A stretch of 64,000 nucleotides of DNA from Nitrosomonadaceae bacterium. GTDB taxonomy: Bacteria > Pseudomonadota > Gammaproteobacteria > Burkholderiales > Nitrosomonadaceae. The notes beneath the pieces are model-generated. The model did not search any database. It was not told the DNA's origin and saw only the letters and a list, made by a program, of their open reading frames with translations. Below, piece by piece: positions 1 through 64,000 of the stretch. The stretch covers positions 1 through 64,000 of the forward strand of contig PBKR01000019.1 in NCBI GenBank assembly GCA_002721545.1, given 5' to 3'. Within the stretch, counting starts at the first letter, position 1. Each line of letters begins with the position of its first letter. The position numbers were made by a program, and so were the translations under genes.

Positions 1-754
1 CCACTCCATTGAGCATCCAGAAGTTTATATACAAAGTAATATTTTGGGAACATTCAATATCCTTGAGGGTTGCCGTCACAATAAGGTGGAGCATCTTGTC
101 TACGCATCCAGCAGTTCTGTCTATGGACTCAACACCAAATACCCATTTTCTGTCCATGATAACGTAAGCCACCCGGTCTCATTATATGGAGCCACCAAGA
201 TATCCAATGAATTGATGGCTCATTCTTACTCTCACCTTTACGGACTTCCAACTACAGGTCTGAGGTTTTTTACGGTTTACGGTCCTTGGGGCCGTCCAGA
301 TATGGCCTTATTTCTATTTACCAAGGCAATTCTGTCTTCAAAGCCTATCGACGTATACAACCACGGAGAGATGGAAAGAGACTTCACATATATCGATGAT
401 ATTGTTGAGGGAGTATGTCGAATTATAAAAAAAGCACCTGGACCTGACCTCAAGTGGTTCGGAGATATCCCTAACCCTGCTTCTTCATCCGCTCCCTACA
501 GAATTTACAATATAGGGTCAAATGCTCCCGTTCAGTTATTGGATTACGTCCGTGAGATCGAAAAAAACTTGGGGATGGAAGCAAAACTAAATCTAATGCC
601 CATGCAAGATGGCGATCTTCGTAAATCACACGCAGATGTTGAGAGTTTGATCAGAGATTTTGATTACTCACCAAAATGGAATATTCAGGATGGAGTTAAA
701 AACTTTATCCATTGGTATATCGATTATTATAAAATCAATCAATCCACTAGCTAA
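1..754 (+). CDS. UDP-glucuronate 4-epimerase, 5' end outside window
   Basis: Extended short-chain dehydrogenase that interconverts UDP-glucuronate and UDP-galacturonate in the cytoplasm. The frame is open from base 2 with no stop, and the first visible codons already fit the family (HPEVYIQSNILGTFNI), so the true start lies before the window. About 250 residues are visible. They include the SSSSVYG serine segment, the catalytic YGATK (YxxxK) motif and the strongly family-specific block FFTVYGPWGRPDMA. The C-terminal substrate domain looks complete and ends at a TAA. It converges on the radical SAM gene on the other strand 48 bases later. Its product would feed uronic acid into the same glycan as the wecB/wecC and C5-epimerase genes. 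Family is secure; the direction and the exact hexuronate are inferred. Confidence 0.9.
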   Translation, partial: HSIEHPEVYIQSNILGTFNILEGCRHNKVEHLVYASSSSVYGLNTKYPFSVHDNVSHPVSLYGATKISNELMAHSYSHLYGLPTTGLRFFTVYGPWGRPDMALFLFTKAILSSKPIDVYNHGEMERDFTYIDDIVEGVCRIIKKAPGPDLKWFGDIPNPASSSAPYRIYNIGSNAPVQLLDYVREIEKNLGMEAKLNLMPMQDGDLRKSHADVESLIRDFDYSPKWNIQDGVKNFIHWYIDYYKINQSTS

Positions 755-802
755 CATAATTAATGCTATAAGGAAAGCTACGCCATCAAGAAAGATTTTG
801 TA

Positions 803-2251
803 TCATCTATACTTTGCCCTCAGCCGAAGTCTTTCTTCTTGCACTTCTTCATACCTTTCTTTAGGTAAAACAGTCTTTTTATAAGGCCATCCAGAGCCAC
901 CTCCTTTTCCCTTATAAAATAATAGCCCTGGATCAATATTATTCAGTATTTCAACACCGGGCAATTTCCCTAACATTAACATATCGTTAAATACGGTCCC
1001 TTGATATGGAGTCATTATAGTTGAGTCCACATTGTTAATCAGTGGCCTACCATTTAGATCAACGCCCTTAACAGGGTTATTAGCAATGAATTCAATCATC
1101 CGCGTTGTTTCAGAGAGATCATTCTCATCTTCCCAAGGGTATATCATTGTGAAGGCATCAACTGCAATGCCGGCACTATTTATCTTATCTACAGCTCTAT
1201 AGTGCTCATCTACAGATTGCTTTTGCCCATTTCTTTTATTTAACAAATCTAGTGACCTCTGGGAACCTGTCTCCATCCCCATCCCAATTCTTCTCCCGTT
1301 GGTCTCATAAAACGGGCTCAATAATTCCGAACCATACCTATCAATTAAATAGGCATGAGAAAAAGCCCTCCAAGCATCAAAACCATTATTCTTTACCGAC
1401 TGAGAAAGGGTTGCTACCTGTTTTGGATTCATAAGTCCAACATCATCAAATATCATAAGTCCCTTTTTAGGATTTAAAATATCATCGTGAACGGATGACA
1501 TTACACTTAAATCCTCATCAATCATCCGAACTGAAAACTTACGCAAATTTTCTTTTCCCGATTCACAAAAGTGACAGGTGAATGGACATCCAAGCGCCGT
1601 AATTGTATGAAACGCTGGAACCCCAGCCAAGTTGAACTGATACCTTTTCATCAATCCAGCCGGCCGAGTAGGAGCAGGTATATCCGATAATTTTTCATAC
1701 AAATGAGACATTACTATCGTTTCGTGCGCCCTGTTCTTACTCTTAGCATGACGAAGAGAAGCAATATCCAACATTGGTTTCCAACCGTCATTAGGAACTA
1801 TAAAGTCAAAGCTAAGTTCACTAGGCAGACTTTTTACCGAGTCCAGATAGTATCTTGCGTGCGATCCACCAATTACCGTTACTATATGTGGAAACAGACG
1901 CTTAAGCATCTCAACTAACCTATATGCATCTGGTGCCTGAGGGCTCATCACAGACATAGCAACAATATCGTATTCGGCAAACAGCTCAATATTAAAAGCA
2001 GCCTCACTCTCATCCCCATTTAATCGAACCAACAACATATTTAAATCGGAGAGTGAATCCACAAATTTCAAATCTGATTTCCTTTGATCTCTAACTTTAG
2101 GAGACTCAGACAGTATTAGCATGTCAGATTCGATCTCATGGTCCCGCAAATAAGACTGCAAATAGTGTGGACCTAGCTGCTGATAAACAAACTCATTATC
2201 CAAAAATCTATCTGGTGGTTTTACAAAAAGAACTTTATTTGACACCGTCAT
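803..2251 (-). CDS. B12-binding-type radical SAM protein
   Basis: 482 residues. The radical SAM core starts at the iron-sulfur motif CPFTCHFC (Cys 222, 226, 229). It is preceded at about residues 70-165 by a Rossmann-like half resembling the cobalamin-binding domain of this superfamily, with VIGGSH at 127-132. The GEGE loop that normally follows is replaced by VPNDG near residue 152, so cobalamin binding is not certain. Such proteins do methyl transfers, ring rearrangements and other radical chemistry; the substrate here cannot be told. It is the last gene of a minus-strand group behind a GT2 and a large membrane protein with gaps of 18 and 9 bases, which points to a glycan or lipid-linked sugar as target. 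Start ATG at 2251. Confidence 0.8.
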   Translation of the reverse strand: MTVSNKVLFVKPPDRFLDNEFVYQQLGPHYLQSYLRDHEIESDMLILSESPKVRDQRKSDLKFVDSLSDLNMLLVRLNGDESEAAFNIELFAEYDIVAMSVMSPQAPDAYRLVEMLKRLFPHIVTVIGGSHARYYLDSVKSLPSELSFDFIVPNDGWKPMLDIASLRHAKSKNRAHETIVMSHLYEKLSDIPAPTRPAGLMKRYQFNLAGVPAFHTITALGCPFTCHFCESGKENLRKFSVRMIDEDLSVMSSVHDDILNPKKGLMIFDDVGLMNPKQVATLSQSVKNNGFDAWRAFSHAYLIDRYGSELLSPFYETNGRRIGMGMETGSQRSLDLLNKRNGQKQSVDEHYRAVDKINSAGIAVDAFTMIYPWEDENDLSETTRMIEFIANNPVKGVDLNGRPLINNVDSTIMTPYQGTVFNDMLMLGKLPGVEILNNIDPGLLFYKGKGGGSGWPYKKTVLPKERYEEVQEERLRLRAKYR

Positions 2252-2269
2252 AATTCAATTACTTTTTTA

Positions 2270-2962
2270 TTATTTAAATATTTTAAATCTTATAATTGCG
2301 TAAATTATTGAAATTGCATGATGCGCTCTGATTTTTTTACCTTCACCATATTTACGGCCCCGGTAAGATATAGGAACCTCATAGATGTTATTAGCTTTTC
2401 TAGCTAATTTTGCTAGAAGCTCAGCTTGCTGCTCCCACCCATTTGTTATCAGGTTCTCAGGTGTTATGTATTCTCTTTTAAATACAACATAACAACTATA
2501 TATATCAGTGAATGTTAAATTGTTAATTATGTTAAATAATACCGTTATTATTTGATTTCCTATTCTATGCCAGAAGTATGCAACACGTGTGTATTGAGGG
2601 GCGGAAAATCGGCTACCAATCACAAGATCTGCTTCAAATAAAATAATAGGCTTTAATAGACTAGCATAATCATCCGGATTATATTCAACGTCTGCATCTT
2701 GGAAAAGAATGTAATCTCCAGAAGAGTTTTTTAGCCCCTCTCTAACAGCGCCACCTTTCCCGCTATTTTGATTTTGTCTGATGTATTTTGTATAAAGGTC
2801 AGGGTGCTCCTCTAATAATCGAGGAGTGTTGTCGAATGAGCCATCATCTACCACTATAACCTCAAGCTCAACACCATCTATAGACTGCCTACTAATAGAT
2901 TCTAGAACTTGGATTATAGTTCTCTCCTCGTTATATACAGGGACAATTACTGAAACTTTCAT
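2270..2962 (-). CDS. Family 2 glycosyltransferase, DPM1/GtrB-like
   Basis: 230-residue GT-A enzyme. The N-terminus SVIVPVYNEE is the standard family 2 opening, with VVDDGS at 37-42 and the metal-binding FQDADVEY at about 87-94. RKYGEGKKI near the C-terminus is typical of the polyprenyl-phosphate sugar transferase branch. It likely makes a polyprenyl-phospho-sugar or adds one sugar to a lipid carrier at the inner face of the membrane. No C-terminal membrane pair is visible, unlike GtrB. It lies 9 bases after the large membrane protein, which could be a GT-C enzyme using its product; that pairing is an inference from position. The donor sugar is unknown. Confidence 0.85.
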   Translation of the reverse strand: MKVSVIVPVYNEERTIIQVLESISRQSIDGVELEVIVVDDGSFDNTPRLLEEHPDLYTKYIRQNQNSGKGGAVREGLKNSSGDYILFQDADVEYNPDDYASLLKPIILFEADLVIGSRFSAPQYTRVAYFWHRIGNQIITVLFNIINNLTFTDIYSCYVVFKREYITPENLITNGWEQQAELLAKLARKANNIYEVPISYRGRKYGEGKKIRAHHAISIIYAIIRFKIFK

Positions 2963-2971
2963 CTATTTACC

Positions 2972-5128
2972 TTAATCTTTTCTTTTATAAACATAGTAGT
3001 ACCGGTCTAAGTAGACGAGTGTATAGTTGTCGAGATTATTATAAAAATCTATTGCATTATTAAAATGAATCGAGCTTTCTACTTTAGATGAATACGGCGA
3101 GTTTAAAGTAGGTATTACAATATAATCGACCCGGTTTAATTCGATAAGATCTATCAGTCTCCCACCTTTGTCTTTCCATCGCAAAAACTGATTATTAAGA
3201 CTTTTAGCGTTTAAAAACTCCGAAAGATCCTTCCATTTCTTATAACCTTCTACAAAATGCGATACGTCATTGGGGTAAAAAAGAAGATGTTCTAAATCTT
3301 TTCTGCCTAGAGCAATGGACAAGGACCAATAATAATCGCTACGATATTGAAACGTAGCAGCATTAATAAACGCATAAACATCAACAGCGGTCTTAATGTT
3401 AGTAAGGACACTAATTCCTTCGGTTTTATCGGATATAGGTTTAAGGTAGCGGAGATATTCCGTGCTCTCTAAAAACTCATATCCAGCATTCTTCCTGTGT
3501 CTTAAGTCCTTAGAGAAACGGTTATCTGTTCCAAATGCAATAGATATTATGACAATTAAGGAGCAATATAACCAAATACTCTTTTTGGAGGAGTCTTCAT
3601 TATTTACAGTGCGTTTCGACACATAAAGGTTTACAAGAAAAGCGATAAAAATAAAAAATAAGAACCAGTGATCGATCCGCAGACTAATCATCCGTAGCTT
3701 ATTGTCTACAAGGAAGTTGTGTGCCATCGGCGACTTGAATATTACTAATGCAGAGATATTACTTAATAGGAACTGGGTAGAAATATTCCTTTCCTTAATA
3801 ACTAGTTTAATCAGTAACGGAAAACTTAATATTAGTGTGGTGACATATAATATTCCAGATCTATCAATAAACTTTTTTGCCCATTCAATGGTATTCAACT
3901 TATATCTTGGGTCGTCAAAATCAGGATAGCGATCAACCCAGGTTAAACGAAAATTCAAGCCTTCGCGCCAATAGTCTGTTAAGGAAAAAAGTGCTAGCAA
4001 AACAATTGCACTCGGTATAGCAACATAAGCATTATGCTTTAAAAATTGTATAATTCTATAAAAGAGGTCTTTTTTACTAAAACCTGATTTTAAGAATACG
4101 ATAATACTGAACAAAAGAAAATTAAGTGACGCCCAATAAAAATCCATGCTAGATATTGTAAATATACAAAGCAGTATTAACCCTGCAGCAAAAAACTTCC
4201 AGGTTTCTCGTGTCCTAATAGCATCTAAGCTTGTAATATAAAATGCCAACAAGAAAATAAAAGATACTCCTCGAGGGTAGGCTATTTGTGAAAAAAATAT
4301 ACCGGAAGCCTTAAGGTTGGTTGATCCCGCGTAAAATCCCAGGACAAAAACTATAAATATGTAGCATAGTAATGAGATATGGGCGAAACGAACTCCATAC
4401 AGTCTATTTCCAAGGCAATAAGCTGCGACAATGGATAATAAGATAAAGAATTTGCTAAAAATAAACCATCCGTATCGTTGATCTACATAAGAATGTTGAT
4501 CTACATAAAAATACTTTAAGGGAAGAGCAAGAAAACTGAAATATGGCTTATAATCATGGTGAAATATACTTTTAGATTCTGATGATAGCTCTCCATTATC
4601 ATCGATAGTCCATTGAGTGGAATGTACTGTTTGCACTTGTTCGGACTGAAGTGATGAGGCAATCCTATTATTATACTGAGATGCGTCTGACCTAAAATTA
4701 ATATAAGTAAACGAAATAGCAACTGCGACGGCTAATATTATTACAAAGACCTCATTAATGTTTGGTCGATCCCATTCAAGTAAAAGTCCTCTATTAATTC
4801 TTAAGAGAAATATTGCAGCAATAAAAAAATACAGGAGGAAATTAAGCGTAAGAAAGAATTCCCAATCTATATTAAAAAAGAGTGTGGGTAATGCGACAAT
4901 TAGGTAAACAAAATATGAAAAGACGAAGCTGTATAAAATTATCTCTGTAAGGGGTCGCTTAGAAAGTCCAAATGAAATGCCTAGCACAAAACCAGGAATG
5001 AACATTTGGAAAAATGTTAAATATGTGAATGCAATATAACTATATGACCCACTTATGCTCAAAATAAAATCTACAAACCATATTAAATATAGAAGTAGAA
5101 TCAGATATTTAGCATGTGTCGTAGTCAA
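2972..5128 (-). CDS. Large polytopic membrane protein, possible GT-C glycosyltransferase
   Basis: 718 residues, not recognised with certainty. The first roughly 520 residues hold about a dozen or more hydrophobic stretches (for example 8-26, 62-84, 92-110), separated by a long loop around residues 135-220. The last 200 residues are soluble and end in LDRYYYVYKRKD, a terminal pattern often seen in GT-C membrane glycosyltransferases of bacterial glycan islands. The start is TTG at 5128 with AGGG nine bases upstream; no better ATG exists. The linked GT2 gene fits the known pattern of a polyprenyl-phosphate-sugar synthase plus a GT-C enzyme that uses that donor on the periplasmic side. Alternatives are a flippase or a polymerase. 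Function is an inference. Confidence 0.55.
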   Translation of the reverse strand: MTTTHAKYLILLLYLIWFVDFILSISGSYSYIAFTYLTFFQMFIPGFVLGISFGLSKRPLTEIILYSFVFSYFVYLIVALPTLFFNIDWEFFLTLNFLLYFFIAAIFLLRINRGLLLEWDRPNINEVFVIILAVAVAISFTYINFRSDASQYNNRIASSLQSEQVQTVHSTQWTIDDNGELSSESKSIFHHDYKPYFSFLALPLKYFYVDQHSYVDQRYGWFIFSKFFILLSIVAAYCLGNRLYGVRFAHISLLCYIFIVFVLGFYAGSTNLKASGIFFSQIAYPRGVSFIFLLAFYITSLDAIRTRETWKFFAAGLILLCIFTISSMDFYWASLNFLLFSIIVFLKSGFSKKDLFYRIIQFLKHNAYVAIPSAIVLLALFSLTDYWREGLNFRLTWVDRYPDFDDPRYKLNTIEWAKKFIDRSGILYVTTLILSFPLLIKLVIKERNISTQFLLSNISALVIFKSPMAHNFLVDNKLRMISLRIDHWFLFFIFIAFLVNLYVSKRTVNNEDSSKKSIWLYCSLIVIISIAFGTDNRFSKDLRHRKNAGYEFLESTEYLRYLKPISDKTEGISVLTNIKTAVDVYAFINAATFQYRSDYYWSLSIALGRKDLEHLLFYPNDVSHFVEGYKKWKDLSEFLNAKSLNNQFLRWKDKGGRLIDLIELNRVDYIVIPTLNSPYSSKVESSIHFNNAIDFYNNLDNYTLVYLDRYYYVYKRKD

Positions 5129-5488
5129 AATCTTTAACCCTAGAATCAGCTAATAAGTGAAAAGAGATTAATAATCGATTAATATCGAGCATTGTATGCC
5201 TATAATGCATTTATTTGTTGATTATTAAATCTTTTCACAATGAAAGCAAAGATTTCCTTAATGATAGTTGTTGATATAAAACATAGCACCTTATATCAAA
5301 ATAGTTCATTCGGTATATCTTGAATCCTCGCGCCTCAGGCGAATGGTTTCATTCACAGATGGTTCCGCAAACTTCCCATCAAGAGCGCAGTTATAATTTA
5401 GGATTTTTACCGATTAACTGCCATTTAAATTTTACCGGCGAAATATTCCCAAGTAATGCAATAAGCCACCCTTCTTTTAATTGATACT
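5129..5488. other. Intergenic region between diverging genes
   Basis: 360 bases of AT-rich sequence that must hold the promoters for the minus-strand membrane protein group and the plus-strand C5-epimerase operon, but no convincing -35/-10 pair was found for either. A perfect GC-rich inverted repeat CGCCT-C-AGGCG lies at 5331-5341. The right third carries a possible gene remnant, listed separately. Confidence 0.4.
5391..5486 (-). pseudogene. Possible C-terminal remnant of an unknown gene
   Basis: Reading the minus strand from about 5486 to the TAA at 5391-5393 gives about 30 open codons ending in KWQLIGKNPKL. The composition looks protein-like rather than random, with no start codon in reach. 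It would be the tail of a minus-strand gene whose front was lost when the present plus-strand C5-epimerase gene arrived. No family is recognised, and chance is a real alternative at this length. Confidence 0.2.
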
Positions 5489-6466
5489 ATGAAAAAAAGA
5501 CTAAATTATTTAAGGAGAATATTATTTGCGTATGTGTTCAAAAGAAACAAAAGTAATATTGCTTTTTGGCATTCTGGTTTCAGCAGACAAAAAAAAGAAA
5601 TAGGGAATTTAAAAAATTATTATCTAGATTACAGAAAAAAGACCACTTATAAAGGCCCCTTTGATAGCAATAATGTACTAATGCTGAATTATGGCGGGAA
5701 CATCGGAAAAAAATATAATCCAGATGCCGTTGCACAATACGCATTAGGTTGTTACGAGATTTATCTGGATACTAAAAACAATGCATACCGTGAAAAGTTT
5801 TTAGATCAAGCGGTATGGTTCAAAAACAATTTAACAATGCTTGATGAAAAAGTTGGGGTCTGGTATTACAAGTTTGATTTTAATTACTTTGTTACATTAA
5901 AAAACCCATGGTACACATCGCTAGGTCAGGGGCATGGAATATCCGTTCTTCTTCGTGCGTGGGAGTTGACAGGTGAAGAATTATACCTTGAATTGGCTCA
6001 TAAAGCGTATGTGTCATACGAGCGTTTGATTGGTGAGTTGGGTGGAGTGGGGTTCGTTGATGATGAAAAAAATTTATGGTTTGAAGAATACCCATTAAAA
6101 GATCCTACACATATACTGAATGGCTTTGTTTGGTCATTATGGGGCTTGTATGATTATTGGCTTGCAACAAAAAAGAATGAGGCAATGATATTATTCGAAA
6201 AGGGAATAGATACTTTAGAAAAGAATATACATAAATATGATAATGGTATTTGGACAAAATATGATTTGGCTCCTACCAAGTTACCTAGTATTGCAGGAGC
6301 TTATTATCATGATTTACATATAGAGCAACTTCTTGTCCTTTATAAGTTAACCGGAAGGAAGATATTTAAAAGATATTCTTTAAAATGGATTTCTTATCGT
6401 AGCAAGTTTTTAAACCGTTTTACTGCAACCCTTTGGAAGGTTGCGTTTAAGTTAATGTACTACTAA
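5489..6466 (+). CDS. D-glucuronyl C5-epimerase-like protein
   Basis: 325 residues resembling the C-terminal catalytic domain of heparan/heparosan-type glucuronyl C5-epimerases (PF06662 family), an (alpha/alpha) barrel that inverts C5 of a uronic acid inside a polymer. Supporting motifs: NYGGNIGKKYNPDA at 67-80, WYTSLGQGHGIS at 141-152, WFEEYP at 197-202, GIWTKYDLA at 253-261 and YYHDLHIEQL at 272-281. There is no clear signal peptide, although the first 16 residues are basic and hydrophobic. It opens the operon that continues with wecB and wecC, whose products make UDP-ManNAcA, and a UDP-glucuronate 4-epimerase lies 5 kb upstream. A uronic-acid-bearing glycan is therefore a sensible substrate, but whether it acts on a polymer or a lipid-linked unit is open. 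Confidence 0.75.
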   Translation: MKKRLNYLRRILFAYVFKRNKSNIAFWHSGFSRQKKEIGNLKNYYLDYRKKTTYKGPFDSNNVLMLNYGGNIGKKYNPDAVAQYALGCYEIYLDTKNNAYREKFLDQAVWFKNNLTMLDEKVGVWYYKFDFNYFVTLKNPWYTSLGQGHGISVLLRAWELTGEELYLELAHKAYVSYERLIGELGGVGFVDDEKNLWFEEYPLKDPTHILNGFVWSLWGLYDYWLATKKNEAMILFEKGIDTLEKNIHKYDNGIWTKYDLAPTKLPSIAGAYYHDLHIEQLLVLYKLTGRKIFKRYSLKWISYRSKFLNRFTATLWKVAFKLMYY

Positions 6467-6526
6467 AACATTTATAACTAGGGAGTGTTTTAAATTGTTG
6501 GTGGAAATTTTACAGGAGTCGAATCT

Positions 6527-7657
6527 GTGAAAAAGGTGCTTATTGTCTTTGGTACTCGCCCAGAGGCTATTAAAATGTCTCCGGTGATTAAGGAGTTCAA
6601 TGAGGCTTTTACAGTTAAGGTCTGCGTAACAGCTCAACATAGGGAAATGCTAGATCAGGTATTAAATATTTTTGATATTAGCCCACATCGCGATCTCAAT
6701 ATAATGAAGCCGGGGCAAGATCTTTTTGATTTGACTGGCAATGTCTTAATGGGTATGAAGCGAGTTCTGGTTGAGGAAAACCCGAATATAGTTCTGGTTC
6801 ACGGTGATACAACCACCTCTTTTACTGCATCTCTAGCGGCATTTTATCGGAATATACCTGTGGGGCATGTGGAGGCAGGGTTACGCACACATAATATAAA
6901 CTCCCCCTTTCCTGAAGAATTCAACCGCAACTCTATCTCACGCATTGCAAGATACCATTTTGCCCCTACAGAAAGAGCAAAGCAAAATTTATTGGATGAG
7001 AAGGTTAAGGCAAAACAAATAACTGTGACAGGTAATACAGTGATTGATGCCTTGCTGTCGGTTATCGATATTGCAAAGAAAACGACTTTCCCTGAATCTA
7101 TATTATCTGCTATCCCCTTCTTAAAGAATGATGTGAAACCACTACCAAAAATAATTTTAGTCACAGGACATCGTAGGGAAAATTTTGGTAAGGGTTTTAA
7201 AGAAATATGTTATGCACTAAAAGACTTGGCATTACTTCGACCTAATTTACAAATAATTTACCCCGTCCATTTAAACCCAAATGTGCTAGATCCAGTCAGC
7301 CAAATTTTATCTGGAGTGAAAAATATTCATCTCATTAAGCCTTTGGGATATCTCCATTTCATAAAATTGATGACCCTATCATATATAATCCTAACCGATA
7401 GTGGTGGGATTCAAGAGGAAGCTCCAAGTCTTGGAAAACCAGTATTAGTTATGCGGGATACAACAGAAAGACCCGAAGCGGTAGATGCTGGGACCGTAAA
7501 ACTGGTTGGAACTAATCAACAAAAGATAGTAGATGAGGTTAACTTTTTAATTGAAAATTCTCAGGCCTATATAAAAATGGCGGGAGCACATAATCCTTAT
7601 GGTGATGGTAATGCAAGCAAACGTATCCGGAAGGTGTTAGAGGAGGCTGAATTGTGA
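6527..7657 (+). CDS. wecB: UDP-N-acetylglucosamine 2-epimerase (non-hydrolysing)
   Basis: 376 residues, normal length for WecB. Converts UDP-GlcNAc to UDP-ManNAc in the cytoplasm. Motifs: GTRPEAIKM at 9-17, HGDTT at 92-96, GHVEAGLRT at 113-121, PFPEEFNR at 127-134 and the UDP-binding TDSGGIQEEAPSLGKP segment near residue 290. The GTG start at 6527 is favoured by AGGAG nine bases upstream. The stop overlaps the GTG start of wecC (GTGA), so the two are translationally coupled and together give UDP-ManNAcA. It lies 60 bases behind the C5-epimerase-like gene. The family is certain, and the non-hydrolysing type is supported by the wecC partner. Confidence 0.95.
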   Translation: MKKVLIVFGTRPEAIKMSPVIKEFNEAFTVKVCVTAQHREMLDQVLNIFDISPHRDLNIMKPGQDLFDLTGNVLMGMKRVLVEENPNIVLVHGDTTTSFTASLAAFYRNIPVGHVEAGLRTHNINSPFPEEFNRNSISRIARYHFAPTERAKQNLLDEKVKAKQITVTGNTVIDALLSVIDIAKKTTFPESILSAIPFLKNDVKPLPKIILVTGHRRENFGKGFKEICYALKDLALLRPNLQIIYPVHLNPNVLDPVSQILSGVKNIHLIKPLGYLHFIKLMTLSYIILTDSGGIQEEAPSLGKPVLVMRDTTERPEAVDAGTVKLVGTNQQKIVDEVNFLIENSQAYIKMAGAHNPYGDGNASKRIRKVLEEAEL

Positions 7658-8907
7658 AGGTCGTTGTTTTGGGACTAGGTTATATTGGGCTTCCGACAGC
7701 CGCAATATTAGCATCAAAAAAATTTGACGTTCTTGGTGTTGATGTAAATGAGACTGTGGTTGAAATCGTTAAGAAAGGAAAGGTTCATGTTGCAGAACCT
7801 GACTTGGAAGGTTTAGTTTACAATGCGGTACATTCTGGATATTTGCGTGCGAAAACAGTCCCAGAAAAGGCAGATGTGTATATTTTGGCTGTACCTACCC
7901 CATTTAAGAAAAACCATGAGCCTGATTTACGCTTCATTGAGTCAGCTGTGGATTCCATTGCACCTTATTTAGATAAAGAAAATATAGTAATTCTCGAATC
8001 TACTTCACCTGTAGGAACCACGGAGCAAATTACTCAAAAGTTGCAGAAGAAACGGCCAGATTTAAAGTTCCCGATATATAAAAAAGATAACGAGTCGGAT
8101 ATTTATATTTCACATTGCCCTGAGCGGGTTTTGCCAGGCAATATCTTGCCTGAACTTATTCAAAATAAACGTATTATTGGGGGGATGACTAGGCAGTCTG
8201 CAATTAAAACCTCCAAATTCTATCAAAAATTTGTGACAGGGAAGTGCTTAACAACAGATGCCAGAACAGCTGAGCTATGCAAGCTTGTTGAAAATTCTGC
8301 GCGGGATGTAAATATTGCATTTGCAAATGAAATTTCTATTATTTGCGACAAACTGGATATCAATGTTTGGGATTTAATCTCTCTTGCCAACCAACATCCC
8401 CGGGTCAACATTTTACAACCAGGCCCAGGTGTCGGAGGGCACTGCATTGCGGTTGACCCCTGGTTTATTGTTAATGCTGCCCCAGATGAAGCAAATTTGA
8501 TTCGTGCTGCTCGCCTTATCAACAATTCTAAGCCGGATTTTGTATTAGAAAAAATTAAACAATCAGTAAAAAATACTGGCAAAAAAATATCTAAAATAAG
8601 TATTGCTTGTCTCGGATTAACTTTTAAACCAGATGTTGCTGACCTAAGAGAAAGTCCGGCTTTGGAAATTGCAAAAAAGATTTCTGAAATGGGTTTTAAA
8701 AATCAGTACCTAGTAGACCCAAACATAAAGATAATGCCAGAATACTTCTTGAAAAAAACATCTTCTCTTGTGGATATAGATTATGCTCTTAAAACTGCTG
8801 AAGTAATTTTATTACTTGTGCATCACAAAGAATTTAAGAAAGTAAATTTAGAACTTATTTCGAACAAACAGGTTATTGACACAAGAGGTATTTGGTCTAA
8901 CAAATGA
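7654..8907 (+). CDS. wecC: UDP-N-acetyl-D-mannosamine dehydrogenase
   Basis: 417-residue UDP-sugar dehydrogenase that oxidises C6 of UDP-ManNAc twice with NAD to give UDP-ManNAcA. N-terminal Rossmann motif GLGYIGLPTA at 7-16, ESTSPVGTTE at 115-124, the helix with Lys 210 in CKLVENSARD, and the catalytic cysteine at 264 in GVGGHCIAVDPWF. The dimerisation and C-terminal UDP-binding domains are complete, with GLTFKPDVADLRESPA. The GTG start overlaps the wecB stop by 4 bases, and the gene's own stop overlaps the next start (ATGA at 8904). A UDP-glucose dehydrogenase is less likely because of the wecB partner and the GHCIAVDPWF form of the active site. Confidence 0.94.
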   Translation: MKVVVLGLGYIGLPTAAILASKKFDVLGVDVNETVVEIVKKGKVHVAEPDLEGLVYNAVHSGYLRAKTVPEKADVYILAVPTPFKKNHEPDLRFIESAVDSIAPYLDKENIVILESTSPVGTTEQITQKLQKKRPDLKFPIYKKDNESDIYISHCPERVLPGNILPELIQNKRIIGGMTRQSAIKTSKFYQKFVTGKCLTTDARTAELCKLVENSARDVNIAFANEISIICDKLDINVWDLISLANQHPRVNILQPGPGVGGHCIAVDPWFIVNAAPDEANLIRAARLINNSKPDFVLEKIKQSVKNTGKKISKISIACLGLTFKPDVADLRESPALEIAKKISEMGFKNQYLVDPNIKIMPEYFLKKTSSLVDIDYALKTAEVILLLVHHKEFKKVNLELISNKQVIDTRGIWSNK

Positions 8908-10100
8908 GAATAGTTTTATTCACTTTTCATTATCCTCCTGACTTGAGCGCAGGTTCTTTTCGGGCAGCTGCTTTGGTAGAGGCGCTGGCTAAAAAACTCG
9001 GTAAAACTGGAGAAATCATCGTAATCACAACGCATCCAAATCGGTATGCAAGTTATAAAATTAAAACCTCAGACAAGTTAGTTGATGGAAATGTGAAAAT
9101 TTATAGAAAAAGGATTTCAAATCACAGTGGTGGTATGTTTTCCTTAGCTCTAGCGTTTTGTTGTTATATGTTTTATGCGCTAAAACAGTCGATTAAAGTT
9201 AAACCAAATTTATTAATTGGGACAACCTCCCGATTAATGACTGGTGTTTTGACTATGGTATCAGGGTTTATTCTGAGAAAGCGATACTACATTGATTTAA
9301 GGGATATTTTTTCCGAAGGAATTTCGGATATTTTTTCAAAAAAAAATAAACTCTTAGGTTCCCTGTTTAAAAAGGTGTTTTCATACTTAGAGATAAAAGT
9401 TCTTTCAAAAGCTGTTGGGGTTAACGTTGTATCTTCGGGTTTTCCTGCCTATTATCAAGAGATGGGAATGGACATCAGCAATTGGTCTTTTTTCCCAAAT
9501 GGGGTGGATCAAGAATTTCAAAATTTTAAACGCTCTAAATCAAACCAAAAGCAGAAAGAAGTGACTGTTCTATATGCAGGAAATATTGGAAGCGGGCAGG
9601 GACTTGAAAATATACTTCCTAAATTAGCTAAAAAAGTAGAGGGGCGATTTAAGTTTTTGCTTATAGGGGATGGCAGTACCCGTCATTTATTAGAGAGGCA
9701 ATTAAGAAAAGAAAATGTTCAAAATGTAGAGATTTTAAAACCAGTTAGTCGTACAGATCTAATTATGTTTTATGAAAAAGCCGATTTGTTATTTCTTCAT
9801 TTAAATGATATCCCTGCTTTTAAGAGAGTTTTACCTTCAAAAATTTTTGAATATGCTGCATTGGGCAAACCAATTGTCGCAGGTTTGAGCGGGTATCCCG
9901 CAAAATTTCTTAAAGAGAAGGTACCGCATTCCTTTGTTTTTTATCCAACTGATATTGAAGGTTGTGTTGAATGTTTAACTCAATCTACGGAATGTGAGGT
10001 TAGCATTGAAGCTGTAAGAAAATTTGTGAGTCAATATAATAGAGCGTCGATCATGGATTCTATGGCTGCTCAACTGTTGGTTACCGCGAGCAAAGGTTGA
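8904..10100 (+). CDS. Family 4 glycosyltransferase
   Basis: 398-residue GT-B enzyme. The N-terminal half starts with HYPPDLSAGSFRAAAL, the acceptor-side pattern of WbuB-like family 4 transferases. The C-terminal half carries the donor-binding segment LYAGNIGSGQGLEN and the KIFEYAALGKPIVAGL block, where the conserved glutamate contacts the nucleotide sugar. A weakly hydrophobic stretch at about 75-120 may press on the membrane. It overlaps wecC by 4 bases, so UDP-ManNAcA or UDP-ManNAc is a reasonable donor guess, but the sequence does not prove it. Confidence 0.85.
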   Translation: MRIVLFTFHYPPDLSAGSFRAAALVEALAKKLGKTGEIIVITTHPNRYASYKIKTSDKLVDGNVKIYRKRISNHSGGMFSLALAFCCYMFYALKQSIKVKPNLLIGTTSRLMTGVLTMVSGFILRKRYYIDLRDIFSEGISDIFSKKNKLLGSLFKKVFSYLEIKVLSKAVGVNVVSSGFPAYYQEMGMDISNWSFFPNGVDQEFQNFKRSKSNQKQKEVTVLYAGNIGSGQGLENILPKLAKKVEGRFKFLLIGDGSTRHLLERQLRKENVQNVEILKPVSRTDLIMFYEKADLLFLHLNDIPAFKRVLPSKIFEYAALGKPIVAGLSGYPAKFLKEKVPHSFVFYPTDIEGCVECLTQSTECEVSIEAVRKFVSQYNRASIMDSMAAQLLVTASKG

Positions 10101-10140
10101 TTCATGTGACGCTAATTGTTCTTTTAGAAAATCTATTACT

Positions 10141-11148
10141 ATGAAAAATGTGAAAACAATTCTTGTGACAGGCGGTGCTGGTTATGTTGGCTCTGGCTTG
10201 GTTAGGGATTTATTGCATAATGATTATAAAGTTATATGCGTCGACACTCTTTCGTTTGGAGGAGAATCCTTATTAGGTATTTGGGGGCATAAGAATTTTT
10301 TGTTTTATTGCTGTGATATTAATGACTATTCAAGGTTGGATAAAATTATGGAGGCCCATAAATTTGATGCTGTTATTCATCTCGCAGCAATTGTTGGTGA
10401 CCCAGCATGCGAAATGCAACCAGACCTTGCTTTGGAGGTAAACTGGATATCGACAAAAAGGTTGCTAGATAGAAGTATCGAACTGGGCATATCTCGATTT
10501 ATTTTTTCTTCTACTTGCAGTAACTATGGAAAGATGGAGAATCCAAAAGCATATGTAACTGAGAAATCCCCATTAAACCCAGTATCCTTGTATGCAGAAT
10601 TAAAGGTAAGATTTGAGAATTATATACTTCATGAAATAAAAAAAACGAGCGAGTTTTGCCCAGTCGCCCTTAGATTTTCAACAGTTTATGGGATATCTCC
10701 AAGGATGAGATTTGATTTGACGGTAAATGAGTTTACAAAAGAGGTGGCCTTAGGTCGTGAATTGATAGTATTTGGAGAGCAATTTTGGCGCCCATATTGT
10801 CATGTTAGGGATTTTTCAAGGGCGTTTATTTCCGTATTGCAAGCGCAAAAAGATCAAGTTGCATATGATGTTTTTAATGTTGGTGATACAGAGGAAAACT
10901 ATACAAAAAAAATGTTAGTTGATATTTTAGAAGATAAATTCCCTGAGGCAAAAATTAAGTTTGTGGAAAAAAATGATGACCCAAGGGATTATAGAGTAAA
11001 CAGTGATAAAATTAAGGAACGATTGGGGTTTAGGATAAGTAGGACTGTGCCGGAAGGTATTCAAGAAATCGAGGAAATTTTGAAAGCAGGAATAATACAA
11101 AACCCCGAAGATCAACGTTATTACAACATTCCTCATAGCCGCCCTTAA
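10141..11148 (+). CDS. NAD-dependent sugar-nucleotide epimerase/dehydratase (SDR)
   Basis: 335-residue extended SDR. Cofactor motif TGGAGYVG at 10-17, catalytic SSTCSNYG at 123-130 and YAELK at 151-155. The dehydratase-type Thr-Asp-Glu triad is absent: CSNYG stands where TDEVYG would be. It sits directly before legC, where a LegB 4,6-dehydratase is often found, but I do not see the LegB-type N-terminal block, so I do not call it LegB. A 4-epimerase or 4-reductase acting on a nucleotide sugar is more likely. It lies 40 bases after the GT4 gene and 4 bases before legC. Confidence 0.8.
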   Translation: MKNVKTILVTGGAGYVGSGLVRDLLHNDYKVICVDTLSFGGESLLGIWGHKNFLFYCCDINDYSRLDKIMEAHKFDAVIHLAAIVGDPACEMQPDLALEVNWISTKRLLDRSIELGISRFIFSSTCSNYGKMENPKAYVTEKSPLNPVSLYAELKVRFENYILHEIKKTSEFCPVALRFSTVYGISPRMRFDLTVNEFTKEVALGRELIVFGEQFWRPYCHVRDFSRAFISVLQAQKDQVAYDVFNVGDTEENYTKKMLVDILEDKFPEAKIKFVEKNDDPRDYRVNSDKIKERLGFRISRTVPEGIQEIEEILKAGIIQNPEDQRYYNIPHSRP

Positions 11149-11152
11149 GGTA

Positions 11153-12310
11153 ATGAATGAATTATTTAAAGAGTTTGCGAAATTTGTCCATGATCTATAT
11201 AGTTCGAATGACTTCATCCCGTTGCACGAACCAATATTTCAGGGTAGTGAAAAAGAATACCTAATTGAGACAATAAATTCCTCCTACGTCTCAAGTGTTG
11301 GCGTCTATGTAAGTGAATTCGAAGCCCAAGTAGCAGAATTTTCTGGTGCTAAGTATGCAATAGCTACTAATAATGGAACTGCTGCGTTGCATATTGCATT
11401 ATTGCTTGCTGGTGTTAAATCCGGTGATGAGGTGATTACACAATCTCTTACCTTTGTAGCTACTTGCAATGCTATACGTTATTGCAATGCAGAGCCTGTG
11501 TTTATAGATGTAGATAAGGAAACATTAGGACTTTCTCCTGATTGTTTGGAAAGGTTTTTATTAGAAAATACGCATATGGATGATGAGGGGATCTGTATCA
11601 ATAGAGAAACAAATCGCCCTGTTCGAGTCTGTATGCCAATGCACACCTATGGTCACCCTGTTAGATTAAAAGAAATACAAAAAATTTGTAAAAAACATAA
11701 TATTGCCATGGTAGAAGATGCCGCTGAATCACTTGGAAGTTATTACCAAAACAAACATACTGGAACTTTTGGGAAGTTGTCGGCCCTTAGCTTTAATGGC
11801 AATAAAATAATTACTACTGGTGGTGGTGGGATGGTTTTGACAAATGATAAAAATATTGCCGACCGAGTGAAACACATCACCACAACCGCTAAAAAACCTC
11901 ATGCTTGGGCCTTCGAACATGATGAGATTGGATTTAATTATCGGATGCCTAATATAAATGCCGCTCTTGGCTGTGCTCAAATTAAAGCCCTTCCAAAATT
12001 TTTGGTAAGCAAGCGGAGCATTGCTCAGAGGTACAAGAGCTGGTTTGCTGGTAGTGGAATCCAATTTTTTAATGAACCAAAAAATGCTTGTTCAAATTAT
12101 TGGCTTAATGCTGTAATTTTAGAAAATCGTCAGCAACGGGACGAGATGTTAAAACTTACTAATGAAAATGGGGTTATGACACGCCCAGTATGGGTACCCA
12201 TGCACCAGCTTTCTATGAATAAAAATTGTCAGAAATATTTTCTAGTGAACACTGAATGGCTTGCTGACAGATTGGTCAATATCCCCAGTAGTGCAATTAT
12301 AAATGATTAA
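11153..12310 (+). CDS. legC: LegC-type PLP sugar aminotransferase
   Basis: 385-residue DegT/DnrJ/EryC1 aminotransferase. Schiff-base lysine 218 in SFNGNKIITTGGGGM, and the PLP-ring aspartate 189 in VEDAAES. The insertion at about 133-170, with a variable loop followed by CMPMHTYGHP, is typical of LegC rather than of shorter PseC or ArnB. LegC transfers an amino group from glutamate to C4 of the 4-keto-6-deoxy sugar nucleotide on the way to legionaminic acid. It overlaps the next gene, legG, by 8 bases, the usual legC-legG pairing. The matching LegB dehydratase is not evident in the window. Confidence 0.87.
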   Translation: MNELFKEFAKFVHDLYSSNDFIPLHEPIFQGSEKEYLIETINSSYVSSVGVYVSEFEAQVAEFSGAKYAIATNNGTAALHIALLLAGVKSGDEVITQSLTFVATCNAIRYCNAEPVFIDVDKETLGLSPDCLERFLLENTHMDDEGICINRETNRPVRVCMPMHTYGHPVRLKEIQKICKKHNIAMVEDAAESLGSYYQNKHTGTFGKLSALSFNGNKIITTGGGGMVLTNDKNIADRVKHITTTAKKPHAWAFEHDEIGFNYRMPNINAALGCAQIKALPKFLVSKRSIAQRYKSWFAGSGIQFFNEPKNACSNYWLNAVILENRQQRDEMLKLTNENGVMTRPVWVPMHQLSMNKNCQKYFLVNTEWLADRLVNIPSSAIIND

Positions 12311-13469
12311 AAAACGAAAAGTCTGTGTCATCACCGGTACTCGAGCAGAGTATGGCCTACTATATTGGTTGATTAAAGAAATCGAAGGCTCAGAGGAACT
12401 GGATTTGCAACTCATTGTAACGGGTATGCACCTTTCGCCTGAGTTTGGTTTGACGTTCCAGCAGATCGAAAAAGATGGGTTTATCATTGACCGAAAAATA
12501 GAAATGTTACTCTCCTCCGATACCGCTGCTGGGATCAGTAAGTCTATGGGCATAGCAATGTTAGGTTTTGCAGACGCATTTGAAGAATTGTCTCCTGACC
12601 TTATTGTAATTTTAGGTGATCGCTATGAAATGCTTTCAGCAGCCAGCGCGGCTATGGTAGCATGCATTCCCATTGCTCATATCCATGGGGGTGAAACTAC
12701 AGAGGGTGTTTTTGATGAATCTATTCGACACTCAATAACAAAAATGTCATTCCTCCACTTTACTGCAGCCGAAATATATCGACAACGAGTTGTCCAATTA
12801 GGAGAACAGCCAGATAGAGTTTTTAATGTGGGTGCGCTGGGCCTTGATAACATCCAAAAACTAAATTTACTAGAAAGGCATGAATTTGAGGAATCAATTA
12901 ATTTTAAGTTGGCGAAACATAACTTACTAGTCACATTCCACCCTGCTACACTTGAAGAAAATACGGCCAAAACACAAATTAACGAACTACTGTTAGCATT
13001 GGGCCAACAAAAAGACACTCATTTTATTTTTACGAAAACGAATTCTGATCCATCTGGCCGTATTGTGAACCAAAAAATTGATACGTTTGTTCAAAAGTAT
13101 CCAGAAAAAGCTGTTTCATATTCTTCTCTAGGGCAACTGCGCTATTTATCGGCTATGAAATTCGTGGATGGAGTAATTGGAAATTCCTCCAGCGGTTTAA
13201 TTGAAGCCCCAAGTTTTAAGCTTGGGACCGTTAACATTGGGGATCGCCAACGGGGTAGGATAAAATCCAGTAATGTAATTGATTGTTTGCCAAATAAAGA
13301 TTCAATTAATGAGGCAATTAGTAGACTTTATAGCAAGGAATTTCAAAGCGAATTAAAAAAAGTAACTAATCCTTATGGCTCGCCTGGTGCCTCAAAAAAA
13401 GTGGTTCAACTGCTGATAAATCATCCTTGGGACATGGATTTGAAAAAGTCATTTTATGATTTACCCTGA
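12303..13469 (+). CDS. legG: LegG/NeuC hydrolysing 2-epimerase
   Basis: 388-residue GT-B-fold epimerase of the hydrolysing type. It removes the nucleotide and inverts C2, giving the free 2,4-diacetamido-2,4,6-trideoxy-mannose consumed by LegI. Signature TGTRAEYG at 11-18, IHGGETTEGVFDE near residue 127, and GNSSSGLIEAPSF near residue 297. The choice of LegG over NeuC rests on the fused reading with legC and on the legF/legI genes 6 kb downstream; sequence alone would allow either. Start ATG at 12303 lies inside the end of legC. Confidence 0.87.
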   Translation: MIKKRKVCVITGTRAEYGLLYWLIKEIEGSEELDLQLIVTGMHLSPEFGLTFQQIEKDGFIIDRKIEMLLSSDTAAGISKSMGIAMLGFADAFEELSPDLIVILGDRYEMLSAASAAMVACIPIAHIHGGETTEGVFDESIRHSITKMSFLHFTAAEIYRQRVVQLGEQPDRVFNVGALGLDNIQKLNLLERHEFEESINFKLAKHNLLVTFHPATLEENTAKTQINELLLALGQQKDTHFIFTKTNSDPSGRIVNQKIDTFVQKYPEKAVSYSSLGQLRYLSAMKFVDGVIGNSSSGLIEAPSFKLGTVNIGDRQRGRIKSSNVIDCLPNKDSINEAISRLYSKEFQSELKKVTNPYGSPGASKKVVQLLINHPWDMDLKKSFYDLP

Positions 13470-13533
13470 TTCGAATGAATTGAGCATAGGATAAATTCCG
13501 CAAAACATAAAATGTACGCAGTACTCCCCTAAA

Positions 13534-14751
13534 TTATTCTTCCCATATCGGCTTTTTAAGAACCCACTGACCGTGTTGTTGTTTCCACAAGTGAGGGGTC
13601 CTGAATTCCTCGATCACATCAAAAAATCGTTGCTCAGTAATATCCATATATTCTAAACAGCTATCTAAATAAACTTTTGGGAGCTCACCGTCAAAACGCT
13701 TGATAAGGGAAATACCCTCGTCACGGGTAATATCTCCATTACGTACTTCTTGCGATGTGTCATATGTGCAGCGACCATTACCAAATTTAATGTATACGGT
13801 ATAGTAATGTAACCAGTCTATTTTGTCATCCAGAGAACTGTATTTACTATAACTGCCTTCTGACCGCATGTCGCTGGGCATAAAATTTGAATTCTCTACT
13901 GAATAATAATAAGTTTCCTGTGGATGCCATTTGATGTAGTACCCTAAATAATGAACCTCTGTACCGGTTTTTTCAATTGAATGGGGGTTAACTGAAAGAT
14001 ATGCCTCCAAATCAGTAATAGAAAAGTTATATTTTTTCAACAATTCTTGGGCGCTGATTCCTCCTAAAAAAATATTCTCCAATTGGTCTTCAGCAGTGAA
14101 GAATTTAGAATCTCTTGTAGGCTTATCATTATCGGCAATGGAATTTCCATATTCAGCCTCATTTTCTCCGTAAACTACTAATGGGATATCTAATAAAACA
14201 GATAGTTTAGGAGCTAAGTTTTTTTGTCCTAATATGAAAGGTTGAAAGGGGTGCCCCAAGTTTTCAAAAGCTAATCGTGTCAAAGTTCTATGAACTTTTC
14301 GATTTTGATTGTAAGTGTAGTTAGCAAAACCAGGTTCCAACCAGGCTTCAAAATTTTTCCTTCCTATTTCAGTGTATAAAGCTGGAGGCCAAGTTATCAA
14401 TATCGGATTCATATTGTATTTGAACTTCAAGATATGCGCTGCCATAACGCTATCTTTGCCACCACTACCAGGACAAATTACGTCATAACGACCATCATTT
14501 CTTCGAAACCTGTTGCATAATTCGTGTAATTGAAGCTCGCGATCCTGCCAATTAATTCTCTTTTTCTTTTCTGCGAATCTACATGCACTGCAAACACCAT
14601 TCTCGTCAAAAACTATTGCATTCTTTGTTTCGCCCGGTTTATTTCTAAACTCAACCGTTGAAGAAGGTCGTTGATTATTTATTGTGCACTTCTTACAAAA
14701 TTTAACCTCAAGTGAAAGGCCATAACGACCAAATTTTTCAGTAGTACTCAT
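13534..14751 (-). CDS. pseA: N-acetyl sugar amidotransferase, PseA/WbpG type
   Basis: 405 residues. ATP-pyrophosphatase (PP-loop) enzyme that, with ammonia from HisH/HisF partners, turns an N-acetyl group of a surface sugar into an acetamidino group. Zinc-type cysteines CKKC at 19-22 and CSAC at 54-57 come before the PP-loop PGSGGKDS at 94-101. It is the third gene of a minus-strand operon after hisF and hisH, 7 bases behind hisH, with GAGG five bases before its ATG. The order and partners match the P. aeruginosa wbpG-hisH2-hisF2 set. Its sugar here is most likely legionaminic acid, from the gene neighbourhood. It converges on legG with 64 bases between the stops. Confidence 0.9.
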   Translation of the reverse strand: MSTTEKFGRYGLSLEVKFCKKCTINNQRPSSTVEFRNKPGETKNAIVFDENGVCSACRFAEKKKRINWQDRELQLHELCNRFRRNDGRYDVICPGSGGKDSVMAAHILKFKYNMNPILITWPPALYTEIGRKNFEAWLEPGFANYTYNQNRKVHRTLTRLAFENLGHPFQPFILGQKNLAPKLSVLLDIPLVVYGENEAEYGNSIADNDKPTRDSKFFTAEDQLENIFLGGISAQELLKKYNFSITDLEAYLSVNPHSIEKTGTEVHYLGYYIKWHPQETYYYSVENSNFMPSDMRSEGSYSKYSSLDDKIDWLHYYTVYIKFGNGRCTYDTSQEVRNGDITRDEGISLIKRFDGELPKVYLDSCLEYMDITEQRFFDVIEEFRTPHLWKQQHGQWVLKKPIWEE

Positions 14752-14758
14752 TTATTCC

Positions 14759-15367
14759 TCAAATGTTTAAAAAATTTTTGAATACTTGAATCCCAGCTTC
14801 ACGACTTTTCTCGGGATGAAATTGCACCCCAAAAATATTATTATGCTGCACAGCAGAAACAAATTCATACCCAGAGTATTCAGTCAACGCGATAATGTCG
14901 GTATAATTTATGAACTCAAAAGAATGCATAAAATAATAGGACGAGACTTCATCAACTTTTTCAAACAATGGACTTTTTCCAATTATTCGCAAAGTGTTGA
15001 ATCCCATATGCGGAACCACATGTTTGCATCGCATTGGTCTGACTTCACCGCGAACAAGCTTCAAGCCTTCTGTCTCGCCATACTCAAAGCCGATACTAGC
15101 CAAAATTTGCATTCCAAGACAAATCCCTAGTACAGGCTTTTGAGAAGTTGCAAACTTTAATATCTCTTCGGTCATTCCAGATTCTTTAAGCTCTTTCATT
15201 CCATCTGAAAAGCTACCAACACCTGGAATAACTAATTTAGAGACATTTTTGAATTCACTTGGACCTTTAAGTATTTGGATATTTGCCTGAGCATTCTCTA
15301 AGGCTTTTGCAATATTTAAAATATTACCAGCAATCCCATAATCGACAATACCGACTTTCTGGGTCAT
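14759..15367 (-). CDS. hisH: HisH-type glutamine amidotransferase for amidino-sugar synthesis
   Basis: 202 residues, a class I glutaminase domain. Nucleophile Cys 83 in GICLGMQIL; His 184 and Glu 186 of the triad in GVQFHPEKS; N-terminal VDYGIAGN. It frees ammonia from glutamine and passes it to the HisF-like partner. The only his genes nearby are this pair, and a PseA-type enzyme follows, so the role is the surface-sugar paralogue (HisH2) and not histidine synthesis. Its start overlaps the hisF stop by 4 bases. Confidence 0.9.
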   Translation of the reverse strand: MTQKVGIVDYGIAGNILNIAKALENAQANIQILKGPSEFKNVSKLVIPGVGSFSDGMKELKESGMTEEILKFATSQKPVLGICLGMQILASIGFEYGETEGLKLVRGEVRPMRCKHVVPHMGFNTLRIIGKSPLFEKVDEVSSYYFMHSFEFINYTDIIALTEYSGYEFVSAVQHNNIFGVQFHPEKSREAGIQVFKNFLNI

Positions 15368-16113
15368 AAGATAGTCTCCACATCGTGGGCGGATAAGTAT
15401 TTTTTTACATCTCCCACAGTAAACTTTCTATAATGAAGTATCGAAGCTAAAGCAATACCACTTGGCTTGGCTTGTAACGAGACTTCTAATATATGTTCAA
15501 GGTTACCTGCTCCACTTGCTGCAATAACCGGAATATTTACTGAGCTTACAACTTTTTCAATTAATTCAACATCAAACCCACGTTGGCGGCCATCGGTGTC
15601 TACCGACTGTAAAATGATCTCTCCGGCTCCTCGCGATTCAACTTCTTTTGCCCATTCAATAACATCGCGACCAGAACAAATTCGACCACAATCACTATAG
15701 CAACTCCAACTTCCTGGTCTTTCTTTTTTTCCTTCAATGTTTACTACAACGGATTGGTTACCGAATATTTTGGCAGCATTTTCTATCAGATCAGGATGTG
15801 TTAATGCAAAAGTATTAACAACTACTTTATCCGCACCATGGTGGATTAGCTTCGAGAAATCATCAGTGCTGCGTACTCCTCCTCCCACAGCGAAAGGCAC
15901 AAAAATGTCTTTTGCTGTGTCTTCGACTAGATCCAATAATATTTCTCTTTGATAAAGACTTGCCACTATATCAATATATAAAATCTCATCAGCGCCTTGA
16001 TTATAATATTCAAGTGAAAGCTCGGGGGGGTTACCCACTTTACGCAGACCCTCGAAGTGCACAGGTTTAACTACATAAGGTGGTTTTACGTCTATTTTGG
16101 CAATTATCCGCAT
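15364..16113 (-). CDS. hisF: HisF-like cyclase subunit for amidino-sugar synthesis
   Basis: 249-residue TIM barrel related to imidazole glycerol phosphate synthase. First catalytic-type aspartate is kept (Asp 8 in IAKIDVK) and SVDTDGRQRGFD at 171-181 matches the usual SIDRDGTxxGYD. The position of the second catalytic aspartate, in the VVAIDAK strand of true HisF, reads VVNIEGK here, so it is Glu 127. N-terminal loop PPYVVKPVHFEGLRKVGNP is the form seen in surface-polysaccharide HisF paralogues. It is the first gene of the hisF-hisH-pseA operon and likely only channels ammonia to PseA. Confidence 0.88.
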   Translation of the reverse strand: MRIIAKIDVKPPYVVKPVHFEGLRKVGNPPELSLEYYNQGADEILYIDIVASLYQREILLDLVEDTAKDIFVPFAVGGGVRSTDDFSKLIHHGADKVVVNTFALTHPDLIENAAKIFGNQSVVVNIEGKKERPGSWSCYSDCGRICSGRDVIEWAKEVESRGAGEIILQSVDTDGRQRGFDVELIEKVVSSVNIPVIAASGAGNLEHILEVSLQAKPSGIALASILHYRKFTVGDVKKYLSAHDVETIL

Positions 16114-16609
16114 TAATATTTCCTGGTTTATTAAAAATTTTTGAATTAGCGGTTTTGTTTAAGCATTGAATAAATATTTCAAGGAAAAATTTAGGGAAAG
16201 TGTAAATATGGGCAAAATTTCTTTATGGGGTATTGCCTGATCTGCTGATAATTGTTATCTATTATTTCTATAGATAAATAAAATTATTATCTTATTTTGT
16301 AAATTTCTTTACCATTTTTTGATCTTACCTAGACTCGAAGAATACCTTATTTAATATTTTAAAGTCCAAAATTTTTTCTTATCTTATCTGTTATAAGCAC
16401 AGATTTCTTGTGCTTTAATTGATTTTAGGCATAGAATCGTCTTCTATTTTAAAAGTTAGACCATTTCCCGAACTTTGCAATTACCATACAAAAGTCTTCT
16501 TTCAAGGCTTTCTACTGAAAAAACGTGTTAAATTCTTGCTATTTTGCCCAATTCTAGTTTATTCTCAATAAGGATTTTTATTGGCAATTTATTGAAAAGA
16601 GAGGTACTT
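16114..16609. other. AT-rich intergenic region between diverging operons
   Basis: About 500 bases between hisF (minus) and the small ORF before the Maf gene (plus). It is very AT-rich with several poly-T and poly-A tracts. Promoters for both directions must lie here, but no strong sigma-70, sigma-28 or sigma-54 site was found by eye, and no structured RNA was recognised. Confidence 0.4.
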
Positions 16610-16774
16610 ATGTCTTCTGTTCTAAAGGGGAACTTTAAAGTTAATAAAGAGGTTAAAGAAAAAAAGAAGGATCAAGATACTTTGGAAAACGAATTTGAGA
16701 ATGAAGCGATGAAGCATTTTGGTGGGAGTATAGCTTTCGTTAGAAAAAAGAAGGTGAATTGGGAATTAAAATAA
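16610..16774 (+). CDS. Small lysine/glutamate-rich protein before Maf
   Basis: 54 residues starting MSSVLKGNFK and ending KVNWELK. The ATG at 16610 has GAGAGG five bases upstream, a good ribosome site; the longer in-frame version from 16544 has none. The middle is highly charged (KEKKKDQDTLENEFENEA), likely helical, and the tail GGSIAFVRKKKVNW is more hydrophobic. No signal peptide or membrane segment. No family recognised. It precedes the Maf gene by 49 bases, so it may be a small partner in flagellin glycosylation, or a start-proximal remnant; both are guesses. Confidence 0.55.
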   Translation: MSSVLKGNFKVNKEVKEKKKDQDTLENEFENEAMKHFGGSIAFVRKKKVNWELK

Positions 16775-16823
16775 TAACACGTAGGTTTATTTGGATTCAC
16801 GATATTCTCTATTCCCCTGTTAA

Positions 16824-17873
16824 ATGAAAAACTTAAATAACTCAAAAGAAACTCAGACTGGTGAGTTTGCAGCAGAAATCATTGCTGATATGGATAAGAT
16901 TACTTGGGACCGCATTGGCCAAATGAGTATTGATAATGCTTGCCGAAATTTAGCGGTTTTAGATAGTGGGGAGTCTATTGCTGCTTTACGAGATCACCAG
17001 ATCGGTGAGGGTGAAAGTGCGTTAATAGTAGCGGCTGGCCCCAGTATCAAATTTCAAGACCCTGCCAAACTAATAAAGTCATCAGGTTACAAGGGAGCTA
17101 TTATTTGTGCTGAAAGTTCTGTCCGATACTTAATTACAAATGGTATCATTCCTGACCTGGTAGTAACAGTGGATCCTCATCCAACTCGGGTTGTACGCTG
17201 GCTAGGTGACCCTGATTTGACGAAAGAAAAACTCCAGACTGATGATTATTTTCGCAGGCAGGATATGGATGAAACCTTTTCCAATGAACTGTTAGCAAAT
17301 GAAGATATCCTGAAGCTTCTTGAAGAGCATGGTAAAAAATTAAAATTTGCTGTGTCAACATCTTCTGGTGAACTTGTCGTGAAGAGAGTTTTGGATATTG
17401 GTGCAAAAGTATATTGGTGGAATCCTATGTTGGATGATCCTGATTTGGAAAATAGCTCTACCAAAGACCTTCAAAAAATGAACAGCCTCCCAGCTATAAA
17501 TGCAGGGGGAAATGTTGGCTCTGCTGCTTTTATGATAGCTGATGCAGTTCTAAGCAAAAAAAAAGTGGGGTTAGTGGGTGTGGATTTCTCCTACTATGAA
17601 GGAACCCCTTATAAAAAAACCCAGTACTATGATGCCATGCTGCGTGTGGCAAAAAAAGACAATCTGGATCCTTTCTTCATCCGAATATATAACCATTATA
17701 TAGATAAATGGTTTTTTACAGATCCGGCTTATATGTGGTATCGCAATGTATTCCTGGAAATGGCTCAAGAGGCTGACTGTGAAGTATATAATTGTACCGA
17801 AGGAGGCATTTTATTTGATGATCCTATAAAGTTTATTTCACTATCTAGGTTCTTTGAATCTGTTAAAAACTAA
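16824..17873 (+). CDS. Maf/DUF115 flagellin glycosylation protein
   Basis: 349 residues of the 6-hydroxymethylpterin-pyrophosphokinase-like DUF115 domain (PF01973), the core of motility accessory factors that move nonulosonic acids onto flagellin. Diagnostic motifs: VAAGPSIK at 69-76, the VTVDPHP segment at 114-120, INAGGNVGSAA near residue 227 and LVGVDFSYY near residue 249. It is shorter than many Maf proteins, which add flanking domains. The legionaminic genes that follow supply a suitable CMP-sugar donor. It lies 9 bases before the radical SAM gene. An alternative is a general sugar-CMP-handling enzyme not tied to flagellin, as no flagellin gene is in the window. Confidence 0.82.
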   Translation: MKNLNNSKETQTGEFAAEIIADMDKITWDRIGQMSIDNACRNLAVLDSGESIAALRDHQIGEGESALIVAAGPSIKFQDPAKLIKSSGYKGAIICAESSVRYLITNGIIPDLVVTVDPHPTRVVRWLGDPDLTKEKLQTDDYFRRQDMDETFSNELLANEDILKLLEEHGKKLKFAVSTSSGELVVKRVLDIGAKVYWWNPMLDDPDLENSSTKDLQKMNSLPAINAGGNVGSAAFMIADAVLSKKKVGLVGVDFSYYEGTPYKKTQYYDAMLRVAKKDNLDPFFIRIYNHYIDKWFFTDPAYMWYRNVFLEMAQEADCEVYNCTEGGILFDDPIKFISLSRFFESVKN

Positions 17874-17882
17874 TTTGGTGCT

Positions 17883-19475
17883 ATGTCTAAAGTTCTCATA
17901 ATTAATCCTACAGTAAGAGAAGAGGATGTGCCTCGTCATGTTCCTTATGGATTAGCGTTGCTTACAGCAATTGCTATTGAAAAGAAACATATGGTTCAGG
18001 TTTATGATGATAATGCCTGGCGTCAAGATGAAGACACCTTGGTTGAGGTTCTACGTGCTGATGATTGGGAAGTAGTAGCCTTGGGCGGAATCACAACCGC
18101 TTACGGGTCTATAAAAAAAATTGTGAAAGTGGTTAATGAGGTTTTACCGAATTGTTTGATAGTTTTAGGTGGAGGAGTTTTAACTTCCTTGCCTAGAGAG
18201 ATAATGACTTATCTCCCGCAGGTTAGTATTGGGTGTATTGGGGAAGGGTTTTCCACTTTCCCGGAAATTTTGGAGAGCGTAGACAACGGAAATCGAAATT
18301 GGGAAAAAATCAAAGGAGTTATTTTTCGAGGGCAAGATGGGGAACTGATTTTCACAGAGGAGAGACCTATTTTAATGGAGTTGGACAGCCTCCCTTACCC
18401 TGCATGGGACATGTTTCCTTTGGAAGAAGTTTACTTCAAAAATAGCGAGGCCCTGTTTTCAGAACAAGGGATGTTGGCAAAAAGGAGATTAGATATCAAT
18501 GCCAGTTATGGTTGCTCTCTCATTTGTAGATATTGTTATCACCTAGGCTTGTCTGGCGACATCAAATACGAGGAAGATGATACTGGAAAAACCACCGTAG
18601 AATTTGACAAGCCGGGCAACTACACTCGGGTAATTCGGTACCATAGCCCAGAATACATTGTTAACATGGTCAAGCATGTGTATGACAAATATCAGGTAGA
18701 TTTTATTGGGTTTCTTGATGAGAATTTAATGACCATGAATACCTCTTCCGGAGGCACTTGGTTGGGCGAGATTTGTGAACTCTGGAAGAAAAAAGGATTG
18801 GCCCCTAAGTCGAAATATGACGACAATGGGAAACTTTTAGGCTGGGAGGGTGTCTATTGGGGGGGTACAAGTCACGCTACACTTTGCAATCCGGAAATCC
18901 TTAAAGTTATGAAAGAGGCTGGATGCTCCCACTTAGTTTATGGATATGAATCATTTTCTCCACACGTTATGCGTACTATAGGCAAAGGGGCTACCCCAAA
19001 AAATAATTTTCAAAGTTTTTTCTGGACTTTGGAAGCCAATATTCGGCCTATTCCCAATTTGATTATTGGGTTTCCTGTTGAGGATTTTCAGTCCCTTCGC
19101 GATAACATTCAGGCTTGGGATGAACTTGGTATTGTTGTAAAACCTCATTTTGCTACTCCTTATCCAGGTTCTGAATGGTTCTCAACTTATCGTAAAACGA
19201 TAGAAGCTCAGTACGACGGTGATTTGGAAGCCTTTATCTTAGATTTGGGAGATGCCACACAAATATCCGCTACTATTTCACATAATTTTAATGCAGTTGA
19301 ACTCATTGGTCTCCGAGAAATGATGTTGGCTAGAAACTTTAGGGCAATGGACCAATATGAAAAAACTTGGAGAAAAAATCATAATATCCCTGAGGGGCAA
19401 CCTTCTACTCTCATAGGACTAAAAAAAGATAAAAAAAATAAGTTGTCTAATTTAAAAGTTTTCTCCAACAAATAA
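17883..19475 (+). CDS. B12-binding radical SAM protein
   Basis: 530 residues. N-terminal cobalamin-binding-like domain (about 1-150) with LGGITTAYGSI, VLGGGVLTSLP and CIGEGFSTFPE, the last being the family's GEGE position. Radical SAM core with CSLICRYC (Cys 211, 215, 218), followed by an inserted segment of about 25 charged residues before the next core strand. C-terminal part about 430-530 is unassigned. It directly follows Maf and precedes the legionaminic genes by about 230 bases. The chemistry is unknown: methylation of a sugar, lipid carrier or protein would all fit the family. Confidence 0.85.
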   Translation: MSKVLIINPTVREEDVPRHVPYGLALLTAIAIEKKHMVQVYDDNAWRQDEDTLVEVLRADDWEVVALGGITTAYGSIKKIVKVVNEVLPNCLIVLGGGVLTSLPREIMTYLPQVSIGCIGEGFSTFPEILESVDNGNRNWEKIKGVIFRGQDGELIFTEERPILMELDSLPYPAWDMFPLEEVYFKNSEALFSEQGMLAKRRLDINASYGCSLICRYCYHLGLSGDIKYEEDDTGKTTVEFDKPGNYTRVIRYHSPEYIVNMVKHVYDKYQVDFIGFLDENLMTMNTSSGGTWLGEICELWKKKGLAPKSKYDDNGKLLGWEGVYWGGTSHATLCNPEILKVMKEAGCSHLVYGYESFSPHVMRTIGKGATPKNNFQSFFWTLEANIRPIPNLIIGFPVEDFQSLRDNIQAWDELGIVVKPHFATPYPGSEWFSTYRKTIEAQYDGDLEAFILDLGDATQISATISHNFNAVELIGLREMMLARNFRAMDQYEKTWRKNHNIPEGQPSTLIGLKKDKKNKLSNLKVFSNK

Positions 19476-19701
19476 TCACAGAAAATTTCCCAAATTTGTT
19501 ATATAGATTTTGATCGGTTTTCCCCTTAAATAGTTTTAGTTTCCATCAACATAATTTTTTATAAAGTTACTCCTTTATTAATATCGAACAAACAGTCTGA
19601 GTAGCTTGGAGCGTTTAGGTGAAATTGAGAAGTTATTTTTAGTGTTTTGGCAAGACGGTAATAGCTAATTAAACCTTTTTAACCGATGAAAGGAATTGTT
19701 C

Positions 19702-20394
19702 TTGGCTACAATTTGCACAGTTTGTGCCCGAGGAGGATCTACGGGTGTTCCCCGTAAAAACTTACTCCCCCTGTTACACAAACCTTTGATCGAATACACT
19801 ATTGACCAAGCCCTAGCTTGTCCCCAAATCGATAGTGTGTACTTATCTACGGATGACGAAGAAATTGCTCAGATAGGCCGTCGCCTTGGTGTAAATGTAC
19901 CCTTCCTTCGTCCTGCCGAATTAGCTGGTTTCAAAGCTCCTAAACTTCCCGTAATCGAGCATTTGGTTGACTGGGTTGTTAGCTCAGGTGTTAATGTGAA
20001 AACTATTGTCGATTTAGACCCCACTTCTCCGTTAAGGGAGGTATCCGATATTCAGGCTTGCTTGAAATTGTTAGATAAAGACACTAACGTTGTCATTACT
20101 GGCTACGAGGCAGATAAAAATCCATACTTCAACATGGTAGAGGAAAAGGAAGATGGGTATTTTTCGTTAGTTAGTCAAATTCCAGGTGGAGTATGGGGCA
20201 GGCAAGATGCTCCTAAGGTATATGCAATGAACGCATCGGTATATGTATGGCACTTGGATACCTTAAAAAAAGGGATTTGGGGAGGGAGTACTAAGCTTCA
20301 CATTATGCCTCGTTCTCGGTCAATTGATATTGATGAACCTATCGATTTTAAAATTGTGGAAATGTTAATGAGCGAAAGAAATAAGAATACTTAA
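19702..20394 (+). CDS. legF: CMP-legionaminic acid synthetase (NeuA/LegF family)
   Basis: 230 residues. Activates legionaminic acid with CTP. N-terminal CTP-binding motif ARGGSTGVPRKNL matches acylneuraminate cytidylyltransferases, and VDLDPTSPLREVSDI and the acidic IDIDEPIDF near the C-terminus complete the pattern. Start choice: AAGGA at 19690-19694 is 7 bases before a TTG at 19702, while the in-frame TTG at 19696 is only 1 base away, so 19702 is taken. First gene of the legF-legI-neuD-ptmE set. It resembles C. jejuni PtmB by context. Confidence 0.88.
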   Translation: MATICTVCARGGSTGVPRKNLLPLLHKPLIEYTIDQALACPQIDSVYLSTDDEEIAQIGRRLGVNVPFLRPAELAGFKAPKLPVIEHLVDWVVSSGVNVKTIVDLDPTSPLREVSDIQACLKLLDKDTNVVITGYEADKNPYFNMVEEKEDGYFSLVSQIPGGVWGRQDAPKVYAMNASVYVWHLDTLKKGIWGGSTKLHIMPRSRSIDIDEPIDFKIVEMLMSERNKNT

Positions 20395-20448
20395 AATTGC
20401 TCTCTGATTTCTAGTTGTTCTGTCTCTTATTATTTAAGATGATAACCA

Positions 20449-21522
20449 ATGAATTCTAAAACTTTTTTGGTTGCTGAAGCGGGTGTAAATCACAATGGTA
20501 GAGAAGACCTCGCTTTTAAATTAGTCGATGCCGCAGTTGATTCGGGTGTTGATGCTATCAAATTTCAAACCTTCAAAACCAATAATCTTGTTACTCAAAA
20601 TGCTGAAAAGGCGAATTACCAAAAAAAAACAACAGGTAGCGAAGAAAACCAATCGGAAATGTTGCAAAGATTAGAGTTGCCCCACGAACTCCACCATGAA
20701 TTAGTTCGATACTGCAAAAAAAAAGAAATTCATTTTCTTTCCACGGCTTTTGACTTGGAAAGTCTTGATTTTCTTAACAACAATCTAAACTTGAAAACTT
20801 TAAAAATACCCTCAGGCGAAATCACCAATGGACCCTTATTGTTGGCGCATGGTAGAACAGGTAAAAAAATTATCTTATCTACTGGAATGACAACATTAGA
20901 TGAAATCCAAATGGCTTTAAGTGTTATCGCATATGGAATAATAGGTGGTTTAGAACCTTCCATAAAAAATTTTCAGTCAGCTTTTAATTCTGATCTGGGG
21001 CAAACGTTGTTAAAGGAAAAAGTTACCTTGTTGCATTGTACGACTGAATACCCTGCGCCATTTTCAGAAATTAATCTACGTGCCATGCAAAGTATGAAAA
21101 AATCTTTTGCCTTGCCAGTGGGATACTCAGATCATAGTGAGGGGACTGCTGTGGCAATTGCGGCTGTCGCTTTAGGGGCTATCTTGATTGAAAAACATTT
21201 TACGCTAGATAAAACATTACCTGGCCCAGACCATAAAACATCCCTAGAACCTGATGAGATTAAAGGGATGGTAAAGGAAATACGAGCTATTGAAAAAGCT
21301 TTAGGAAATGGGGAGAAAGGTCCTCAACCCTCAGAGCTTGGTAATCGCAAAATTGTAAGGAAGAGTCTTGTAGCAACACAAAACATTAGAAAGGGGGATA
21401 AGTTTACTACAGAAAATATTTCTGTTAAACGTCCTGGCACCGGGAAAAACCCTATGGAGTATTGGGAGGTTTTAGGTGAAGTAAGCCTTCAATCTTATGA
21501 TGCGGATGAGGTAATTACTTGA
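20449..21522 (+). CDS. legI: Legionaminic acid synthase (NeuB family)
   Basis: 357 residues, the full NeuB length. It condenses the LegG product with phosphoenolpyruvate. TIM-barrel motifs: AEAGVNHNG at 9-17, DAIKFQ at 35-40 with Lys 38, STGMTT at 144-149, GYSDHSEGT at 225-233 and EKHFTLD at 248-254. The C-terminal antifreeze-like SAF domain spans about 300-355 (RKSLVA, IRKGD, RPGTG). This is the only one of three NeuB-type proteins in the window with a SAF domain. Its stop overlaps the TTG start of neuD by 4 bases. Confidence 0.9.
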   Translation: MNSKTFLVAEAGVNHNGREDLAFKLVDAAVDSGVDAIKFQTFKTNNLVTQNAEKANYQKKTTGSEENQSEMLQRLELPHELHHELVRYCKKKEIHFLSTAFDLESLDFLNNNLNLKTLKIPSGEITNGPLLLAHGRTGKKIILSTGMTTLDEIQMALSVIAYGIIGGLEPSIKNFQSAFNSDLGQTLLKEKVTLLHCTTEYPAPFSEINLRAMQSMKKSFALPVGYSDHSEGTAVAIAAVALGAILIEKHFTLDKTLPGPDHKTSLEPDEIKGMVKEIRAIEKALGNGEKGPQPSELGNRKIVRKSLVATQNIRKGDKFTTENISVKRPGTGKNPMEYWEVLGEVSLQSYDADEVIT

Positions 21523-22193
21523 GTTCTCGAGTTAAAAGCCCAGTGATTCTCCTTGGAGCGGGGGGGCATGCAAAAGTGGTAGCTGAAGTGCTATTTATAG
21601 CAAAGCGAGAAATCCTTGGTTTCTTAGACTCTGTTGTTGAAAAGGGTGAGGTGCTATTCGGAGTCGTGTGTTTGGGAACGGATAAAGAGATTCAAAATTA
21701 TTCCAGAGATGAGATTCAACTTGTAAATGGCGTGGGCTATCTTCCTGGTGAACAAAGTCGCCAAAAATTGGCCGAAAGGATGCGAAAATCAGGCTATTCT
21801 TTTGAGAGGGTCATTCATCCGACTGCGGTTCTTGCTAAAGATATTGAATTGGGTGAAGGATTGCAAATTATGGCGGGAGCGATAATTCAACCAGGAGCTC
21901 AAATAGGAAAGGATACAATCATTAATACAAAGGCTAGTGTTGACCATGATTGCAAAATCGGTAGTAGTTGCCATATTGCCCCAGGTGCTACTTTAAGTGG
22001 CGGTGTACATTTAGGTGACAATGTGCATATTGGAACGGGTGCTTCAATTATACAAAATATTCGTATTGGGGATGGAGTAGATGTGGCTGCTGGAGCTATT
22101 GTTTACCAAGATATACCTGCGGATTCCAAGGTAAGACAAAAATGTGAATATGTTATGGATAAAAAAATAGTTCGAGGAGGGCCAAAACATTGA
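21519..22193 (+). CDS. neuD: NeuD-family sugar O/N-acetyltransferase
   Basis: 224 residues. Rossmann-like N-terminus LLGAGGHAK at 11-19, then a left-handed beta-helix of hexapeptide repeats from about 110 to 205, with the likely catalytic histidine in VDHDCKIG. In legionaminic clusters this family (LegH-like) puts the N-acetyl group on the 4-amino sugar made by LegC; in sialic acid clusters it O-acetylates. The former role is preferred since no other N-acetyltransferase is in the pathway. TTG start in a TTGA overlap with legI, and again TTGA with the next gene. Confidence 0.85.
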   Translation: MSSRVKSPVILLGAGGHAKVVAEVLFIAKREILGFLDSVVEKGEVLFGVVCLGTDKEIQNYSRDEIQLVNGVGYLPGEQSRQKLAERMRKSGYSFERVIHPTAVLAKDIELGEGLQIMAGAIIQPGAQIGKDTIINTKASVDHDCKIGSSCHIAPGATLSGGVHLGDNVHIGTGASIIQNIRIGDGVDVAAGAIVYQDIPADSKVRQKCEYVMDKKIVRGGPKH

Positions 22194-23245
22194 GAGATTG
22201 GCAAAAGGTGTTGTTATCTCCAGATGACACATTGTTAATGGCAATAAATATATTACAGGATGAACCCGCTGGAATAGTTTTGGTTGTTGACAAGTCTCGA
22301 AAATTATTGGGGACCATAACAGATGGTGATGTTCGCCGAGGGTTACTTAAATTTAAAAATATGAATATCACCGCAAAAGATATTATGTGTAAGCAACCGC
22401 ATTTTGCTTTGCATTCTTCTGGGCATGAAAAAATTATATCGTTAATAAAAGAGCTTGAATACCTTCATATGCCTTTAGTTGATTCAAAGGGGTGTGTTGT
22501 GGGACTTGAAATTTTAAAGGATATATCTGGAGTGCAGCGGTATGACAACCCTGTATTTTTGATGGCAGGTGGAAAAGGAAAACGCTTGGGAAGCTTGACA
22601 AAAAATACCCCCAAACCTTTGTTGAAAGTCGGTGCTGATCCGATTTTGCAAACAATCTTAGAACAGTTTGTGCAGATTGGGTTTCACGATTTTTATATTT
22701 CTACTTGCTATAAAGGACAAATGATTCGTGAGTACTTTGGAAATGGGGATAAATGGGGTGTAAAAATCAGATACGTTAATGAAGATAAACCAATGGGTAC
22801 GGCTGGGGCCTTAGGATTGTTACCTAAAAATTTACAACACATTCCAATAATAATGATGAACGGTGATTTGTTGACAAAGCTTGACTTTGGACGCCTCCTA
22901 AAATTTCATGAAGAGAACGATGGATTAGCAACGATGTGCGTACGCGAGTATGAAGTTCAAGTTCCTTATGGTGTTATTAAGGCTGAAGGTTATAGGGTGG
23001 CAGAAATTATCGAAAAACCCAGTGAAACTTTCTTTGTGAATGCGGGTATTTATGTTTTAGACCCTGCATTCTATAAAAATGTTAATACGGGTGGATATTT
23101 GGATATGCCAGAGCTTATACAAAATGAAGTTGAAAAAGGCGGCGAGATAAATATGTTTCCTATACACGAGCCCTGGGCTGATATTGGCCATGTTGAGGAA
23201 ATTGAAAAAGCACGACAAAATATTGTAATAGCGGAAAAGAGCTAA
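22190..23245 (+). CDS. ptmE: CBS-domain sugar-phosphate nucleotidyltransferase (PtmE type)
   Basis: 351 residues. Two CBS motifs fill residues 1-115 (GTITDGDVRRGLL at 41-53), followed by a nucleotidyltransferase domain with MAGGKGKRLG at 125-134, KNTPKPLL, and MNGDLLTKLDF near residue 222. In C. jejuni PtmE is a glucosamine-1-phosphate guanylyltransferase, which makes the GDP-sugar used by the legionaminic pathway; the CBS-plus-transferase layout and the neighbours fit that. TTG start in a 4-base overlap with neuD. The CBS pair may sense an adenine nucleotide. Confidence 0.84.
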   Translation: MRDWQKVLLSPDDTLLMAINILQDEPAGIVLVVDKSRKLLGTITDGDVRRGLLKFKNMNITAKDIMCKQPHFALHSSGHEKIISLIKELEYLHMPLVDSKGCVVGLEILKDISGVQRYDNPVFLMAGGKGKRLGSLTKNTPKPLLKVGADPILQTILEQFVQIGFHDFYISTCYKGQMIREYFGNGDKWGVKIRYVNEDKPMGTAGALGLLPKNLQHIPIIMMNGDLLTKLDFGRLLKFHEENDGLATMCVREYEVQVPYGVIKAEGYRVAEIIEKPSETFFVNAGIYVLDPAFYKNVNTGGYLDMPELIQNEVEKGGEINMFPIHEPWADIGHVEEIEKARQNIVIAEKS

Positions 23246-23252
23246 TAGATTT

Positions 23253-24245
23253 ATGCAACTGAAAAAGCTCGCCATTGTAGGTTTGGGAAGTATTGGCTGT
23301 AGACATTTAAGACTTCTTAAAGAGCTCAACCCTGATCTTTATATTGTTTTAGTGCGCTCTGGGAAGGGTCAGCCATGGCCAGAGGAGGAGGCTATGGCAT
23401 CGCTTACAGTATCCTCTCTTGATCAGGCGTTATCTATTGGAATACAGGCTGCAATTATAGCAACGCCTGCTCCGTTTCATATTTCTGCAGCAATGAAGTT
23501 GGCCAAGGCTGGTATCCATCTTCTCATCGAGAAACCGCTGTCAGATTCTCTAGTGGCTGTAAACGAATTGCTTGAATGTGCAAAAACTAGTCGAATCACC
23601 GTTCTTGTCGGATATGTGCTTCGGCATGATCCAGCAGCTAAAAAATTTAAGGAATGGTTGAGAAATGACCGAATCGGTCGTTTGATTAATATCGGGATTG
23701 AATGCGACTCTTATCTCCCAGATTGGCGGCCAAATCAGGATTACCGTAATACGGTTTCGGCCTTACCTGAACTTGGAGGTGGAGTGCTTTTGGAACTGAG
23801 CCACGAGCTCGATTACCTGCATTGGTTTTTTGGAAAACCTTCTCAAGTGCAGGCACTTTTGTCTAACAGCGGTACTTTGGATATCAAAGTTGAAGATCAG
23901 GCCGACATACTTTTTATTGATAGGGAAAAACGACCAATTTCTATGCATTTAGGTTTCAACAGGCGGCAACCTGTTCGTAGCTGTAAGGTCTTAACCACGG
24001 AGGGGGTGCTTAAATGGTATGTTATAGAAAAACAGGTCATTTGGGAGCCAAAAGATGGAGAGCCTGTAGTTGAGAAGTTTGAATTTGATCGAGATTATAT
24101 TTATCGCGTACAAATGCTCCATTTTTTTTCGTGTATCGAGAACGGAGAAAGACCAAGTGTAACCCTTCACGATGGGGCGGAGGTCATGTTCCTCGTTGAT
24201 GCTATAAAACGTGCAAATGACTGTGGAATGAAAGTGGAAGTTTGA
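23253..24245 (+). CDS. Gfo/Idh/MocA-family oxidoreductase (PtmF-like by position)
   Basis: 330 residues. NAD(P)-binding GLGSIGCRH at 10-18, the family EKPLSD at 93-98 with the conserved lysine, and a C-terminal alpha/beta domain with ELSHELDYL near residue 180. It acts on a sugar or sugar phosphate. It follows ptmE by 7 bases and precedes a PtmA-like SDR, the same order as ptmE-ptmF-ptmA surroundings in C. jejuni, where these proteins are needed to make the GlcN precursor for the GDP route. Function by position is an inference. Confidence 0.78.
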   Translation: MQLKKLAIVGLGSIGCRHLRLLKELNPDLYIVLVRSGKGQPWPEEEAMASLTVSSLDQALSIGIQAAIIATPAPFHISAAMKLAKAGIHLLIEKPLSDSLVAVNELLECAKTSRITVLVGYVLRHDPAAKKFKEWLRNDRIGRLINIGIECDSYLPDWRPNQDYRNTVSALPELGGGVLLELSHELDYLHWFFGKPSQVQALLSNSGTLDIKVEDQADILFIDREKRPISMHLGFNRRQPVRSCKVLTTEGVLKWYVIEKQVIWEPKDGEPVVEKFEFDRDYIYRVQMLHFFSCIENGERPSVTLHDGAEVMFLVDAIKRANDCGMKVEV

Positions 24246-24363
24246 TAGGGCAGCGACTATCTTATTTTATATGTTTTAAGTCAAAAGATATTTTTCTAGG
24301 GTGAAATCTTTTGATAAGGTTTTTGATGGATACTATTTTTGAAACTTTGATTGGGTTTAACAA

Positions 24364-25122
24364 ATGATACCGGGAAAAATAGTTGCGGTTAGTGGTGGCG
24401 TAGGTCTAATTGGGGCTGAGTTTTCTAGGGCAATAACCTTGAATGGAGGAAAGGTTATCATTGGCGATATTGCTGAAGAACGTGGACAGGCGTTGGAAAG
24501 AGAGCTAGGTTCCGAATCTGCTATTTTCGTTAAAGTTGATACCACTGAACCAGATTCAATTGATCATTTTATTAAAAAAGGCGTGGGCCGTTTTGGTGGG
24601 ATTGATGCTGCTGTACACTGCGCTTATCCTCGCTCAGATCAATGGGGAACTCGTTTTGAAGATTTGAAGCCAGAAGGTTTGGCGGATGACCTATTTCGAC
24701 AAGTCGGTGGGGCAATTTTATTTTCCCAAAAATTTGTAACCTGTTTTAGACAACAGGGCCACGGAAACCTAATACACATGGCATCCATTCAGGGTGCTTT
24801 TGCACCAAAATTTGAACACTACGAGGGCACAGAAATAGTTTCTCCTATAGAATATAGTGCAATTAAGGCCGGTATTATTTCCATTACAAAATATATTGCC
24901 AAATATTGTAAGGGAGAAAATATTCGAGCAAACTGTATTAGTCCAGGTGGAATTTTAGATAAACAGCCAGTCAGTTTCTTGCAAAATTATAAGAATTCCT
25001 GCTCTTCTAAAGGAATGCTAAATGCTGGAGATTTAAACGGTGCTTTATTGTATTTATTATCTGATTCTTCAAAGTATCTAAATGGACAAAATATAATTGT
25101 TGACGATGGTTGGGGTTTGTAA
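24364..25122 (+). CDS. ptmA: SDR oxidoreductase (PtmA type)
   Basis: 252 residues, classical SDR. Cofactor motif SGGVGLIG at 10-17, catalytic Ser 141 in MASIQGAF, and Tyr 164 and Lys 168 in EYSAIKAG. The C-terminus NGQNIIVDDGWGL is the common SDR ending with the D-G-G position changed to D-G-W, which is also seen in PtmA-like proteins. It probably works with the upstream Gfo/Idh/MocA enzyme in supplying the amino sugar for legionaminic acid. It is separated from that gene by 118 AT-rich bases. Confidence 0.75.
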   Translation: MIPGKIVAVSGGVGLIGAEFSRAITLNGGKVIIGDIAEERGQALERELGSESAIFVKVDTTEPDSIDHFIKKGVGRFGGIDAAVHCAYPRSDQWGTRFEDLKPEGLADDLFRQVGGAILFSQKFVTCFRQQGHGNLIHMASIQGAFAPKFEHYEGTEIVSPIEYSAIKAGIISITKYIAKYCKGENIRANCISPGGILDKQPVSFLQNYKNSCSSKGMLNAGDLNGALLYLLSDSSKYLNGQNIIVDDGWGL

Positions 25123-25193
25123 GAGGTCAACTTAGATCAAGGTATGTTTTTTGAGAGCAAATTTTAATTAATTTAAAATGATAAGGATTGCTT

Positions 25194-25856
25194 GTGCTTG
25201 AAAATTTAGATTTTGAAAAAAAATTTGAATACGAGAATATGTTTTACCTTTCATGTGATAGTTCGAGAATAGGTAAAGCTATATCCCAATATACACTATT
25301 CAAAAAAACAATAGAAATTAGCGGGGATATAGTTGAGTGTGGGGTTTTCAAGGGGGCGTCCCTCGCAAGGTTCGCAATGTATAGAAAGTTACACGGGTTG
25401 GAAGAAAAGAAACTGATTGGATTTGATGCGTTTGGAGAATTTCCGAAAACCAATTTTTCTGCAGATATAAGTTTAAGGGAAGAAGTTATCTTGGATGATG
25501 GAGGGAATGATGGCATACCGATTCACCAAATGCAAAAAGTTCTAGATGAAAAAAAATGTGGAAAAAATGTTGAATTGATAGAGGGGGATATTTGTGAAAC
25601 AGTTCCAGGTTTTATTAAAAGAAATCCGGATCTGAAGATTTCTTTTTTGCATTTGGATGTTGATTTGTACGAACCAAGCGTTACTATCCTTGAATTCTTT
25701 TATCCAAGAATATCAAAGGGGGGCGTTCTTGTGTTAGATGATTATAATTCCTTTCATGGTGAGACAAAAGCGGCAAACGATTACTTCAAAGATAAAGATG
25801 TAACAATCCATAGGAGTGAACTCACCACATCACCTTATTTTGTAATTAAAAACTAG
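25194..25856 (+). CDS. TylF/MycF-type SAM methyltransferase
   Basis: 220 residues. Class I fold with IVECGVFKGAS at 46-56, GFDAFGEFP at 76-84 and the metal-binding region LHLDVDLYEP plus VLVLDDYNSFHGE, all typical of the macrocin O-methyltransferase family. It methylates a sugar hydroxyl in a metal-dependent way. GTG at 25194 is chosen because TAAGGA ends 6 bases before it; a TTG at 25188 is too close to that site. It opens the accessory cassette after the legionaminic genes. The substrate is unknown. Confidence 0.83.
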   Translation: MLENLDFEKKFEYENMFYLSCDSSRIGKAISQYTLFKKTIEISGDIVECGVFKGASLARFAMYRKLHGLEEKKLIGFDAFGEFPKTNFSADISLREEVILDDGGNDGIPIHQMQKVLDEKKCGKNVELIEGDICETVPGFIKRNPDLKISFLHLDVDLYEPSVTILEFFYPRISKGGVLVLDDYNSFHGETKAANDYFKDKDVTIHRSELTTSPYFVIKN

Positions 25857-25984
25857 CTTTAATAATCTATGTTCGAAATTCTTAAACAAGTCTACTGAAG
25901 TATATTTCAGGTCATTGTTAAATTATCAAATATAGGCAAACTACCATTCAAACTCGTCAAAACATCTGATATAAATTTAGTCTT

Positions 25985-27121
25985 GTGAGAATACCTAAGC
26001 GAATTGATTCCAAAAAATTTGACGTGTTAATTGTGGATGATGAGGGATCCTCGATAATAAAGCATTGCGTCCCCAGTTCTATGAGCGTAACTGTCTTGCC
26101 CATTAGAAGTGTTTTGCCATGGATAATGAGCTTCAAGTTTTTATTCAGAATAGTTGCCAGACTTCTCCAGAACAAGAAAATAGGAAAAAGTATTTTGTAT
26201 GCAATTGTTGATACTGTTAATCCTTCAGTATTAATAACATATAATGATAACGGTATAAGTATGGGCAAGTGGGAACAGGAATTCCCAAGCAAACTCCTTA
26301 TTGCAGTACAAAATGGTGTGAGGTATGAAGGTGATCATTGGTGGAAAGCGGGGCATAGCCTTCCAGTTCTTTATGGTTTTGGGGATTGCGAACGAGATGC
26401 TATACAGGATAAGGGGCTATCTTGTAATGAGTATAATGCGGTAGGGTCCTTCAAATATGGCGTTTATAGAGCGACTTGTGTTGAGGAGAAACGCAAGTAT
26501 GATTTTTGCTTCATTTCACAGTTTAGCTCGTTCCCTGAGAGTTATAAATGGCTGGCGCTTTTGATAGAAGCTGAAAGGGAGTGTTTTTCCAAACTGGTAA
26601 GTTTTTGCCAGGAAAATAGATATTCTCTTGGTATAGCGCTAAGACACATGGCAAAACCTAGCTATTTCGAAGAGGAGGTAGAAAATTTTAAATCTTTGGA
26701 TAAATACAACCTTGTAGACTTTAATTTGGATTACCATCGTGAATGGAGCTCTTATGAACAAGCCTCATCTGCCGAAGTTGTTGTGGCAGGGACTTCCACC
26801 CTGGCTTATGAAATGTTTGGGGCAGGCAAAAAAACCTTATTCTATGGAGTTAGTAAAAAGACTATAGTTGAAGCTGGAGGGTCGTCAAAGAGAAACTTTG
26901 AAAAATTACCTGATTGTGTTCTTGCCGATTCATTAGCGCATAAACCCCTATATGACAAATTGGATACATTATTAAAAATGGATCAAAATGAATACCTGTT
27001 CACTTCAGAAAATGCCAGAAAGTACTACATGAAATATCAGAAACTTTATCCGCATGAAATTGTTAAAAAGAGAATTAATGATTTCGTGGAAAAAACTGGG
27101 TTGGCAAATGAATCTACCTAA
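25985..27121 (+). CDS. Unknown protein, possible GT-B transferase
   Basis: 378 residues, not recognised with certainty. No signal peptide. N-terminal half has alternating strands and helices (DVLIVDDEGSS, SVLITYNDNG); AVQNGVRYEGDHWW near 115 resembles the surface-carbohydrate biosynthesis proteins of spirochaetes. The C-terminal half has VVVAGTSTLAYEMFGAGKK near residue 263, the kind of donor-binding loop seen in GT-B enzymes and CDP-glycerol-type transferases. GTG start at 25985. The end overlaps the next gene by 14 bases. A glycosyltransferase role is inferred from shape and location. Confidence 0.5.
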   Translation: MRIPKRIDSKKFDVLIVDDEGSSIIKHCVPSSMSVTVLPIRSVLPWIMSFKFLFRIVARLLQNKKIGKSILYAIVDTVNPSVLITYNDNGISMGKWEQEFPSKLLIAVQNGVRYEGDHWWKAGHSLPVLYGFGDCERDAIQDKGLSCNEYNAVGSFKYGVYRATCVEEKRKYDFCFISQFSSFPESYKWLALLIEAERECFSKLVSFCQENRYSLGIALRHMAKPSYFEEEVENFKSLDKYNLVDFNLDYHREWSSYEQASSAEVVVAGTSTLAYEMFGAGKKTLFYGVSKKTIVEAGGSSKRNFEKLPDCVLADSLAHKPLYDKLDTLLKMDQNEYLFTSENARKYYMKYQKLYPHEIVKKRINDFVEKTGLANEST

Positions 27122-28169
27122 CCCAAGTGTAATAGTTCCAAACCGGCCAGATTTTTTTAAGAATAAGGTAGTGTTTGTAGATGGATTGATTGGTGGTGGG
27201 AAAGGCCTTATGTCGTCGGTAGTTGGAGCTCTGCCTCGGGTTGAAATGTGGGTTAGTCGCCAGGCTATAGAAAACGTTTGTGGTGTGCATCACTTGGAGC
27301 ATATTAGTATGGAAGGCGCCGTGTCACTAATTAAAAACTGGGCTGATCAAGAAATATATAATTCATCGATGAGTCGTGATGTTAATTTTAGATTTAAAGA
27401 CATGTCCAGTGTATTTAGAGATGCTCGTCCGTGGAGGTATTTTTTAAGATTGTTCCAGGGAGATGGGAAGGAAGCGATCCAGCGAGTTTTTTCACAAAAT
27501 TTGATATTGAATTATATGACCCATGTCAACACTCCCTATGCGGAACCTATTTTTAAGGCCTTCGGAGACAGGTTGGTGTATGTGAGACTTACAAGATGCC
27601 CTAAGTCAGAATACATGCTAAATCATTTAGCAAGGTGGTCACAACGTTGGGGAGAAGATGTAGATGGAATGATAATGCACCTTAAAATTGGCGATAATTT
27701 AAAAGCCCGCGTTCCTTTTTATGCATTGGGATGGGAAGAAGAATATCGAAAATCTTCTCCCATGGAGAGAGCTGTTTTGATGCTGAGAGAGTGGCAACAG
27801 CGAGGTAATGATGTTCTAGACAGACTTAAAAAAGTTTCCCAAGCTACAATTATTGAAGTGCCGTTTGAAAAGTTTGTCATGGAACCTGATACATATATTG
27901 AGAACATAGCTAATGCTCTGGATACAAAAGTTGACAGGCTTACAAGAAGAATGATGAAAAAACAGGGGGTACCCAGAGCTTCTTTGGCGGACGCTCCACG
28001 AAACCAAACTTATATTAATTTAGGTTGGAAAGCTCCAGATAGCAAAAAAACTGCTTTTCAGGAGTTTGAGGAAGGGCGAGAAGTTGCTAAAAAAACAGTC
28101 TCTTCGCATTTAATGTATGTTCTTGATAAGATTTCTGATGATTATATTCAAAGATATGACATAAAGTGA
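27108..28169 (+). CDS. P-loop protein, sulfotransferase-like
   Basis: 353 residues. The ATG at 27108, inside the end of the previous gene, is chosen over 27054, which lies deep in that gene. After 14 residues comes a strand and glycine-rich loop KVVFVDGLIGGGKGLM, which is a nucleotide-binding P-loop in the place where sulfotransferases bind PAPS. Later VYVRLTRCP and EVPFEKFVMEPDTYIENIANAL fit the 3'-phosphate-binding strand and the C-terminal helix pattern of sulfotransferases. If so it sulfates a glycan. A kinase-like role cannot be excluded, as the loop GLIGGGKG also resembles a Walker A variant. Confidence 0.5.
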   Translation: MNLPNPSVIVPNRPDFFKNKVVFVDGLIGGGKGLMSSVVGALPRVEMWVSRQAIENVCGVHHLEHISMEGAVSLIKNWADQEIYNSSMSRDVNFRFKDMSSVFRDARPWRYFLRLFQGDGKEAIQRVFSQNLILNYMTHVNTPYAEPIFKAFGDRLVYVRLTRCPKSEYMLNHLARWSQRWGEDVDGMIMHLKIGDNLKARVPFYALGWEEEYRKSSPMERAVLMLREWQQRGNDVLDRLKKVSQATIIEVPFEKFVMEPDTYIENIANALDTKVDRLTRRMMKKQGVPRASLADAPRNQTYINLGWKAPDSKKTAFQEFEEGREVAKKTVSSHLMYVLDKISDDYIQRYDIK

Positions 28170-28370
28170 TGCTTGGCTAACTTGAAAGCTCAAGGGGTTG
28201 TATGAATAAAAAACATCTACTGGCTTTTCATTGTATAATCCCCTATTCATCAGTCCCCGTATGACAAATTTAAAGGCGGCTCACCCCAATCATTCAGCAA
28301 GTGATTAAAATTTTTGAATAGAGCTTTGCTATTGTTAACAATAAAGTAAATAGAACTAAACCACTAGCAA

Positions 28371-29255
28371 ATGGAAAAACTTAATATTACTGTAATTGGT
28401 GGATCTGGGTTTCTTGGTTCACATGTGGCAGATCAAATGAGTACTGAGGGCCATATAGTGAAAATATATGACAATAAAGCTTCGCCCTGGCTTCGCGAAG
28501 ACCAAACGATGATGATTGGAGATCTGCTCGATTTTGAGTCTTTGAGTAAGGCTATTGCTGGTTCAGATGTGGTGTGTAATTTTGCTGCTATAGCTGATCT
28601 GATTGAATCTCGAGATAACCTCTTAGATACTATTCGAATCAATGTTTTGGGGAATGCTTATGCTTTAGATGCTTGCCGGATGAATAAGGTTAAGCGTTTT
28701 GTTTTTGCCAGTACGGTTTATGTCTATAGCCGAGAAGGTGGATTTTATCGATGTAGTAAGCAAGCGTCTGAACACTTCGTGGAAGAATATCAGCGCGTTC
28801 ATGATCTTGATTATACTATCCTCCGGTTTGGTTCGTTGTATGGTCCGCGTTCGGATGAGAGAAACGGCTTATATCGAATCGTACGGGATGCCTTGAAAAA
28901 TAATATTGTAAGTTATGAAGGTGATTCTGAGGCGATGCGTGAATATATTCATGTAGAGGATGCAGCGCGTGCAAGCGTTGTTGCTTTAGGTGATGATTTT
29001 CGAAACCAAAGCGTTGTGTTGACTGGGCAAGAACCAATGCGGGTGAACGATTTGCTAAATATGTTGGCAGAGATTTTGGGAATTAAAGAGGGTGTCAAGT
29101 TTCTTGGTGCTTCGCATGAGGGAAGGTATGTACGCACCCCCTATTCCTATCAGCCTAAATTAGGAAGAAAATATATTCCTCCTATGCATGTTGACCTTGG
29201 GCAGGGCCTATTGCAATTGATTGGTGAGATAAGTCAGCAAATAAAAAAATTATGA
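28371..29255 (+). CDS. NAD-dependent sugar epimerase/reductase (SDR)
   Basis: 294-residue extended SDR, slightly short. Cofactor motif IGGSGFLGS at 9-17, ASTVYVYS at 113-120 and the catalytic YRCSK at 126-130. RFGSLYGPRSDERNG is the usual WcaG-type segment. The end overlaps the FAH gene by 4 bases, so they are co-translated. It starts a run (SDR, FAH, HAD) that looks like a small sugar-acid pathway. Substrate unknown. Confidence 0.8.
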   Translation: MEKLNITVIGGSGFLGSHVADQMSTEGHIVKIYDNKASPWLREDQTMMIGDLLDFESLSKAIAGSDVVCNFAAIADLIESRDNLLDTIRINVLGNAYALDACRMNKVKRFVFASTVYVYSREGGFYRCSKQASEHFVEEYQRVHDLDYTILRFGSLYGPRSDERNGLYRIVRDALKNNIVSYEGDSEAMREYIHVEDAARASVVALGDDFRNQSVVLTGQEPMRVNDLLNMLAEILGIKEGVKFLGASHEGRYVRTPYSYQPKLGRKYIPPMHVDLGQGLLQLIGEISQQIKKL

Positions 29256-30019
29256 AGATTGTGCGCTTTCAAATAGGTCTTGAATATCATTACGGTGACC
29301 TTTTGGATGGTCAGGTTTTTTGTTGGTCTGCTGCGCCTTGGGAAGGCGGAAAACGCTTAACAAAGTCTTTTCCTGCTGATGAGATAACGCTGATGGCACC
29401 TTGTAAACCTCGTAAGATTGTAGGAGTGGCGATCAATTACCCTGGGGCTACTGGGCTAAAAGAAGGAACAAATGAACCATTAGTTTTCTTAAAACCTTCT
29501 TCATCGGTAATTGGTTCTGGACAGTCTATTATTTCTCCATTTAAAAATATTTCAGTATGGGGAGAGTGTGAATTGGGAATTGTGATCGGGAAAAGACTCC
29601 AGCAGGCAAGTTTAGCAGAGGTCGAAGAGGGCATTTTTGGGTACACCATAGGAAATGATGTTACTGCCGATAATATCGAAGGTTGGGACCACCATCTTGT
29701 TCGCTCAAAAGGTGTAGATACTTTCTGTCCCTTAGGACCATGGATTGACACAGAATTTAAACCACATGAAAATATTATATCCGGCTACCATAATACGGAA
29801 CTATTACGTAAAGGGTATCTACATGAGAGGCTTTTTAAGGAACCGGAGTTATTGGTGTGGCTCTCATCTTGGATGACATTAGAGCCTGGGGATATTGTTT
29901 TAACGGGAGCGCCCACAAGGGTTCGCGAAAGAATATATTTCAAAGATAAGGATAATTTTACTTGTAGCATCGAAGGCTTAGGGGAATTGTCAAATTCATT
30001 CAAGAGTTTACATGATTGA
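29252..30019 (+). CDS. Fumarylacetoacetate-hydrolase (FAH) family protein
   Basis: 255 residues. Metal ligands of the FAH fold are present: Glu 105 and Glu 107 in GECELGIVIGK, and Asp 136 in GNDVTAD; RSKGVDTFCPLGPWI at 151-165 is the family's conserved block. N-terminal KIVGVAINYPG also fits. FAH proteins hydrolyse, decarboxylate, dehydrate or tautomerise 2-oxo acids, including 2-keto-3-deoxy sugar acids. Such an enzyme is not expected in an O-antigen island, and it sits between an SDR and a HAD hydrolase with overlaps on both sides. A role on a 2-keto-3-deoxy sugar acid is an inference. Confidence 0.85.
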   Translation: MKIVRFQIGLEYHYGDLLDGQVFCWSAAPWEGGKRLTKSFPADEITLMAPCKPRKIVGVAINYPGATGLKEGTNEPLVFLKPSSSVIGSGQSIISPFKNISVWGECELGIVIGKRLQQASLAEVEEGIFGYTIGNDVTADNIEGWDHHLVRSKGVDTFCPLGPWIDTEFKPHENIISGYHNTELLRKGYLHERLFKEPELLVWLSSWMTLEPGDIVLTGAPTRVRERIYFKDKDNFTCSIEGLGELSNSFKSLHD

Positions 30020-30779
30020 AACAGCAAAAGTGGTTATATTTGATTTTGATGGAGTAGTCTGCGACAGCACCAATGAATGCTTGGTCAGTTCTTGGAATGC
30101 ATGGGAAAAATGGAACGGTCGTAAAGGGTTTCGTAAATCTATAGAACCGTTTAGCTCTTATGAGAGAGATCTCTTTCGCAGTTTGCGTCCCAGAGTGCGC
30201 GGAGCAGGGGAATATTATATACTTCGTCGCTGTTTGGAAGAAAAAAAGTTGATTGATAACCAATTGGTTTACGACCAGTTTGAGAAAAAATGGCAAGAAC
30301 ATCTGCAACCATTTAAGCAGTTATTTTTTGAAGTGAGAAACCGCCTTCGCAAAGAAAACCTTGATGAATGGATAGGACTCCATCAGGTTTTCATCAATGT
30401 GATAAGCGTGATGAAGCAGCTGATTTGCGATGGGCGTTTATATGTTGCAACTCTGAAAGATGAAGAGTCTGTACAACTTATTCTTGCTAAACAGGGTTTG
30501 GTTTTGCCCCAGGATCGTTTATTAGGCCAATCTCAGATAAATTCTAAGTTACAAGCGCTAAACATAATCAGTGAGCAAACAGGCTGTGGAAAGGATGACT
30601 TGGTATTTCTAGATGACAATGTTACTCATTTGCTGGAACCGAAATTAAATGGCTTTAAGGTTTATCTCACGGCCTGGAATTTTCCTTTTAAGGAATACCT
30701 GGATTTAGCTGCACAACATCAAATTGAAGTAGTAAGTGATTGCAACCTGTTGTTTTCTAAAAATACTTCTTCAGTTTAA
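30012..30779 (+). CDS. HAD-superfamily hydrolase
   Basis: 255 residues. Motif I FDFDGVVCDS with Asp 11 and Asp 13, motif II TLKDEES with a threonine, motif III lysine, and motif IV FLDDNVTH near residue 197. The helical cap is inserted between motifs I and II (C1-type). It most likely removes phosphate from a sugar phosphate. It overlaps the FAH gene by 8 bases, so it probably acts on a pathway intermediate of the same cassette. Confidence 0.82.
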   Translation: MIETAKVVIFDFDGVVCDSTNECLVSSWNAWEKWNGRKGFRKSIEPFSSYERDLFRSLRPRVRGAGEYYILRRCLEEKKLIDNQLVYDQFEKKWQEHLQPFKQLFFEVRNRLRKENLDEWIGLHQVFINVISVMKQLICDGRLYVATLKDEESVQLILAKQGLVLPQDRLLGQSQINSKLQALNIISEQTGCGKDDLVFLDDNVTHLLEPKLNGFKVYLTAWNFPFKEYLDLAAQHQIEVVSDCNLLFSKNTSSV

Positions 30780-30830
30780 AAATATCTAATTAACTTTGAT
30801 AGATTCAAATAAATAACTATTGAGGGCGAA

Positions 30831-32624
30831 ATGTACGATTTTTACTTTGGAAACAAAGAACAAATTAAAAAAAATCCTGAAGAGTTTCTTATTTTTTGTA
30901 AACGCATGCTCCCAAGATGGATAAATGGCATTCCAGATAGTGAATGTATTGCAATTTTTCGAACACTAAATCTTGTTAAGAGTTCAAAACCTATACTTTT
31001 AGAAACGGGGTGTGGGGCAAGCACGCTCGCACTTTTTTTGTATGCTGTTTTGAATAAAGGGAAAGTTTTTTCTTGGGATACCAATGGCAGTAAGGGTTCA
31101 TTTTTACGCTCTGTGATATCAGAGGCAATCTGTCGCCCTTTAGAAATTAATCTTTATGAATATTGGAACTTTATAGGTTTTGATAGTACCAGCGAGCATG
31201 CCGGTATACCCCTTATTAAGGAACTCAATTATAAAGCAGACTTCTGCTTTTTTGATTCTTGGCATACACTGGAACATTTAATGAAAGAGTTGAAATGTTT
31301 TGAGAATGTGGCGAACGAAGAATTTATTGTTGCCCTAGATGATGCTTATTATACTAAACGGTCGAACAATTATGCGTACTTAAATATGATAAGAAAAAAG
31401 TTAGATTTGCGACCTGTTAAAGAACCAAAATCTAATTTTTGTGATCCTTTTTATTCTGTGGTCCAAAAATATTTAAACAAAAAGTATCAAAGGGTCGAAA
31501 AAATAGACGATTCTTATAAAAAGGAATATGGCGATGACTTGTTTTTTAGGTATTTTGAAGCTGACAAGTTAGCAATGGAGTCTTTAGGAATGGAAAAGAA
31601 GAGGTCGTTAGAGCATCGTTATGATTGCTGGAAGGTAAATAGTGTTAAACATTTAGATATGAATGGGGTAGATGTGTGCGTTTTGTGTGGATCTGGAGAT
31701 GTTCACACCATTACTGACAAGATGCGCCATGAAAAAATAGGAACAGTTGTTCGTTGCGTTAAATGTGACTTGGCTAGGTTGATGGGGGCACAGAAGTATG
31801 AAGAGAAGTTAGATGGGTTTTATGAGGAACAATATGCGCTGCATTATTTTCTAGGAGTTAAAAGCGATGCCAGTACACTGCATAAGACTTTTCTACCTGT
31901 TCAAAAGGACCGAGTTAAAAAATTAGCCCCGTACTTGCATAAAACTGACAAAGTTCTTGAGGTGGGAAGTGGGACTGGATATTTTCTCGAGACTATCCGT
32001 AATAAGGTTACCGAGGTTCAAGGTATTGAACTCAATAAAAACCATGCTGCTTATGCTTCTGAGGTCCTGGGCATTCCTACTATCAATAAGGCACACGGGA
32101 ACTCTGATTTACCACTTGCATATTATGACCACCTATGTTTATTCCAAGTACTAGAGCATGCTACCAACCCCATTAAGCTTATCAGAGAATTAAAGCCGTT
32201 TCTTAAAACGGGAGGTCATTTACATATTGAAGTCCCAAACCTGCTAGACCCCATGGTTTCATTTTACGATGTGGAAGCTTACCGTAATTTTTTCTATCAA
32301 ATTCCTCATCTGTATTACTTCACACCCGAGACATTAGCTAAAATATGTAGCAAAGTTACAGGTCTAAAGCCCATTAAGATATTTGGTTTTCAACAAACAA
32401 GCTTGATCAACCATTTAAACTGGGCCTTTTGGGGGAAACCACAAAAAAGCCGTTGGGATTGCATTCAGCCCGTATTACCGGAGGATTTCCTTGGCTCAGA
32501 TATTTCCGAGGAAACAAAAACTACATTAAACGAAATATTGCTCGATGTTGATCAGCGTTATAAAGAATTTTTGGAGAGTAATAATTTTTCAGACAATTTG
32601 TTTGCGACATTTGTCGTTGAGTAG
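30831..32624 (+). CDS. Two-domain methyltransferase fusion
   Basis: 597 residues with two separate methyltransferase-like parts. The N-terminal part (about 1-220) has a SAM-type loop LLETGCGASTLALF at 57-70, CFFDSWHTLEHL at 139-150 and VALDDAYY at 167-174. The C-terminal part starts with a zinc site CVLC at 283-286 and CVKC at 309-312 (RxCxxC), then LEVGSGTGYFLE at 376-387 and FQVLEHATNP. The second half looks like sugar C- or O-methyltransferases of the zinc-knuckle type. It could install two methyl groups on the same sugar. Lies 51 bases after the HAD gene. Confidence 0.78.
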   Translation: MYDFYFGNKEQIKKNPEEFLIFCKRMLPRWINGIPDSECIAIFRTLNLVKSSKPILLETGCGASTLALFLYAVLNKGKVFSWDTNGSKGSFLRSVISEAICRPLEINLYEYWNFIGFDSTSEHAGIPLIKELNYKADFCFFDSWHTLEHLMKELKCFENVANEEFIVALDDAYYTKRSNNYAYLNMIRKKLDLRPVKEPKSNFCDPFYSVVQKYLNKKYQRVEKIDDSYKKEYGDDLFFRYFEADKLAMESLGMEKKRSLEHRYDCWKVNSVKHLDMNGVDVCVLCGSGDVHTITDKMRHEKIGTVVRCVKCDLARLMGAQKYEEKLDGFYEEQYALHYFLGVKSDASTLHKTFLPVQKDRVKKLAPYLHKTDKVLEVGSGTGYFLETIRNKVTEVQGIELNKNHAAYASEVLGIPTINKAHGNSDLPLAYYDHLCLFQVLEHATNPIKLIRELKPFLKTGGHLHIEVPNLLDPMVSFYDVEAYRNFFYQIPHLYYFTPETLAKICSKVTGLKPIKIFGFQQTSLINHLNWAFWGKPQKSRWDCIQPVLPEDFLGSDISEETKTTLNEILLDVDQRYKEFLESNNFSDNLFATFVVE

Positions 32625-32841
32625 CTCTCATCTTCAGGAGACCCTAAAAATTAATCATGGGCTAAATTTTAAAAACCTGAGAAAAATTCATACTCTAAAA
32701 AATAAACAATTGCTTCCTAAGGTTGATTTTATGGGAGCACCCATCAGAATAGGAATCCTATAAAGCTTTCTAATGATCTTACTGAAAAATTTTAATGTGT
32801 CGATAGGATGCCTGGAAGTATGATTAGCATATGAAATCATT

Positions 32842-33606
32842 ATGAAAATTATTGTTGGAATTCCAGCGCGCATGGGTTCAACTCGTTTTCCCGGCAAACC
32901 ATTATGTGATATTTTAGGTAAGCCGATGATCGAGCACTGCTACCGAAGGTGCGCGCTTAGCAAATATGCAACGAGTCTTTTTGTTGCGGCATGTGATCGT
33001 GAAATACAGCAAGTGGTTGAGCAGTTTGGCGGCTCAGTGATTATGACGGACCTAGATATAAAGAGGCCCGGCCTTCGAGTTGCTGCTGCGGCTGAAACGT
33101 TAGCCTTGGATGCCGATGATATTGTTGTAGTGGTTCAAGGGGACGAGCCTTTGGTGCATCCCGATATGATTGATTTGGCAGTCCAGCCTTTGCTTGATGA
33201 GCCAGATATTTTTGTCTCCAATCTATGTGCGAAACTAAATGAAAACGAGTGGAATGATCCAGGTGAAATAAAGGTGGTTTGTGATCTAAAGATGAATGCT
33301 ATGTATATGTCGCGTGCTCCGGTTCCATCGATTGATCATGAAGAGAAGCGGGCTAGTTGGTGGAAGCAGGTATGTATTATGCCTTTCCGGTGGCATTTTA
33401 TGCAGCGTTTCAATAATGAACTGGAAACTACTCCGCTGGAGCTTCAGGAGTCTATTGAAATGATACGAGCTTTACAGCATGGCTTTAAAGTGCGAATGGT
33501 CCCCTCTTCGTTTTCTTCTAAATCCGTAGATACTGAAAACGATCGAAAGAAAGTTGAAGAATTAATGCAAATAGATCCAATCTACGAAAAATATAAGGAT
33601 TTGTGA
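32842..33606 (+). CDS. KdsB-like CTP:ulosonate cytidylyltransferase
   Basis: 254 residues, normal KdsB length. CTP site IPARMGSTRFPGKPL at 7-21 and metal/sugar region VVQGDEPLVHPDMI at 97-110 are well kept. The stretch that in Kdo synthetases reads HxSGTDR is replaced here: after MTDLDI comes KRPGLRV (74-80). The enzyme therefore very likely makes a CMP-2-keto-3-deoxy sugar, but not necessarily CMP-Kdo. Its stop overlaps the start of an HpaI-type aldolase (GTGATG). A cell with Kdo-lipid A would have a normal KdsB elsewhere, so this copy is probably specialised. Confidence 0.8.
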   Translation: MKIIVGIPARMGSTRFPGKPLCDILGKPMIEHCYRRCALSKYATSLFVAACDREIQQVVEQFGGSVIMTDLDIKRPGLRVAAAAETLALDADDIVVVVQGDEPLVHPDMIDLAVQPLLDEPDIFVSNLCAKLNENEWNDPGEIKVVCDLKMNAMYMSRAPVPSIDHEEKRASWWKQVCIMPFRWHFMQRFNNELETTPLELQESIEMIRALQHGFKVRMVPSSFSSKSVDTENDRKKVEELMQIDPIYEKYKDL

Positions 33607-34367
33607 TGAAATATGCTATCAAGAAAAAAATGAAGGCGGGTAAAACGGTGTTTGGAACTTGGTGTATGCTTCCTTCCAGTTTTGTTGTGGATGTGATTGC
33701 TGGTACTGGATTGGACTTTGTTGTTCTAGACATGGAGCATGGCACGTTGAGTTGGGAAACAGCAGAAGAAATGGTGCGTGCGGCTCAATTGCACGAGTGC
33801 CAACCGATTATCAGGGTCGGTGATGACCAAGAAAATACCATATTGCATGCTTTAGAAACAGGTTGTGAAGCTATTTTGGTGCCTCATGTTTCTACTGCAA
33901 AGTCTGCGACAGGAATTGTAAATGCTTCACGATATGCTCCAAAAGGCTCACGAGGTCTCTCGCCTTACACAAGAAACCATGGGTACACTCACGTGGGTTT
34001 GGCTGAAAGCATGGCACGGCATAGTGACGAGACGCTTGTGGGAATCCTTGTTGAGGGGAAGGAAGGAATTGAAAATTTACCTGAAATTGCTCAGGTTGAG
34101 GGCTTAGATCTCATTTATTTAGGTATGTATGATATTTCTCAGTCAGTTGGTTTGCCCGGGGAACTAGAACATCCAAAAGTTTTAGAACAATTAGAGAAGT
34201 GTCTCGAAACTATTCAAAAATCCAGAAAATTTTCCGGGGTATTTTCCAGAGATCTGGGGTATTGCTCTAAATTTAGGGATATGGGATTTGATTTTGTTGC
34301 GTATATTGCAGACAGTCATGCATTGACTGCTTATTACTCCTCATGTGTCCAAGAGTTTCATAAGTAA
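33606..34367 (+). CDS. HpcH/HpaI-family class II pyruvate aldolase
   Basis: 253 residues, TIM barrel. Catalytic His 45 in DMEHGTLSW, Arg 70 in PIIRV, metal ligands Glu 150 in ILVEGKEG and Asp 176 in YLGMYDISQSVG. These enzymes join or split a 2-keto acid (usually pyruvate) and an aldehyde, giving 2-keto-4-hydroxy acids such as 2-keto-3-deoxy sugar acids. The ATG at 33606 shares its A with the stop of the KdsB-like gene; a GTG one codon earlier is also possible. Placed directly after a cytidylyltransferase, it may make the ulosonate that is then activated with CTP; a breakdown role is the alternative. Confidence 0.85.
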   Translation: MKYAIKKKMKAGKTVFGTWCMLPSSFVVDVIAGTGLDFVVLDMEHGTLSWETAEEMVRAAQLHECQPIIRVGDDQENTILHALETGCEAILVPHVSTAKSATGIVNASRYAPKGSRGLSPYTRNHGYTHVGLAESMARHSDETLVGILVEGKEGIENLPEIAQVEGLDLIYLGMYDISQSVGLPGELEHPKVLEQLEKCLETIQKSRKFSGVFSRDLGYCSKFRDMGFDFVAYIADSHALTAYYSSCVQEFHK

Positions 34368-34434
34368 ATATTTTTTCTTCATTAAATGGACCAACCTTAA
34401 TTTAATTATTAAATAAGTTTTTTATTAAAAAATA

Positions 34435-35628
34435 TTGAATAAAATAATTTACATTAGTGGTACCCCTATATCAAAAATATCGGGAAAAAGACATTGCCCG
34501 GAATGGTATTGTGAAAATGGTTTCGATGTTGAATTTTGGGATTTAACAGAACTCTATTACAAACCAGGTACGCTAGAAAAATATTTTACCCCTCATTCGA
34601 ACTTCAAATATGAATTTCCAACTCCCAGGGAATTTAAAAGTAAACGGGAAGTAAAAATTGCTTTAAGCAAAATAGGGAAAGGTGTTATTTTCGCAAATAT
34701 AGATTACAACATGCAAAATGATTATTGGTTAAGGAGATTGTTTAAAATTTATAATATCTTATATTTTGTAGGGCCCATAAGAACAACGGATGAATGTGAT
34801 AGGCCCGCATTTGGGACTCGTATATCAGAGCTAACGTTTTCGTTTTCAGAATTAAAATTGTTATGCTTGAGAATATATCGAACGATAATTTATAAAGTAA
34901 AAATAGCTATATATAAAAATACGAATTTTTATAAAAAACCTGAATTTGTGGTTGGGTCTGGCAAGTTGGGAAGAGCTGAGTGGATTAAGGCCATGAAACC
35001 CAAAGATTATCTAAGCGTTCCCTCAGTGGATGTTGCATGGAGTAGCTCGCCCAATATCATTGGACAAAAATATTGTGTGTATGTAGATGAGACGGTTATA
35101 TATAATGCCGATGGCATGATCGGCGTAGCTGGACGTTTTGTTAATTCCACGTCCAGTGATTTTGAAACCTATTTAAGTAATATATGTCGGATGTTTGATG
35201 AGGTCGAAAAGCAAGAGAAATGCAGAGTAGTTATTGCGGCGTCCGGTAAGTATAGATACAAGGATGATAAAATTTTTGGTGGTAGAAAAATTATTTACGA
35301 ATCTACCAACCAACTAATTCAAAATGCCTGTCTAGTCCTTGGGCATAACTCGTCAGGCCTTTTTCAGGCCATTATAGATAAAAAAAGAATGCTGCTATTT
35401 ACAGAATCAACTTTCTTAGAATTAAAAAATATCCGTATCAAGAGGACTGCTGATTTTTTAAAATTGAAGTTGCTGAAGGCCGAAGACTTTAAAGCAAGCA
35501 TGCTGGAATTAAGTCAAATCGATGGGGATCATTTTGATAAATTAACGGAGCTTTATTTCCTGGAGGAAGGAGTATCAGGTGACACCAAGTCACTGATTAA
35601 GGAAAAAATATTGGAAGTCATAAACTAA
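34435..35628 (+). CDS. Unknown protein, possible GT-B transferase
   Basis: 397 residues, not recognised. N-terminal Rossmann-like start KIIYISGTPIS. C-terminal half contains VVIAASGKYRYKDD, ACLVLGHNSSGLFQAIIDKK and MLLFTES, a nucleotide-sugar or phosphoglycerol-type donor loop pattern like that in the protein at 25985. No signal peptide or membrane span. It starts with TTG at 34435 without a clear ribosome site, the weakest start in this stretch. Probably a transferase using one of the cassette's activated sugars. Confidence 0.5.
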   Translation: MNKIIYISGTPISKISGKRHCPEWYCENGFDVEFWDLTELYYKPGTLEKYFTPHSNFKYEFPTPREFKSKREVKIALSKIGKGVIFANIDYNMQNDYWLRRLFKIYNILYFVGPIRTTDECDRPAFGTRISELTFSFSELKLLCLRIYRTIIYKVKIAIYKNTNFYKKPEFVVGSGKLGRAEWIKAMKPKDYLSVPSVDVAWSSSPNIIGQKYCVYVDETVIYNADGMIGVAGRFVNSTSSDFETYLSNICRMFDEVEKQEKCRVVIAASGKYRYKDDKIFGGRKIIYESTNQLIQNACLVLGHNSSGLFQAIIDKKRMLLFTESTFLELKNIRIKRTADFLKLKLLKAEDFKASMLELSQIDGDHFDKLTELYFLEEGVSGDTKSLIKEKILEVIN

Positions 35629-35759
35629 ATGATCTTAGCTAGTTGGGTATTATGAAGAACATTTGCAACTAGTCGGGATTTATAATGTTGGTTAAATCGT
35701 TTTGGGGATGGTTTGCCGCCTTACATCAGGTTCTCGGCTAGTAGAGAAATCGATTAGAC

Positions 35760-36419
35760 CTACAGAATATGATTTAAAAGGCCCATATCAAATGGAATAG
35801 TTAACCCATTGAGGCTCGTAATTTTATTCGTTATTACCCATTCCACAAAACTTCCAATATCATCCGGGTTTGCGACTCTACCAGTCGGCAAACCTTTCAC
35901 AAACTCATTAATATTAGAATTGGAGTCATCTAATAATTGTTGCAATCTCGGAGTCATCGTTGGACCAGGAGCTATATTTATAAAACTTATGTTTTTTTCC
36001 ATGAAAATTTTGCTCAAGGACTTTAAAACTGATACCAATGCAATACGATAAGAATTAGATAATATTAATGACGAATTTGGTTCTTTAATATTTAGCGAAG
36101 AAATCAAAAAAACATACCCATTATCATTAATCTTAATACCCTGCAAAATTCTTACAAAAGATAAAAATAACTGATTATGATAACGCAACCATTCTTCCTC
36201 AGTAATTTCACTGAATTCTTTCGCTGGTGGACCTCCAGTATTCATTATTAAAATATCTGTGGAAGAGTGTTTGGTAATAAATTTCTTAACGGAAACCATT
36301 GATGAGGTATCAAGTGATTTCCTGCCAGTAACAACTAATTCCTCTACAGATCCCTCTAAGTATTTGGCTATAGATGCGCCAATACCGCTAGTTCCAGCTA
36401 TTACGATACCTTTTTTCAT
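35760..36419 (-). CDS. Divergent SDR oxidoreductase
   Basis: 219 residues. Cofactor loop AGTSGIGASI at 8-17 and NTGGPP (the NAG-position loop) near residue 60. The usual YxxxK is not present: the region reads SNSYRIALVSVLKSL, the SNxxR form seen in a branch of SDRs. SSLNIKEP holds the catalytic-type serine. The C-terminus NGLTIPFDMGLLNHIL is of the common type. Its start overlaps the end of the degenerate NeuB-like gene by 4 bases. Substrate unknown, probably an intermediate of the same sugar acid path. Confidence 0.7.
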   Translation of the reverse strand: MKKGIVIAGTSGIGASIAKYLEGSVEELVVTGRKSLDTSSMVSVKKFITKHSSTDILIMNTGGPPAKEFSEITEEEWLRYHNQLFLSFVRILQGIKINDNGYVFLISSLNIKEPNSSLILSNSYRIALVSVLKSLSKIFMEKNISFINIAPGPTMTPRLQQLLDDSNSNINEFVKGLPTGRVANPDDIGSFVEWVITNKITSLNGLTIPFDMGLLNHIL

Positions 36420-37153
36420 TTTTTTTCAACCCAATCTGGTGTCAATATTGCGTCTTTATGAGACGAACCCATAACTTTAGTAGAATGACGTACTTTCAAA
36501 CATGTTTCTGCCACCTCACTCAAATGAAATCCATGTTTGCCGTCTGGGGCATCATTGGAATGTTTCACATAAAAGAACACATCGCTTGGATGCAAGGAAG
36601 CAGCAATAAATAAAACCTCTTTAAAATCTGAATGCAACCCGAAGGCCATTTCTATACCATAGCGATCTCTAAGATGAAGCATTGAGGCAAGACGAACATT
36701 ATTCACATCAGAACTTAAACTTGTATGAATAAATACAACGTCTTTCCAAGTTTTGCTGCACTGAACAATTTCTTCAGTACTTGAAATCCCTGTCGATACA
36801 TAAATTTTACTACTAACCCGTTTAAGTTTTTGGAGCAATGATTGATTGCCGATATCCCAGCTTAAAGTCTTCCAGAAGTCAACCCCAATAGGTTGTAAAT
36901 CATCTATGATTCCTGCATCAGCGATAGCAACACCAAATAATTTTCCAGCACGTCTAACTTTTTCTGAAGCCGTACGGTAAAAACTCAATGGAAGCTTTTT
37001 TTTGTGTGGGGCAGTAGAATCATAAAAAACCTCTTCCCTTATTTGAAAGGTTATCCCATCAATTTCAGGTTCATCTATCAGAGAGTCTAGCATCTCCAAA
37101 GCTATTTCAGTAGATCCTAAATGATTAAGTCCGATTTCAGTAATAATATTCAT
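36416..37153 (-). CDS. Degenerate NeuB-family TIM-barrel protein
   Basis: 245 residues. Clear NeuB relatives are EIGLNHLGS at 6-14, VSTGISSTEEI at 119-129 and the KHSNDAPDG segment at 197-205. Key catalytic features are changed: the KFQ lysine is Thr 35 (GITFQ), GYSDH reads GLHSDF at 172-177, and the glutamate of EKHFT is Val 196. The SAF domain is absent. It is therefore unlikely to be an ordinary sialic-acid synthase. It lies between neuA and an SDR in an operon, so selection has kept it; it might be a partner subunit, a different aldolase, or a decaying gene. Confidence 0.72.
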   Translation of the reverse strand: MNIITEIGLNHLGSTEIALEMLDSLIDEPEIDGITFQIREEVFYDSTAPHKKKLPLSFYRTASEKVRRAGKLFGVAIADAGIIDDLQPIGVDFWKTLSWDIGNQSLLQKLKRVSSKIYVSTGISSTEEIVQCSKTWKDVVFIHTSLSSDVNNVRLASMLHLRDRYGIEMAFGLHSDFKEVLFIAASLHPSDVFFYVKHSNDAPDGKHGFHLSEVAETCLKVRHSTKVMGSSHKDAILTPDWVEKK

Positions 37154-37230
37154 GATCGTATTAAATCGTAGCTATCCGTTACCAATAATACTTTAATCAA
37201 TCTGTTTTTAAAGATCCCTAAAATGAGCAA

Positions 37231-37914
37231 CTAATGTTTCTTATTTGTTGAATAAATTAGATTAACCAGTTTTAGATCATTAAAATCATCTACATCAACA
37301 GAATTAAGTACGCTCATTATATAAGCAACTATTTTACCACCCAATCGTTGCCCATACTTTCTAATTACCGCAGGCTTAAAAACATATAACGCGCCGTTCT
37401 CGACATGATCTTGAGGGGCATCTTGCGTCCTAGGCCTATCCATGTAATTATAATTTAATGGATAGGCTATATCATTTTCTATTCTCCAGGTGAATGCATG
37501 TGCGGCAGAAACAGAAAGCAATGAGTCTGCTGATTCATTGATAAACAAATTAATGGCAGCATCTATATCATTTGCGGTCCTCAGAGGAGAAGTCGGCTGT
37601 AAAAATACAATTATGTCAGGCTCGTAATTTTCAGTCTTAACTAAATAATCAAGCACATGAATTAATGCTGCATCTGGCATTATGATGTCCCCACTTAATT
37701 CAGGTGGACGGATAATCACTTCAGATCCTGCGTCATTTGAGACAGAAATAATTTCCTGGTCGTCAGTAGAAACTATGCATCTCTGGACCAGCTTTGAATC
37801 ATTAGCAGCATTGATTGAATGGACTATCAATGGTTTTCCGCCTAGGGGTTGTAAGTTTTTTCGAGGCAGTCTTTTGGATCCACCACGGGCGGGTATTATA
37901 GCTATTATCTTCAT
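37231..37914 (-). CDS. neuA: Acylneuraminate-type cytidylyltransferase
   Basis: 227 residues. CTP-binding IIPARGGSKRLPRKNL at 6-21, VFLQPTSPLRTANDID near residue 100, and the acidic SVDVDDFNDLKLV near the C-terminus. Activates a nonulosonic acid as CMP-sugar. First gene of a three-gene minus-strand set with the NeuB-like protein and SDR. It could also serve the third NeuB at 44.1 kb, which has no cytidylyltransferase of its own. The exact sugar is unknown. Confidence 0.88.
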   Translation of the reverse strand: MKIIAIIPARGGSKRLPRKNLQPLGGKPLIVHSINAANDSKLVQRCIVSTDDQEIISVSNDAGSEVIIRPPELSGDIIMPDAALIHVLDYLVKTENYEPDIIVFLQPTSPLRTANDIDAAINLFINESADSLLSVSAAHAFTWRIENDIAYPLNYNYMDRPRTQDAPQDHVENGALYVFKPAVIRKYGQRLGGKIVAYIMSVLNSVDVDDFNDLKLVNLIYSTNKKH

Positions 37915-38005
37915 TACAAATTAGAGTACAATAAATTAACTTTTTCAGTATAATATGCCTTTCGGGTGCATGTTTCCACATAATATATTGGATTATGCAA
38001 TATAC

Positions 38006-38014
38006 TGCTATAAA
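38006..38014 (+). promoter_or_regulatory. Possible extended -10 promoter element
   Basis: TGCTATAAA is an extended -10 box (TGnTATAAA), with a weak -35 TTGGAT 15 bases upstream at 37988. It lies 52 bases before the WbpL-like gene in the gap between two diverging genes. Spacing is short, so this is a tentative call. Confidence 0.25.
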
Positions 38015-38066
38015 ATTTCCGCATAACTAAGTCCTAACACCAAACTTAAATTCTTGAAGTAGCTTA

Positions 38067-39077
38067 ATGAAACTTGTTTTTCTCATTTCACTAGCATCTA
38101 TAATTTCAGTAGGAATGCTTACTGGAATAATAAAATACTACTGCGAATCTTGGGGGATGATTGATATCCCAAATGAGCGTAGCTCGCATTCTCTCCCTAC
38201 CCCAACTGGTGGTGGAGTTTCTGTGGTGTTGCTATTTACGTTAATTAGTCTGGCTTTGGATTATAGCAAGATCATTCAATTTGATAACCTGACCATTCTA
38301 TTATTACCAAGCATCATGGTTGCGATGATCGGATTTATTGATGACCTAAATCATGTCCCAGCTTTTTGGAGATTGCTCGTCCATTTCCTTAGTGCAATTT
38401 TGTTTTTGAATTCGTTAGGAGGTTTTCCGCCTTTAGATATAGGTGGTCTAACTATTGATTTAGGTTGGTTCGGTTATGTTTTTGGTTCTCTTTACTTAGT
38501 TTGGTTGCTCAATTTATATAATTTTATGGATGGAATTGATGGCATCTCCAGCATTGGAGCCATTACAGTTTGTGTCAGTATAATCTTCATCATGATACAA
38601 CAAAATATACCTCTAAAGCATTGGGTTGTACCTCTTTTGCTGGCTTCCACGGTTGGTGGTTTCTTGTTTTGGAATTTTCCTGTAGCCAAAATATTTATGG
38701 GAGATGGATGTAGTGGCTTTCTGGGCTTTACAATAGGTTTGTTTTCCATTCAAGCAGCTCAGGTTATGCCTCAAATGTTCTGGGTTTGTATAGTTTTATT
38801 AGCAGTTTTTATTGTCGATGCTACTTATACGCTAATGCGACGTATCATAACGGGTCAAAAATTTTATAAGGCGCACAATGAACATGCCTTTCAAATAGCT
38901 TCACGCCGGCACTCTCATGTAAAGGTTTCATTAATAGTAGGATTAATTAATATAGTTTGGTTATTACCAATAGCCTATATGATAAGCACAAAAAACATAA
39001 ATGCTTTGGTTGGGGTAATTATTGCTTATCTACCTTTAATTGGATTAGAAATATTTATCAAAAATGAAAAAAAATAA
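38067..39077 (+). CDS. Polyprenyl-phosphate sugar-1-phosphate transferase (WbpL/WecA family)
   Basis: 336 residues with about 10 membrane segments. It starts glycan assembly by moving a HexNAc-1-phosphate from its nucleotide to undecaprenyl phosphate. Motifs: NERSSHSLPTPTGGG at 36-50, the Asp-Asp of FIDDLNH at 90-96, the metal region NFMDGIDG at 152-159, MGDGCSGFLGF near 211, and the C-terminal HAFQIASRRHSH loop. The ERSSHxxPTPxGGG form is that of WbpL-type enzymes, which take FucNAc- or QuiNAc-type sugars besides GlcNAc. The end overlaps the next gene by 14 bases. Confidence 0.92.
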   Translation: MKLVFLISLASIISVGMLTGIIKYYCESWGMIDIPNERSSHSLPTPTGGGVSVVLLFTLISLALDYSKIIQFDNLTILLLPSIMVAMIGFIDDLNHVPAFWRLLVHFLSAILFLNSLGGFPPLDIGGLTIDLGWFGYVFGSLYLVWLLNLYNFMDGIDGISSIGAITVCVSIIFIMIQQNIPLKHWVVPLLLASTVGGFLFWNFPVAKIFMGDGCSGFLGFTIGLFSIQAAQVMPQMFWVCIVLLAVFIVDATYTLMRRIITGQKFYKAHNEHAFQIASRRHSHVKVSLIVGLINIVWLLPIAYMISTKNINALVGVIIAYLPLIGLEIFIKNEKK

Positions 39078-40017
39078 CATTACTGATTTACCCAAATCTC
39101 CAAAAATTGTTGTCACTTCTCTTTCATTTGCAAAATCCAAATTTCTTCGACAAGAATTAAATAAAAAATTTTCCAACTGTTTTTTTAATGAAACCGGTAG
39201 GCATTTAACAAAAGTAGAACTGATTGAGGTTTTAAAAGATGCCGATGCGGCAATTATTGGTCTCGATAAGATTGATGAATCTATACTTGGGAAGGCTTCT
39301 CGTCTGCAGATAATATCCAAGTATGGAGTAGGCTTGGATAACATAGATCAAGGGCTGCTGGCCAAATACAAAATAAGGCTCGGGTGGGAAGGAGGCGTTA
39401 ATCGTAGGTCTGTGGCTGAAGTTACCCTCTGCTTCATGTTGGGTCTTTGCAGGAATATTTTTAATTCAGGTTTTAGCCTCAAGCAAATGCTTTGGAATAA
39501 AAATGGAGGAGCTCAAATTACAGGAAAAACAGTAGGAATTATTGGGTGCGGTAATATTGGATCCGATGTGATTCAGTTGCTTTCTCCATTTAGGTGCAAT
39601 ATCTTGGTTCATGATATTATTGATAAATCAGAGTTTTGCCAAAAACAAAAAGTGAAGGAAACGGACTTGGTCAATTTGATTTCCACGTCCGACATCATCT
39701 CGCTTCATGTCCCTTTAACTCCTCAGACTAAGGGAATGGTTGATAAATCTTTTATTAGCCGTATGAAATCGACGGCCTATTTAATAAATACCAGCAGGGG
39801 CGATGTTGTTGATCAGGCAGCCCTAAAGAATGCTTTAATTAATGGAGATATTGCTGGTGCGGCTTTAGATGTGTTTGAGGAGGAACCTCCAAAAGATAAA
39901 GAATTTCTGTCTCTACCTAATTTAATGGTAACCCCTCATATGGCTGGAAACTCCAAGGAGGCAATAATGGCTATGGGTCAATCAGCTATAAATCATTTGA
40001 TTGATTTTTATAAGTAA
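39064..40017 (+). CDS. D-2-hydroxyacid dehydrogenase (SerA-like)
   Basis: 317 residues. NAD motif IIGCGNIGSD at 159-168, catalytic Arg 245 in NTSRGDVVD, glutamate near 273 and His 292 in VTPHMAGNS; KYGVGLDNID at 87-96. No ACT regulatory domain, so it is not full-length SerA. In sugar clusters such enzymes oxidise a sugar-acid side chain or make a hydroxyacid substituent. It overlaps the WbpL-like gene, so it belongs to the same transcript. The substrate is unknown. Confidence 0.85.
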   Translation: MKKNNITDLPKSPKIVVTSLSFAKSKFLRQELNKKFSNCFFNETGRHLTKVELIEVLKDADAAIIGLDKIDESILGKASRLQIISKYGVGLDNIDQGLLAKYKIRLGWEGGVNRRSVAEVTLCFMLGLCRNIFNSGFSLKQMLWNKNGGAQITGKTVGIIGCGNIGSDVIQLLSPFRCNILVHDIIDKSEFCQKQKVKETDLVNLISTSDIISLHVPLTPQTKGMVDKSFISRMKSTAYLINTSRGDVVDQAALKNALINGDIAGAALDVFEEEPPKDKEFLSLPNLMVTPHMAGNSKEAIMAMGQSAINHLIDFYK

Positions 40018-40091
40018 GCCTATCTAGGTTTTAAATTCAAAAGGAAAAAATTTAGAGCAAAAAAGAATATGTAGACTGTTATTTTTCATAT

Positions 40092-40721
40092 TCATAGGCC
40101 GAAAAAATGCCCAATGCTCTTAAGATATTCAATAAAAATACCTTTTTGACCCGTTCGTAGCTTCCACCATCCCTGAACAGGAACAAGAGGGTCCACGGCA
40201 GGATAGACCAAAAACTTCATACTGTACCCTAAATGAGATATAGCATTTTCAAAGTTTATTTTTGAGCGCCTAGTGTGATATGCAGATGTTACAAGAATGA
40301 AGCTTTTTATTTTGTGTTTTTTTAAGAGCTCTATATTGGCAATGCTTTCCCCTCGAGTACTGACTTCCATATCAGGTATTGATGCAATTATTTTTTCCTC
40401 AGGAACCCCTAATTTTAAGGCATAATTTTTCATCAATGTGCTAGAAAATGTTTCTGGATAAACTTGATACCCACTAAAAACCAATTTATCACCGAACCCT
40501 TTATGAAAGAGTTGCGCTGCCACTAAAATTCTGTTTCCAGTTGCAGAACCAGATAAAACTACTATAGCCTCAGATTTAGCCAAAGGATCTTTGTAGACCA
40601 GGTTCCGGGAAAGAGCATTTAGCAGGGAATCCGAGAAAACAATGCCAGCAATGACCGTTAATCCAAAGAGGAAAAGGATACTGAAAAAAAAATTTTTTAT
40701 GTGCATCAATGGCGGATTCAA
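40092..40721 (-). CDS. DUF218 (YdcF/ElyC-like) membrane-anchored protein
   Basis: 209 residues. One N-terminal membrane segment (about 10-30), then the DUF218 domain with AIVVLSGSATGNR, ESIANIELLK and VTSAYHTRRSK, the family's conserved stretches. Relatives such as ElyC and SanA affect envelope assembly and undecaprenyl-phosphate carrier use, which suits this place next to the WbpL-like gene. Two starts are possible: TTG at 40721 or ATG at 40706; neither has a good ribosome site. Confidence 0.8.
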   Translation of the reverse strand: MNPPLMHIKNFFFSILFLFGLTVIAGIVFSDSLLNALSRNLVYKDPLAKSEAIVVLSGSATGNRILVAAQLFHKGFGDKLVFSGYQVYPETFSSTLMKNYALKLGVPEEKIIASIPDMEVSTRGESIANIELLKKHKIKSFILVTSAYHTRRSKINFENAISHLGYSMKFLVYPAVDPLVPVQGWWKLRTGQKGIFIEYLKSIGHFFGL

Positions 40722-41216
40722 CTCGTAAGCGCAACAATTAGTAAAGTTTTATTTTTTAAGGAGTAACTCAATAGGTTGTTTTAAATTCAAGTGATTTTAG
40801 ATCATTGAGTTGATGGACATTATATCACTTTTTAAGCTAGAACCCTCACCTTCACAAGTGCTATCGTCTCTGGTCCTGAAGGTCTATGTCCCAGTGAACT
40901 TATACAAAAGTAATTTTTGATTACATCCTTAGAGTTTCGATTAATCTCGCTCACATTTTTTTTTACATAGTAAATGGATCAGATTTTGGGGACCAGGCCA
41001 CCGTCTTCGACTATTATTAAGATGGGCCGTATCTCCCCTATTGACAAAAACAAATAAGCCATTTAGAATTATATGGTTACCTTGCATATAACAAATTCCA
41101 AATACGCTTATGGCAAGCTACGCTATATTCTTTCTTAACAGATAACCAGCTTCAATTGAAAGTCTCTTCAAAGTGCCAAAAATGACTAAATTAGAAAATC
41201 TTAATATGAGTGGACA
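40722..41216. other. Intergenic region before the Wzz-like gene
   Basis: 495 bases between diverging genes. Contains the promoter listed at 41041-41069. A more GC-rich patch at about 40975-41035 is open in more than one frame for 25 or more codons but shows no start, ribosome site or recognisable protein. No structured RNA was recognised. Confidence 0.4.
41041..41069 (+). promoter_or_regulatory. Sigma-70-type promoter for the Wzz-like gene
   Basis: TTGACA at 41041-41046, 17-base spacer, TAGAAT at 41064-41069. The -35 is perfect, the -10 matches five of six, and the spacing is ideal. Transcription would start near 41076, leaving a leader of about 140 bases before the Wzz-like gene. It is the best promoter seen in the window. 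Confidence 0.5.
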
Positions 41217-42842
41217 ATGAAAGATTACGAGAGTACCAGTCAACCCCAACAGCCTTACCTCAAAGACGATGAAATTGACCTAGGGGCAATGGTAAGTAAA
41301 CTATGGAAAGCTCGTACAATTTGGCTAATAGCAGTATTGAGTGTTTCAATTCTCTTCTGGGGCTGGTGGTGGACAAAACAAGTAAACCATATTACACCTT
41401 TAGTTTACTCTTTGCCCATCCAATTAAGCTTCAAAGGAATTGAGAACCATACTTATCCAAATGGCAACCCATTTAAACAATCTGATTTAATAACACCAGA
41501 CATTATTAAGAGGGCGAGCAAAAATCTTAATTTGGAGGAATATGGGGTGACAATAGATGACTTGCTCCTATCGATCCGAATATATCCAATGCAAGGCTAT
41601 TTATCTCTTGAAAAAAGGCTAGATACGATTAAGAAAAAATATTTAAAACTGAGGACAAAATTTGACCCCAGACTTAAAAAAGGAACCCCTCCTCAAGAAT
41701 TACAGATGATAAAACAAGAGATGGAGAGGCAAAGACTGATTGAAAATGACGAAATCGAGCGAGCATCTTTAGTGGAAATGGAGCGAGCATATTTAACCGG
41801 AACGGTAATTACCCTTACAACAAAAGAAACAAGGGTACCCGAAAAAACACTTAAAAATCTCCTTCTTGACATCCCTAAAGTATGGGCAAACGAGGCAATT
41901 AATTATAAGCGAGTGTTAAATGTGCCTTATGAATATCCAAGTATTTATAAAGCAGACAAGGATGTTTTGAGCAGGCTTGACTATTTAGTAGGCATAGAAT
42001 TTTTGCGTAAAAAGATAAATTGGTGTTTGGAAAACCTTAAAAAAATAAGAGATTCGCATGGATTAAAGGCAATAGATTTAGAAACAGCAATGACCGCAAC
42101 AGGTTTTATTGCTCAATTGGATAATCTTTTAGCCTTTAGAGTAGATCCTTTGCGCTCATTTGTTTTATCAAGCCACGCCAGTAAAGATCGAGTCGAAAGT
42201 ATACAACATTTTAAAATTAAAATAAAGGTCTTGGAAGCAAGAAGAAAACAATTAATGGACGAAGCGAAGGTGGTTGGAAGCATATATCAAGAGTACATGC
42301 GTTCTAAAGCATTAAGCGCTAGTTCAAAAAGTGAAAAAGTAATGGGCGAATTCCCTGTTATTCAAAGCGGACAAGCAATGGGGGATTTGTTCATTGAAAA
42401 AATTTTCAAAATAGCTGAAAAGCCTTCTGACATCGAATATCAGCAAAGTCTTTTATCGGAGGCAAAGTTGTTTAAATTGAAGGCAGCCAAGATTAGTTCA
42501 AAGCTTATAAATGCAAGAATTGCCCTAGATTCACTAGAGGAACAAAGTAATAATTCAATAAATTCTGCTAAAAACAGAGCCCAAAAAGAAATTGAAGCTA
42601 TATTTAGTGAAGCATATAAAATAAGTCAAGCCAGCCAAAGAATTTTAGCAGAGGTGAATTCTAATAGCTTTAATGCCTTGTACAATATTATCAGTTCCCC
42701 TTCGGTTTCTGGTGGAGAGGTAATCCCTATTACTAAAAAAGAGAAACTCATATACATATTACTACTGGCAGCAACAACTATCGTCGTGATTTTAACAGCA
42801 ATAATTAAAACACCAAGAAACCAGACAAATGGTGTGCGCTAG
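41217..42842 (+). CDS. Wzz-like chain-length/polysaccharide co-polymerase protein
   Basis: 541 residues. N-terminal DDEIDLGAMVSKLWKARTIW followed by a membrane helix at about 33-52, a large periplasmic part rich in charged coiled-coil helices (about 60-505), and a C-terminal membrane helix at about 511-531 (IYILLLAATTIVVIL). This two-helix hairpin with long coiled coil is the Wzz layout; it lacks any tyrosine-kinase domain. It is much longer than typical Wzz (about 330). It likely sets the length of an O-antigen or capsule. Stands alone on the plus strand with its own promoter. Confidence 0.78.
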   Translation: MKDYESTSQPQQPYLKDDEIDLGAMVSKLWKARTIWLIAVLSVSILFWGWWWTKQVNHITPLVYSLPIQLSFKGIENHTYPNGNPFKQSDLITPDIIKRASKNLNLEEYGVTIDDLLLSIRIYPMQGYLSLEKRLDTIKKKYLKLRTKFDPRLKKGTPPQELQMIKQEMERQRLIENDEIERASLVEMERAYLTGTVITLTTKETRVPEKTLKNLLLDIPKVWANEAINYKRVLNVPYEYPSIYKADKDVLSRLDYLVGIEFLRKKINWCLENLKKIRDSHGLKAIDLETAMTATGFIAQLDNLLAFRVDPLRSFVLSSHASKDRVESIQHFKIKIKVLEARRKQLMDEAKVVGSIYQEYMRSKALSASSKSEKVMGEFPVIQSGQAMGDLFIEKIFKIAEKPSDIEYQQSLLSEAKLFKLKAAKISSKLINARIALDSLEEQSNNSINSAKNRAQKEIEAIFSEAYKISQASQRILAEVNSNSFNALYNIISSPSVSGGEVIPITKKEKLIYILLLAATTIVVILTAIIKTPRNQTNGVR

Positions 42843-42911
42843 CAAATTTTTACATGTTGAAGTGTTTCGTAAAGCTAGGTAAGTGGTATATAGCAGAGAA
42901 GTCAAAATAAT

Positions 42912-43034
42912 TCAAACCACAGAGTGTTCATTAGACTCTATTCGCAGCACCTCGTCCTGTTTGACCTGTAGAGGAACAATTTCATCCAATTCCTTCATTT
43001 TTTCCTCTGCATTTTCCGAAATTGCTTGTGACAT
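42912..43034 (-). CDS. Possible small acidic protein
   Basis: 40 codons on the minus strand, starting MSQAISENAEEKMKE and ending in ESNEHSVV. GAGAGGA lies about 10 bases before the ATG. The composition is protein-like, strongly acidic and probably helical. No family is recognised. It lies between the Wzz-like gene and a methyltransferase, in a gap of about 290 bases otherwise empty. It could be a real small protein, the tail of a lost gene, or chance. Confidence 0.3.
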   Translation of the reverse strand: MSQAISENAEEKMKELDEIVPLQVKQDEVLRIESNEHSVV

Positions 43035-43131
43035 GGGAATGCCATCCTCTCATAAAACCCTGAACCAGTTATTTTTTCATTAGGGGTATTCGAATATAAT
43101 ATTTCAATAATATCTAGACTAAAAACATATG

Positions 43132-43899
43132 TTATGATTTTTCGCAAAAGAACGTCATATAATTCCCATAAAAAGGGGGGGAGATTTTTTTCCCATCCAA
43201 AATCTTTAACAAGTTTTCTGTATTAAAATATTCTGTATCAAAATAAGGGAATTCAACCTTCTTTATTATAAAACCATAGTCCCTCAAGAATCTATGCATT
43301 GAGTCAGAACTGAAAAGCGAAATATGTGTTTTATCATGAAGCATTCTATAATTTTTCCCATACCTACGAGCACAACCCGAATCAAAATCAGGTGTAGCCA
43401 AAACCAATACTCCGTTCTTTTTTAACACTCTTTTAATCTCAGAAAGAAATACTTCTGGGTTAACAACATGTTCAATAACATGATGGCAGGTTACAGCGTC
43501 AAAAGATTCATCCTCGTATCTTGCATCTTCTAAATTCCCTATAAATATTTCTCCATATTTTGATGCATGTTTCCCAGCAAAACTTGATAACTCAGTACCA
43601 TGCAACTCCGCATTAATGGCTTTCAATTTATATGAGGCCAACAACGCGCCCAATCCACAGCCGACATCAAGCAAATTACGAGCACTTGTTTCTTTCAAAT
43701 ACTCTGCAATATAATCAAATCTATTTTTATTGTTCTCAAACTCATCTAGTAAATTTCTTTCTTTCCCATCCGGGTCCTTAATAGACCCCCAATATTCTTC
43801 TTCGAAATCCCCAGATCTACTCGGAATTTTAAAATAGTACTCACCTGTATTATATAAGTTTCTAACACCTAAATTTATATTCTCAGGAAGCTCGGTCAT
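43132..43899 (-). CDS. Class I SAM-dependent methyltransferase
   Basis: 255 residues. SAM motif LLDVGCGLGALL at 76-87, CHHVIEHVVNPE near 132 and VLVLATPDFDSG near 158. This is the UbiE/COQ5-like domain common in glycan loci. It is the last gene of the long minus-strand run and lies about 170 bases behind the NeuB gene. Probable sugar O- or N-methyltransferase; substrate unknown. Confidence 0.8.
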   Translation of the reverse strand: MTELPENINLGVRNLYNTGEYYFKIPSRSGDFEEEYWGSIKDPDGKERNLLDEFENNKNRFDYIAEYLKETSARNLLDVGCGLGALLASYKLKAINAELHGTELSSFAGKHASKYGEIFIGNLEDARYEDESFDAVTCHHVIEHVVNPEVFLSEIKRVLKKNGVLVLATPDFDSGCARRYGKNYRMLHDKTHISLFSSDSMHRFLRDYGFIIKKVEFPYFDTEYFNTENLLKILDGKKISPPFYGNYMTFFCEKS

Positions 43900-44073
43900 A
43901 CTAAGTTATTCAAATTTTTTAAAATAGTAATGTTTGAAGCACCTTAAAGAATCAGTATTTTTTTACAGGTTTAGCAAAGTTGGAGCATAAAATACCAACA
44001 ACAATTCGCAGCGTTTGGACTCTAATTTTAATTTTTAGCTTATGAAATGACCCTTGTAGGAAGTAGATCTAAC

Positions 44074-44922
44074 TTACCCATTCCAGGATATATGCTCCCT
44101 TAGTTTTTTGGAAATGGGAACTTCACCTTCTATTATTCTCTTTTCACCATCGCCCAACGCTGTTTCAATTTTTCTGATAGCTCCAACAAGCTCACGTAAT
44201 CCATTAAGCTGAACCGAGGCGGACTGATCAGATCCATACATCGACCGGTCCAGGGTGATGTGTCTTTCCAGAGAAGTAATTTCAAGAGCAGCTGCAGCAT
44301 GGGAAATAGCTAAGCCTGCCTCATGTCCACTATAACCAACATCACACTTATAACGGTTGCGGAGCATAGGAATGCATTTCAAATTTGCATCTTCAACTTT
44401 CATGGGATATGTGGAAACAGTGTGCATTAATTCAAAAGGGCAGTTAGCGGCTCTAAATATTTCCACTGCATTTTGAATATTTTCATGAGTACTCATACCA
44501 GTAGAAATGAAAGTGTGCTTCCCCTCCTTGGCCACCACTCTTAACAAATCATCGTAAACAATCATGGCTGAAGCAATCTTATTATGGTTGGAATTAAACT
44601 GGCTTAAAAACTCCTGACTATTTAAATCCCAAGCAGAAGCAAACCATTCAATCCCCTTTTCCTTGCAGTACCTGTCCACCTCTTGGTATTCTTCAAAGCC
44701 AAACTCAAGACCCTGTTTTTGCTCCCGCTGTGTTGACCCCCAAGGGCTCTCCCTAGATGAATTTAAAAATTCTTGAGTATATACCTTGTCAATATCTCGT
44801 TTTTGAAACTTGACGGCATCACACCCCGCATCCTTCGCGCCATCAATAAGTTGTTTACAGATCTCCATATCCCCATTATGGTTAATCCCTATTTCTGCAA
44901 CGATAAAAATTTCTTTTTTCAT
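44074..44922 (-). CDS. neuB: NeuB-family nonulosonate synthase without SAF domain
   Basis: 282 residues. Complete catalytic set: AEIGINHNG at 9-17, DAVKFQ at 35-40 with Lys 38, STGMSTHEN at 140-148, GYSGH at 196-200 and ERHITLD at 219-225. The C-terminal SAF domain is missing, as the protein ends about 60 residues after ERHITLD. The SAF-less form with a linked KdsC-like phosphatase suggests a route via a phosphorylated nonulosonate (9-phosphate type, as in sialic acid or KDN synthesis of animals and Bacteroides). Start overlaps the phosphatase gene by 4 bases. Confidence 0.87.
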   Translation of the reverse strand: MKKEIFIVAEIGINHNGDMEICKQLIDGAKDAGCDAVKFQKRDIDKVYTQEFLNSSRESPWGSTQREQKQGLEFGFEEYQEVDRYCKEKGIEWFASAWDLNSQEFLSQFNSNHNKIASAMIVYDDLLRVVAKEGKHTFISTGMSTHENIQNAVEIFRAANCPFELMHTVSTYPMKVEDANLKCIPMLRNRYKCDVGYSGHEAGLAISHAAAALEITSLERHITLDRSMYGSDQSASVQLNGLRELVGAIRKIETALGDGEKRIIEGEVPISKKLREHISWNG

Positions 44923-45446
44923 TTTGCCTTCTTATCTAAAGTTTTAACAATATCTATACTAAATACATCTTCTATTAATTCTCTGGCAACACCTTCGCCA
45001 CCTTTGGTTCTTAAAACTATAGTTGCCTTGTCCTTTATTCGCACATGGCTGTCTGCTGGGCATGCCGAATAGCCACACATTGTCAAGGCCTGGAAATCAT
45101 TTAAATCATTACCTACGTATAATAACCGTTCGAGGCTATAATTATTTTTATTCGTAAGGCTTCTAAGGGTATCAGCCTTATTTTTTATACCCTGCAGTAC
45201 AGGCACCATAAGTTTTTGCCCTCTTTTTGAAACAACGGGATTCTTCTCTGTTGATAATATATAAGTTGGCTTACCTAAAATCCTTAGAACATCAAAAGCT
45301 AACCCATCACCCCTACTACAAACAACCGATTCTGTACCGTGTTGATCAAGATAAACCCGGTTATCTGTCAGCACCCCATCAAAGTCAAAGACTACCGCAT
45401 CTATATTTTTTAAATTTATCTTTTCCTTAGTCAATATAACTACCAA
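44919..45446 (-). CDS. KdsC-like HAD phosphatase
   Basis: 175 residues, capless HAD of the KdsC class. Motif I VVFDFDGVLTDN with Asp 21 and Asp 23; RGDGLAFDVLR; LSTEKN; the lysine motif GIKNKADTL; GNDLNDFQAL and GYSACPADSH. KdsC removes phosphate from Kdo-8-phosphate, and close homologues act on nonulosonate-9-phosphates. Fused in translation with a SAF-less NeuB, it likely dephosphorylates that enzyme's product. TTG start at 45446 is uncertain; another TTG lies four codons in. Confidence 0.88.
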   Translation of the reverse strand: MVVILTKEKINLKNIDAVVFDFDGVLTDNRVYLDQHGTESVVCSRGDGLAFDVLRILGKPTYILSTEKNPVVSKRGQKLMVPVLQGIKNKADTLRSLTNKNNYSLERLLYVGNDLNDFQALTMCGYSACPADSHVRIKDKATIVLRTKGGEGVARELIEDVFSIDIVKTLDKKAK

Positions 45447-45540
45447 AAACTATTTTATAATAGTTAATTTCCCATCTAAGAGCAGGTATGACTTTTACAA
45501 AAATCTATTTCTATAAATTGGAAAATTTTTATTATTTATT

Positions 45541-46986
45541 TTAGGTAACTGTAGGGAAATATTTAGGCAATTTGGCAGGATCTACACTTACACCTCTTTT
45601 TTTAACTACTACAGGAATATCTTCACTTACCAGCGCATCTTTGTAAATCAAGTTTGCCAGTTCAATCGCCCTGTCTTCACCAAACTCTTTAAGGGTAAAT
45701 GTTTCACCAGACTTTTGATAGGATTTTAAAAACTCTGCAACATCATCTTCAATTTCTATTGTATTAGCCCAACGAATGTTTAAAAGATGAAACCCATCTT
45801 CCTTTCTAAACCTTATCCGGTCAGGCACACTTATCCTCGCTCCATTTTTTATGCTTTCAATAACTTTGGGGTCCTGGATGTGCTTAAACGGCTTTACAAT
45901 AAATTCTTTCCCCATAAACAAAGGATCTTTCCCATCCATTTTCCCGGTAGCGGCAAAAGCATCCATCCGACACCCTGTCTGACAAACATCAATATAATCA
46001 CACCCCTTACAACCTTCGTAGTAATAGCTCTTATCCCGCCAGGGCAAGGTTGCTGCAAAGGCTTTTTTTAGACCTATATCAAAGACATTGCCATATTCCT
46101 TATCCTCCATAACACAACCATGTGTCTGTCCAGATGAATTAATATTAAAGCGATGGCTCGATTGGGTCGGGCATCCCCTACCAACAAAATCAGCATATTT
46201 TTCTAAATCTCCCAATAGACATAGCGGATAACTTATTAGAGTACCAACCGCCATACCCGTATCTTCTTTCAAACGTAACAATTCATCCAAACCAAAAAGC
46301 GAAACTTCTTTATTTATGCGATGCTCTTGATCATCGTCCCGATCATACGCTGGGGGAACAACGCGATGAGCAATAAATTGCTGAACACCTAATTCATGAA
46401 GAAGCTTTCCTGATTTATAAATTGTGTCCTTATTGTTATTAGTACAGATTGTATTAACACTTACACGCATTCCATTTTCAATCGCAATCTTAATACCTTC
46501 TAATACTTGTTGATGCGAACCCTCGGTAGCCGTTATATAATCAGTTTCCTCTGGGTCTAACGCATACCAAGAAGCCAAAATATGATCTAAACCCGCATCT
46601 TGCAAACGTTTAATTTTTTCGGCAGTTACCATAGTAATATTACTATTACAGCTTACTGACAACCCCTCATCTACAAGTCGCTTAATTCCATATTCCAAAA
46701 GATTAAATTTCGCAAAAGGCTCTCCACCTGAAAGAATTACATGAAAAACACCAGAAGCTACAAATTCATCAATAAGATAATCCATCTTTTCTTTTGTTAG
46801 TGAATTCGAGCCAGCAGATTCCTCCCGCCAAGGGTTATAGCAATGCCGACATTTTATATTGCAAGCTTCGGTAATCTCCAAATTGATACAAGTCGGGGCC
46901 GAATAAATACGCTCTTTTTTAATTAGTTGGTTTTCAGCTAGCATTCTATTAAATCCCAATCTTTCCAATAAAAAGGTTTTATCCAT
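45541..46986 (-). CDS. Radical SAM/SPASM protein with C-terminal PqqD-like region
   Basis: 481 residues. Radical SAM site EACNIKCRHCYNPW with Cys 42, 46, 49. SPASM region with GCVMEDKEYGNVFD and CKGCDYIDVCQTGCRMD holds the extra cluster cysteines. The last 85 residues (HLLNIRWANTIEIEDDVAEFL onward is typical) resemble PqqD-like or peptide-recognition domains found on radical SAM maturases. It may modify a peptide, a protein or a sugar. The ATG at 46986 lies within the remains of an older SPASM gene. No precursor peptide was found beside it. Confidence 0.8.
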   Translation of the reverse strand: MDKTFLLERLGFNRMLAENQLIKKERIYSAPTCINLEITEACNIKCRHCYNPWREESAGSNSLTKEKMDYLIDEFVASGVFHVILSGGEPFAKFNLLEYGIKRLVDEGLSVSCNSNITMVTAEKIKRLQDAGLDHILASWYALDPEETDYITATEGSHQQVLEGIKIAIENGMRVSVNTICTNNNKDTIYKSGKLLHELGVQQFIAHRVVPPAYDRDDDQEHRINKEVSLFGLDELLRLKEDTGMAVGTLISYPLCLLGDLEKYADFVGRGCPTQSSHRFNINSSGQTHGCVMEDKEYGNVFDIGLKKAFAATLPWRDKSYYYEGCKGCDYIDVCQTGCRMDAFAATGKMDGKDPLFMGKEFIVKPFKHIQDPKVIESIKNGARISVPDRIRFRKEDGFHLLNIRWANTIEIEDDVAEFLKSYQKSGETFTLKEFGEDRAIELANLIYKDALVSEDIPVVVKKRGVSVDPAKLPKYFPTVT

Positions 46987-47440
46987 TGCCCCTTTTTAGG
47001 GTATGTACAATCCTGGCAAATATTTGGCAATAAATCCTTATTTTTATTAATAAAAGCCGACCGATAGTTTTCCTGAACATTACCCTGCCAAACCTGCTCT
47101 ATGGACTGGTGGTTCAAATCCCCCGTCAAAACTGTGCCATCTGTGTCAACACAACAAATTCTACTTGAACCGTCACATTAGATAGCCAATTGACTAAAGG
47201 GAAAATAGCAACTAAACATCCCATTTTGATTTTCTAATTCAGGAATTCTTTCATCGTCAATTTGCCCCGCCCAATTATGCATCTTAGAAACTAAAACCTT
47301 ATCGGCTTTTCTTTTCCAATATTTTCTAAATTGTTCCACCTCGCCTACTATTGAGTTGGGGTATATTTTTCGGCCAAACCTTTAAAAAACCCATTGTTTG
47401 CAAACTCAAAAATACTATGTCTTATCTTAAAGTAATACTC
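46938..47440 (-). pseudogene. Decayed radical SAM/SPASM gene
   Basis: The minus strand reads as the second half of a SPASM protein with clear lesions. The final part (47177 down to 46938) gives CDGSSRICCVDTDGTVLTGD, then QSIEQVWQGN and a CQDCTYPKKG end, all typical. A TAA at 47178-47180 interrupts what would be LAI-x-CDGSS. Upstream the same frame gives GEVEQFRKYWKRKADKV and KMHNWAG down from about 47360, and a different frame gives YFKIRHSIFEFANN around 47390-47435, so there is also a frameshift. The radical SAM half with its CxxxCxxC site is missing. Confidence 0.75.
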
Positions 47441-47524
47441 AAGCTAATGATATTTAGCTATATTCACCAACTATTTTATTCTTTCTTCCCGCCAATTGTA
47501 AGAGCGCGGTTTTAGTGAGTGGTT

Positions 47525-49201
47525 TTAATCTTTTTCTGCACTCGCCAAGCTCGCAGCATTTTCTTTCACGGGACTTGTATTCAACGGACCTGTAATAGCA
47601 AGGTTTTGCTTATACATATCACCTAGAGAACTACGCTGAAAAGGTTCTTCAGAAAATGCACCCACATTATCTCCTCGAACAGTAGTTCGTCTTCTTCTTT
47701 TAATCAAGTAGTTTCTCAAACGTCGCCTTATATTTATTGGTATTGCAACCAGCTTTTCTTCAAACCTGAATTTGTAAAACTGATGCTTCAATCTAAAAAT
47801 TGCTAGTGACTGAAAAAACTTATGCGCAAACCTTATAAAAATATTCTTTTCACCTGCCTTCTTAATATTTTGCCAGGTATTCATGGTACTTAGGGCGCAG
47901 TCGATATAAAAATTACTACAACTTTCAATCATGTCCACATGCTCTTTTTCCATCCAATTGGTATTTACATTTAACTGAGTGTATCGTCCCCAGTCCTCCA
48001 AATTATCCGGAATGTTTACAATGTCCTTATGTTTTTCATATAACTCTGTTCCTGGGTATGGAGCATAGGTGCATAAAATAACTCTTGTCTCGTCATCAAT
48101 CTGCCTTAACTCGTCTATTAAGGTTAAAGTGGCCGAAAATTCCTCTTTATACACCTCTGGAAAACCTGTCATAAATGAGTAAATAATGTTTATTCCTGAC
48201 TTTTTACATTTCCTTGCTGCCTCACGAATATCCTCTGCTCCAATATCCTTTCTTACTAGGTCCAGTGTGCTATCATCACCCGATTCTGCACCAACAAGAA
48301 ATGTGGTGCCACCAGCCTTTTTAATTAAATCCAACTCTTCTTGCGTGTACTTATTAATTTGGTCAATTCGAATATCGGCGTACCAAACTAAGTCAATTTT
48401 TTCTTCTAGCAACCTTTCGCAGAGCTCAAGCACTCTCTTTGAATTCACAAAAAAGTTATTGTCAAAAAACATTATTCCGCCAATGTCATACTGACTAAGC
48501 ATTTTTATGTCATCTAAAACCCTCTCCGCTGGCCACGCTGTCCATGTTCTATTATATAAGGCAATATCCGAACAAAACGAGCAAACAAAAGGACACCCCT
48601 GACTGGTTACATAAATTATTCCTCTTTTTTTCAAACCAATGGACTCCATCGGAATTACATACTTACCAATGTCTACCAAATGCCAAGGGTACTGTGGAAA
48701 TTCATTTATATTAACCGGTTTGTCCATAGGGTTATCGATCAGTTCGCCATTTACCTTCATCGCAAGACCAGGAATACCTTCCGGAGAACTACCATCTAAC
48801 AAACTTTCAACCAACATTTTAAATGGGATTTCTCCTTGCCCTTTCACAATAAAATCAGCATGAGGGTCTTCTAAAGTCCCACCAGGCATAATAGTTGGAT
48901 GCGTCCCACCCCATACCACAGGAACATCTGGGGCCATCCTTTTAAATGCTTTAGCAAAATTTAGCGCATCAAATAGCGGGGGGCCTGTTATTGCGGTTAC
49001 CCCTGCTAATAATAAATTTTTATCGGAATATTTGCTTAACTCAGAATCCAGATCATCTATTAAAGCCCCTTCTAATATCTTTATATCAACTTTCTCTGGA
49101 TCAATAACGGCAGATATGGCGAGCAACGACAGAGGCAAAGAATTAATTTCCCCAACCTCATCTTTTTTTGGATTATATAAAATAATTAATGGCTTATTCA
49201 T
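47525..49201 (-). CDS. B12-binding radical SAM protein
   Basis: 558 residues. Cobalamin-binding-like domain with LAGVTAITGPPLF, VVWGGTHPTIMP and KGQGEIPF (120-127), then the radical SAM core with CPFVCSFC (Cys 203, 207, 210). This is the GGTHP/GQGE type common among anaerobic Mg-protoporphyrin cyclase (BchE)-like and HpnP/HpnR-like enzymes. The C-terminal 130 residues are basic and unassigned. The ATG at 49201 is preferred to a TTG at 49216, whose GAGAG is too close. Function unknown; position suggests a glycan or its lipid carrier. Confidence 0.85.
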   Translation of the reverse strand: MNKPLIILYNPKKDEVGEINSLPLSLLAISAVIDPEKVDIKILEGALIDDLDSELSKYSDKNLLLAGVTAITGPPLFDALNFAKAFKRMAPDVPVVWGGTHPTIMPGGTLEDPHADFIVKGQGEIPFKMLVESLLDGSSPEGIPGLAMKVNGELIDNPMDKPVNINEFPQYPWHLVDIGKYVIPMESIGLKKRGIIYVTSQGCPFVCSFCSDIALYNRTWTAWPAERVLDDIKMLSQYDIGGIMFFDNNFFVNSKRVLELCERLLEEKIDLVWYADIRIDQINKYTQEELDLIKKAGGTTFLVGAESGDDSTLDLVRKDIGAEDIREAARKCKKSGINIIYSFMTGFPEVYKEEFSATLTLIDELRQIDDETRVILCTYAPYPGTELYEKHKDIVNIPDNLEDWGRYTQLNVNTNWMEKEHVDMIESCSNFYIDCALSTMNTWQNIKKAGEKNIFIRFAHKFFQSLAIFRLKHQFYKFRFEEKLVAIPINIRRRLRNYLIKRRRRTTVRGDNVGAFSEEPFQRSSLGDMYKQNLAITGPLNTSPVKENAASLASAEKD

Positions 49202-49524
49202 AACTCGATTTTCCAATCTCTCTCATTTTAGAAAAAATGCATTATGCTTAAAAACCAAACATGTTAATGATTTTCATTATCATAATAAAGGCGCCCCAAA
49301 TTCAATTTATACGTATAACTCTATGCTTTGGTAGCAGTATGCACTGTTTTAACCTTGTGGTTTTTCTCACCGATAAAAGCAAGAGGAGCAAAAAAAAAAA
49401 AAAGAATATACTAACATGTTTTAAAAAGTTTATCTATATCTTTACTCAATTTTTGATAAGTAGCAGAAAAACTTGATTTTTTTCAGAGGTTACTAGCGAA
49501 AGACTTATCCTGCTACTAGCAGAT
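49202..49524. other. Gap without a gene
   Basis: About 320 AT-rich bases between two minus-strand genes. Holds a run of 14 A (49390-49403) and a perfect inverted repeat CTGCTA-C-TAGCAG at 49510-49522 just behind the GT2 stop. No T-run follows the repeat on the minus strand, so a terminator is not supported. Confidence 0.4.
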
Positions 49525-50436
49525 TTAATACTTCGATGAGTTCCCTCTTATACCAAAAACCTTTCGAATTCTATTATTATCCCAGAGAATTCTGTGATCC
49601 AAACAAATTGCATATAATAATATAGTTATTCCAGAAAAAATAAACCTATTTTTTATCAGCTCAAATCCGTACTTTAGTTTATTTGTAGCAATACGTCTTC
49701 TATTTAACCTCTTGGATTTGGAACTTAGGTCTAAAACCTTGCCCGCAACTTCCGATAATTCCAGTTTCTCTTTTGCTACAATCAAACTATATTCTCCTGA
49801 ACGAGTCATGCTCGATTTTAGAACCCGAAGTTGACATAAATATTCATCTAGAATGGAAAAATTACCTTTTCTGGCCAATCTCAAGAATAGAGCAAAGTCT
49901 TGGCCGTACTTAAACTCTTCTGGGTAACCACCAATGTCTAAGGCAGCTTGATAACGAAACATAACTGATGAATGAATAATTGGATTCATCCACCCAAGGC
50001 ATTCGTAAATTTCATTGGAGTCAGTGGGGGGTTCCCATGTATCAAAACGCTGGCTATCCGTGTCGATATATTCGGCCCATGATGATACTAACAAGATACC
50101 AGGATTATCATCCAGCACCTTAACCTCTTTTTCAAAGCGTCTTGGATGAGCGATGTCATCAGCATCTAAAATAGCAATTAAATCTCCTTCTACTTGTTCA
50201 AAAGCATATCTCAATGCATGGGTCCGGCCGATGTTGCGTGGAAAGCTGAATATTTTTATTCTTGAATCATTAAAGGCCTCTAAAACCTTTGAGGAGGAAT
50301 CTTCAGAACCATTTTCTATCGCAATCAACTCCCAATCGGTAAAGGTCTGAGCTAACAGGCTGTCTATACTCTCCCCTAAATATAGTTCTGCATTATATAT
50401 TGTCATTAATACAGATATGCGTGGTTTACTGGCCAT
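49525..50436 (-). CDS. Family 2 glycosyltransferase
   Basis: 303-residue GT-A enzyme. ISVLMTIYNAELYLGESI at 7-24, IENGSED at 40-46 in place of the more common DDGS, and AILDADDIAHPRR at 88-100 with the metal-binding aspartates. RLARKGNFSILDE suits the acceptor part. A weak hydrophobic stretch near 270-285 may touch the membrane. It is third in the LhgO-SDR-GT2 group, 21 bases after the SDR. Donor and acceptor unknown. Confidence 0.85.
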   Translation of the reverse strand: MASKPRISVLMTIYNAELYLGESIDSLLAQTFTDWELIAIENGSEDSSSKVLEAFNDSRIKIFSFPRNIGRTHALRYAFEQVEGDLIAILDADDIAHPRRFEKEVKVLDDNPGILLVSSWAEYIDTDSQRFDTWEPPTDSNEIYECLGWMNPIIHSSVMFRYQAALDIGGYPEEFKYGQDFALFLRLARKGNFSILDEYLCQLRVLKSSMTRSGEYSLIVAKEKLELSEVAGKVLDLSSKSKRLNRRRIATNKLKYGFELIKNRFIFSGITILLYAICLDHRILWDNNRIRKVFGIRGNSSKY

Positions 50437-50457
50437 AAATATTTTTGGTACAGTTAA

Positions 50458-51399
50458 TTACTTTTGTCTATTTTGAATGCTATTTAAAGTTTGATTAATT
50501 TCAAAATTAAGATCTCCGGTTATAGAAAAACCTGTCCCCTTCAATTTCATTATTTCGTATCTTAGCTTTTTTATTTCCTCCTCCAGGGAAGGATCAGGAC
50601 ATATAATTTCTGGTAGATAGCCAAGGGTGCGTTCGCAACATGTTGCAACTCTTTGGGCCATTTCTAAAATAGACATAACGTTTTCACCGCCAACATTAAA
50701 CAAACCATCTTCACACAAAGATTCGGGAAGGTTTAAAAAGTGTACAGTAGCTCGAACCGTATCACTTATAGTTATAAAATCCCTTGTTTGCAAACCATTT
50801 GACCGCAGTGTTAGTTTTCTATCATTAACGGCTTGTTGGCAAAGCTCATTAACCAAAAGACTCCAACAATCACTGGCAATATTTGCTGGAGGACCAATTA
50901 CATTTGAAAGACGAAGAACAATACCCAAAATAAGGCCTTTATCTCGGGTGGCCAAAACAAATTCTTCAGCCATATGATGAGTTTTGGAATAAGGATGAGA
51001 TGGCCTGGGTAAACTTCTTTCAGAAATATCGCCAATGAGTGGGTTTCCATACACATGAGCTGTGGAAAAATATATAAACCTTTTGACACCTTTCTTTTGG
51101 GCGGCCTCTAGGAGTTTGGCAACTCCTAGCCCATTTATAATGAAAGCTCTCTCAGGGTCTTTCAAACATGCATCTGCATTCATTGCAGCCAAATGGATCA
51201 CAGAGTCCACTCCTTCACATGCATTAACTAGAGATGAAGTATTTTCCATGTCCATCTGAACCATTTCACAATCCGGTAAGAAGTCAGGCTTTTTCATACC
51301 TGATCGTCTAGTTCCGATTCTCACCTTCTTATTAGATGCCAGCAGATCAACTGCAATTCTTCCTCCCAGATAACCTAGTCCCCCGGTAATCAAAATCAT
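50458..51399 (-). CDS. NAD-dependent epimerase/dehydratase (SDR)
   Basis: 313-residue extended SDR. LITGGLGYLGGR at 3-14, FSTAHVYGNP at 111-120 and HPYSKTHHMAEE at 135-146. In the last motif Tyr 137 is present but the YxxxK lysine is a histidine (141), a form known in a branch of nucleotide-sugar epimerases. It overlaps the LhgO-like gene by 4 bases. The substrate is unknown. Confidence 0.8.
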   Translation of the reverse strand: MILITGGLGYLGGRIAVDLLASNKKVRIGTRRSGMKKPDFLPDCEMVQMDMENTSSLVNACEGVDSVIHLAAMNADACLKDPERAFIINGLGVAKLLEAAQKKGVKRFIYFSTAHVYGNPLIGDISERSLPRPSHPYSKTHHMAEEFVLATRDKGLILGIVLRLSNVIGPPANIASDCWSLLVNELCQQAVNDRKLTLRSNGLQTRDFITISDTVRATVHFLNLPESLCEDGLFNVGGENVMSILEMAQRVATCCERTLGYLPEIICPDPSLEEEIKKLRYEIMKLKGTGFSITGDLNFEINQTLNSIQNRQK

Positions 51400-52595
51400 T
51401 TTGTAAGTTGTTCAATTTTGTTGCAGATGTGGTCGGCGAAGGGAAAGGCACAAGTAAAGGCAGGAGAAACTGCATTGAGAACATGAATGGATTGATGATC
51501 TCCCTCAATAATAAAATCCATCTCAAGAGTATTGTTTTTAATGTTTAATAATTGTGCCCGAATTCCCGGTTTTCCCCAATCTTTAAAGTTTGATATTTTT
51601 ACGTCTTGCAACAAAGTTGATGCGAGATTCACCAAGTGAGCCCGAGAATATTTTCTAATTTCCCTCCATGCTAGTTGTTTAAAATCAAAGCTGGAGTTAA
51701 AGAACAATTTGGCTTGGCATAAAGATAGTTCTAGAAATTCATTTAAGTGAAAATTATTTATTCCGGTATACTGTTCCCGCCAAAAAGCAGGAATAGCTGT
51801 TGGACCAATTTTTGACATTCCATTTGCCATAACGGTGAAGTGAACCCCTAGGAAAGGGTTTTTAAGGTCTGGTACTGGATAAATATGCGTTTTTAGATTA
51901 CCTGGGGGCTCTTTCGAATATAGATATAAGCCTTTAAACGGCAATATACAATAATCATTGGAAAAACCAAACTGCTTGGCTATCTTGTCCGCATAGAGTC
52001 CGCCAACATTTATAATATATTTTGATTCGTAATTTCCCTTGGTGGTTTGAACTGCCTGGTCATTCTTTTTTATGAATCGGGTTCCGTGATGAATTTGTAT
52101 ACCAAGATCTAAAACCTCTTGAGACAAGGCTTGCATTACTTTAGATGGATCCACTGAGGAAGTTGTTGGCGAAAATAAGGCTCGATCTAATGTTTTTACT
52201 CTAGGTTCTATTTCTTTTGCTTCTTTTTCAGTGATGCTATGGATATTGACGTTATTATTTTTCCCACGTAGAAGGAGCTCATCTAATTTTGGAATGTCCT
52301 CGGGTTTTTCCGCTACTACAAGTTTTCCACAGTTGTTAAGAGGAATTTTGTTGGAGTTGCAAAACTCTGTGAGCTGTTGATTGCCTATCCTTGTAAACCT
52401 TGCTTTAAAGCTGTCAGTGGTATAGTAAAAACCGGCATGGAGTACACCACTGTTTCGGCCGCTTGCATGAAGCCCACATTTGTCTTCTTTTTCAAGCACA
52501 ATTATGCGGGATTCTGGGTATCTTTTTTTTAATTCCCTGGCAATTGATAGCCCAATAATTCCGCCACCAATAACTAAAAAATCGGAAATAACCAT
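51396..52595 (-). CDS. lhgO: FAD-dependent L-2-hydroxyglutarate oxidase-like protein
   Basis: 399 residues, DAO/glycerol-3-phosphate oxidase fold. FAD-binding VIGGGIIGLSIAREL at 8-22, SGRNSGVLHAGFYY at 45-58 and EPRVKTLDRALFSPTTSSVDP near 130, all matching LhgO. It oxidises a 2-hydroxy acid to a 2-oxo acid and passes electrons on to a quinone or oxygen. Co-translation with an SDR and GT2 suggests a job on a sugar acid of this island rather than in central metabolism. First gene of its group. Confidence 0.85.
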   Translation of the reverse strand: MVISDFLVIGGGIIGLSIARELKKRYPESRIIVLEKEDKCGLHASGRNSGVLHAGFYYTTDSFKARFTRIGNQQLTEFCNSNKIPLNNCGKLVVAEKPEDIPKLDELLLRGKNNNVNIHSITEKEAKEIEPRVKTLDRALFSPTTSSVDPSKVMQALSQEVLDLGIQIHHGTRFIKKNDQAVQTTKGNYESKYIINVGGLYADKIAKQFGFSNDYCILPFKGLYLYSKEPPGNLKTHIYPVPDLKNPFLGVHFTVMANGMSKIGPTAIPAFWREQYTGINNFHLNEFLELSLCQAKLFFNSSFDFKQLAWREIRKYSRAHLVNLASTLLQDVKISNFKDWGKPGIRAQLLNIKNNTLEMDFIIEGDHQSIHVLNAVSPAFTCAFPFADHICNKIEQLTK

Positions 52596-52842
52596 TAGAT
52601 TAAACTAAAAAAATAATTTTTAAGGATTGTTGGGATATCGTTTAGAGGATCCTTTAAATTAGCCTCACATTCATTACAGATAAAATTTTTTCTAACTTAT
52701 CTCCGCAATGGAACACTCATCCCTTTTGGATGGAAAGATTTTCATAAACCAGAAAATAACAAAAAAATAAAATCTCCGCGGCGTCTTGAGCCAGTCGAAC
52801 TAGCTCTATATCATCATTTTTATTGTATTTCCTTTGACGACA

Positions 52843-54027
52843 TTAGGCGCTTTTATTAACTCTGGCCAAAGAAAGTCCCATCAAAAAATATAGTAGCATG
52901 GACACTTCCGAATCATAGATAGAGCTCTCGAAACAACCTCCAACCAAATAGGCCAAAACCGCTGCGGAAGATCCCATTAAAATACCTCTAGAATTAGTTT
53001 GGGATTCTTCAGCCGTTATAGTTCGTAAACGCTTAAAGATTTCTATGAAATATGTCATCCAAATTAAAGCCCATGAGCTTAATCCCACAATTCCAGTATC
53101 AACCAGGACTTGTAATACATTACTGTGCATCCCTCGGTTTCGCGCAACAAGCCCTGAAGGATCTGGATATTGAGAATATATTGCATCCACACATTTATAG
53201 CCACACCCTGTTATTGGATAGTCCTTGAATATTTTCCATCCAACTTTCCAAACGGTTATCCGCGCTTGCAAGGAATTTTGTTCGAAGTTTGTTAGGCTTT
53301 GCACTCGATTTACAAGACTCTCATTAGCAAATAAAAGTAGGCTCAGTACAAATAAGGGAAGAACGAGCAAAGATTTCTTATTGAAAAAGAACAACATAAA
53401 TGCAGCTCCAATAAAAAAACCTAACCAAGCCTGTCTGGTCAAAGTTAATAACAGGCACGTCCAAATTATGCACGCACTCCCTAAGGTCCAATATTCTTTA
53501 GGTTTTCGAAACAAAAACCTTCCTAAGGCAACCGAACCGGAAAGCATCAAAACCCCTGCAAAGGTTGCTTCTTTACTCAGGGTTCCTTTAATTCTGCTTT
53601 CATTCGGAGCTAAAGGTGTTAATAATCCATGCAAGGCCGCAGCAAGTCCAGCAAGAATAACCAGTCCAACTAGTAAATCCCTTCGCTTTTCTTCCTGAAT
53701 CGAATTGGCTACCCAAAAGAATATGACAAATTGAAGCAGTTTTTTTAGGAGTGTTGAACTATTTTCCAAGTCAACCGAAGTTATTATCGATAAAACACCG
53801 GCCACACAAAAACATAAGATTGCAATACCAACCAACGTACCCCTCATCTCTTTCCACGTCCGAGTCAGATGGACTTTTAACAACCAGGAAAGAGCACCTA
53901 TTGCGAATGAAATCTGAGTGACACTGATAGAAAACATAGAAAAAGTTACAAACGTAAACAAAGAAAACTGAATGATTCTATCTAAGAATTGGATAGTGGA
54001 CTTCCTAGTAAGGGAGTTTGCCAACAA
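52843..54027 (-). CDS. O-antigen ligase/polymerase family membrane protein
   Basis: 394 residues with about 11 membrane helices. The Wzy_C/WaaL signature is seen in TLTRQAWLGFFIGA near 193 and the periplasmic loop with RITVWKVGWKIFKDYPITGCG and RNRGMHSNVLQVLVDTG, whose His is typical of ligases. It joins the finished polysaccharide to lipid A core, or polymerises repeat units. A second protein of this type lies at 61.2 kb; one may be ligase and the other polymerase. Confidence 0.85.
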   Translation of the reverse strand: MLANSLTRKSTIQFLDRIIQFSLFTFVTFSMFSISVTQISFAIGALSWLLKVHLTRTWKEMRGTLVGIAILCFCVAGVLSIITSVDLENSSTLLKKLLQFVIFFWVANSIQEEKRRDLLVGLVILAGLAAALHGLLTPLAPNESRIKGTLSKEATFAGVLMLSGSVALGRFLFRKPKEYWTLGSACIIWTCLLLTLTRQAWLGFFIGAAFMLFFFNKKSLLVLPLFVLSLLLFANESLVNRVQSLTNFEQNSLQARITVWKVGWKIFKDYPITGCGYKCVDAIYSQYPDPSGLVARNRGMHSNVLQVLVDTGIVGLSSWALIWMTYFIEIFKRLRTITAEESQTNSRGILMGSSAAVLAYLVGGCFESSIYDSEVSMLLYFLMGLSLARVNKSA

Positions 54028-54200
54028 TATCTTGCCTTATGAAAAATAATTAAACATGGGTATACCGGTCAATAAACCTTTTCAATCTCAGATTCAACAA
54101 AATATTTTTGTATGCTCTAAATCTTAAGATGGCTTTCGATTTCACATATATTGTCCTTCAACGTAACAGGAGCACTGGATTTTATATGGTATCCATACTT

Positions 54201-54965
54201 CTATGGTGTACATTTATTCGTAAGGAGACTTGCAGCATCTTCATCCAGCCACCATTGAAGAAAGCCAGTTTTTGGATTTACATAGAAAGCTGGACATTTT
54301 TGAACTAGTAAATTTTTTTCAATAATACCACAAACTATATTTGCCTTATTTCTTCCTGTAACAATAAATACTACCCGCCACGCCTGATTGATGACTGGCA
54401 TTGTTAAAGTGATACGATCTTGACCCGTTTCAGGATTTTTGGAAACAGCACAAATGTTTTTAGTCTTGAGGGAATGCTTATCTCCGGGGAAAATGGAGGC
54501 CGTATGCCCATCTATACCTAAACCAAGAATAATCCAATCAAAACATGGTAAATCTTTTTTCCCATTGCCAAGGAGAGAAAAAATTTCTTTCCCATATCTT
54601 TCGGCTTCTAGTTTTGGTTCGCTTTCACCTCGAATCCGATGAATGTTTTGATGAGGGATAGGGATAAATTTAATCAAAATTTCAGAAACCACTCTAAAGT
54701 TGCTATCAACATCGTTAGTAGGAACACATCTTTCATCACCCCAAAACAAATGAACCTTCTCCCATGGTATTGTGTCCCTAATCTCTTTTTTTGCGAGTTG
54801 CCTAAAAAATTCGAGAGGTGTTTTCCCTCCACAAAGTGCTACAGAAAAATTTCTGCCTTCTAAACTTGCTTTAAAAATGTTTTTTTTCAACTCCAATGCT
54901 AGTGATTTTGCCAACTGCAATGAATCGTTGAAAACTTTAACGTCAGCCTTTGCCCTATTTAACAC
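54201..54965 (-). CDS. pgl: 6-phosphogluconolactonase
   Basis: 254 residues, the standard DevB-type length. ALCGGKTPLEFF at 43-54, HLFWGDERCVPTNDVDSNF at 72-90, and GLGIDGHTASIFPGD near 148. Hydrolyses 6-phosphoglucono-lactone in the oxidative pentose phosphate pathway. It is the only central-metabolism gene in the window and has no zwf or gnd beside it. It stands alone between the ligase and the flippase genes, more likely a housekeeping border gene than part of the glycan path. Confidence 0.93.
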   Translation of the reverse strand: MLNRAKADVKVFNDSLQLAKSLALELKKNIFKASLEGRNFSVALCGGKTPLEFFRQLAKKEIRDTIPWEKVHLFWGDERCVPTNDVDSNFRVVSEILIKFIPIPHQNIHRIRGESEPKLEAERYGKEIFSLLGNGKKDLPCFDWIILGLGIDGHTASIFPGDKHSLKTKNICAVSKNPETGQDRITLTMPVINQAWRVVFIVTGRNKANIVCGIIEKNLLVQKCPAFYVNPKTGFLQWWLDEDAASLLTNKCTP

Positions 54966-55121
54966 AAGACTTCTCCCGTTAAAAATTCCTGGATAAACAT
55001 GATATTAAGTAACTTACCTAATTTAAAGGAAGTGGGGGTTTCTCCAGTCAATAACCCGACCCTTTGCTTTCCTAGGTTATCTTTAAAAAGTTAAAAATTT
55101 TAATTTTCTTGCAAGCTTAGC

Positions 55122-55151
55122 TTGATGATCTTTTTATCAAAATGATATTAT
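55122..55151 (+). promoter_or_regulatory. Possible sigma-70 promoter for the flippase gene
   Basis: TTGATG at 55122-55127, 18-base spacer, TATTAT at 55146-55151, about 100 bases before the ABC transporter start. It matches four of six and five of six consensus bases. An AT-rich surrounding makes chance matches common. Confidence 0.3.
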
Positions 55152-55252
55152 AGCGTTAATTCATCATATAAGGACGGCGATTATAACAAGAAGAACTTAA
55201 AGTCCTTAAATTGAAACCTATTTAGACAATGAAAACAAGGTTAAAACACTAA

Positions 55253-57058
55253 ATGTTAAAGAGTGACGCAAAGGATTTAGTAAATAAATTTCAAATCCTG
55301 TTCAACCCATCTGAGCAAAAAAAACTTTTTGTTCTATTTGCAGGAATGCTGTTAATGGGGTTTTTTGAAATGGCAGGAGTTGCTTCTATTCTTCCTTTCA
55401 TGGCTGTAGTTACCGATCAGCAATCTATTAAACAAAATAAATATTTAAATTTTTTTTATAACGAATTTGGTTTTACGGATAACCAACAATTTCTTATCGC
55501 ATTAGGAATTTTGGTATTAGTGGTTCTTGCTGTTTCAAATATTTATAATGCTTTTATGCAGTGGTGGAGCACCCGTTATGTTTATATGCAGGGCCACCGT
55601 CTTTCAATGCAATTGCTCAAGCATTACCTTTCCCAACCCTATGCCTTTTTTTTGAATCGAAATACTGCAGATATGGGGAAAAATGTATTGTCTGAGGTTG
55701 ATCGAATAATTGGTGGCGTTATTATGCCAGGAGTTAGGTTAATGGGCAAACTGGTTATGTCAGTTTTTATTTTATCCCTCCTGTTCACGGTAGATCCTTT
55801 CCTTGCAACAACAACTTGGCTGGTATTAGGTGGCAGTTACTGGATTATTTTTAGGTCTGTTAATCGTAAATTGAGTTCCATTGGAGTGGCCTCCACGACA
55901 GCAACCCTGGGGCGATTTAAAATAGCTCATGAGGCAATGTCTGGTATAAAGGAGCTTAAAGTTAGAGGGACTGAGTTAGAATTTCTTAACCAGTTTGCTT
56001 CTCATTCAGAAGCAACTGCTAGGTATAAGGCTCAAAGTTCTTTGATTTCCCTGCTACCCCGTTATGGGCTAGAAACCATAGCTTTTGGTGGGATTGTTAC
56101 AATAACAATATTTTTAATGGCTAGCGGGTACAATAGTGAAGAGGTAATTCCACTGATTTCCCTTTATGCCCTAGCCGGATATCGGCTCATGCCTGCGCTA
56201 CAGCAGATCTATCAAGGGGTAACAGCAATTTCCTTTAATCTTCCGGCAATGAATATACTGGTAGCCGATCTGGCTCGTCCAGGCGAAAAAGATTTGAAAG
56301 ATAAAGCACATATAAAACCTCTCCCTTTCAACCATTCCATAAAGATAGAAAAGCTTAGGTTTAATTATCACAACGTAGATAAACCTACTCTCAGTGATCT
56401 TTATATAGAAATAAAAGCCAATACTACTATTGCCTTAGTGGGCTCAACTGGAGCTGGAAAGACAACTTTGGCAGATATTTTATTAGGCCTTTTGTCCCCT
56501 CAATCTGGCCAAATATTTGTGGATGAAATCGAAATAACAAACGAAAATTTTTCGTCATGGCAACAAAACCTAGGATATGTTCCTCAAAGCATTTATCTCA
56601 CCGATGACACTCTCATGAAAAATATTGCTTTTGGTGTTCCAGAAGATGAAATTAATATTGACGGGGTTATTAGGGCTGCAAAATTGGCAGAACTAGATGA
56701 TTTTATTCAAGCTCTTCCCGATGGATACCAAACATTTGTTGGTGAAAGAGGTGTACGACTAAGCGGAGGCCAACGCCAACGAGTTGGCATTGCCCGTGCT
56801 TTATATTATGACCCGAAAGTTTTGATCCTGGATGAAGCAACCAGTGCCCTGGATGGTTATACAGAAAATGTCATAATGAGTGCCATCCATAATCTTTCTC
56901 ATAAAATAACCATTATTGTAATTGCCCACCGACTTTCTACGGTAGAAGAATGCGATGTAGTTCACTTAGTAAACAATATGAAAATTAGTGATAGCGGAAC
57001 GTATGAAGAATTACTTTCTCGAAACAAACAATTCCGCAAAATGGCTAGAGAGCAATGA
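55253..57058 (+). CDS. ABC transporter, MsbA/PglK-type lipid-oligosaccharide flippase
   Basis: 601 residues, half transporter with fused domains. Six membrane helices in about 25-330, then the ATPase: Walker A GSTGAGKTT at 397-405, Q-loop YVPQ near 442, signature LSGGQRQR at 503-510, Walker B VLILDEATSALD at 523-534, and the H-loop IAHRLST. GIKELKVRGTELEFLNQF at 231-248 is the coupling region found in PglK/WlaB-type flippases. It likely flips lipid-linked glycan to the periplasm, which matters since no Wzx was found here. Confidence 0.88.
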   Translation: MLKSDAKDLVNKFQILFNPSEQKKLFVLFAGMLLMGFFEMAGVASILPFMAVVTDQQSIKQNKYLNFFYNEFGFTDNQQFLIALGILVLVVLAVSNIYNAFMQWWSTRYVYMQGHRLSMQLLKHYLSQPYAFFLNRNTADMGKNVLSEVDRIIGGVIMPGVRLMGKLVMSVFILSLLFTVDPFLATTTWLVLGGSYWIIFRSVNRKLSSIGVASTTATLGRFKIAHEAMSGIKELKVRGTELEFLNQFASHSEATARYKAQSSLISLLPRYGLETIAFGGIVTITIFLMASGYNSEEVIPLISLYALAGYRLMPALQQIYQGVTAISFNLPAMNILVADLARPGEKDLKDKAHIKPLPFNHSIKIEKLRFNYHNVDKPTLSDLYIEIKANTTIALVGSTGAGKTTLADILLGLLSPQSGQIFVDEIEITNENFSSWQQNLGYVPQSIYLTDDTLMKNIAFGVPEDEINIDGVIRAAKLAELDDFIQALPDGYQTFVGERGVRLSGGQRQRVGIARALYYDPKVLILDEATSALDGYTENVIMSAIHNLSHKITIIVIAHRLSTVEECDVVHLVNNMKISDSGTYEELLSRNKQFRKMAREQ

Positions 57059-57376
57059 GCCGCAACGATAACAATAGAAAACAGTAGCATTAATTTAGCT
57101 GGCCAAGTAAATCAAGCTACACTACCTACAAATTTACAGATCGTTATTTAATTTATTGATAGAACGTGCTCCCCCTGAAATTCTTTTTTCAGTCATAAAT
57201 ACTGATCCAGTTTCAGATTAAGCCATGAGGCCTCAAGTTCTGTAAAACTCCTGAAAAATCAATTGAGTCTTATTACAAAGAAAGCGGTTCTAGTTTATAC
57301 TTAATATGTGGGTAGAAAAAATTTGAAGGCTCTGAAATTACTGAAATCAAATAATGTTAGCTAGCTAGGTATAGTA
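57059..57376. other. Gap without a gene
   Basis: 318 bases between the flippase and the next glycosyltransferase. An inverted repeat CTGAAA/TTTCAG occurs near 57177-57194 and a 10-base palindrome TGAGGCCTCA at 57226-57235. Neither has a following T-run, so no terminator is called; no clear promoter was found. Confidence 0.35.
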
Positions 57377-58570
57377 ATGAATATAGGAATTTATTTGGAA
57401 AATTACCGTGCCGGGGGTTTGGACAGAATCATTATTGATACTATCAATCATTGGCCAAATCCCACTGATTCATTTACCATTTTTTGCAACCAAGAACATG
57501 AAGGTCTCGAATGGATAATAGAGTCTGTTGATGCTCAAGTTGAGTTTGTTACTTATGAGGATCCGAAGTTTTGGGAAAAACTCCCCAGTTGTAGTGAGGG
57601 TTCGTTATCCCGCTCAATACTTGTTGCCTGGTATATTGTTATAGGGTGTTACGTGATGATGCCATTTCAGATTTTTAAACTCCGAAGGATCTTTAAAAAA
57701 AGTGAAATTGAAGCAATTTTTGTACACAATGGAGGCTGGCCAGCGGCAAGGTCATCTCGCTCGGCAGCATTGGCCGCATCAATGGAAGGGATAAAGAATG
57801 TTGTTTTAGTCATCCATGGTCAGGTAAATCAAAATAATACTTTTTTCGCTTTACAAGAGCGTATTCTGGAAAAAATTCTGTCTTCACACTGCCAGGTAGT
57901 AACCGTTTCTAAGGCTGCTGCTGAAAGCCTATCAAAATTCACAAAGTTACCAAAAGCATTGGTTATATATAATGGTATTAGAAATATAACGAGACTAGAA
58001 GCATTAAAACCTTATAATGATATTTTGCAAAAAGAAGATTATCGGATTCTGGCCGTTGGGACATTGAACTCACACAGAGGCCATGATGTTTTGTTTGAAG
58101 TGATCAAGCTAGTTATTAATGAAGTACCAAGTATTAAACTATATATTGCTGGTACGGGTTCTAAGATTGAAGTCAATCAATTAAAGGCATTGATCCAGAA
58201 ATTGGGGGTTGGAGACAATGTGTTTTTGCTTGGGTTCAGGAAAGATATTCCAAATCTGATGGGGAATTGTGATGTTTTTATAAATCCGGTGCAGAAGTTT
58301 GAGTCTTTTGGTCTTTCTGCGGTTGAGGCAATGGCGATGGGGAAACCCGTTATTTCCTCAAATATAGGGGGTATCCCAGAAGTTATTATCGATGGAGTAA
58401 CGGGATTACTAGCAGAACCAAAAGATACTGAGAAATTTGCTAGGCACTTGATCGCATTGTATCGCAATATTAATCTTCGAAAAAAATTGGGTGCGAATGG
58501 ATTGAAAAGATACACGGTTTTTTTTAAGGCTGAGCTAATGTCAGCTAATTATGCAGGCTTGTTACTTTAG
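57377..58570 (+). CDS. Family 4 glycosyltransferase
   Basis: 397-residue GT-B enzyme. N-terminus IYLENYRAGGLDRII has the GG acceptor loop. C-terminal donor site: ILAVGTLNSHRGHDVLFE, GFRKDIPNLMGNCDVFI and the EX7E motif FESFGLSAVEAMAMGKP, followed by GGIPEVI. A retaining transferase that adds a sugar to the lipid-linked chain in the cytoplasm. It lies 9 bases before rfbG, so the CDP-6-deoxyhexose could be its donor. Confidence 0.88.
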   Translation: MNIGIYLENYRAGGLDRIIIDTINHWPNPTDSFTIFCNQEHEGLEWIIESVDAQVEFVTYEDPKFWEKLPSCSEGSLSRSILVAWYIVIGCYVMMPFQIFKLRRIFKKSEIEAIFVHNGGWPAARSSRSAALAASMEGIKNVVLVIHGQVNQNNTFFALQERILEKILSSHCQVVTVSKAAAESLSKFTKLPKALVIYNGIRNITRLEALKPYNDILQKEDYRILAVGTLNSHRGHDVLFEVIKLVINEVPSIKLYIAGTGSKIEVNQLKALIQKLGVGDNVFLLGFRKDIPNLMGNCDVFINPVQKFESFGLSAVEAMAMGKPVISSNIGGIPEVIIDGVTGLLAEPKDTEKFARHLIALYRNINLRKKLGANGLKRYTVFFKAELMSANYAGLLL

Positions 58571-58579
58571 AAAGAATAT

Positions 58580-59686
58580 ATGAAAAGTTTTCAAAATATT
58601 TTTGATGGCAAGAAGGTTCTGATCACTGGCCACACAGGTTTTAAGGGGAGTTGGCTCTCAATGTGGTTGTTTAATCTCGGCGCAAAAATTACAGGTATTT
58701 CTTTAGATATCCCAACGCAACCATCAAACTTTGAAGCTTCGGAACTTGGAACCATCCTTGATGATCACCGTGTTGATATACGCGATTCAAAGAGGATTGA
58801 TAGGATTTTAGAGGATTCTAACCCTGATTTTGTTTTTCATCTGGCTGCTCAATCCATTGTCCGATATTCATATGAGAACCCACTAGAGACCATCTCTATC
58901 AATGCGCTGGGTACAGCGACTTTATTAGATGGATTACGTAAATTAAAAAAAAATATTGTAGCGGTAATAATTACTAGTGATAAGGCTTATGATAACGTGG
59001 AGTGGGTCTGGGGTTATCGTGAAACTGATTCGTTAGGGGGCAAGGATCCCTATAGCGCTTCTAAGGGGATGGCCGAATTAGCAATTCGTGCTTATTTTGA
59101 ATCATATTTTAAGTCTCCTGATTCTAACGTACGAATAGGGATTGCCCGAGCTGGAAATGTTATAGGAGGAGGAGACTGGGCAGAAAATAGGATAGTACCT
59201 GATTGTATGAAGGCATGGTCGTGTGGTGACGAAGTGAGTATTAGAAATCCAAACTCAACTCGTCCCTGGCAGCATGTTTTGGAGCCAATTGGTGGTTACC
59301 TTGTGCTTGGTGCAAAATTGGCATTACAACCAGAAGTCCACGGTCAATCCTTTAATTTTGGTCCACCAGCGGAGCAGAATTATTCTGTTGATGATTTAAT
59401 TAGTGAAATGGGAAAATACTGGGATAATGCTCGCTGGAAAAAAGATTCGATTGAGAGTAGGCCTTTACACGAAGCAGGTCTGTTAAAGTTAAACTGTGAC
59501 AAAGCGCTATTTGATTTAAATTGGAAGCCTACAATGGATTTTGGCGACACTGTACGAATGACAGTTGAGTGGTATAGAGAATTTTATGAGGGAAATAGGA
59601 TTTCGATGCGTAAGTTCACTATTGCACAAATAAATGAATATACGCAACTCGCTCAGAGCAAAAACATGTCTTGGACAATACTGTGA
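58580..59686 (+). CDS. rfbG: CDP-glucose 4,6-dehydratase
   Basis: 368 residues, normal length. Converts CDP-glucose to CDP-4-keto-6-deoxyglucose. GHTGFKGSWLSMWL at 17-30 is specific for RfbG, followed by HLAAQSIVRYSYENP, the catalytic TSDKAYDN with aspartate and lysine in the dehydratase positions, YSASKGMAEL, and GNVIGGGDWAENRIVPD. It is co-translated with the RmlC-like gene (GTGA at 59683). Confidence 0.94.
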   Translation: MKSFQNIFDGKKVLITGHTGFKGSWLSMWLFNLGAKITGISLDIPTQPSNFEASELGTILDDHRVDIRDSKRIDRILEDSNPDFVFHLAAQSIVRYSYENPLETISINALGTATLLDGLRKLKKNIVAVIITSDKAYDNVEWVWGYRETDSLGGKDPYSASKGMAELAIRAYFESYFKSPDSNVRIGIARAGNVIGGGDWAENRIVPDCMKAWSCGDEVSIRNPNSTRPWQHVLEPIGGYLVLGAKLALQPEVHGQSFNFGPPAEQNYSVDDLISEMGKYWDNARWKKDSIESRPLHEAGLLKLNCDKALFDLNWKPTMDFGDTVRMTVEWYREFYEGNRISMRKFTIAQINEYTQLAQSKNMSWTIL

Positions 59687-60123
59687 TAGAAGGTGTAGTT
59701 GTATCGCCATTAAAAATTATTGATGTGTCCGGTGGTGATGTTCTCCACGTGTTGAAACACGATGACTTAGGCTTCGCTGGTTTTGGAGAAGCATATTTTT
59801 CTACAATAAATGCTGGTGAAGTCAAGGCCTGGAAGCGGCATAAAAAAATGGTAACAAACCTTGTTGTTCCTGTTGGTATTATTAGGTTTGTTTTATTTGA
59901 TGAGCGCAAAGGCTCGGCCAGTTGTGGAACCTACTATGAAATTGTGCTTTCCAGAAAAAACTATTCTCGTTTAACGATTCCACCAATGATCTGGTTTGGG
60001 TTTCAAAGCTTAGGCGAAAAAATGGGGATTGTATTAAATATTGCTAGCATTAAGCATGTCGCGGAGGAATCAGAAAAAAAAGAAATTAAAGAAATCCCTT
60101 ATGATTGGAGTGTAATGAAGTGA
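59683..60123 (+). CDS. RmlC-like dTDP-sugar 3,5-epimerase family protein
   Basis: 146 residues, cupin fold. GEAYFSTINAGEVKAWKRHKK around 35-55, LVVPVGIIRFVLFDER at 60-75 and TIPPMIWFGFQSL at 98-110 match the family. The WHxH pattern reads WKRH (His 53 only) and PPGxxHGF reads PPMIWFGF, so histidines of true RmlC are missing. GTG at 59683 in a 4-base overlap with rfbG is preferred; a TTG at 59671 is also in frame. Its place between rfbG and rfbF suggests epimerisation of a CDP-4-keto-6-deoxy sugar. Confidence 0.75.
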   Translation: MIEGVVVSPLKIIDVSGGDVLHVLKHDDLGFAGFGEAYFSTINAGEVKAWKRHKKMVTNLVVPVGIIRFVLFDERKGSASCGTYYEIVLSRKNYSRLTIPPMIWFGFQSLGEKMGIVLNIASIKHVAEESEKKEIKEIPYDWSVMK

Positions 60124-60890
60124 AGGTTTTAATATTAGCAGGAGGATTAGGAACTAGGCTGAGCGAGGAAACCAGCCTGAAACCAAAGCCTATGATTGAG
60201 ATAGGGGATAAACCCCTGATATGGCACATTATGAAAACGTACTCTAGTTACGGTTTTAATGATTTTGTGGTCCTGCTTGGCTATAAGGGTTATGCCATTA
60301 AGAATTATTTTTCTAATTATTTTCTACATCAAAGTAGTGTGACAATAGACCTTAAAAACAACAATGTGGAAATTCATGATCATAAATGTGAGCCTTGGAA
60401 AGTGACTTTATTAGAAACTGGGCGGGATACTATGACAGGTGGGCGAATTAAAAAGGCCGCAAAATATATCTCTGATGAGACATTTTTATTGACTTATGGA
60501 GATGGTCTGTCAGATGTCGGTATTCCTGAAACGATAAAGTTTCATAAGAAGCATGGCAAAGCGATTACGATGACGGCGGTTCAACCTGAGGGCAGATACG
60601 GGGCTCTAGTTATTAAAGAGAATGGTTTAGTAGAGAATTTCACAGAAAAACCACAGGGAGATGGTGCCTGGATAAACGGCGGCTTTTTTGTATGCGAACC
60701 TAAGGTCTTAGATTTTATTGATGGCGATACTACTGTTTTTGAGCAGGAACCCTTAGCAAACTTGGCTCTTGAACAACAGCTAATGGCAAGAAAGCATCAT
60801 GGGTTTTGGGGATGTATGGATACGTTGAGAGACAAGACTTATCTTAATCAATTATGGGAAAACAACAATGCCCCATGGAAAAAATGGTAA
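60120..60890 (+). CDS. rfbF: Glucose-1-phosphate cytidylyltransferase
   Basis: 256 residues. Makes CDP-glucose from CTP and glucose-1-phosphate. LILAGGLGTRLSEETSLKPK at 4-23, GDKPLIWHIMKTYSSYG, LTYGDGLSDV and GAWINGGFFVCEP are diagnostic. The GTG at 60120, overlapping the previous stop as GTGA with GGAG nine bases upstream, is preferred to a TTG at 60105. Gene order is rfbG, RmlC-like, rfbF; the rfbH dehydrase that normally follows is absent from the window. Confidence 0.94.
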   Translation: MKVLILAGGLGTRLSEETSLKPKPMIEIGDKPLIWHIMKTYSSYGFNDFVVLLGYKGYAIKNYFSNYFLHQSSVTIDLKNNNVEIHDHKCEPWKVTLLETGRDTMTGGRIKKAAKYISDETFLLTYGDGLSDVGIPETIKFHKKHGKAITMTAVQPEGRYGALVIKENGLVENFTEKPQGDGAWINGGFFVCEPKVLDFIDGDTTVFEQEPLANLALEQQLMARKHHGFWGCMDTLRDKTYLNQLWENNNAPWKKW

Positions 60891-61160
60891 ATTTTTGTAA
60901 TTTTAAAACCTATTGTTCACTTTTTATTAAGCGATGAAACCCATGGGATGAGCATGAGGTATTAAACCACCACATTAAATCTACTATTTGGGGTCCGGTG
61001 GAATCCTAGATGTCGAAGGGTTGGAACTCGGTAACAATTTTAGGTCTTCTTTTCATTAAGATCTTGAGCAAAAAAGACGGCTTAACAAACTGTAAACTTT
61101 TTCCGAGGAAGATCGCTATTCTCGTTTTATTCTTCTATTTATCAACCCAAACTTCATAGC

Positions 61161-62459
61161 ATGCTACTCAATTTAAGATTTTCCTCCCATTTTTGGACCC
61201 TCACCATCCTCCTTTTATTTACTTTCTATCCATATACTTATTTATCTCATATGGTCCTTCCTATAGATTTCCTAGGCAAAAACTTTTATGTATTAGCGGT
61301 TACTGCCATAGCATATATGTCCTTTGTTTATTGTCTTTTTATTAAGAATGAAAAGCAGGATATAAAAATATTAAACATAATCCATTTTTTTATATTTTTG
61401 ACCTTTTTGTTGATTCATTTAATCGTTCATGGAGATTGGAAATACCTAATAGATTTTAGGTTGGGAATTAGTTTAATGGTATTTATGGTAATTGCTTGGG
61501 CTATTTGTGAAAGCCGCTATAGAGAAGCTTTGTTTGGGATAATTATTTTGCAGTCTCTGATCCAAGCTTCTTTTGCAATTATTAATTATTATTTTGTCCC
61601 AGGCTTAGTCCTTGGGACAGAGATTACGCCTAATGGAGAAGTGTTTTATTTTTATCCAGAGGGTACTCTCAATGAAGGTGCGAGAGTATCTGGGGTATTA
61701 TTGAACCCTAGCCTTTTCGGTAATATGGTTGTTTTAGGCTTGTTACTATTTGCACTTAGACCACAATCCCAAAAGATAACTTTTTTAAAAGCATTTTTTA
61801 ATCTCAGTGTTATAGGAACTATGTATTATGCAGTTATGCTTTCCCACTCCCGTTATCCGTCAACAATAGCTACTCTTGTTTTGATTTTTTATTTCCTTAA
61901 ATTATTTAGGAGGGTTAGGTCAAATACCGTTGTTAGATTAATTTTTTATTTATTACTTTTGACCCTAGTTTTTGTTTTACTCGGTGAATATGGACCGATT
62001 TTTAATAAGTTAATGGCTAAAGGGTTTGACAATCTTAGGGCTATAAAATATTTTGCCGGGATGCAGGTTGTTCTTGATAATTGGGTGACCATGTTGATTG
62101 GTGAGCATAGAGAATTGCATTCAGCGATTAGAATAGATGAACTCACTGGTGTTGTTTCGAATCAAAAAGAAATACATCCCGATGACCGGATGGGCATAAG
62201 AATTAGTGATAATTCATTTATTCTACTGATATTGAGTTTAGGAATAATTTACACGATGTTTTATGCGCTTTATATGATTTTGTTTATAAGAAATTCTGTT
62301 CGGTTCAATTTGAACACTATTTTAATGTTGATCTATTTTCTCGGGGCATTATTTTTAACGAGCGCTATTTATTGGGATGTGTTTATTTTTTATTTTTTTG
62401 CGGTGTTATTTTTATTACAGAGAAAAACAAGGCCCCCCAGTGCTGTTGTGTCTTCATAG
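61161..62459 (+). CDS. O-antigen polymerase/ligase-like membrane protein
   Basis: 432 residues with about 11-12 membrane helices. A periplasmic loop at about 290-350 follows the pattern of Wzy/WaaL proteins (GEYGPIFNKLM, then GEHRELHSA, RMGIRISDNSFILLILSLG). It has the second ligase/polymerase profile of the window and is located next to glycosyltransferases, which favours a polymerase. Preceded by 270 bases without a gene or recognised site. Assignment is by architecture and not by catalytic residues. Confidence 0.7.
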   Translation: MLLNLRFSSHFWTLTILLLFTFYPYTYLSHMVLPIDFLGKNFYVLAVTAIAYMSFVYCLFIKNEKQDIKILNIIHFFIFLTFLLIHLIVHGDWKYLIDFRLGISLMVFMVIAWAICESRYREALFGIIILQSLIQASFAIINYYFVPGLVLGTEITPNGEVFYFYPEGTLNEGARVSGVLLNPSLFGNMVVLGLLLFALRPQSQKITFLKAFFNLSVIGTMYYAVMLSHSRYPSTIATLVLIFYFLKLFRRVRSNTVVRLIFYLLLLTLVFVLLGEYGPIFNKLMAKGFDNLRAIKYFAGMQVVLDNWVTMLIGEHRELHSAIRIDELTGVVSNQKEIHPDDRMGIRISDNSFILLILSLGIIYTMFYALYMILFIRNSVRFNLNTILMLIYFLGALFLTSAIYWDVFIFYFFAVLFLLQRKTRPPSAVVSS

Positions 62460-62529
62460 TTGTTAAAGGGCTTGAGTTTTTTTGATGGTCTGACCATAAA
62501 CTGTTTGTGAATTTTGTTGGTTATGCAGT

Positions 62530-63477
62530 ATGCAGAATAGGATTTTATTTGTGGGGACCCTACCTCCTCCGATAGGAGGGGTTACAATCCATACGTCCCG
62601 CTTGCTGAAACATTTAGCGAGTTTAGGTGTTAATTTTGATTTTGTGGATATAAAAAGAGATGGAGTTGCGATTCTTTTTAAGAAAATATTGAATAGCAAA
62701 ATAGTCCATTTGCATCTGTCCAACCCGTTTTTCATTTTTCTCATGGTAACCTTTTCAAGATTGACAATGACAAGAGTTATTGTCACTATTCACGGAAATC
62801 TTGGAAGATTCAATAAAGCATATAATTTGTTTATGGCTCTCGCCATCCGATTAGCAACGCTTCCCTTATTGTTGAATGAGTCCAGCTATCAAATTGCACT
62901 GTCTTTGAATAAAAAGTCGCTGCTTTTATCTTCATTTATCCCTCCGTTAGATGACGAAGAATTAGATAAAGATATTGCATTAGAGATAAATCGTCTCTCA
63001 TTGGATTTGGATAGTGTGGTCGTCACAAATGCTGCTGCCGTCAGTTTTGATATAAACGGAAATGAAATATATGGGATAACAGACCTGATGAGGTGGGTTA
63101 AGGGAAAAAATTATTTATTGGTAATTTCTGATCCATCTGGAATGTATTCTAAATGGGTTGAAGGGAAATTTCCTGAGTTGTTTGCGAAAAATATATATTT
63201 TATTTCTTATCAACACAGCTTTTATTCTCTCCTTCAGTATGCCGACTACTTTATTCGGAATACATTGACAGATGGCGATTCTGCATCGATACATGAAGCC
63301 TTGAGTTCTTCCGTTAATGTTTGGGCAACAAATAAGGTTTCAAGGCCAAAAGGGGTTCATCTTTATTCCAACTTATCAGAAATTAAGCTAAAAAAAGACG
63401 ATATGTATAGAAACTATGTATATAATGATGTAGTTAAAGCTCTAACTTCTTTATATTCATCAATAGGAAATCAATAA
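62530..63477 (+). CDS. Probable GT-B glycosyltransferase
   Basis: 315 residues. N-terminus ILFVGTLPPPIGGVTIHTSRLL with the GG-T/V loop is a family 4 acceptor-site start; VHLHLSNP and VIVTIHGNLGR follow. The C-terminal half has YQHSFYSLLQYADYFIRNT and TDGDSASIHEALSSS, the place of the donor-binding glutamate motif. It is shorter than usual and the donor domain is trimmed. Sugar unknown. Confidence 0.75.
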   Translation: MQNRILFVGTLPPPIGGVTIHTSRLLKHLASLGVNFDFVDIKRDGVAILFKKILNSKIVHLHLSNPFFIFLMVTFSRLTMTRVIVTIHGNLGRFNKAYNLFMALAIRLATLPLLLNESSYQIALSLNKKSLLLSSFIPPLDDEELDKDIALEINRLSLDLDSVVVTNAAAVSFDINGNEIYGITDLMRWVKGKNYLLVISDPSGMYSKWVEGKFPELFAKNIYFISYQHSFYSLLQYADYFIRNTLTDGDSASIHEALSSSVNVWATNKVSRPKGVHLYSNLSEIKLKKDDMYRNYVYNDVVKALTSLYSSIGNQ

Positions 63478-63558
63478 ATTAGGTCTGGCTAGATTTAAAA
63501 GGTTGCTGAATAGCCTTAGTTAGGTTAGGATATATGTGCCTAATTAAAAACAGAAATT

Positions 63559-64000
63559 ATGGACAAAGACGTTTTACTTATATATCCAGAGTATACCTAC
63601 CCCAGAAAAAATCAGCCAATTGGTCTTGCTTATTTAGCGGGTTACTTACGTGAGCACGGTTACCAAATTTCTATAATTGATTTTAATGTTACGGAAATGA
63701 CTGATTTGGAGTTCGAAGACCACCTGAAGTCAAAAAACTGGGTGGTAGTTGGGGTGTCGTTTATGACTAACCAGTTTGCAGAAGCTAAAAATATTATATC
63801 GAAGGTTAAGAAAAAAACACCGTCAATTCCAATAGTAGTTGGAGGTGTGCATGTTTCTTCTATACCAGAAAGATCCTTTGACGAACTGCCAGGCATTGAT
63901 GTTGTTGCTAAAGGTGAAGGGGAACAGACTCTTTTAGAGCTTTGCAATTTATATAGTGTAGATAGAACTCCTTCGCCCGCCTCTTTGTTGGAAATAGACG
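63559..64000 (+). CDS. B12-binding radical SAM protein, 3' end outside window
   Basis: Open from the ATG at 63559 to the window end, 147 codons visible. Start MDKDVLLIYPEYTYPRKNQP, then GLAYLAGYLREHGY, VVVGVSFMTNQ, VVGGVHVSSIPE and VAKGEGEQTLLE are the successive blocks of a cobalamin-binding domain of the BchE-like radical SAM class. The radical SAM cysteines would lie beyond the end. It follows the glycosyltransferase by 81 bases. Only the domain type can be stated. Confidence 0.85.
   Translation, partial: MDKDVLLIYPEYTYPRKNQPIGLAYLAGYLREHGYQISIIDFNVTEMTDLEFEDHLKSKNWVVVGVSFMTNQFAEAKNIISKVKKKTPSIPIVVGGVHVSSIPERSFDELPGIDVVAKGEGEQTLLELCNLYSVDRTPSPASLLEID

Follow-up and report, generated by a model that had tools for sequence, protein, structure and literature searches.

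An HpaI-type aldolase gene paired with a KdsB-like cytidylyltransferase gene suggests a synthase-independent route to CMP-ulosonates in Nitrosomonadaceae

Introduction

To our knowledge, every described route to a CMP-activated ulosonate passes through a PEP-dependent synthase. The Kdo pathway comprises KdsD, KdsA, KdsC and KdsB, and the nonulosonic acid pathways (Neu, Leg and Pse) use a PEP-dependent NeuB-type synthase and a NeuA-type transferase to supply a CMP-activated 2-keto sugar acid for surface glycans. Pyruvate aldolases of the HpcH/HpaI, GarL and RhmA group are best known for their role in breakdown. In the literature collection searched, no paper mentions an HpaI aldolase together with kdsB; the terms kdsB and HpcH do occur together.

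Here we analyse a 64,000-nt stretch of DNA (the window; positions 1 to 64,000 of contig PBKR01000019.1, assembly GCA_002721545.1) from a Nitrosomonadaceae bacterium, which carries a cassette with both kinds of enzyme. Like the Kdo pathway, the cassette has a KdsB-family CTP transferase with its CTP and metal residues kept and a HAD-type phosphatase nearby, and related loci (L120, L122 and L123) add a GmhA-like SIS isomerase. Unlike that pathway, it has an HpaI aldolase in place of KdsA, an extra SDR and a 2-hydroxyacid dehydrogenase (2HADH), and changed positions in the sugar domain. With the nonulosonic acid pathways, genes of which are also found in the window, the cassette would share a product of the same kind, a 2-keto sugar acid activated with CMP and used in a surface glycan, but it combines HpaI and KdsB types where those pathways combine NeuB and NeuA types. 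The aldolase shares PF03328 and its catalytic residues with HpcH/HpaI, GarL and RhmA, but scores far under their equivalog cut-offs and lies beside a cytidylyltransferase, outside a breakdown operon.

Results

A sequence-only reading of the window had described six consecutive genes, several with overlapping ends, and an ORF check of the window located all six on the forward strand at 28371–34367. The cassette opens with an SDR of the epimerase/dehydratase type (28371..29255; PF01370, 135 bits), which overlaps by 4 nt an FAH-family protein of the acylpyruvase/isomerase/decarboxylase superfamily (29252..30019; PF01557, 136 bits, plus PF10370). This in turn overlaps by 8 nt a HAD-like candidate phosphatase (30012..30779), whose label is the weakest of the six (HAD match of 22 bits, under both Pfam cut-offs). 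A 51-nt spacer leads to a two-domain methyltransferase-like protein (30831..32624), with Methyltransf_23 at residues 360–508 in its C half and a weak, sub-threshold Methyltransf_24-like match at residues 57–171 in its N half. After a 217-nt spacer come the KdsB-like cytidylyltransferase (32842..33606; PF02348, 136 bits) and the HpcH/HpaI-type class II aldolase (33603..34367; GTG start), which overlap by 4 nt. By their overlaps and spacers, the genes thus fall into two compact blocks, SDR-FAH-HAD and KdsB-HpaI, separated by the methyltransferase gene. RNA structure in the 217-nt gap is no greater than in shuffles (z −0.56). A scan for promoter-like sites gave fewer than in shuffles. Downstream on the same strand, a 397-aa protein with no Pfam family (34435..35628) starts 67 nt after the aldolase and is, as a guess, a possible user of the sugar. 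A D-2-hydroxyacid dehydrogenase relative (39064..40017) follows 4.7 kb downstream, its membership of the cassette being uncertain.

The core of this arrangement recurs. A second cassette locus in the same assembly (C32) has the gene order KdsB-HpaI-2-hydroxyacid dehydrogenase-SDR-HAD. Within the window's own family, the Nitrosomonadaceae (f1), KdsB, HpaI and the dehydrogenase are adjacent in 29/29 inspected loci, and the five-gene order is complete in all ten of the longer stretches. KdsB-like and HpaI genes also adjoin in an uncultured Litoricola and are found close together in five more genomes from four other families, with sugar-transfer genes surrounding the pairs. This recurrence rules out a chance neighbourhood, and conserved linkage in other genomes is borne out for the KdsB–HpaI pair. 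Strict searches with the window aldolase alone recovered nothing but the query and a single site in G031, next to genes of siderophore-like appearance (judged by eye); the conclusion that linkage is absent elsewhere was dropped, since the strict search had missed the assembly's own second copy. In controls, an HpaI match was absent from 21 KdsB loci of the phylum within 1.5 kb on each side (less at contig ends), and no annotated HpaI lay within 6–8 kb on each side of five named plasmid KdsBs, among ten records found, in the incomplete PLSDB gene table. HpaI was also absent from 21 LpxK-centred loci, a weak control that extends only ~370–580 bases beyond KdsB.

Conservation does not extend to all six families that the sequence-only reading had grouped together. 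Among the other cassettes with additional genes, none matched the FAH protein or the two-domain methyltransferase. Similarity between the HADs of the window and C32 is confined to the surroundings of motif I, and the window HAD has no full-length counterpart in other cassettes; a conserved six-gene set is thereby ruled out. Some other cassettes bear a methyltransferase of unrelated look, and the FAH and methyltransferase genes look like local additions to the window cassette. The window SDR is 49% identical to that of C32 over 291 residues and 48% identical to that of L119. Most cassettes outside the window include a D-2-hydroxyacid dehydrogenase, a family absent from the earlier gene list; the relative at 39064–40017 shares 45% identity with the one at L129 and 34% with that of the C32 cassette.

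The composition of window quarters correlates with C32 at r 0.63–0.70, with G005 at 0.66–0.74 and with Litoricola at 0.39–0.46, compared with 0.85–0.88 between G005 and parts of C32. GC3 is 0.34–0.40 in the window cassette versus 0.24 in the C32 pair. These values would fit either an island or a mis-binned contig.

Neither the ORFs nor a family search revealed a NeuB-type synthase between 28371 and 34367. Elsewhere in the window, one NeuB-like gene was identified by family match at 36416–37153, and another lies at 44074–44922 on the strand opposite to the cassette (NeuB model 237 bits, below cut-off). Beside the latter, on the same opposite strand, is a KdsC/KDN-phosphatase-like HAD (44919–45446; KDN-9-phosphatase model 99 bits, below cut-off), and the two have no cytidylyltransferase next to them. 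These two genes would suit an arrangement in which a PEP-dependent synthase, such as that encoded at 44074–44922, supplies the KdsB-like enzyme with its substrate and the aldolase serves something else. We regard this as unlikely: the NeuB-like gene is ~10 kb away on the other strand, while HpaI overlaps KdsB, and no NeuB-type gene was seen among ten f1 stretches (inspected by eye or with the query set used). A 424-aa neighbour is a candidate glycosyltransferase on the basis of its AlphaFold model, which is poor (mean pLDDT 60.9) and has UDP-GlcNAc 2-epimerases and glycosyltransferases as its top PDB matches (TM about 0.4–0.5); its profile gave no sequence matches in the PDB.

The window aldolase matches PF03328 with 101.6 bits (cut-off 25) and keeps the catalytic residues E45, H46, R71, E151 and D177, a Glu/His/Arg set plus metal Glu and Asp, with roles as given in PMC8560999. 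Its scores of 152, 119–121 and 116 bits against the named equivalogs HpaI, GarL and RhmA fall short of the cut-offs (369, 393–407 and 441 bits) by more than 200 bits. The protein is placed on a different HpaI branch from the f1 family aldolases (AU p 0.005). Two HpaI branches are thus associated with the same KdsB clade, indicating that the KdsB–HpaI partnership was made more than once. Viral scans returned no relatives; two Staphylococcus phage records hold an HpaI relative at 32%. A Haladaptatus plasmid carries an FAH-HpaI-2HADH-Gfo/Idh cluster by a galactonate dehydratase and without KdsB, and the HpaI relative in L004 sits in an operon that, by eye, has a catabolic look. By analogy, the window aldolase and FAH protein could degrade a 2-keto-3-deoxy acid, leaving the KdsB-like neighbour without functional meaning. 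Such a role is improbable, given that many genomes repeat the KdsB–HpaI linkage, that HpaIs of two kinds take part in it, that sugar-transfer genes surround it, and that neither a transporter nor a sugar-acid dehydratase was recognised by eye beside the window cassette.

Against the subfamily model NF009905 (cut-off 255), the window KdsB-like protein scores 261.4 and passes, as do the copies in C32 (309.7) and L123 (271.3), with the Litoricola copy slightly below (251.6). The same four proteins, which make up the set scored, fall under the cut-off of the kdsB equivalog TIGR00466 (155.2), with 140.6 for the window, 148.6 for C32, 144.9 for Litoricola and 148.1 for L123. HpaI-linked KdsBs form one supported clade (100/98). 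The CTP-loop Arg/Lys and both metal Asp, with roles as described in PMC3149649, are kept in 49/49 KdsB rows, and the Lys and both Asp are kept in further rows too. Within the sugar-binding domain, all 37 HpaI-linked KdsBs carry H181→Q and Q211→M, and all 41 KdsBs with no HpaI in sight retain H181 and Q211; the window enzyme has Q and M at these E. coli positions. We take H181 and Q211 to be Kdo-touching residues of KdsB. Because the rows within the clade are related, the Q/M pattern represents a single change seen many times. At L129, a KdsB of the same clade, on a long branch, has SIS and 2HADH genes and a relative of DHQ synthase as companions, and the 18 kb of this locus contain no HpaI match.

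Genes for Kdo and lipid A are missing from the f1 family. KdsA scored above its cut-off in 0/37 f1 genomes (G000 included) versus 23/24 controls, and both WaaA and LpxC were found in 0/37 versus 24/24. With KdsA absent, the KdsB-like enzyme in f1 has no KdsA product to use. LpxK is present in all ten genomes of group g4. Alternatively, the aldolase could replace KdsA alone and make ordinary Kdo by joining pyruvate to arabinose (or its phosphate). This would account for membership of the KdsB family and the lack of KdsA in f1, but is hard to credit when the sugar-domain positions are changed in all 37 linked KdsBs, WaaA is missing from all 37 f1 genomes, and 5/7 holders keep KdsA in addition to the cassette.

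We also compared these loci with the phosphosphingolipid cluster of Caulobacter (CC_1152–CC_1168; PMC11324152). Family-level counterparts of its genes are found no more than ~11 kb from the cassette in C32, L080, L084/L136 and L085/L137, but the described cluster is without the cassette. In seven other f1 stretches no phosphosphingolipid-type genes were near the cassette, apart from a Tam41-like match at the edge in L083.

Discussion

Together with the phosphatase, the SDR, KdsB-like and HpaI core is probably one form of a cassette whose product is a 2-ulosonic acid activated with CMP and whose operation needs no PEP-dependent synthase. We infer the direction of the aldolase, the order of the steps, the substrates and the product as follows. 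As a class II aldolase that depends on a divalent metal, the HpaI-type enzyme would add the enolate of pyruvate to an aldose or other aldehyde, giving a 4-hydroxy-2-oxo acid; in versions with a 2-hydroxyacid dehydrogenase it might use the enolate of hydroxypyruvate. Any phosphate on the aldehyde would be taken off by the phosphatase. After ring closure of the acid, the KdsB-like enzyme, its metal ions presumably held by the two conserved aspartates, would join the C2 hydroxyl to CMP from CTP, and the SDR may oxidise or epimerise the sugar before or after this step. The final sugar would be other than plain Kdo and destined for a surface glycan.

An aldolase-made, CMP-activated ulosonate distinct from Kdo had been proposed from the window, and the linkage, the KdsA-free family and the changed sugar site all fit it. 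The methylation proposed with it would apply to the window only, because the FAH protein and the two-domain methyltransferase are unmatched in other cassettes. The occurrence of the KdsB–HpaI pair in a family free of Kdo genes suggests an undescribed replacement pathway. For KdsB enzymes of this clade, with their altered sugar site and associated aldolases, an annotation of "Kdo synthesis" would hide both the sugar and the route, and the Q181/M211 pattern offers a quick test for wrongly labelled kdsB genes.

The f1 family apparently consists of ammonia oxidisers. A broader and distinctly more tentative possibility is that, in ammonia oxidisers without lipid A and Kdo genes, the aldolase route operates in nearly all genomes and its CMP-ulosonate replaces Kdo, the sugar joining a glycan to a sphingolipid anchor exported by an Lpt-type system. 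Hydroxypyruvate from the 2-hydroxyacid dehydrogenase may then let the aldolase form 3-hydroxy (Ko-like) ulosonates in a single step. The version of the route in the window would be accessory and recruited separately, within a locus for a polysaccharide or a flagellin glycan. For these ammonia oxidisers, the cassette bears on what replaces Kdo–lipid A in the outer membrane.

A conserved KdsB–HpaI pair

All six + strand genes assigned to the cassette (28371-34367) by the sequence-only reading were confirmed: an SDR, a FAH-family protein, a HAD-like protein, a two-domain methyltransferase, a KdsB-like cytidylyltransferase and an HpaI-type aldolase. Overlapping ends join SDR, FAH and HAD, and likewise KdsB and HpaI, with gaps of 51 nt on one side of the methyltransferase and 217 nt on the other. 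Family assignments are secure apart from that of the HAD (22 bits, under cut-off); the KdsB-like protein passed the broad subfamily model and failed the kdsB equivalog, and the aldolase failed all named equivalogs. A relative of D-2-hydroxyacid dehydrogenase (2HADH) lies 4.7 kb downstream and is 45% like the 2HADH of locus L129.

Surface-sugar genes make up much of the window, including a Wzy_C ligase. LegC (TIGR04181), NeuC (TIGR03568) and NeuB (TIGR03569), all above cut-off, occupy 10141-23245 with a PseF-like transferase, and this set is interrupted by a WbuX amidotransferase, HisH/HisF-like genes (by eye), an MptE-like protein and a B12-binding radical SAM protein. Two short NeuB-like synthases are also present, each in a - strand group: at 36416-37914 one of 245 aa has a PseF-like cytidylyltransferase and an SDR as neighbors, and at 44074-45446 one of 282 aa overlaps a KdsC/KDN-9-phosphatase-like HAD, with no cytidylyltransferase beside it.

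The window aldolase was scanned against genomes as six short peptide patterns, so that the four matching loci are not an exhaustive set. The nearest matches were two uncultured Litoricola contigs (62% identical), where a KdsB-like gene (67%) likewise ends on the aldolase start; the other two loci, L003 and L004, gave no KdsB match. A flagellin gene, recognized by eye, lies 6 kb off in L002. Searching the window's own assembly with its KdsB-like protein revealed a second copy on contig C32, followed by an HpaI aldolase, 2HADH, SDR and HAD. Between window and C32, the KdsBs are 45% identical, the SDRs 49% across 291 residues and the aldolases 26%.

A KdsB profile was then searched against the window's family (f1, probably Nitrosomonadaceae; 37 genomes) and 24 genomes of other families of the order. 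In f1, 35 of 37 matched at 5.6e-109 or better, at one place per genome except for two in the window's own genome, G000; G023 (89% complete) and G029 (74% complete) gave no match. In the other families, 22 of 24 matched, at 1.2e-52 to 3.4e-34. From the 34 matching f1 genomes other than G000 we retrieved 29 loci, and the ten examined across 20 kb all keep the order KdsB-HpaI-2HADH-SDR-HAD. The KdsB-HpaI linkage of the window thus recurs in 29 of 29 f1 loci, each with HpaI and 2HADH after the KdsB-like gene, as well as in Litoricola, on C32 and in further families. Contamination of the window genome is 7.52%, and given this value and the composition, membership of the window contig in it is uncertain. 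Were the contig mis-binned, its cassette and that of C32 would come from different organisms, leaving f1's own cassette, Litoricola and the other families to carry the argument.

In a phylum draw of 398 genomes, 44 matched the profile at 1e-62 or better, and the matches listed comprise 30 loci, 28 of them outside f1. Three of these 28 (L091, L092, L101) have HpaI at most 1.5 kb from KdsB, and two further loci for which wider stretches were taken (L123, L122) have it at 2.6-3.4 kb. Two more listed loci have a linked-clade KdsB with HpaI out of view: in L090/L118 about 100 bases separate the KdsB-like gene from a contig end, and 18 kb of L103/L129 gave no HpaI match. The remaining 21 listed non-f1 loci show no HpaI within their flanks. 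G543 (L119) carries HpaI-KdsB, then 2HADH, SDR (48% like that of the window) and HAD, with two unknown genes in between. The G490, G551 and G440 cassettes comprise KdsB, Gfo/Idh, a GmhA-like SIS protein, 2HADH, HpaI and a methyltransferase, and those of G490 and G551 add an inositol-monophosphatase relative. At L129 (G457, 8227-13425), a same-clade KdsB accompanies Gfo/Idh, SIS, SDR, a 3-dehydroquinate-synthase relative and 2HADH; HpaI gave no match there, and the locus may offer a different route to a related sugar. In genomes beyond f1 this KdsB clade comes as an addition: KdsA scored over cut-off in five of its seven holders, and not in G551 (78% complete) or G586 (71% complete). Separately, on a plasmid of the Gram-positive Streptomyces (NZ_CP108746.1; L124 6569-8744), kdsA, an SIS-domain gene and kdsB overlap at their ends.

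A KdsB clade with a changed sugar site

The KdsB tree comprised 49 rows: 12 HpaI-linked, L118, L103, 14 of 21 unlinked, 20 canonical copies drawn from LpxK loci, and one odd L123 copy. The 12 linked KdsBs, L118 and L103 share one branch (support 100/98), and the 20 canonical KdsBs share a separate one (100/100). Long branches are L103 and, very long, the odd copy, a second KdsB-like gene across the cassette in L123 (G440, 15094-15909).

Residues 181, 210 and 211 (E. coli numbering via the 1vh1 alignment) presumably touch Kdo. They are H, E and Q in all 21 unlinked and 20 canonical KdsBs. All 37 different linked KdsBs (29 f1 loci, C32, the window, L002 and L119-L123) carry Q at 181 and M at 211, with D at 210 except for E in the window and L002. 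The three residues are Q, D, M in L118, I, D, S in L103 and H, E, L in the odd L123 copy. The CTP-loop Arg and Lys and both metal Asp are conserved across all 49. Because the linked rows are related, the Q181/M211 pattern represents one change met repeatedly, but a switch to another sugar would leave just such a trace. Kdo binding is attributed to the C-terminal domain of KdsB (PMC3149649).

Two kinds of aldolase

A tree of 19 HpaI relatives (12 from cassettes, 7 others) groups the window and Litoricola aldolases with five non-cassette HpaIs (100/98), away from those of f1 and L119-L123; the opposite side is weakly supported, and L121 and L006 are long branches. A single group of all cassette aldolases was rejected (p 0.005), and this KdsB clade therefore gained a second kind of HpaI as partner, as though its members need an aldolase product. 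The catalytic residues, with roles taken from AbHpaI (PMC8560999), are conserved in both kinds. An FAH-HpaI-2HADH-Gfo/Idh cluster without KdsB also exists and looks like breakdown. At L006 (G031:C1), the HpaI relative sits beside diaminopimelate-decarboxylase-like and PepSY-type genes (by eye), which looks like SbnG-type siderophore synthesis.

Missing Kdo and lipid A genes

KdsA scored over cut-off in none of the 37 f1 genomes, whereas 23 of the 24 others have it; weaker f1 matches reach at most 109 bits (cut-off 314) and look like DAHP synthases. WaaA and LpxC were each found in 0/37 f1 genomes and 24/24 others, and LpxK in 10/37, all of one genus, against 22/24. That genus, g4, has LpxK in 10/10 genomes, though neither LpxC nor WaaA was found in any of them. 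AmoA was found in 21/37 f1 genomes and 0/24 others, and not in G000 itself. According to Opiyo et al. 2010 (PMC3087551), Nitrosomonas europaea has lpxK alone of nine Kdo2-lipid A genes, and Nitrosospira multiformis lpxA alone; missing lipid A genes are therefore already published for two species. Our reading of f1 as probably Nitrosomonadaceae draws on these gene patterns. Within the literature that our search returned, we met no description of absent KdsA combined with a conserved KdsB-HpaI cassette.

Model of the pathway and possible use of the sugar

HpaI-type enzymes convert pyruvate and hydroxyaldehydes to 4-hydroxy-2-oxo acids, and 19 of 571 screened class II aldolases took hydroxypyruvate (PMC7610986); KdsB enzymes join the C2 hydroxyl of 2-ulosonates to CMP (PMC3149649). 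The putative cassette HpaI would form such an acid from pyruvate and a hydroxyaldehyde, the acid could close to a 2-ulosonate, and the KdsB-like protein would convert its C2 hydroxyl to the CMP form. The C32-type 2HADH may supply hydroxypyruvate, a role that is proposed since its top models, phosphoglycerate dehydrogenase and glyoxylate reductase, both score under cut-off. For L120, L122 and L123, making an aldose phosphate would be a fitting role for the SIS protein.

Divergent beside the f1 cassette lie a 424-aa protein (9/10 stretches and C32), with sub-threshold matches to Glyphos_transf and Capsule_synth and a GT-B-like fold in a poor structure model, and a GT2 glycosyltransferase (8/10 and C32). 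In L085 (G020, 7493-9952), one 820-aa ORF unites the two types as a natural fusion. Wzy_C ligase-type genes occur in 6/10 f1 stretches, one cut by the stretch end. At four loci (C32, L080, L084/L136 and L085/L137), lipid-related genes lie within about 11 kb of the cassette: a GNAT-type acyltransferase, a MobA-like nucleotidyltransferase, LptF, a lipid kinase and a Tam41-like protein (weak match), with a CDP-alcohol transferase in addition in C32 and L084/L136. None were seen in the other seven f1 stretches, save a Tam41-like match at the L083 edge. In L080 (G006, 16879-18933), fatty acid desaturase and lipid kinase domains form one 684-aa ORF, a natural fusion. The Caulobacter phosphosphingolipid cluster is described with these protein kinds, and orthologs are reported in Nitrosomonas eutropha (PMC11324152); the resemblance to the C32, L080, L084 and L085 neighbors is a likeness of kind rather than established orthology. 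Because phosphosphingolipid-type genes lie near the cassette in some f1 loci, our reasoned guess is that f1 may bear the new ulosonate on a sphingolipid-anchored, Lpt-exported glycan.
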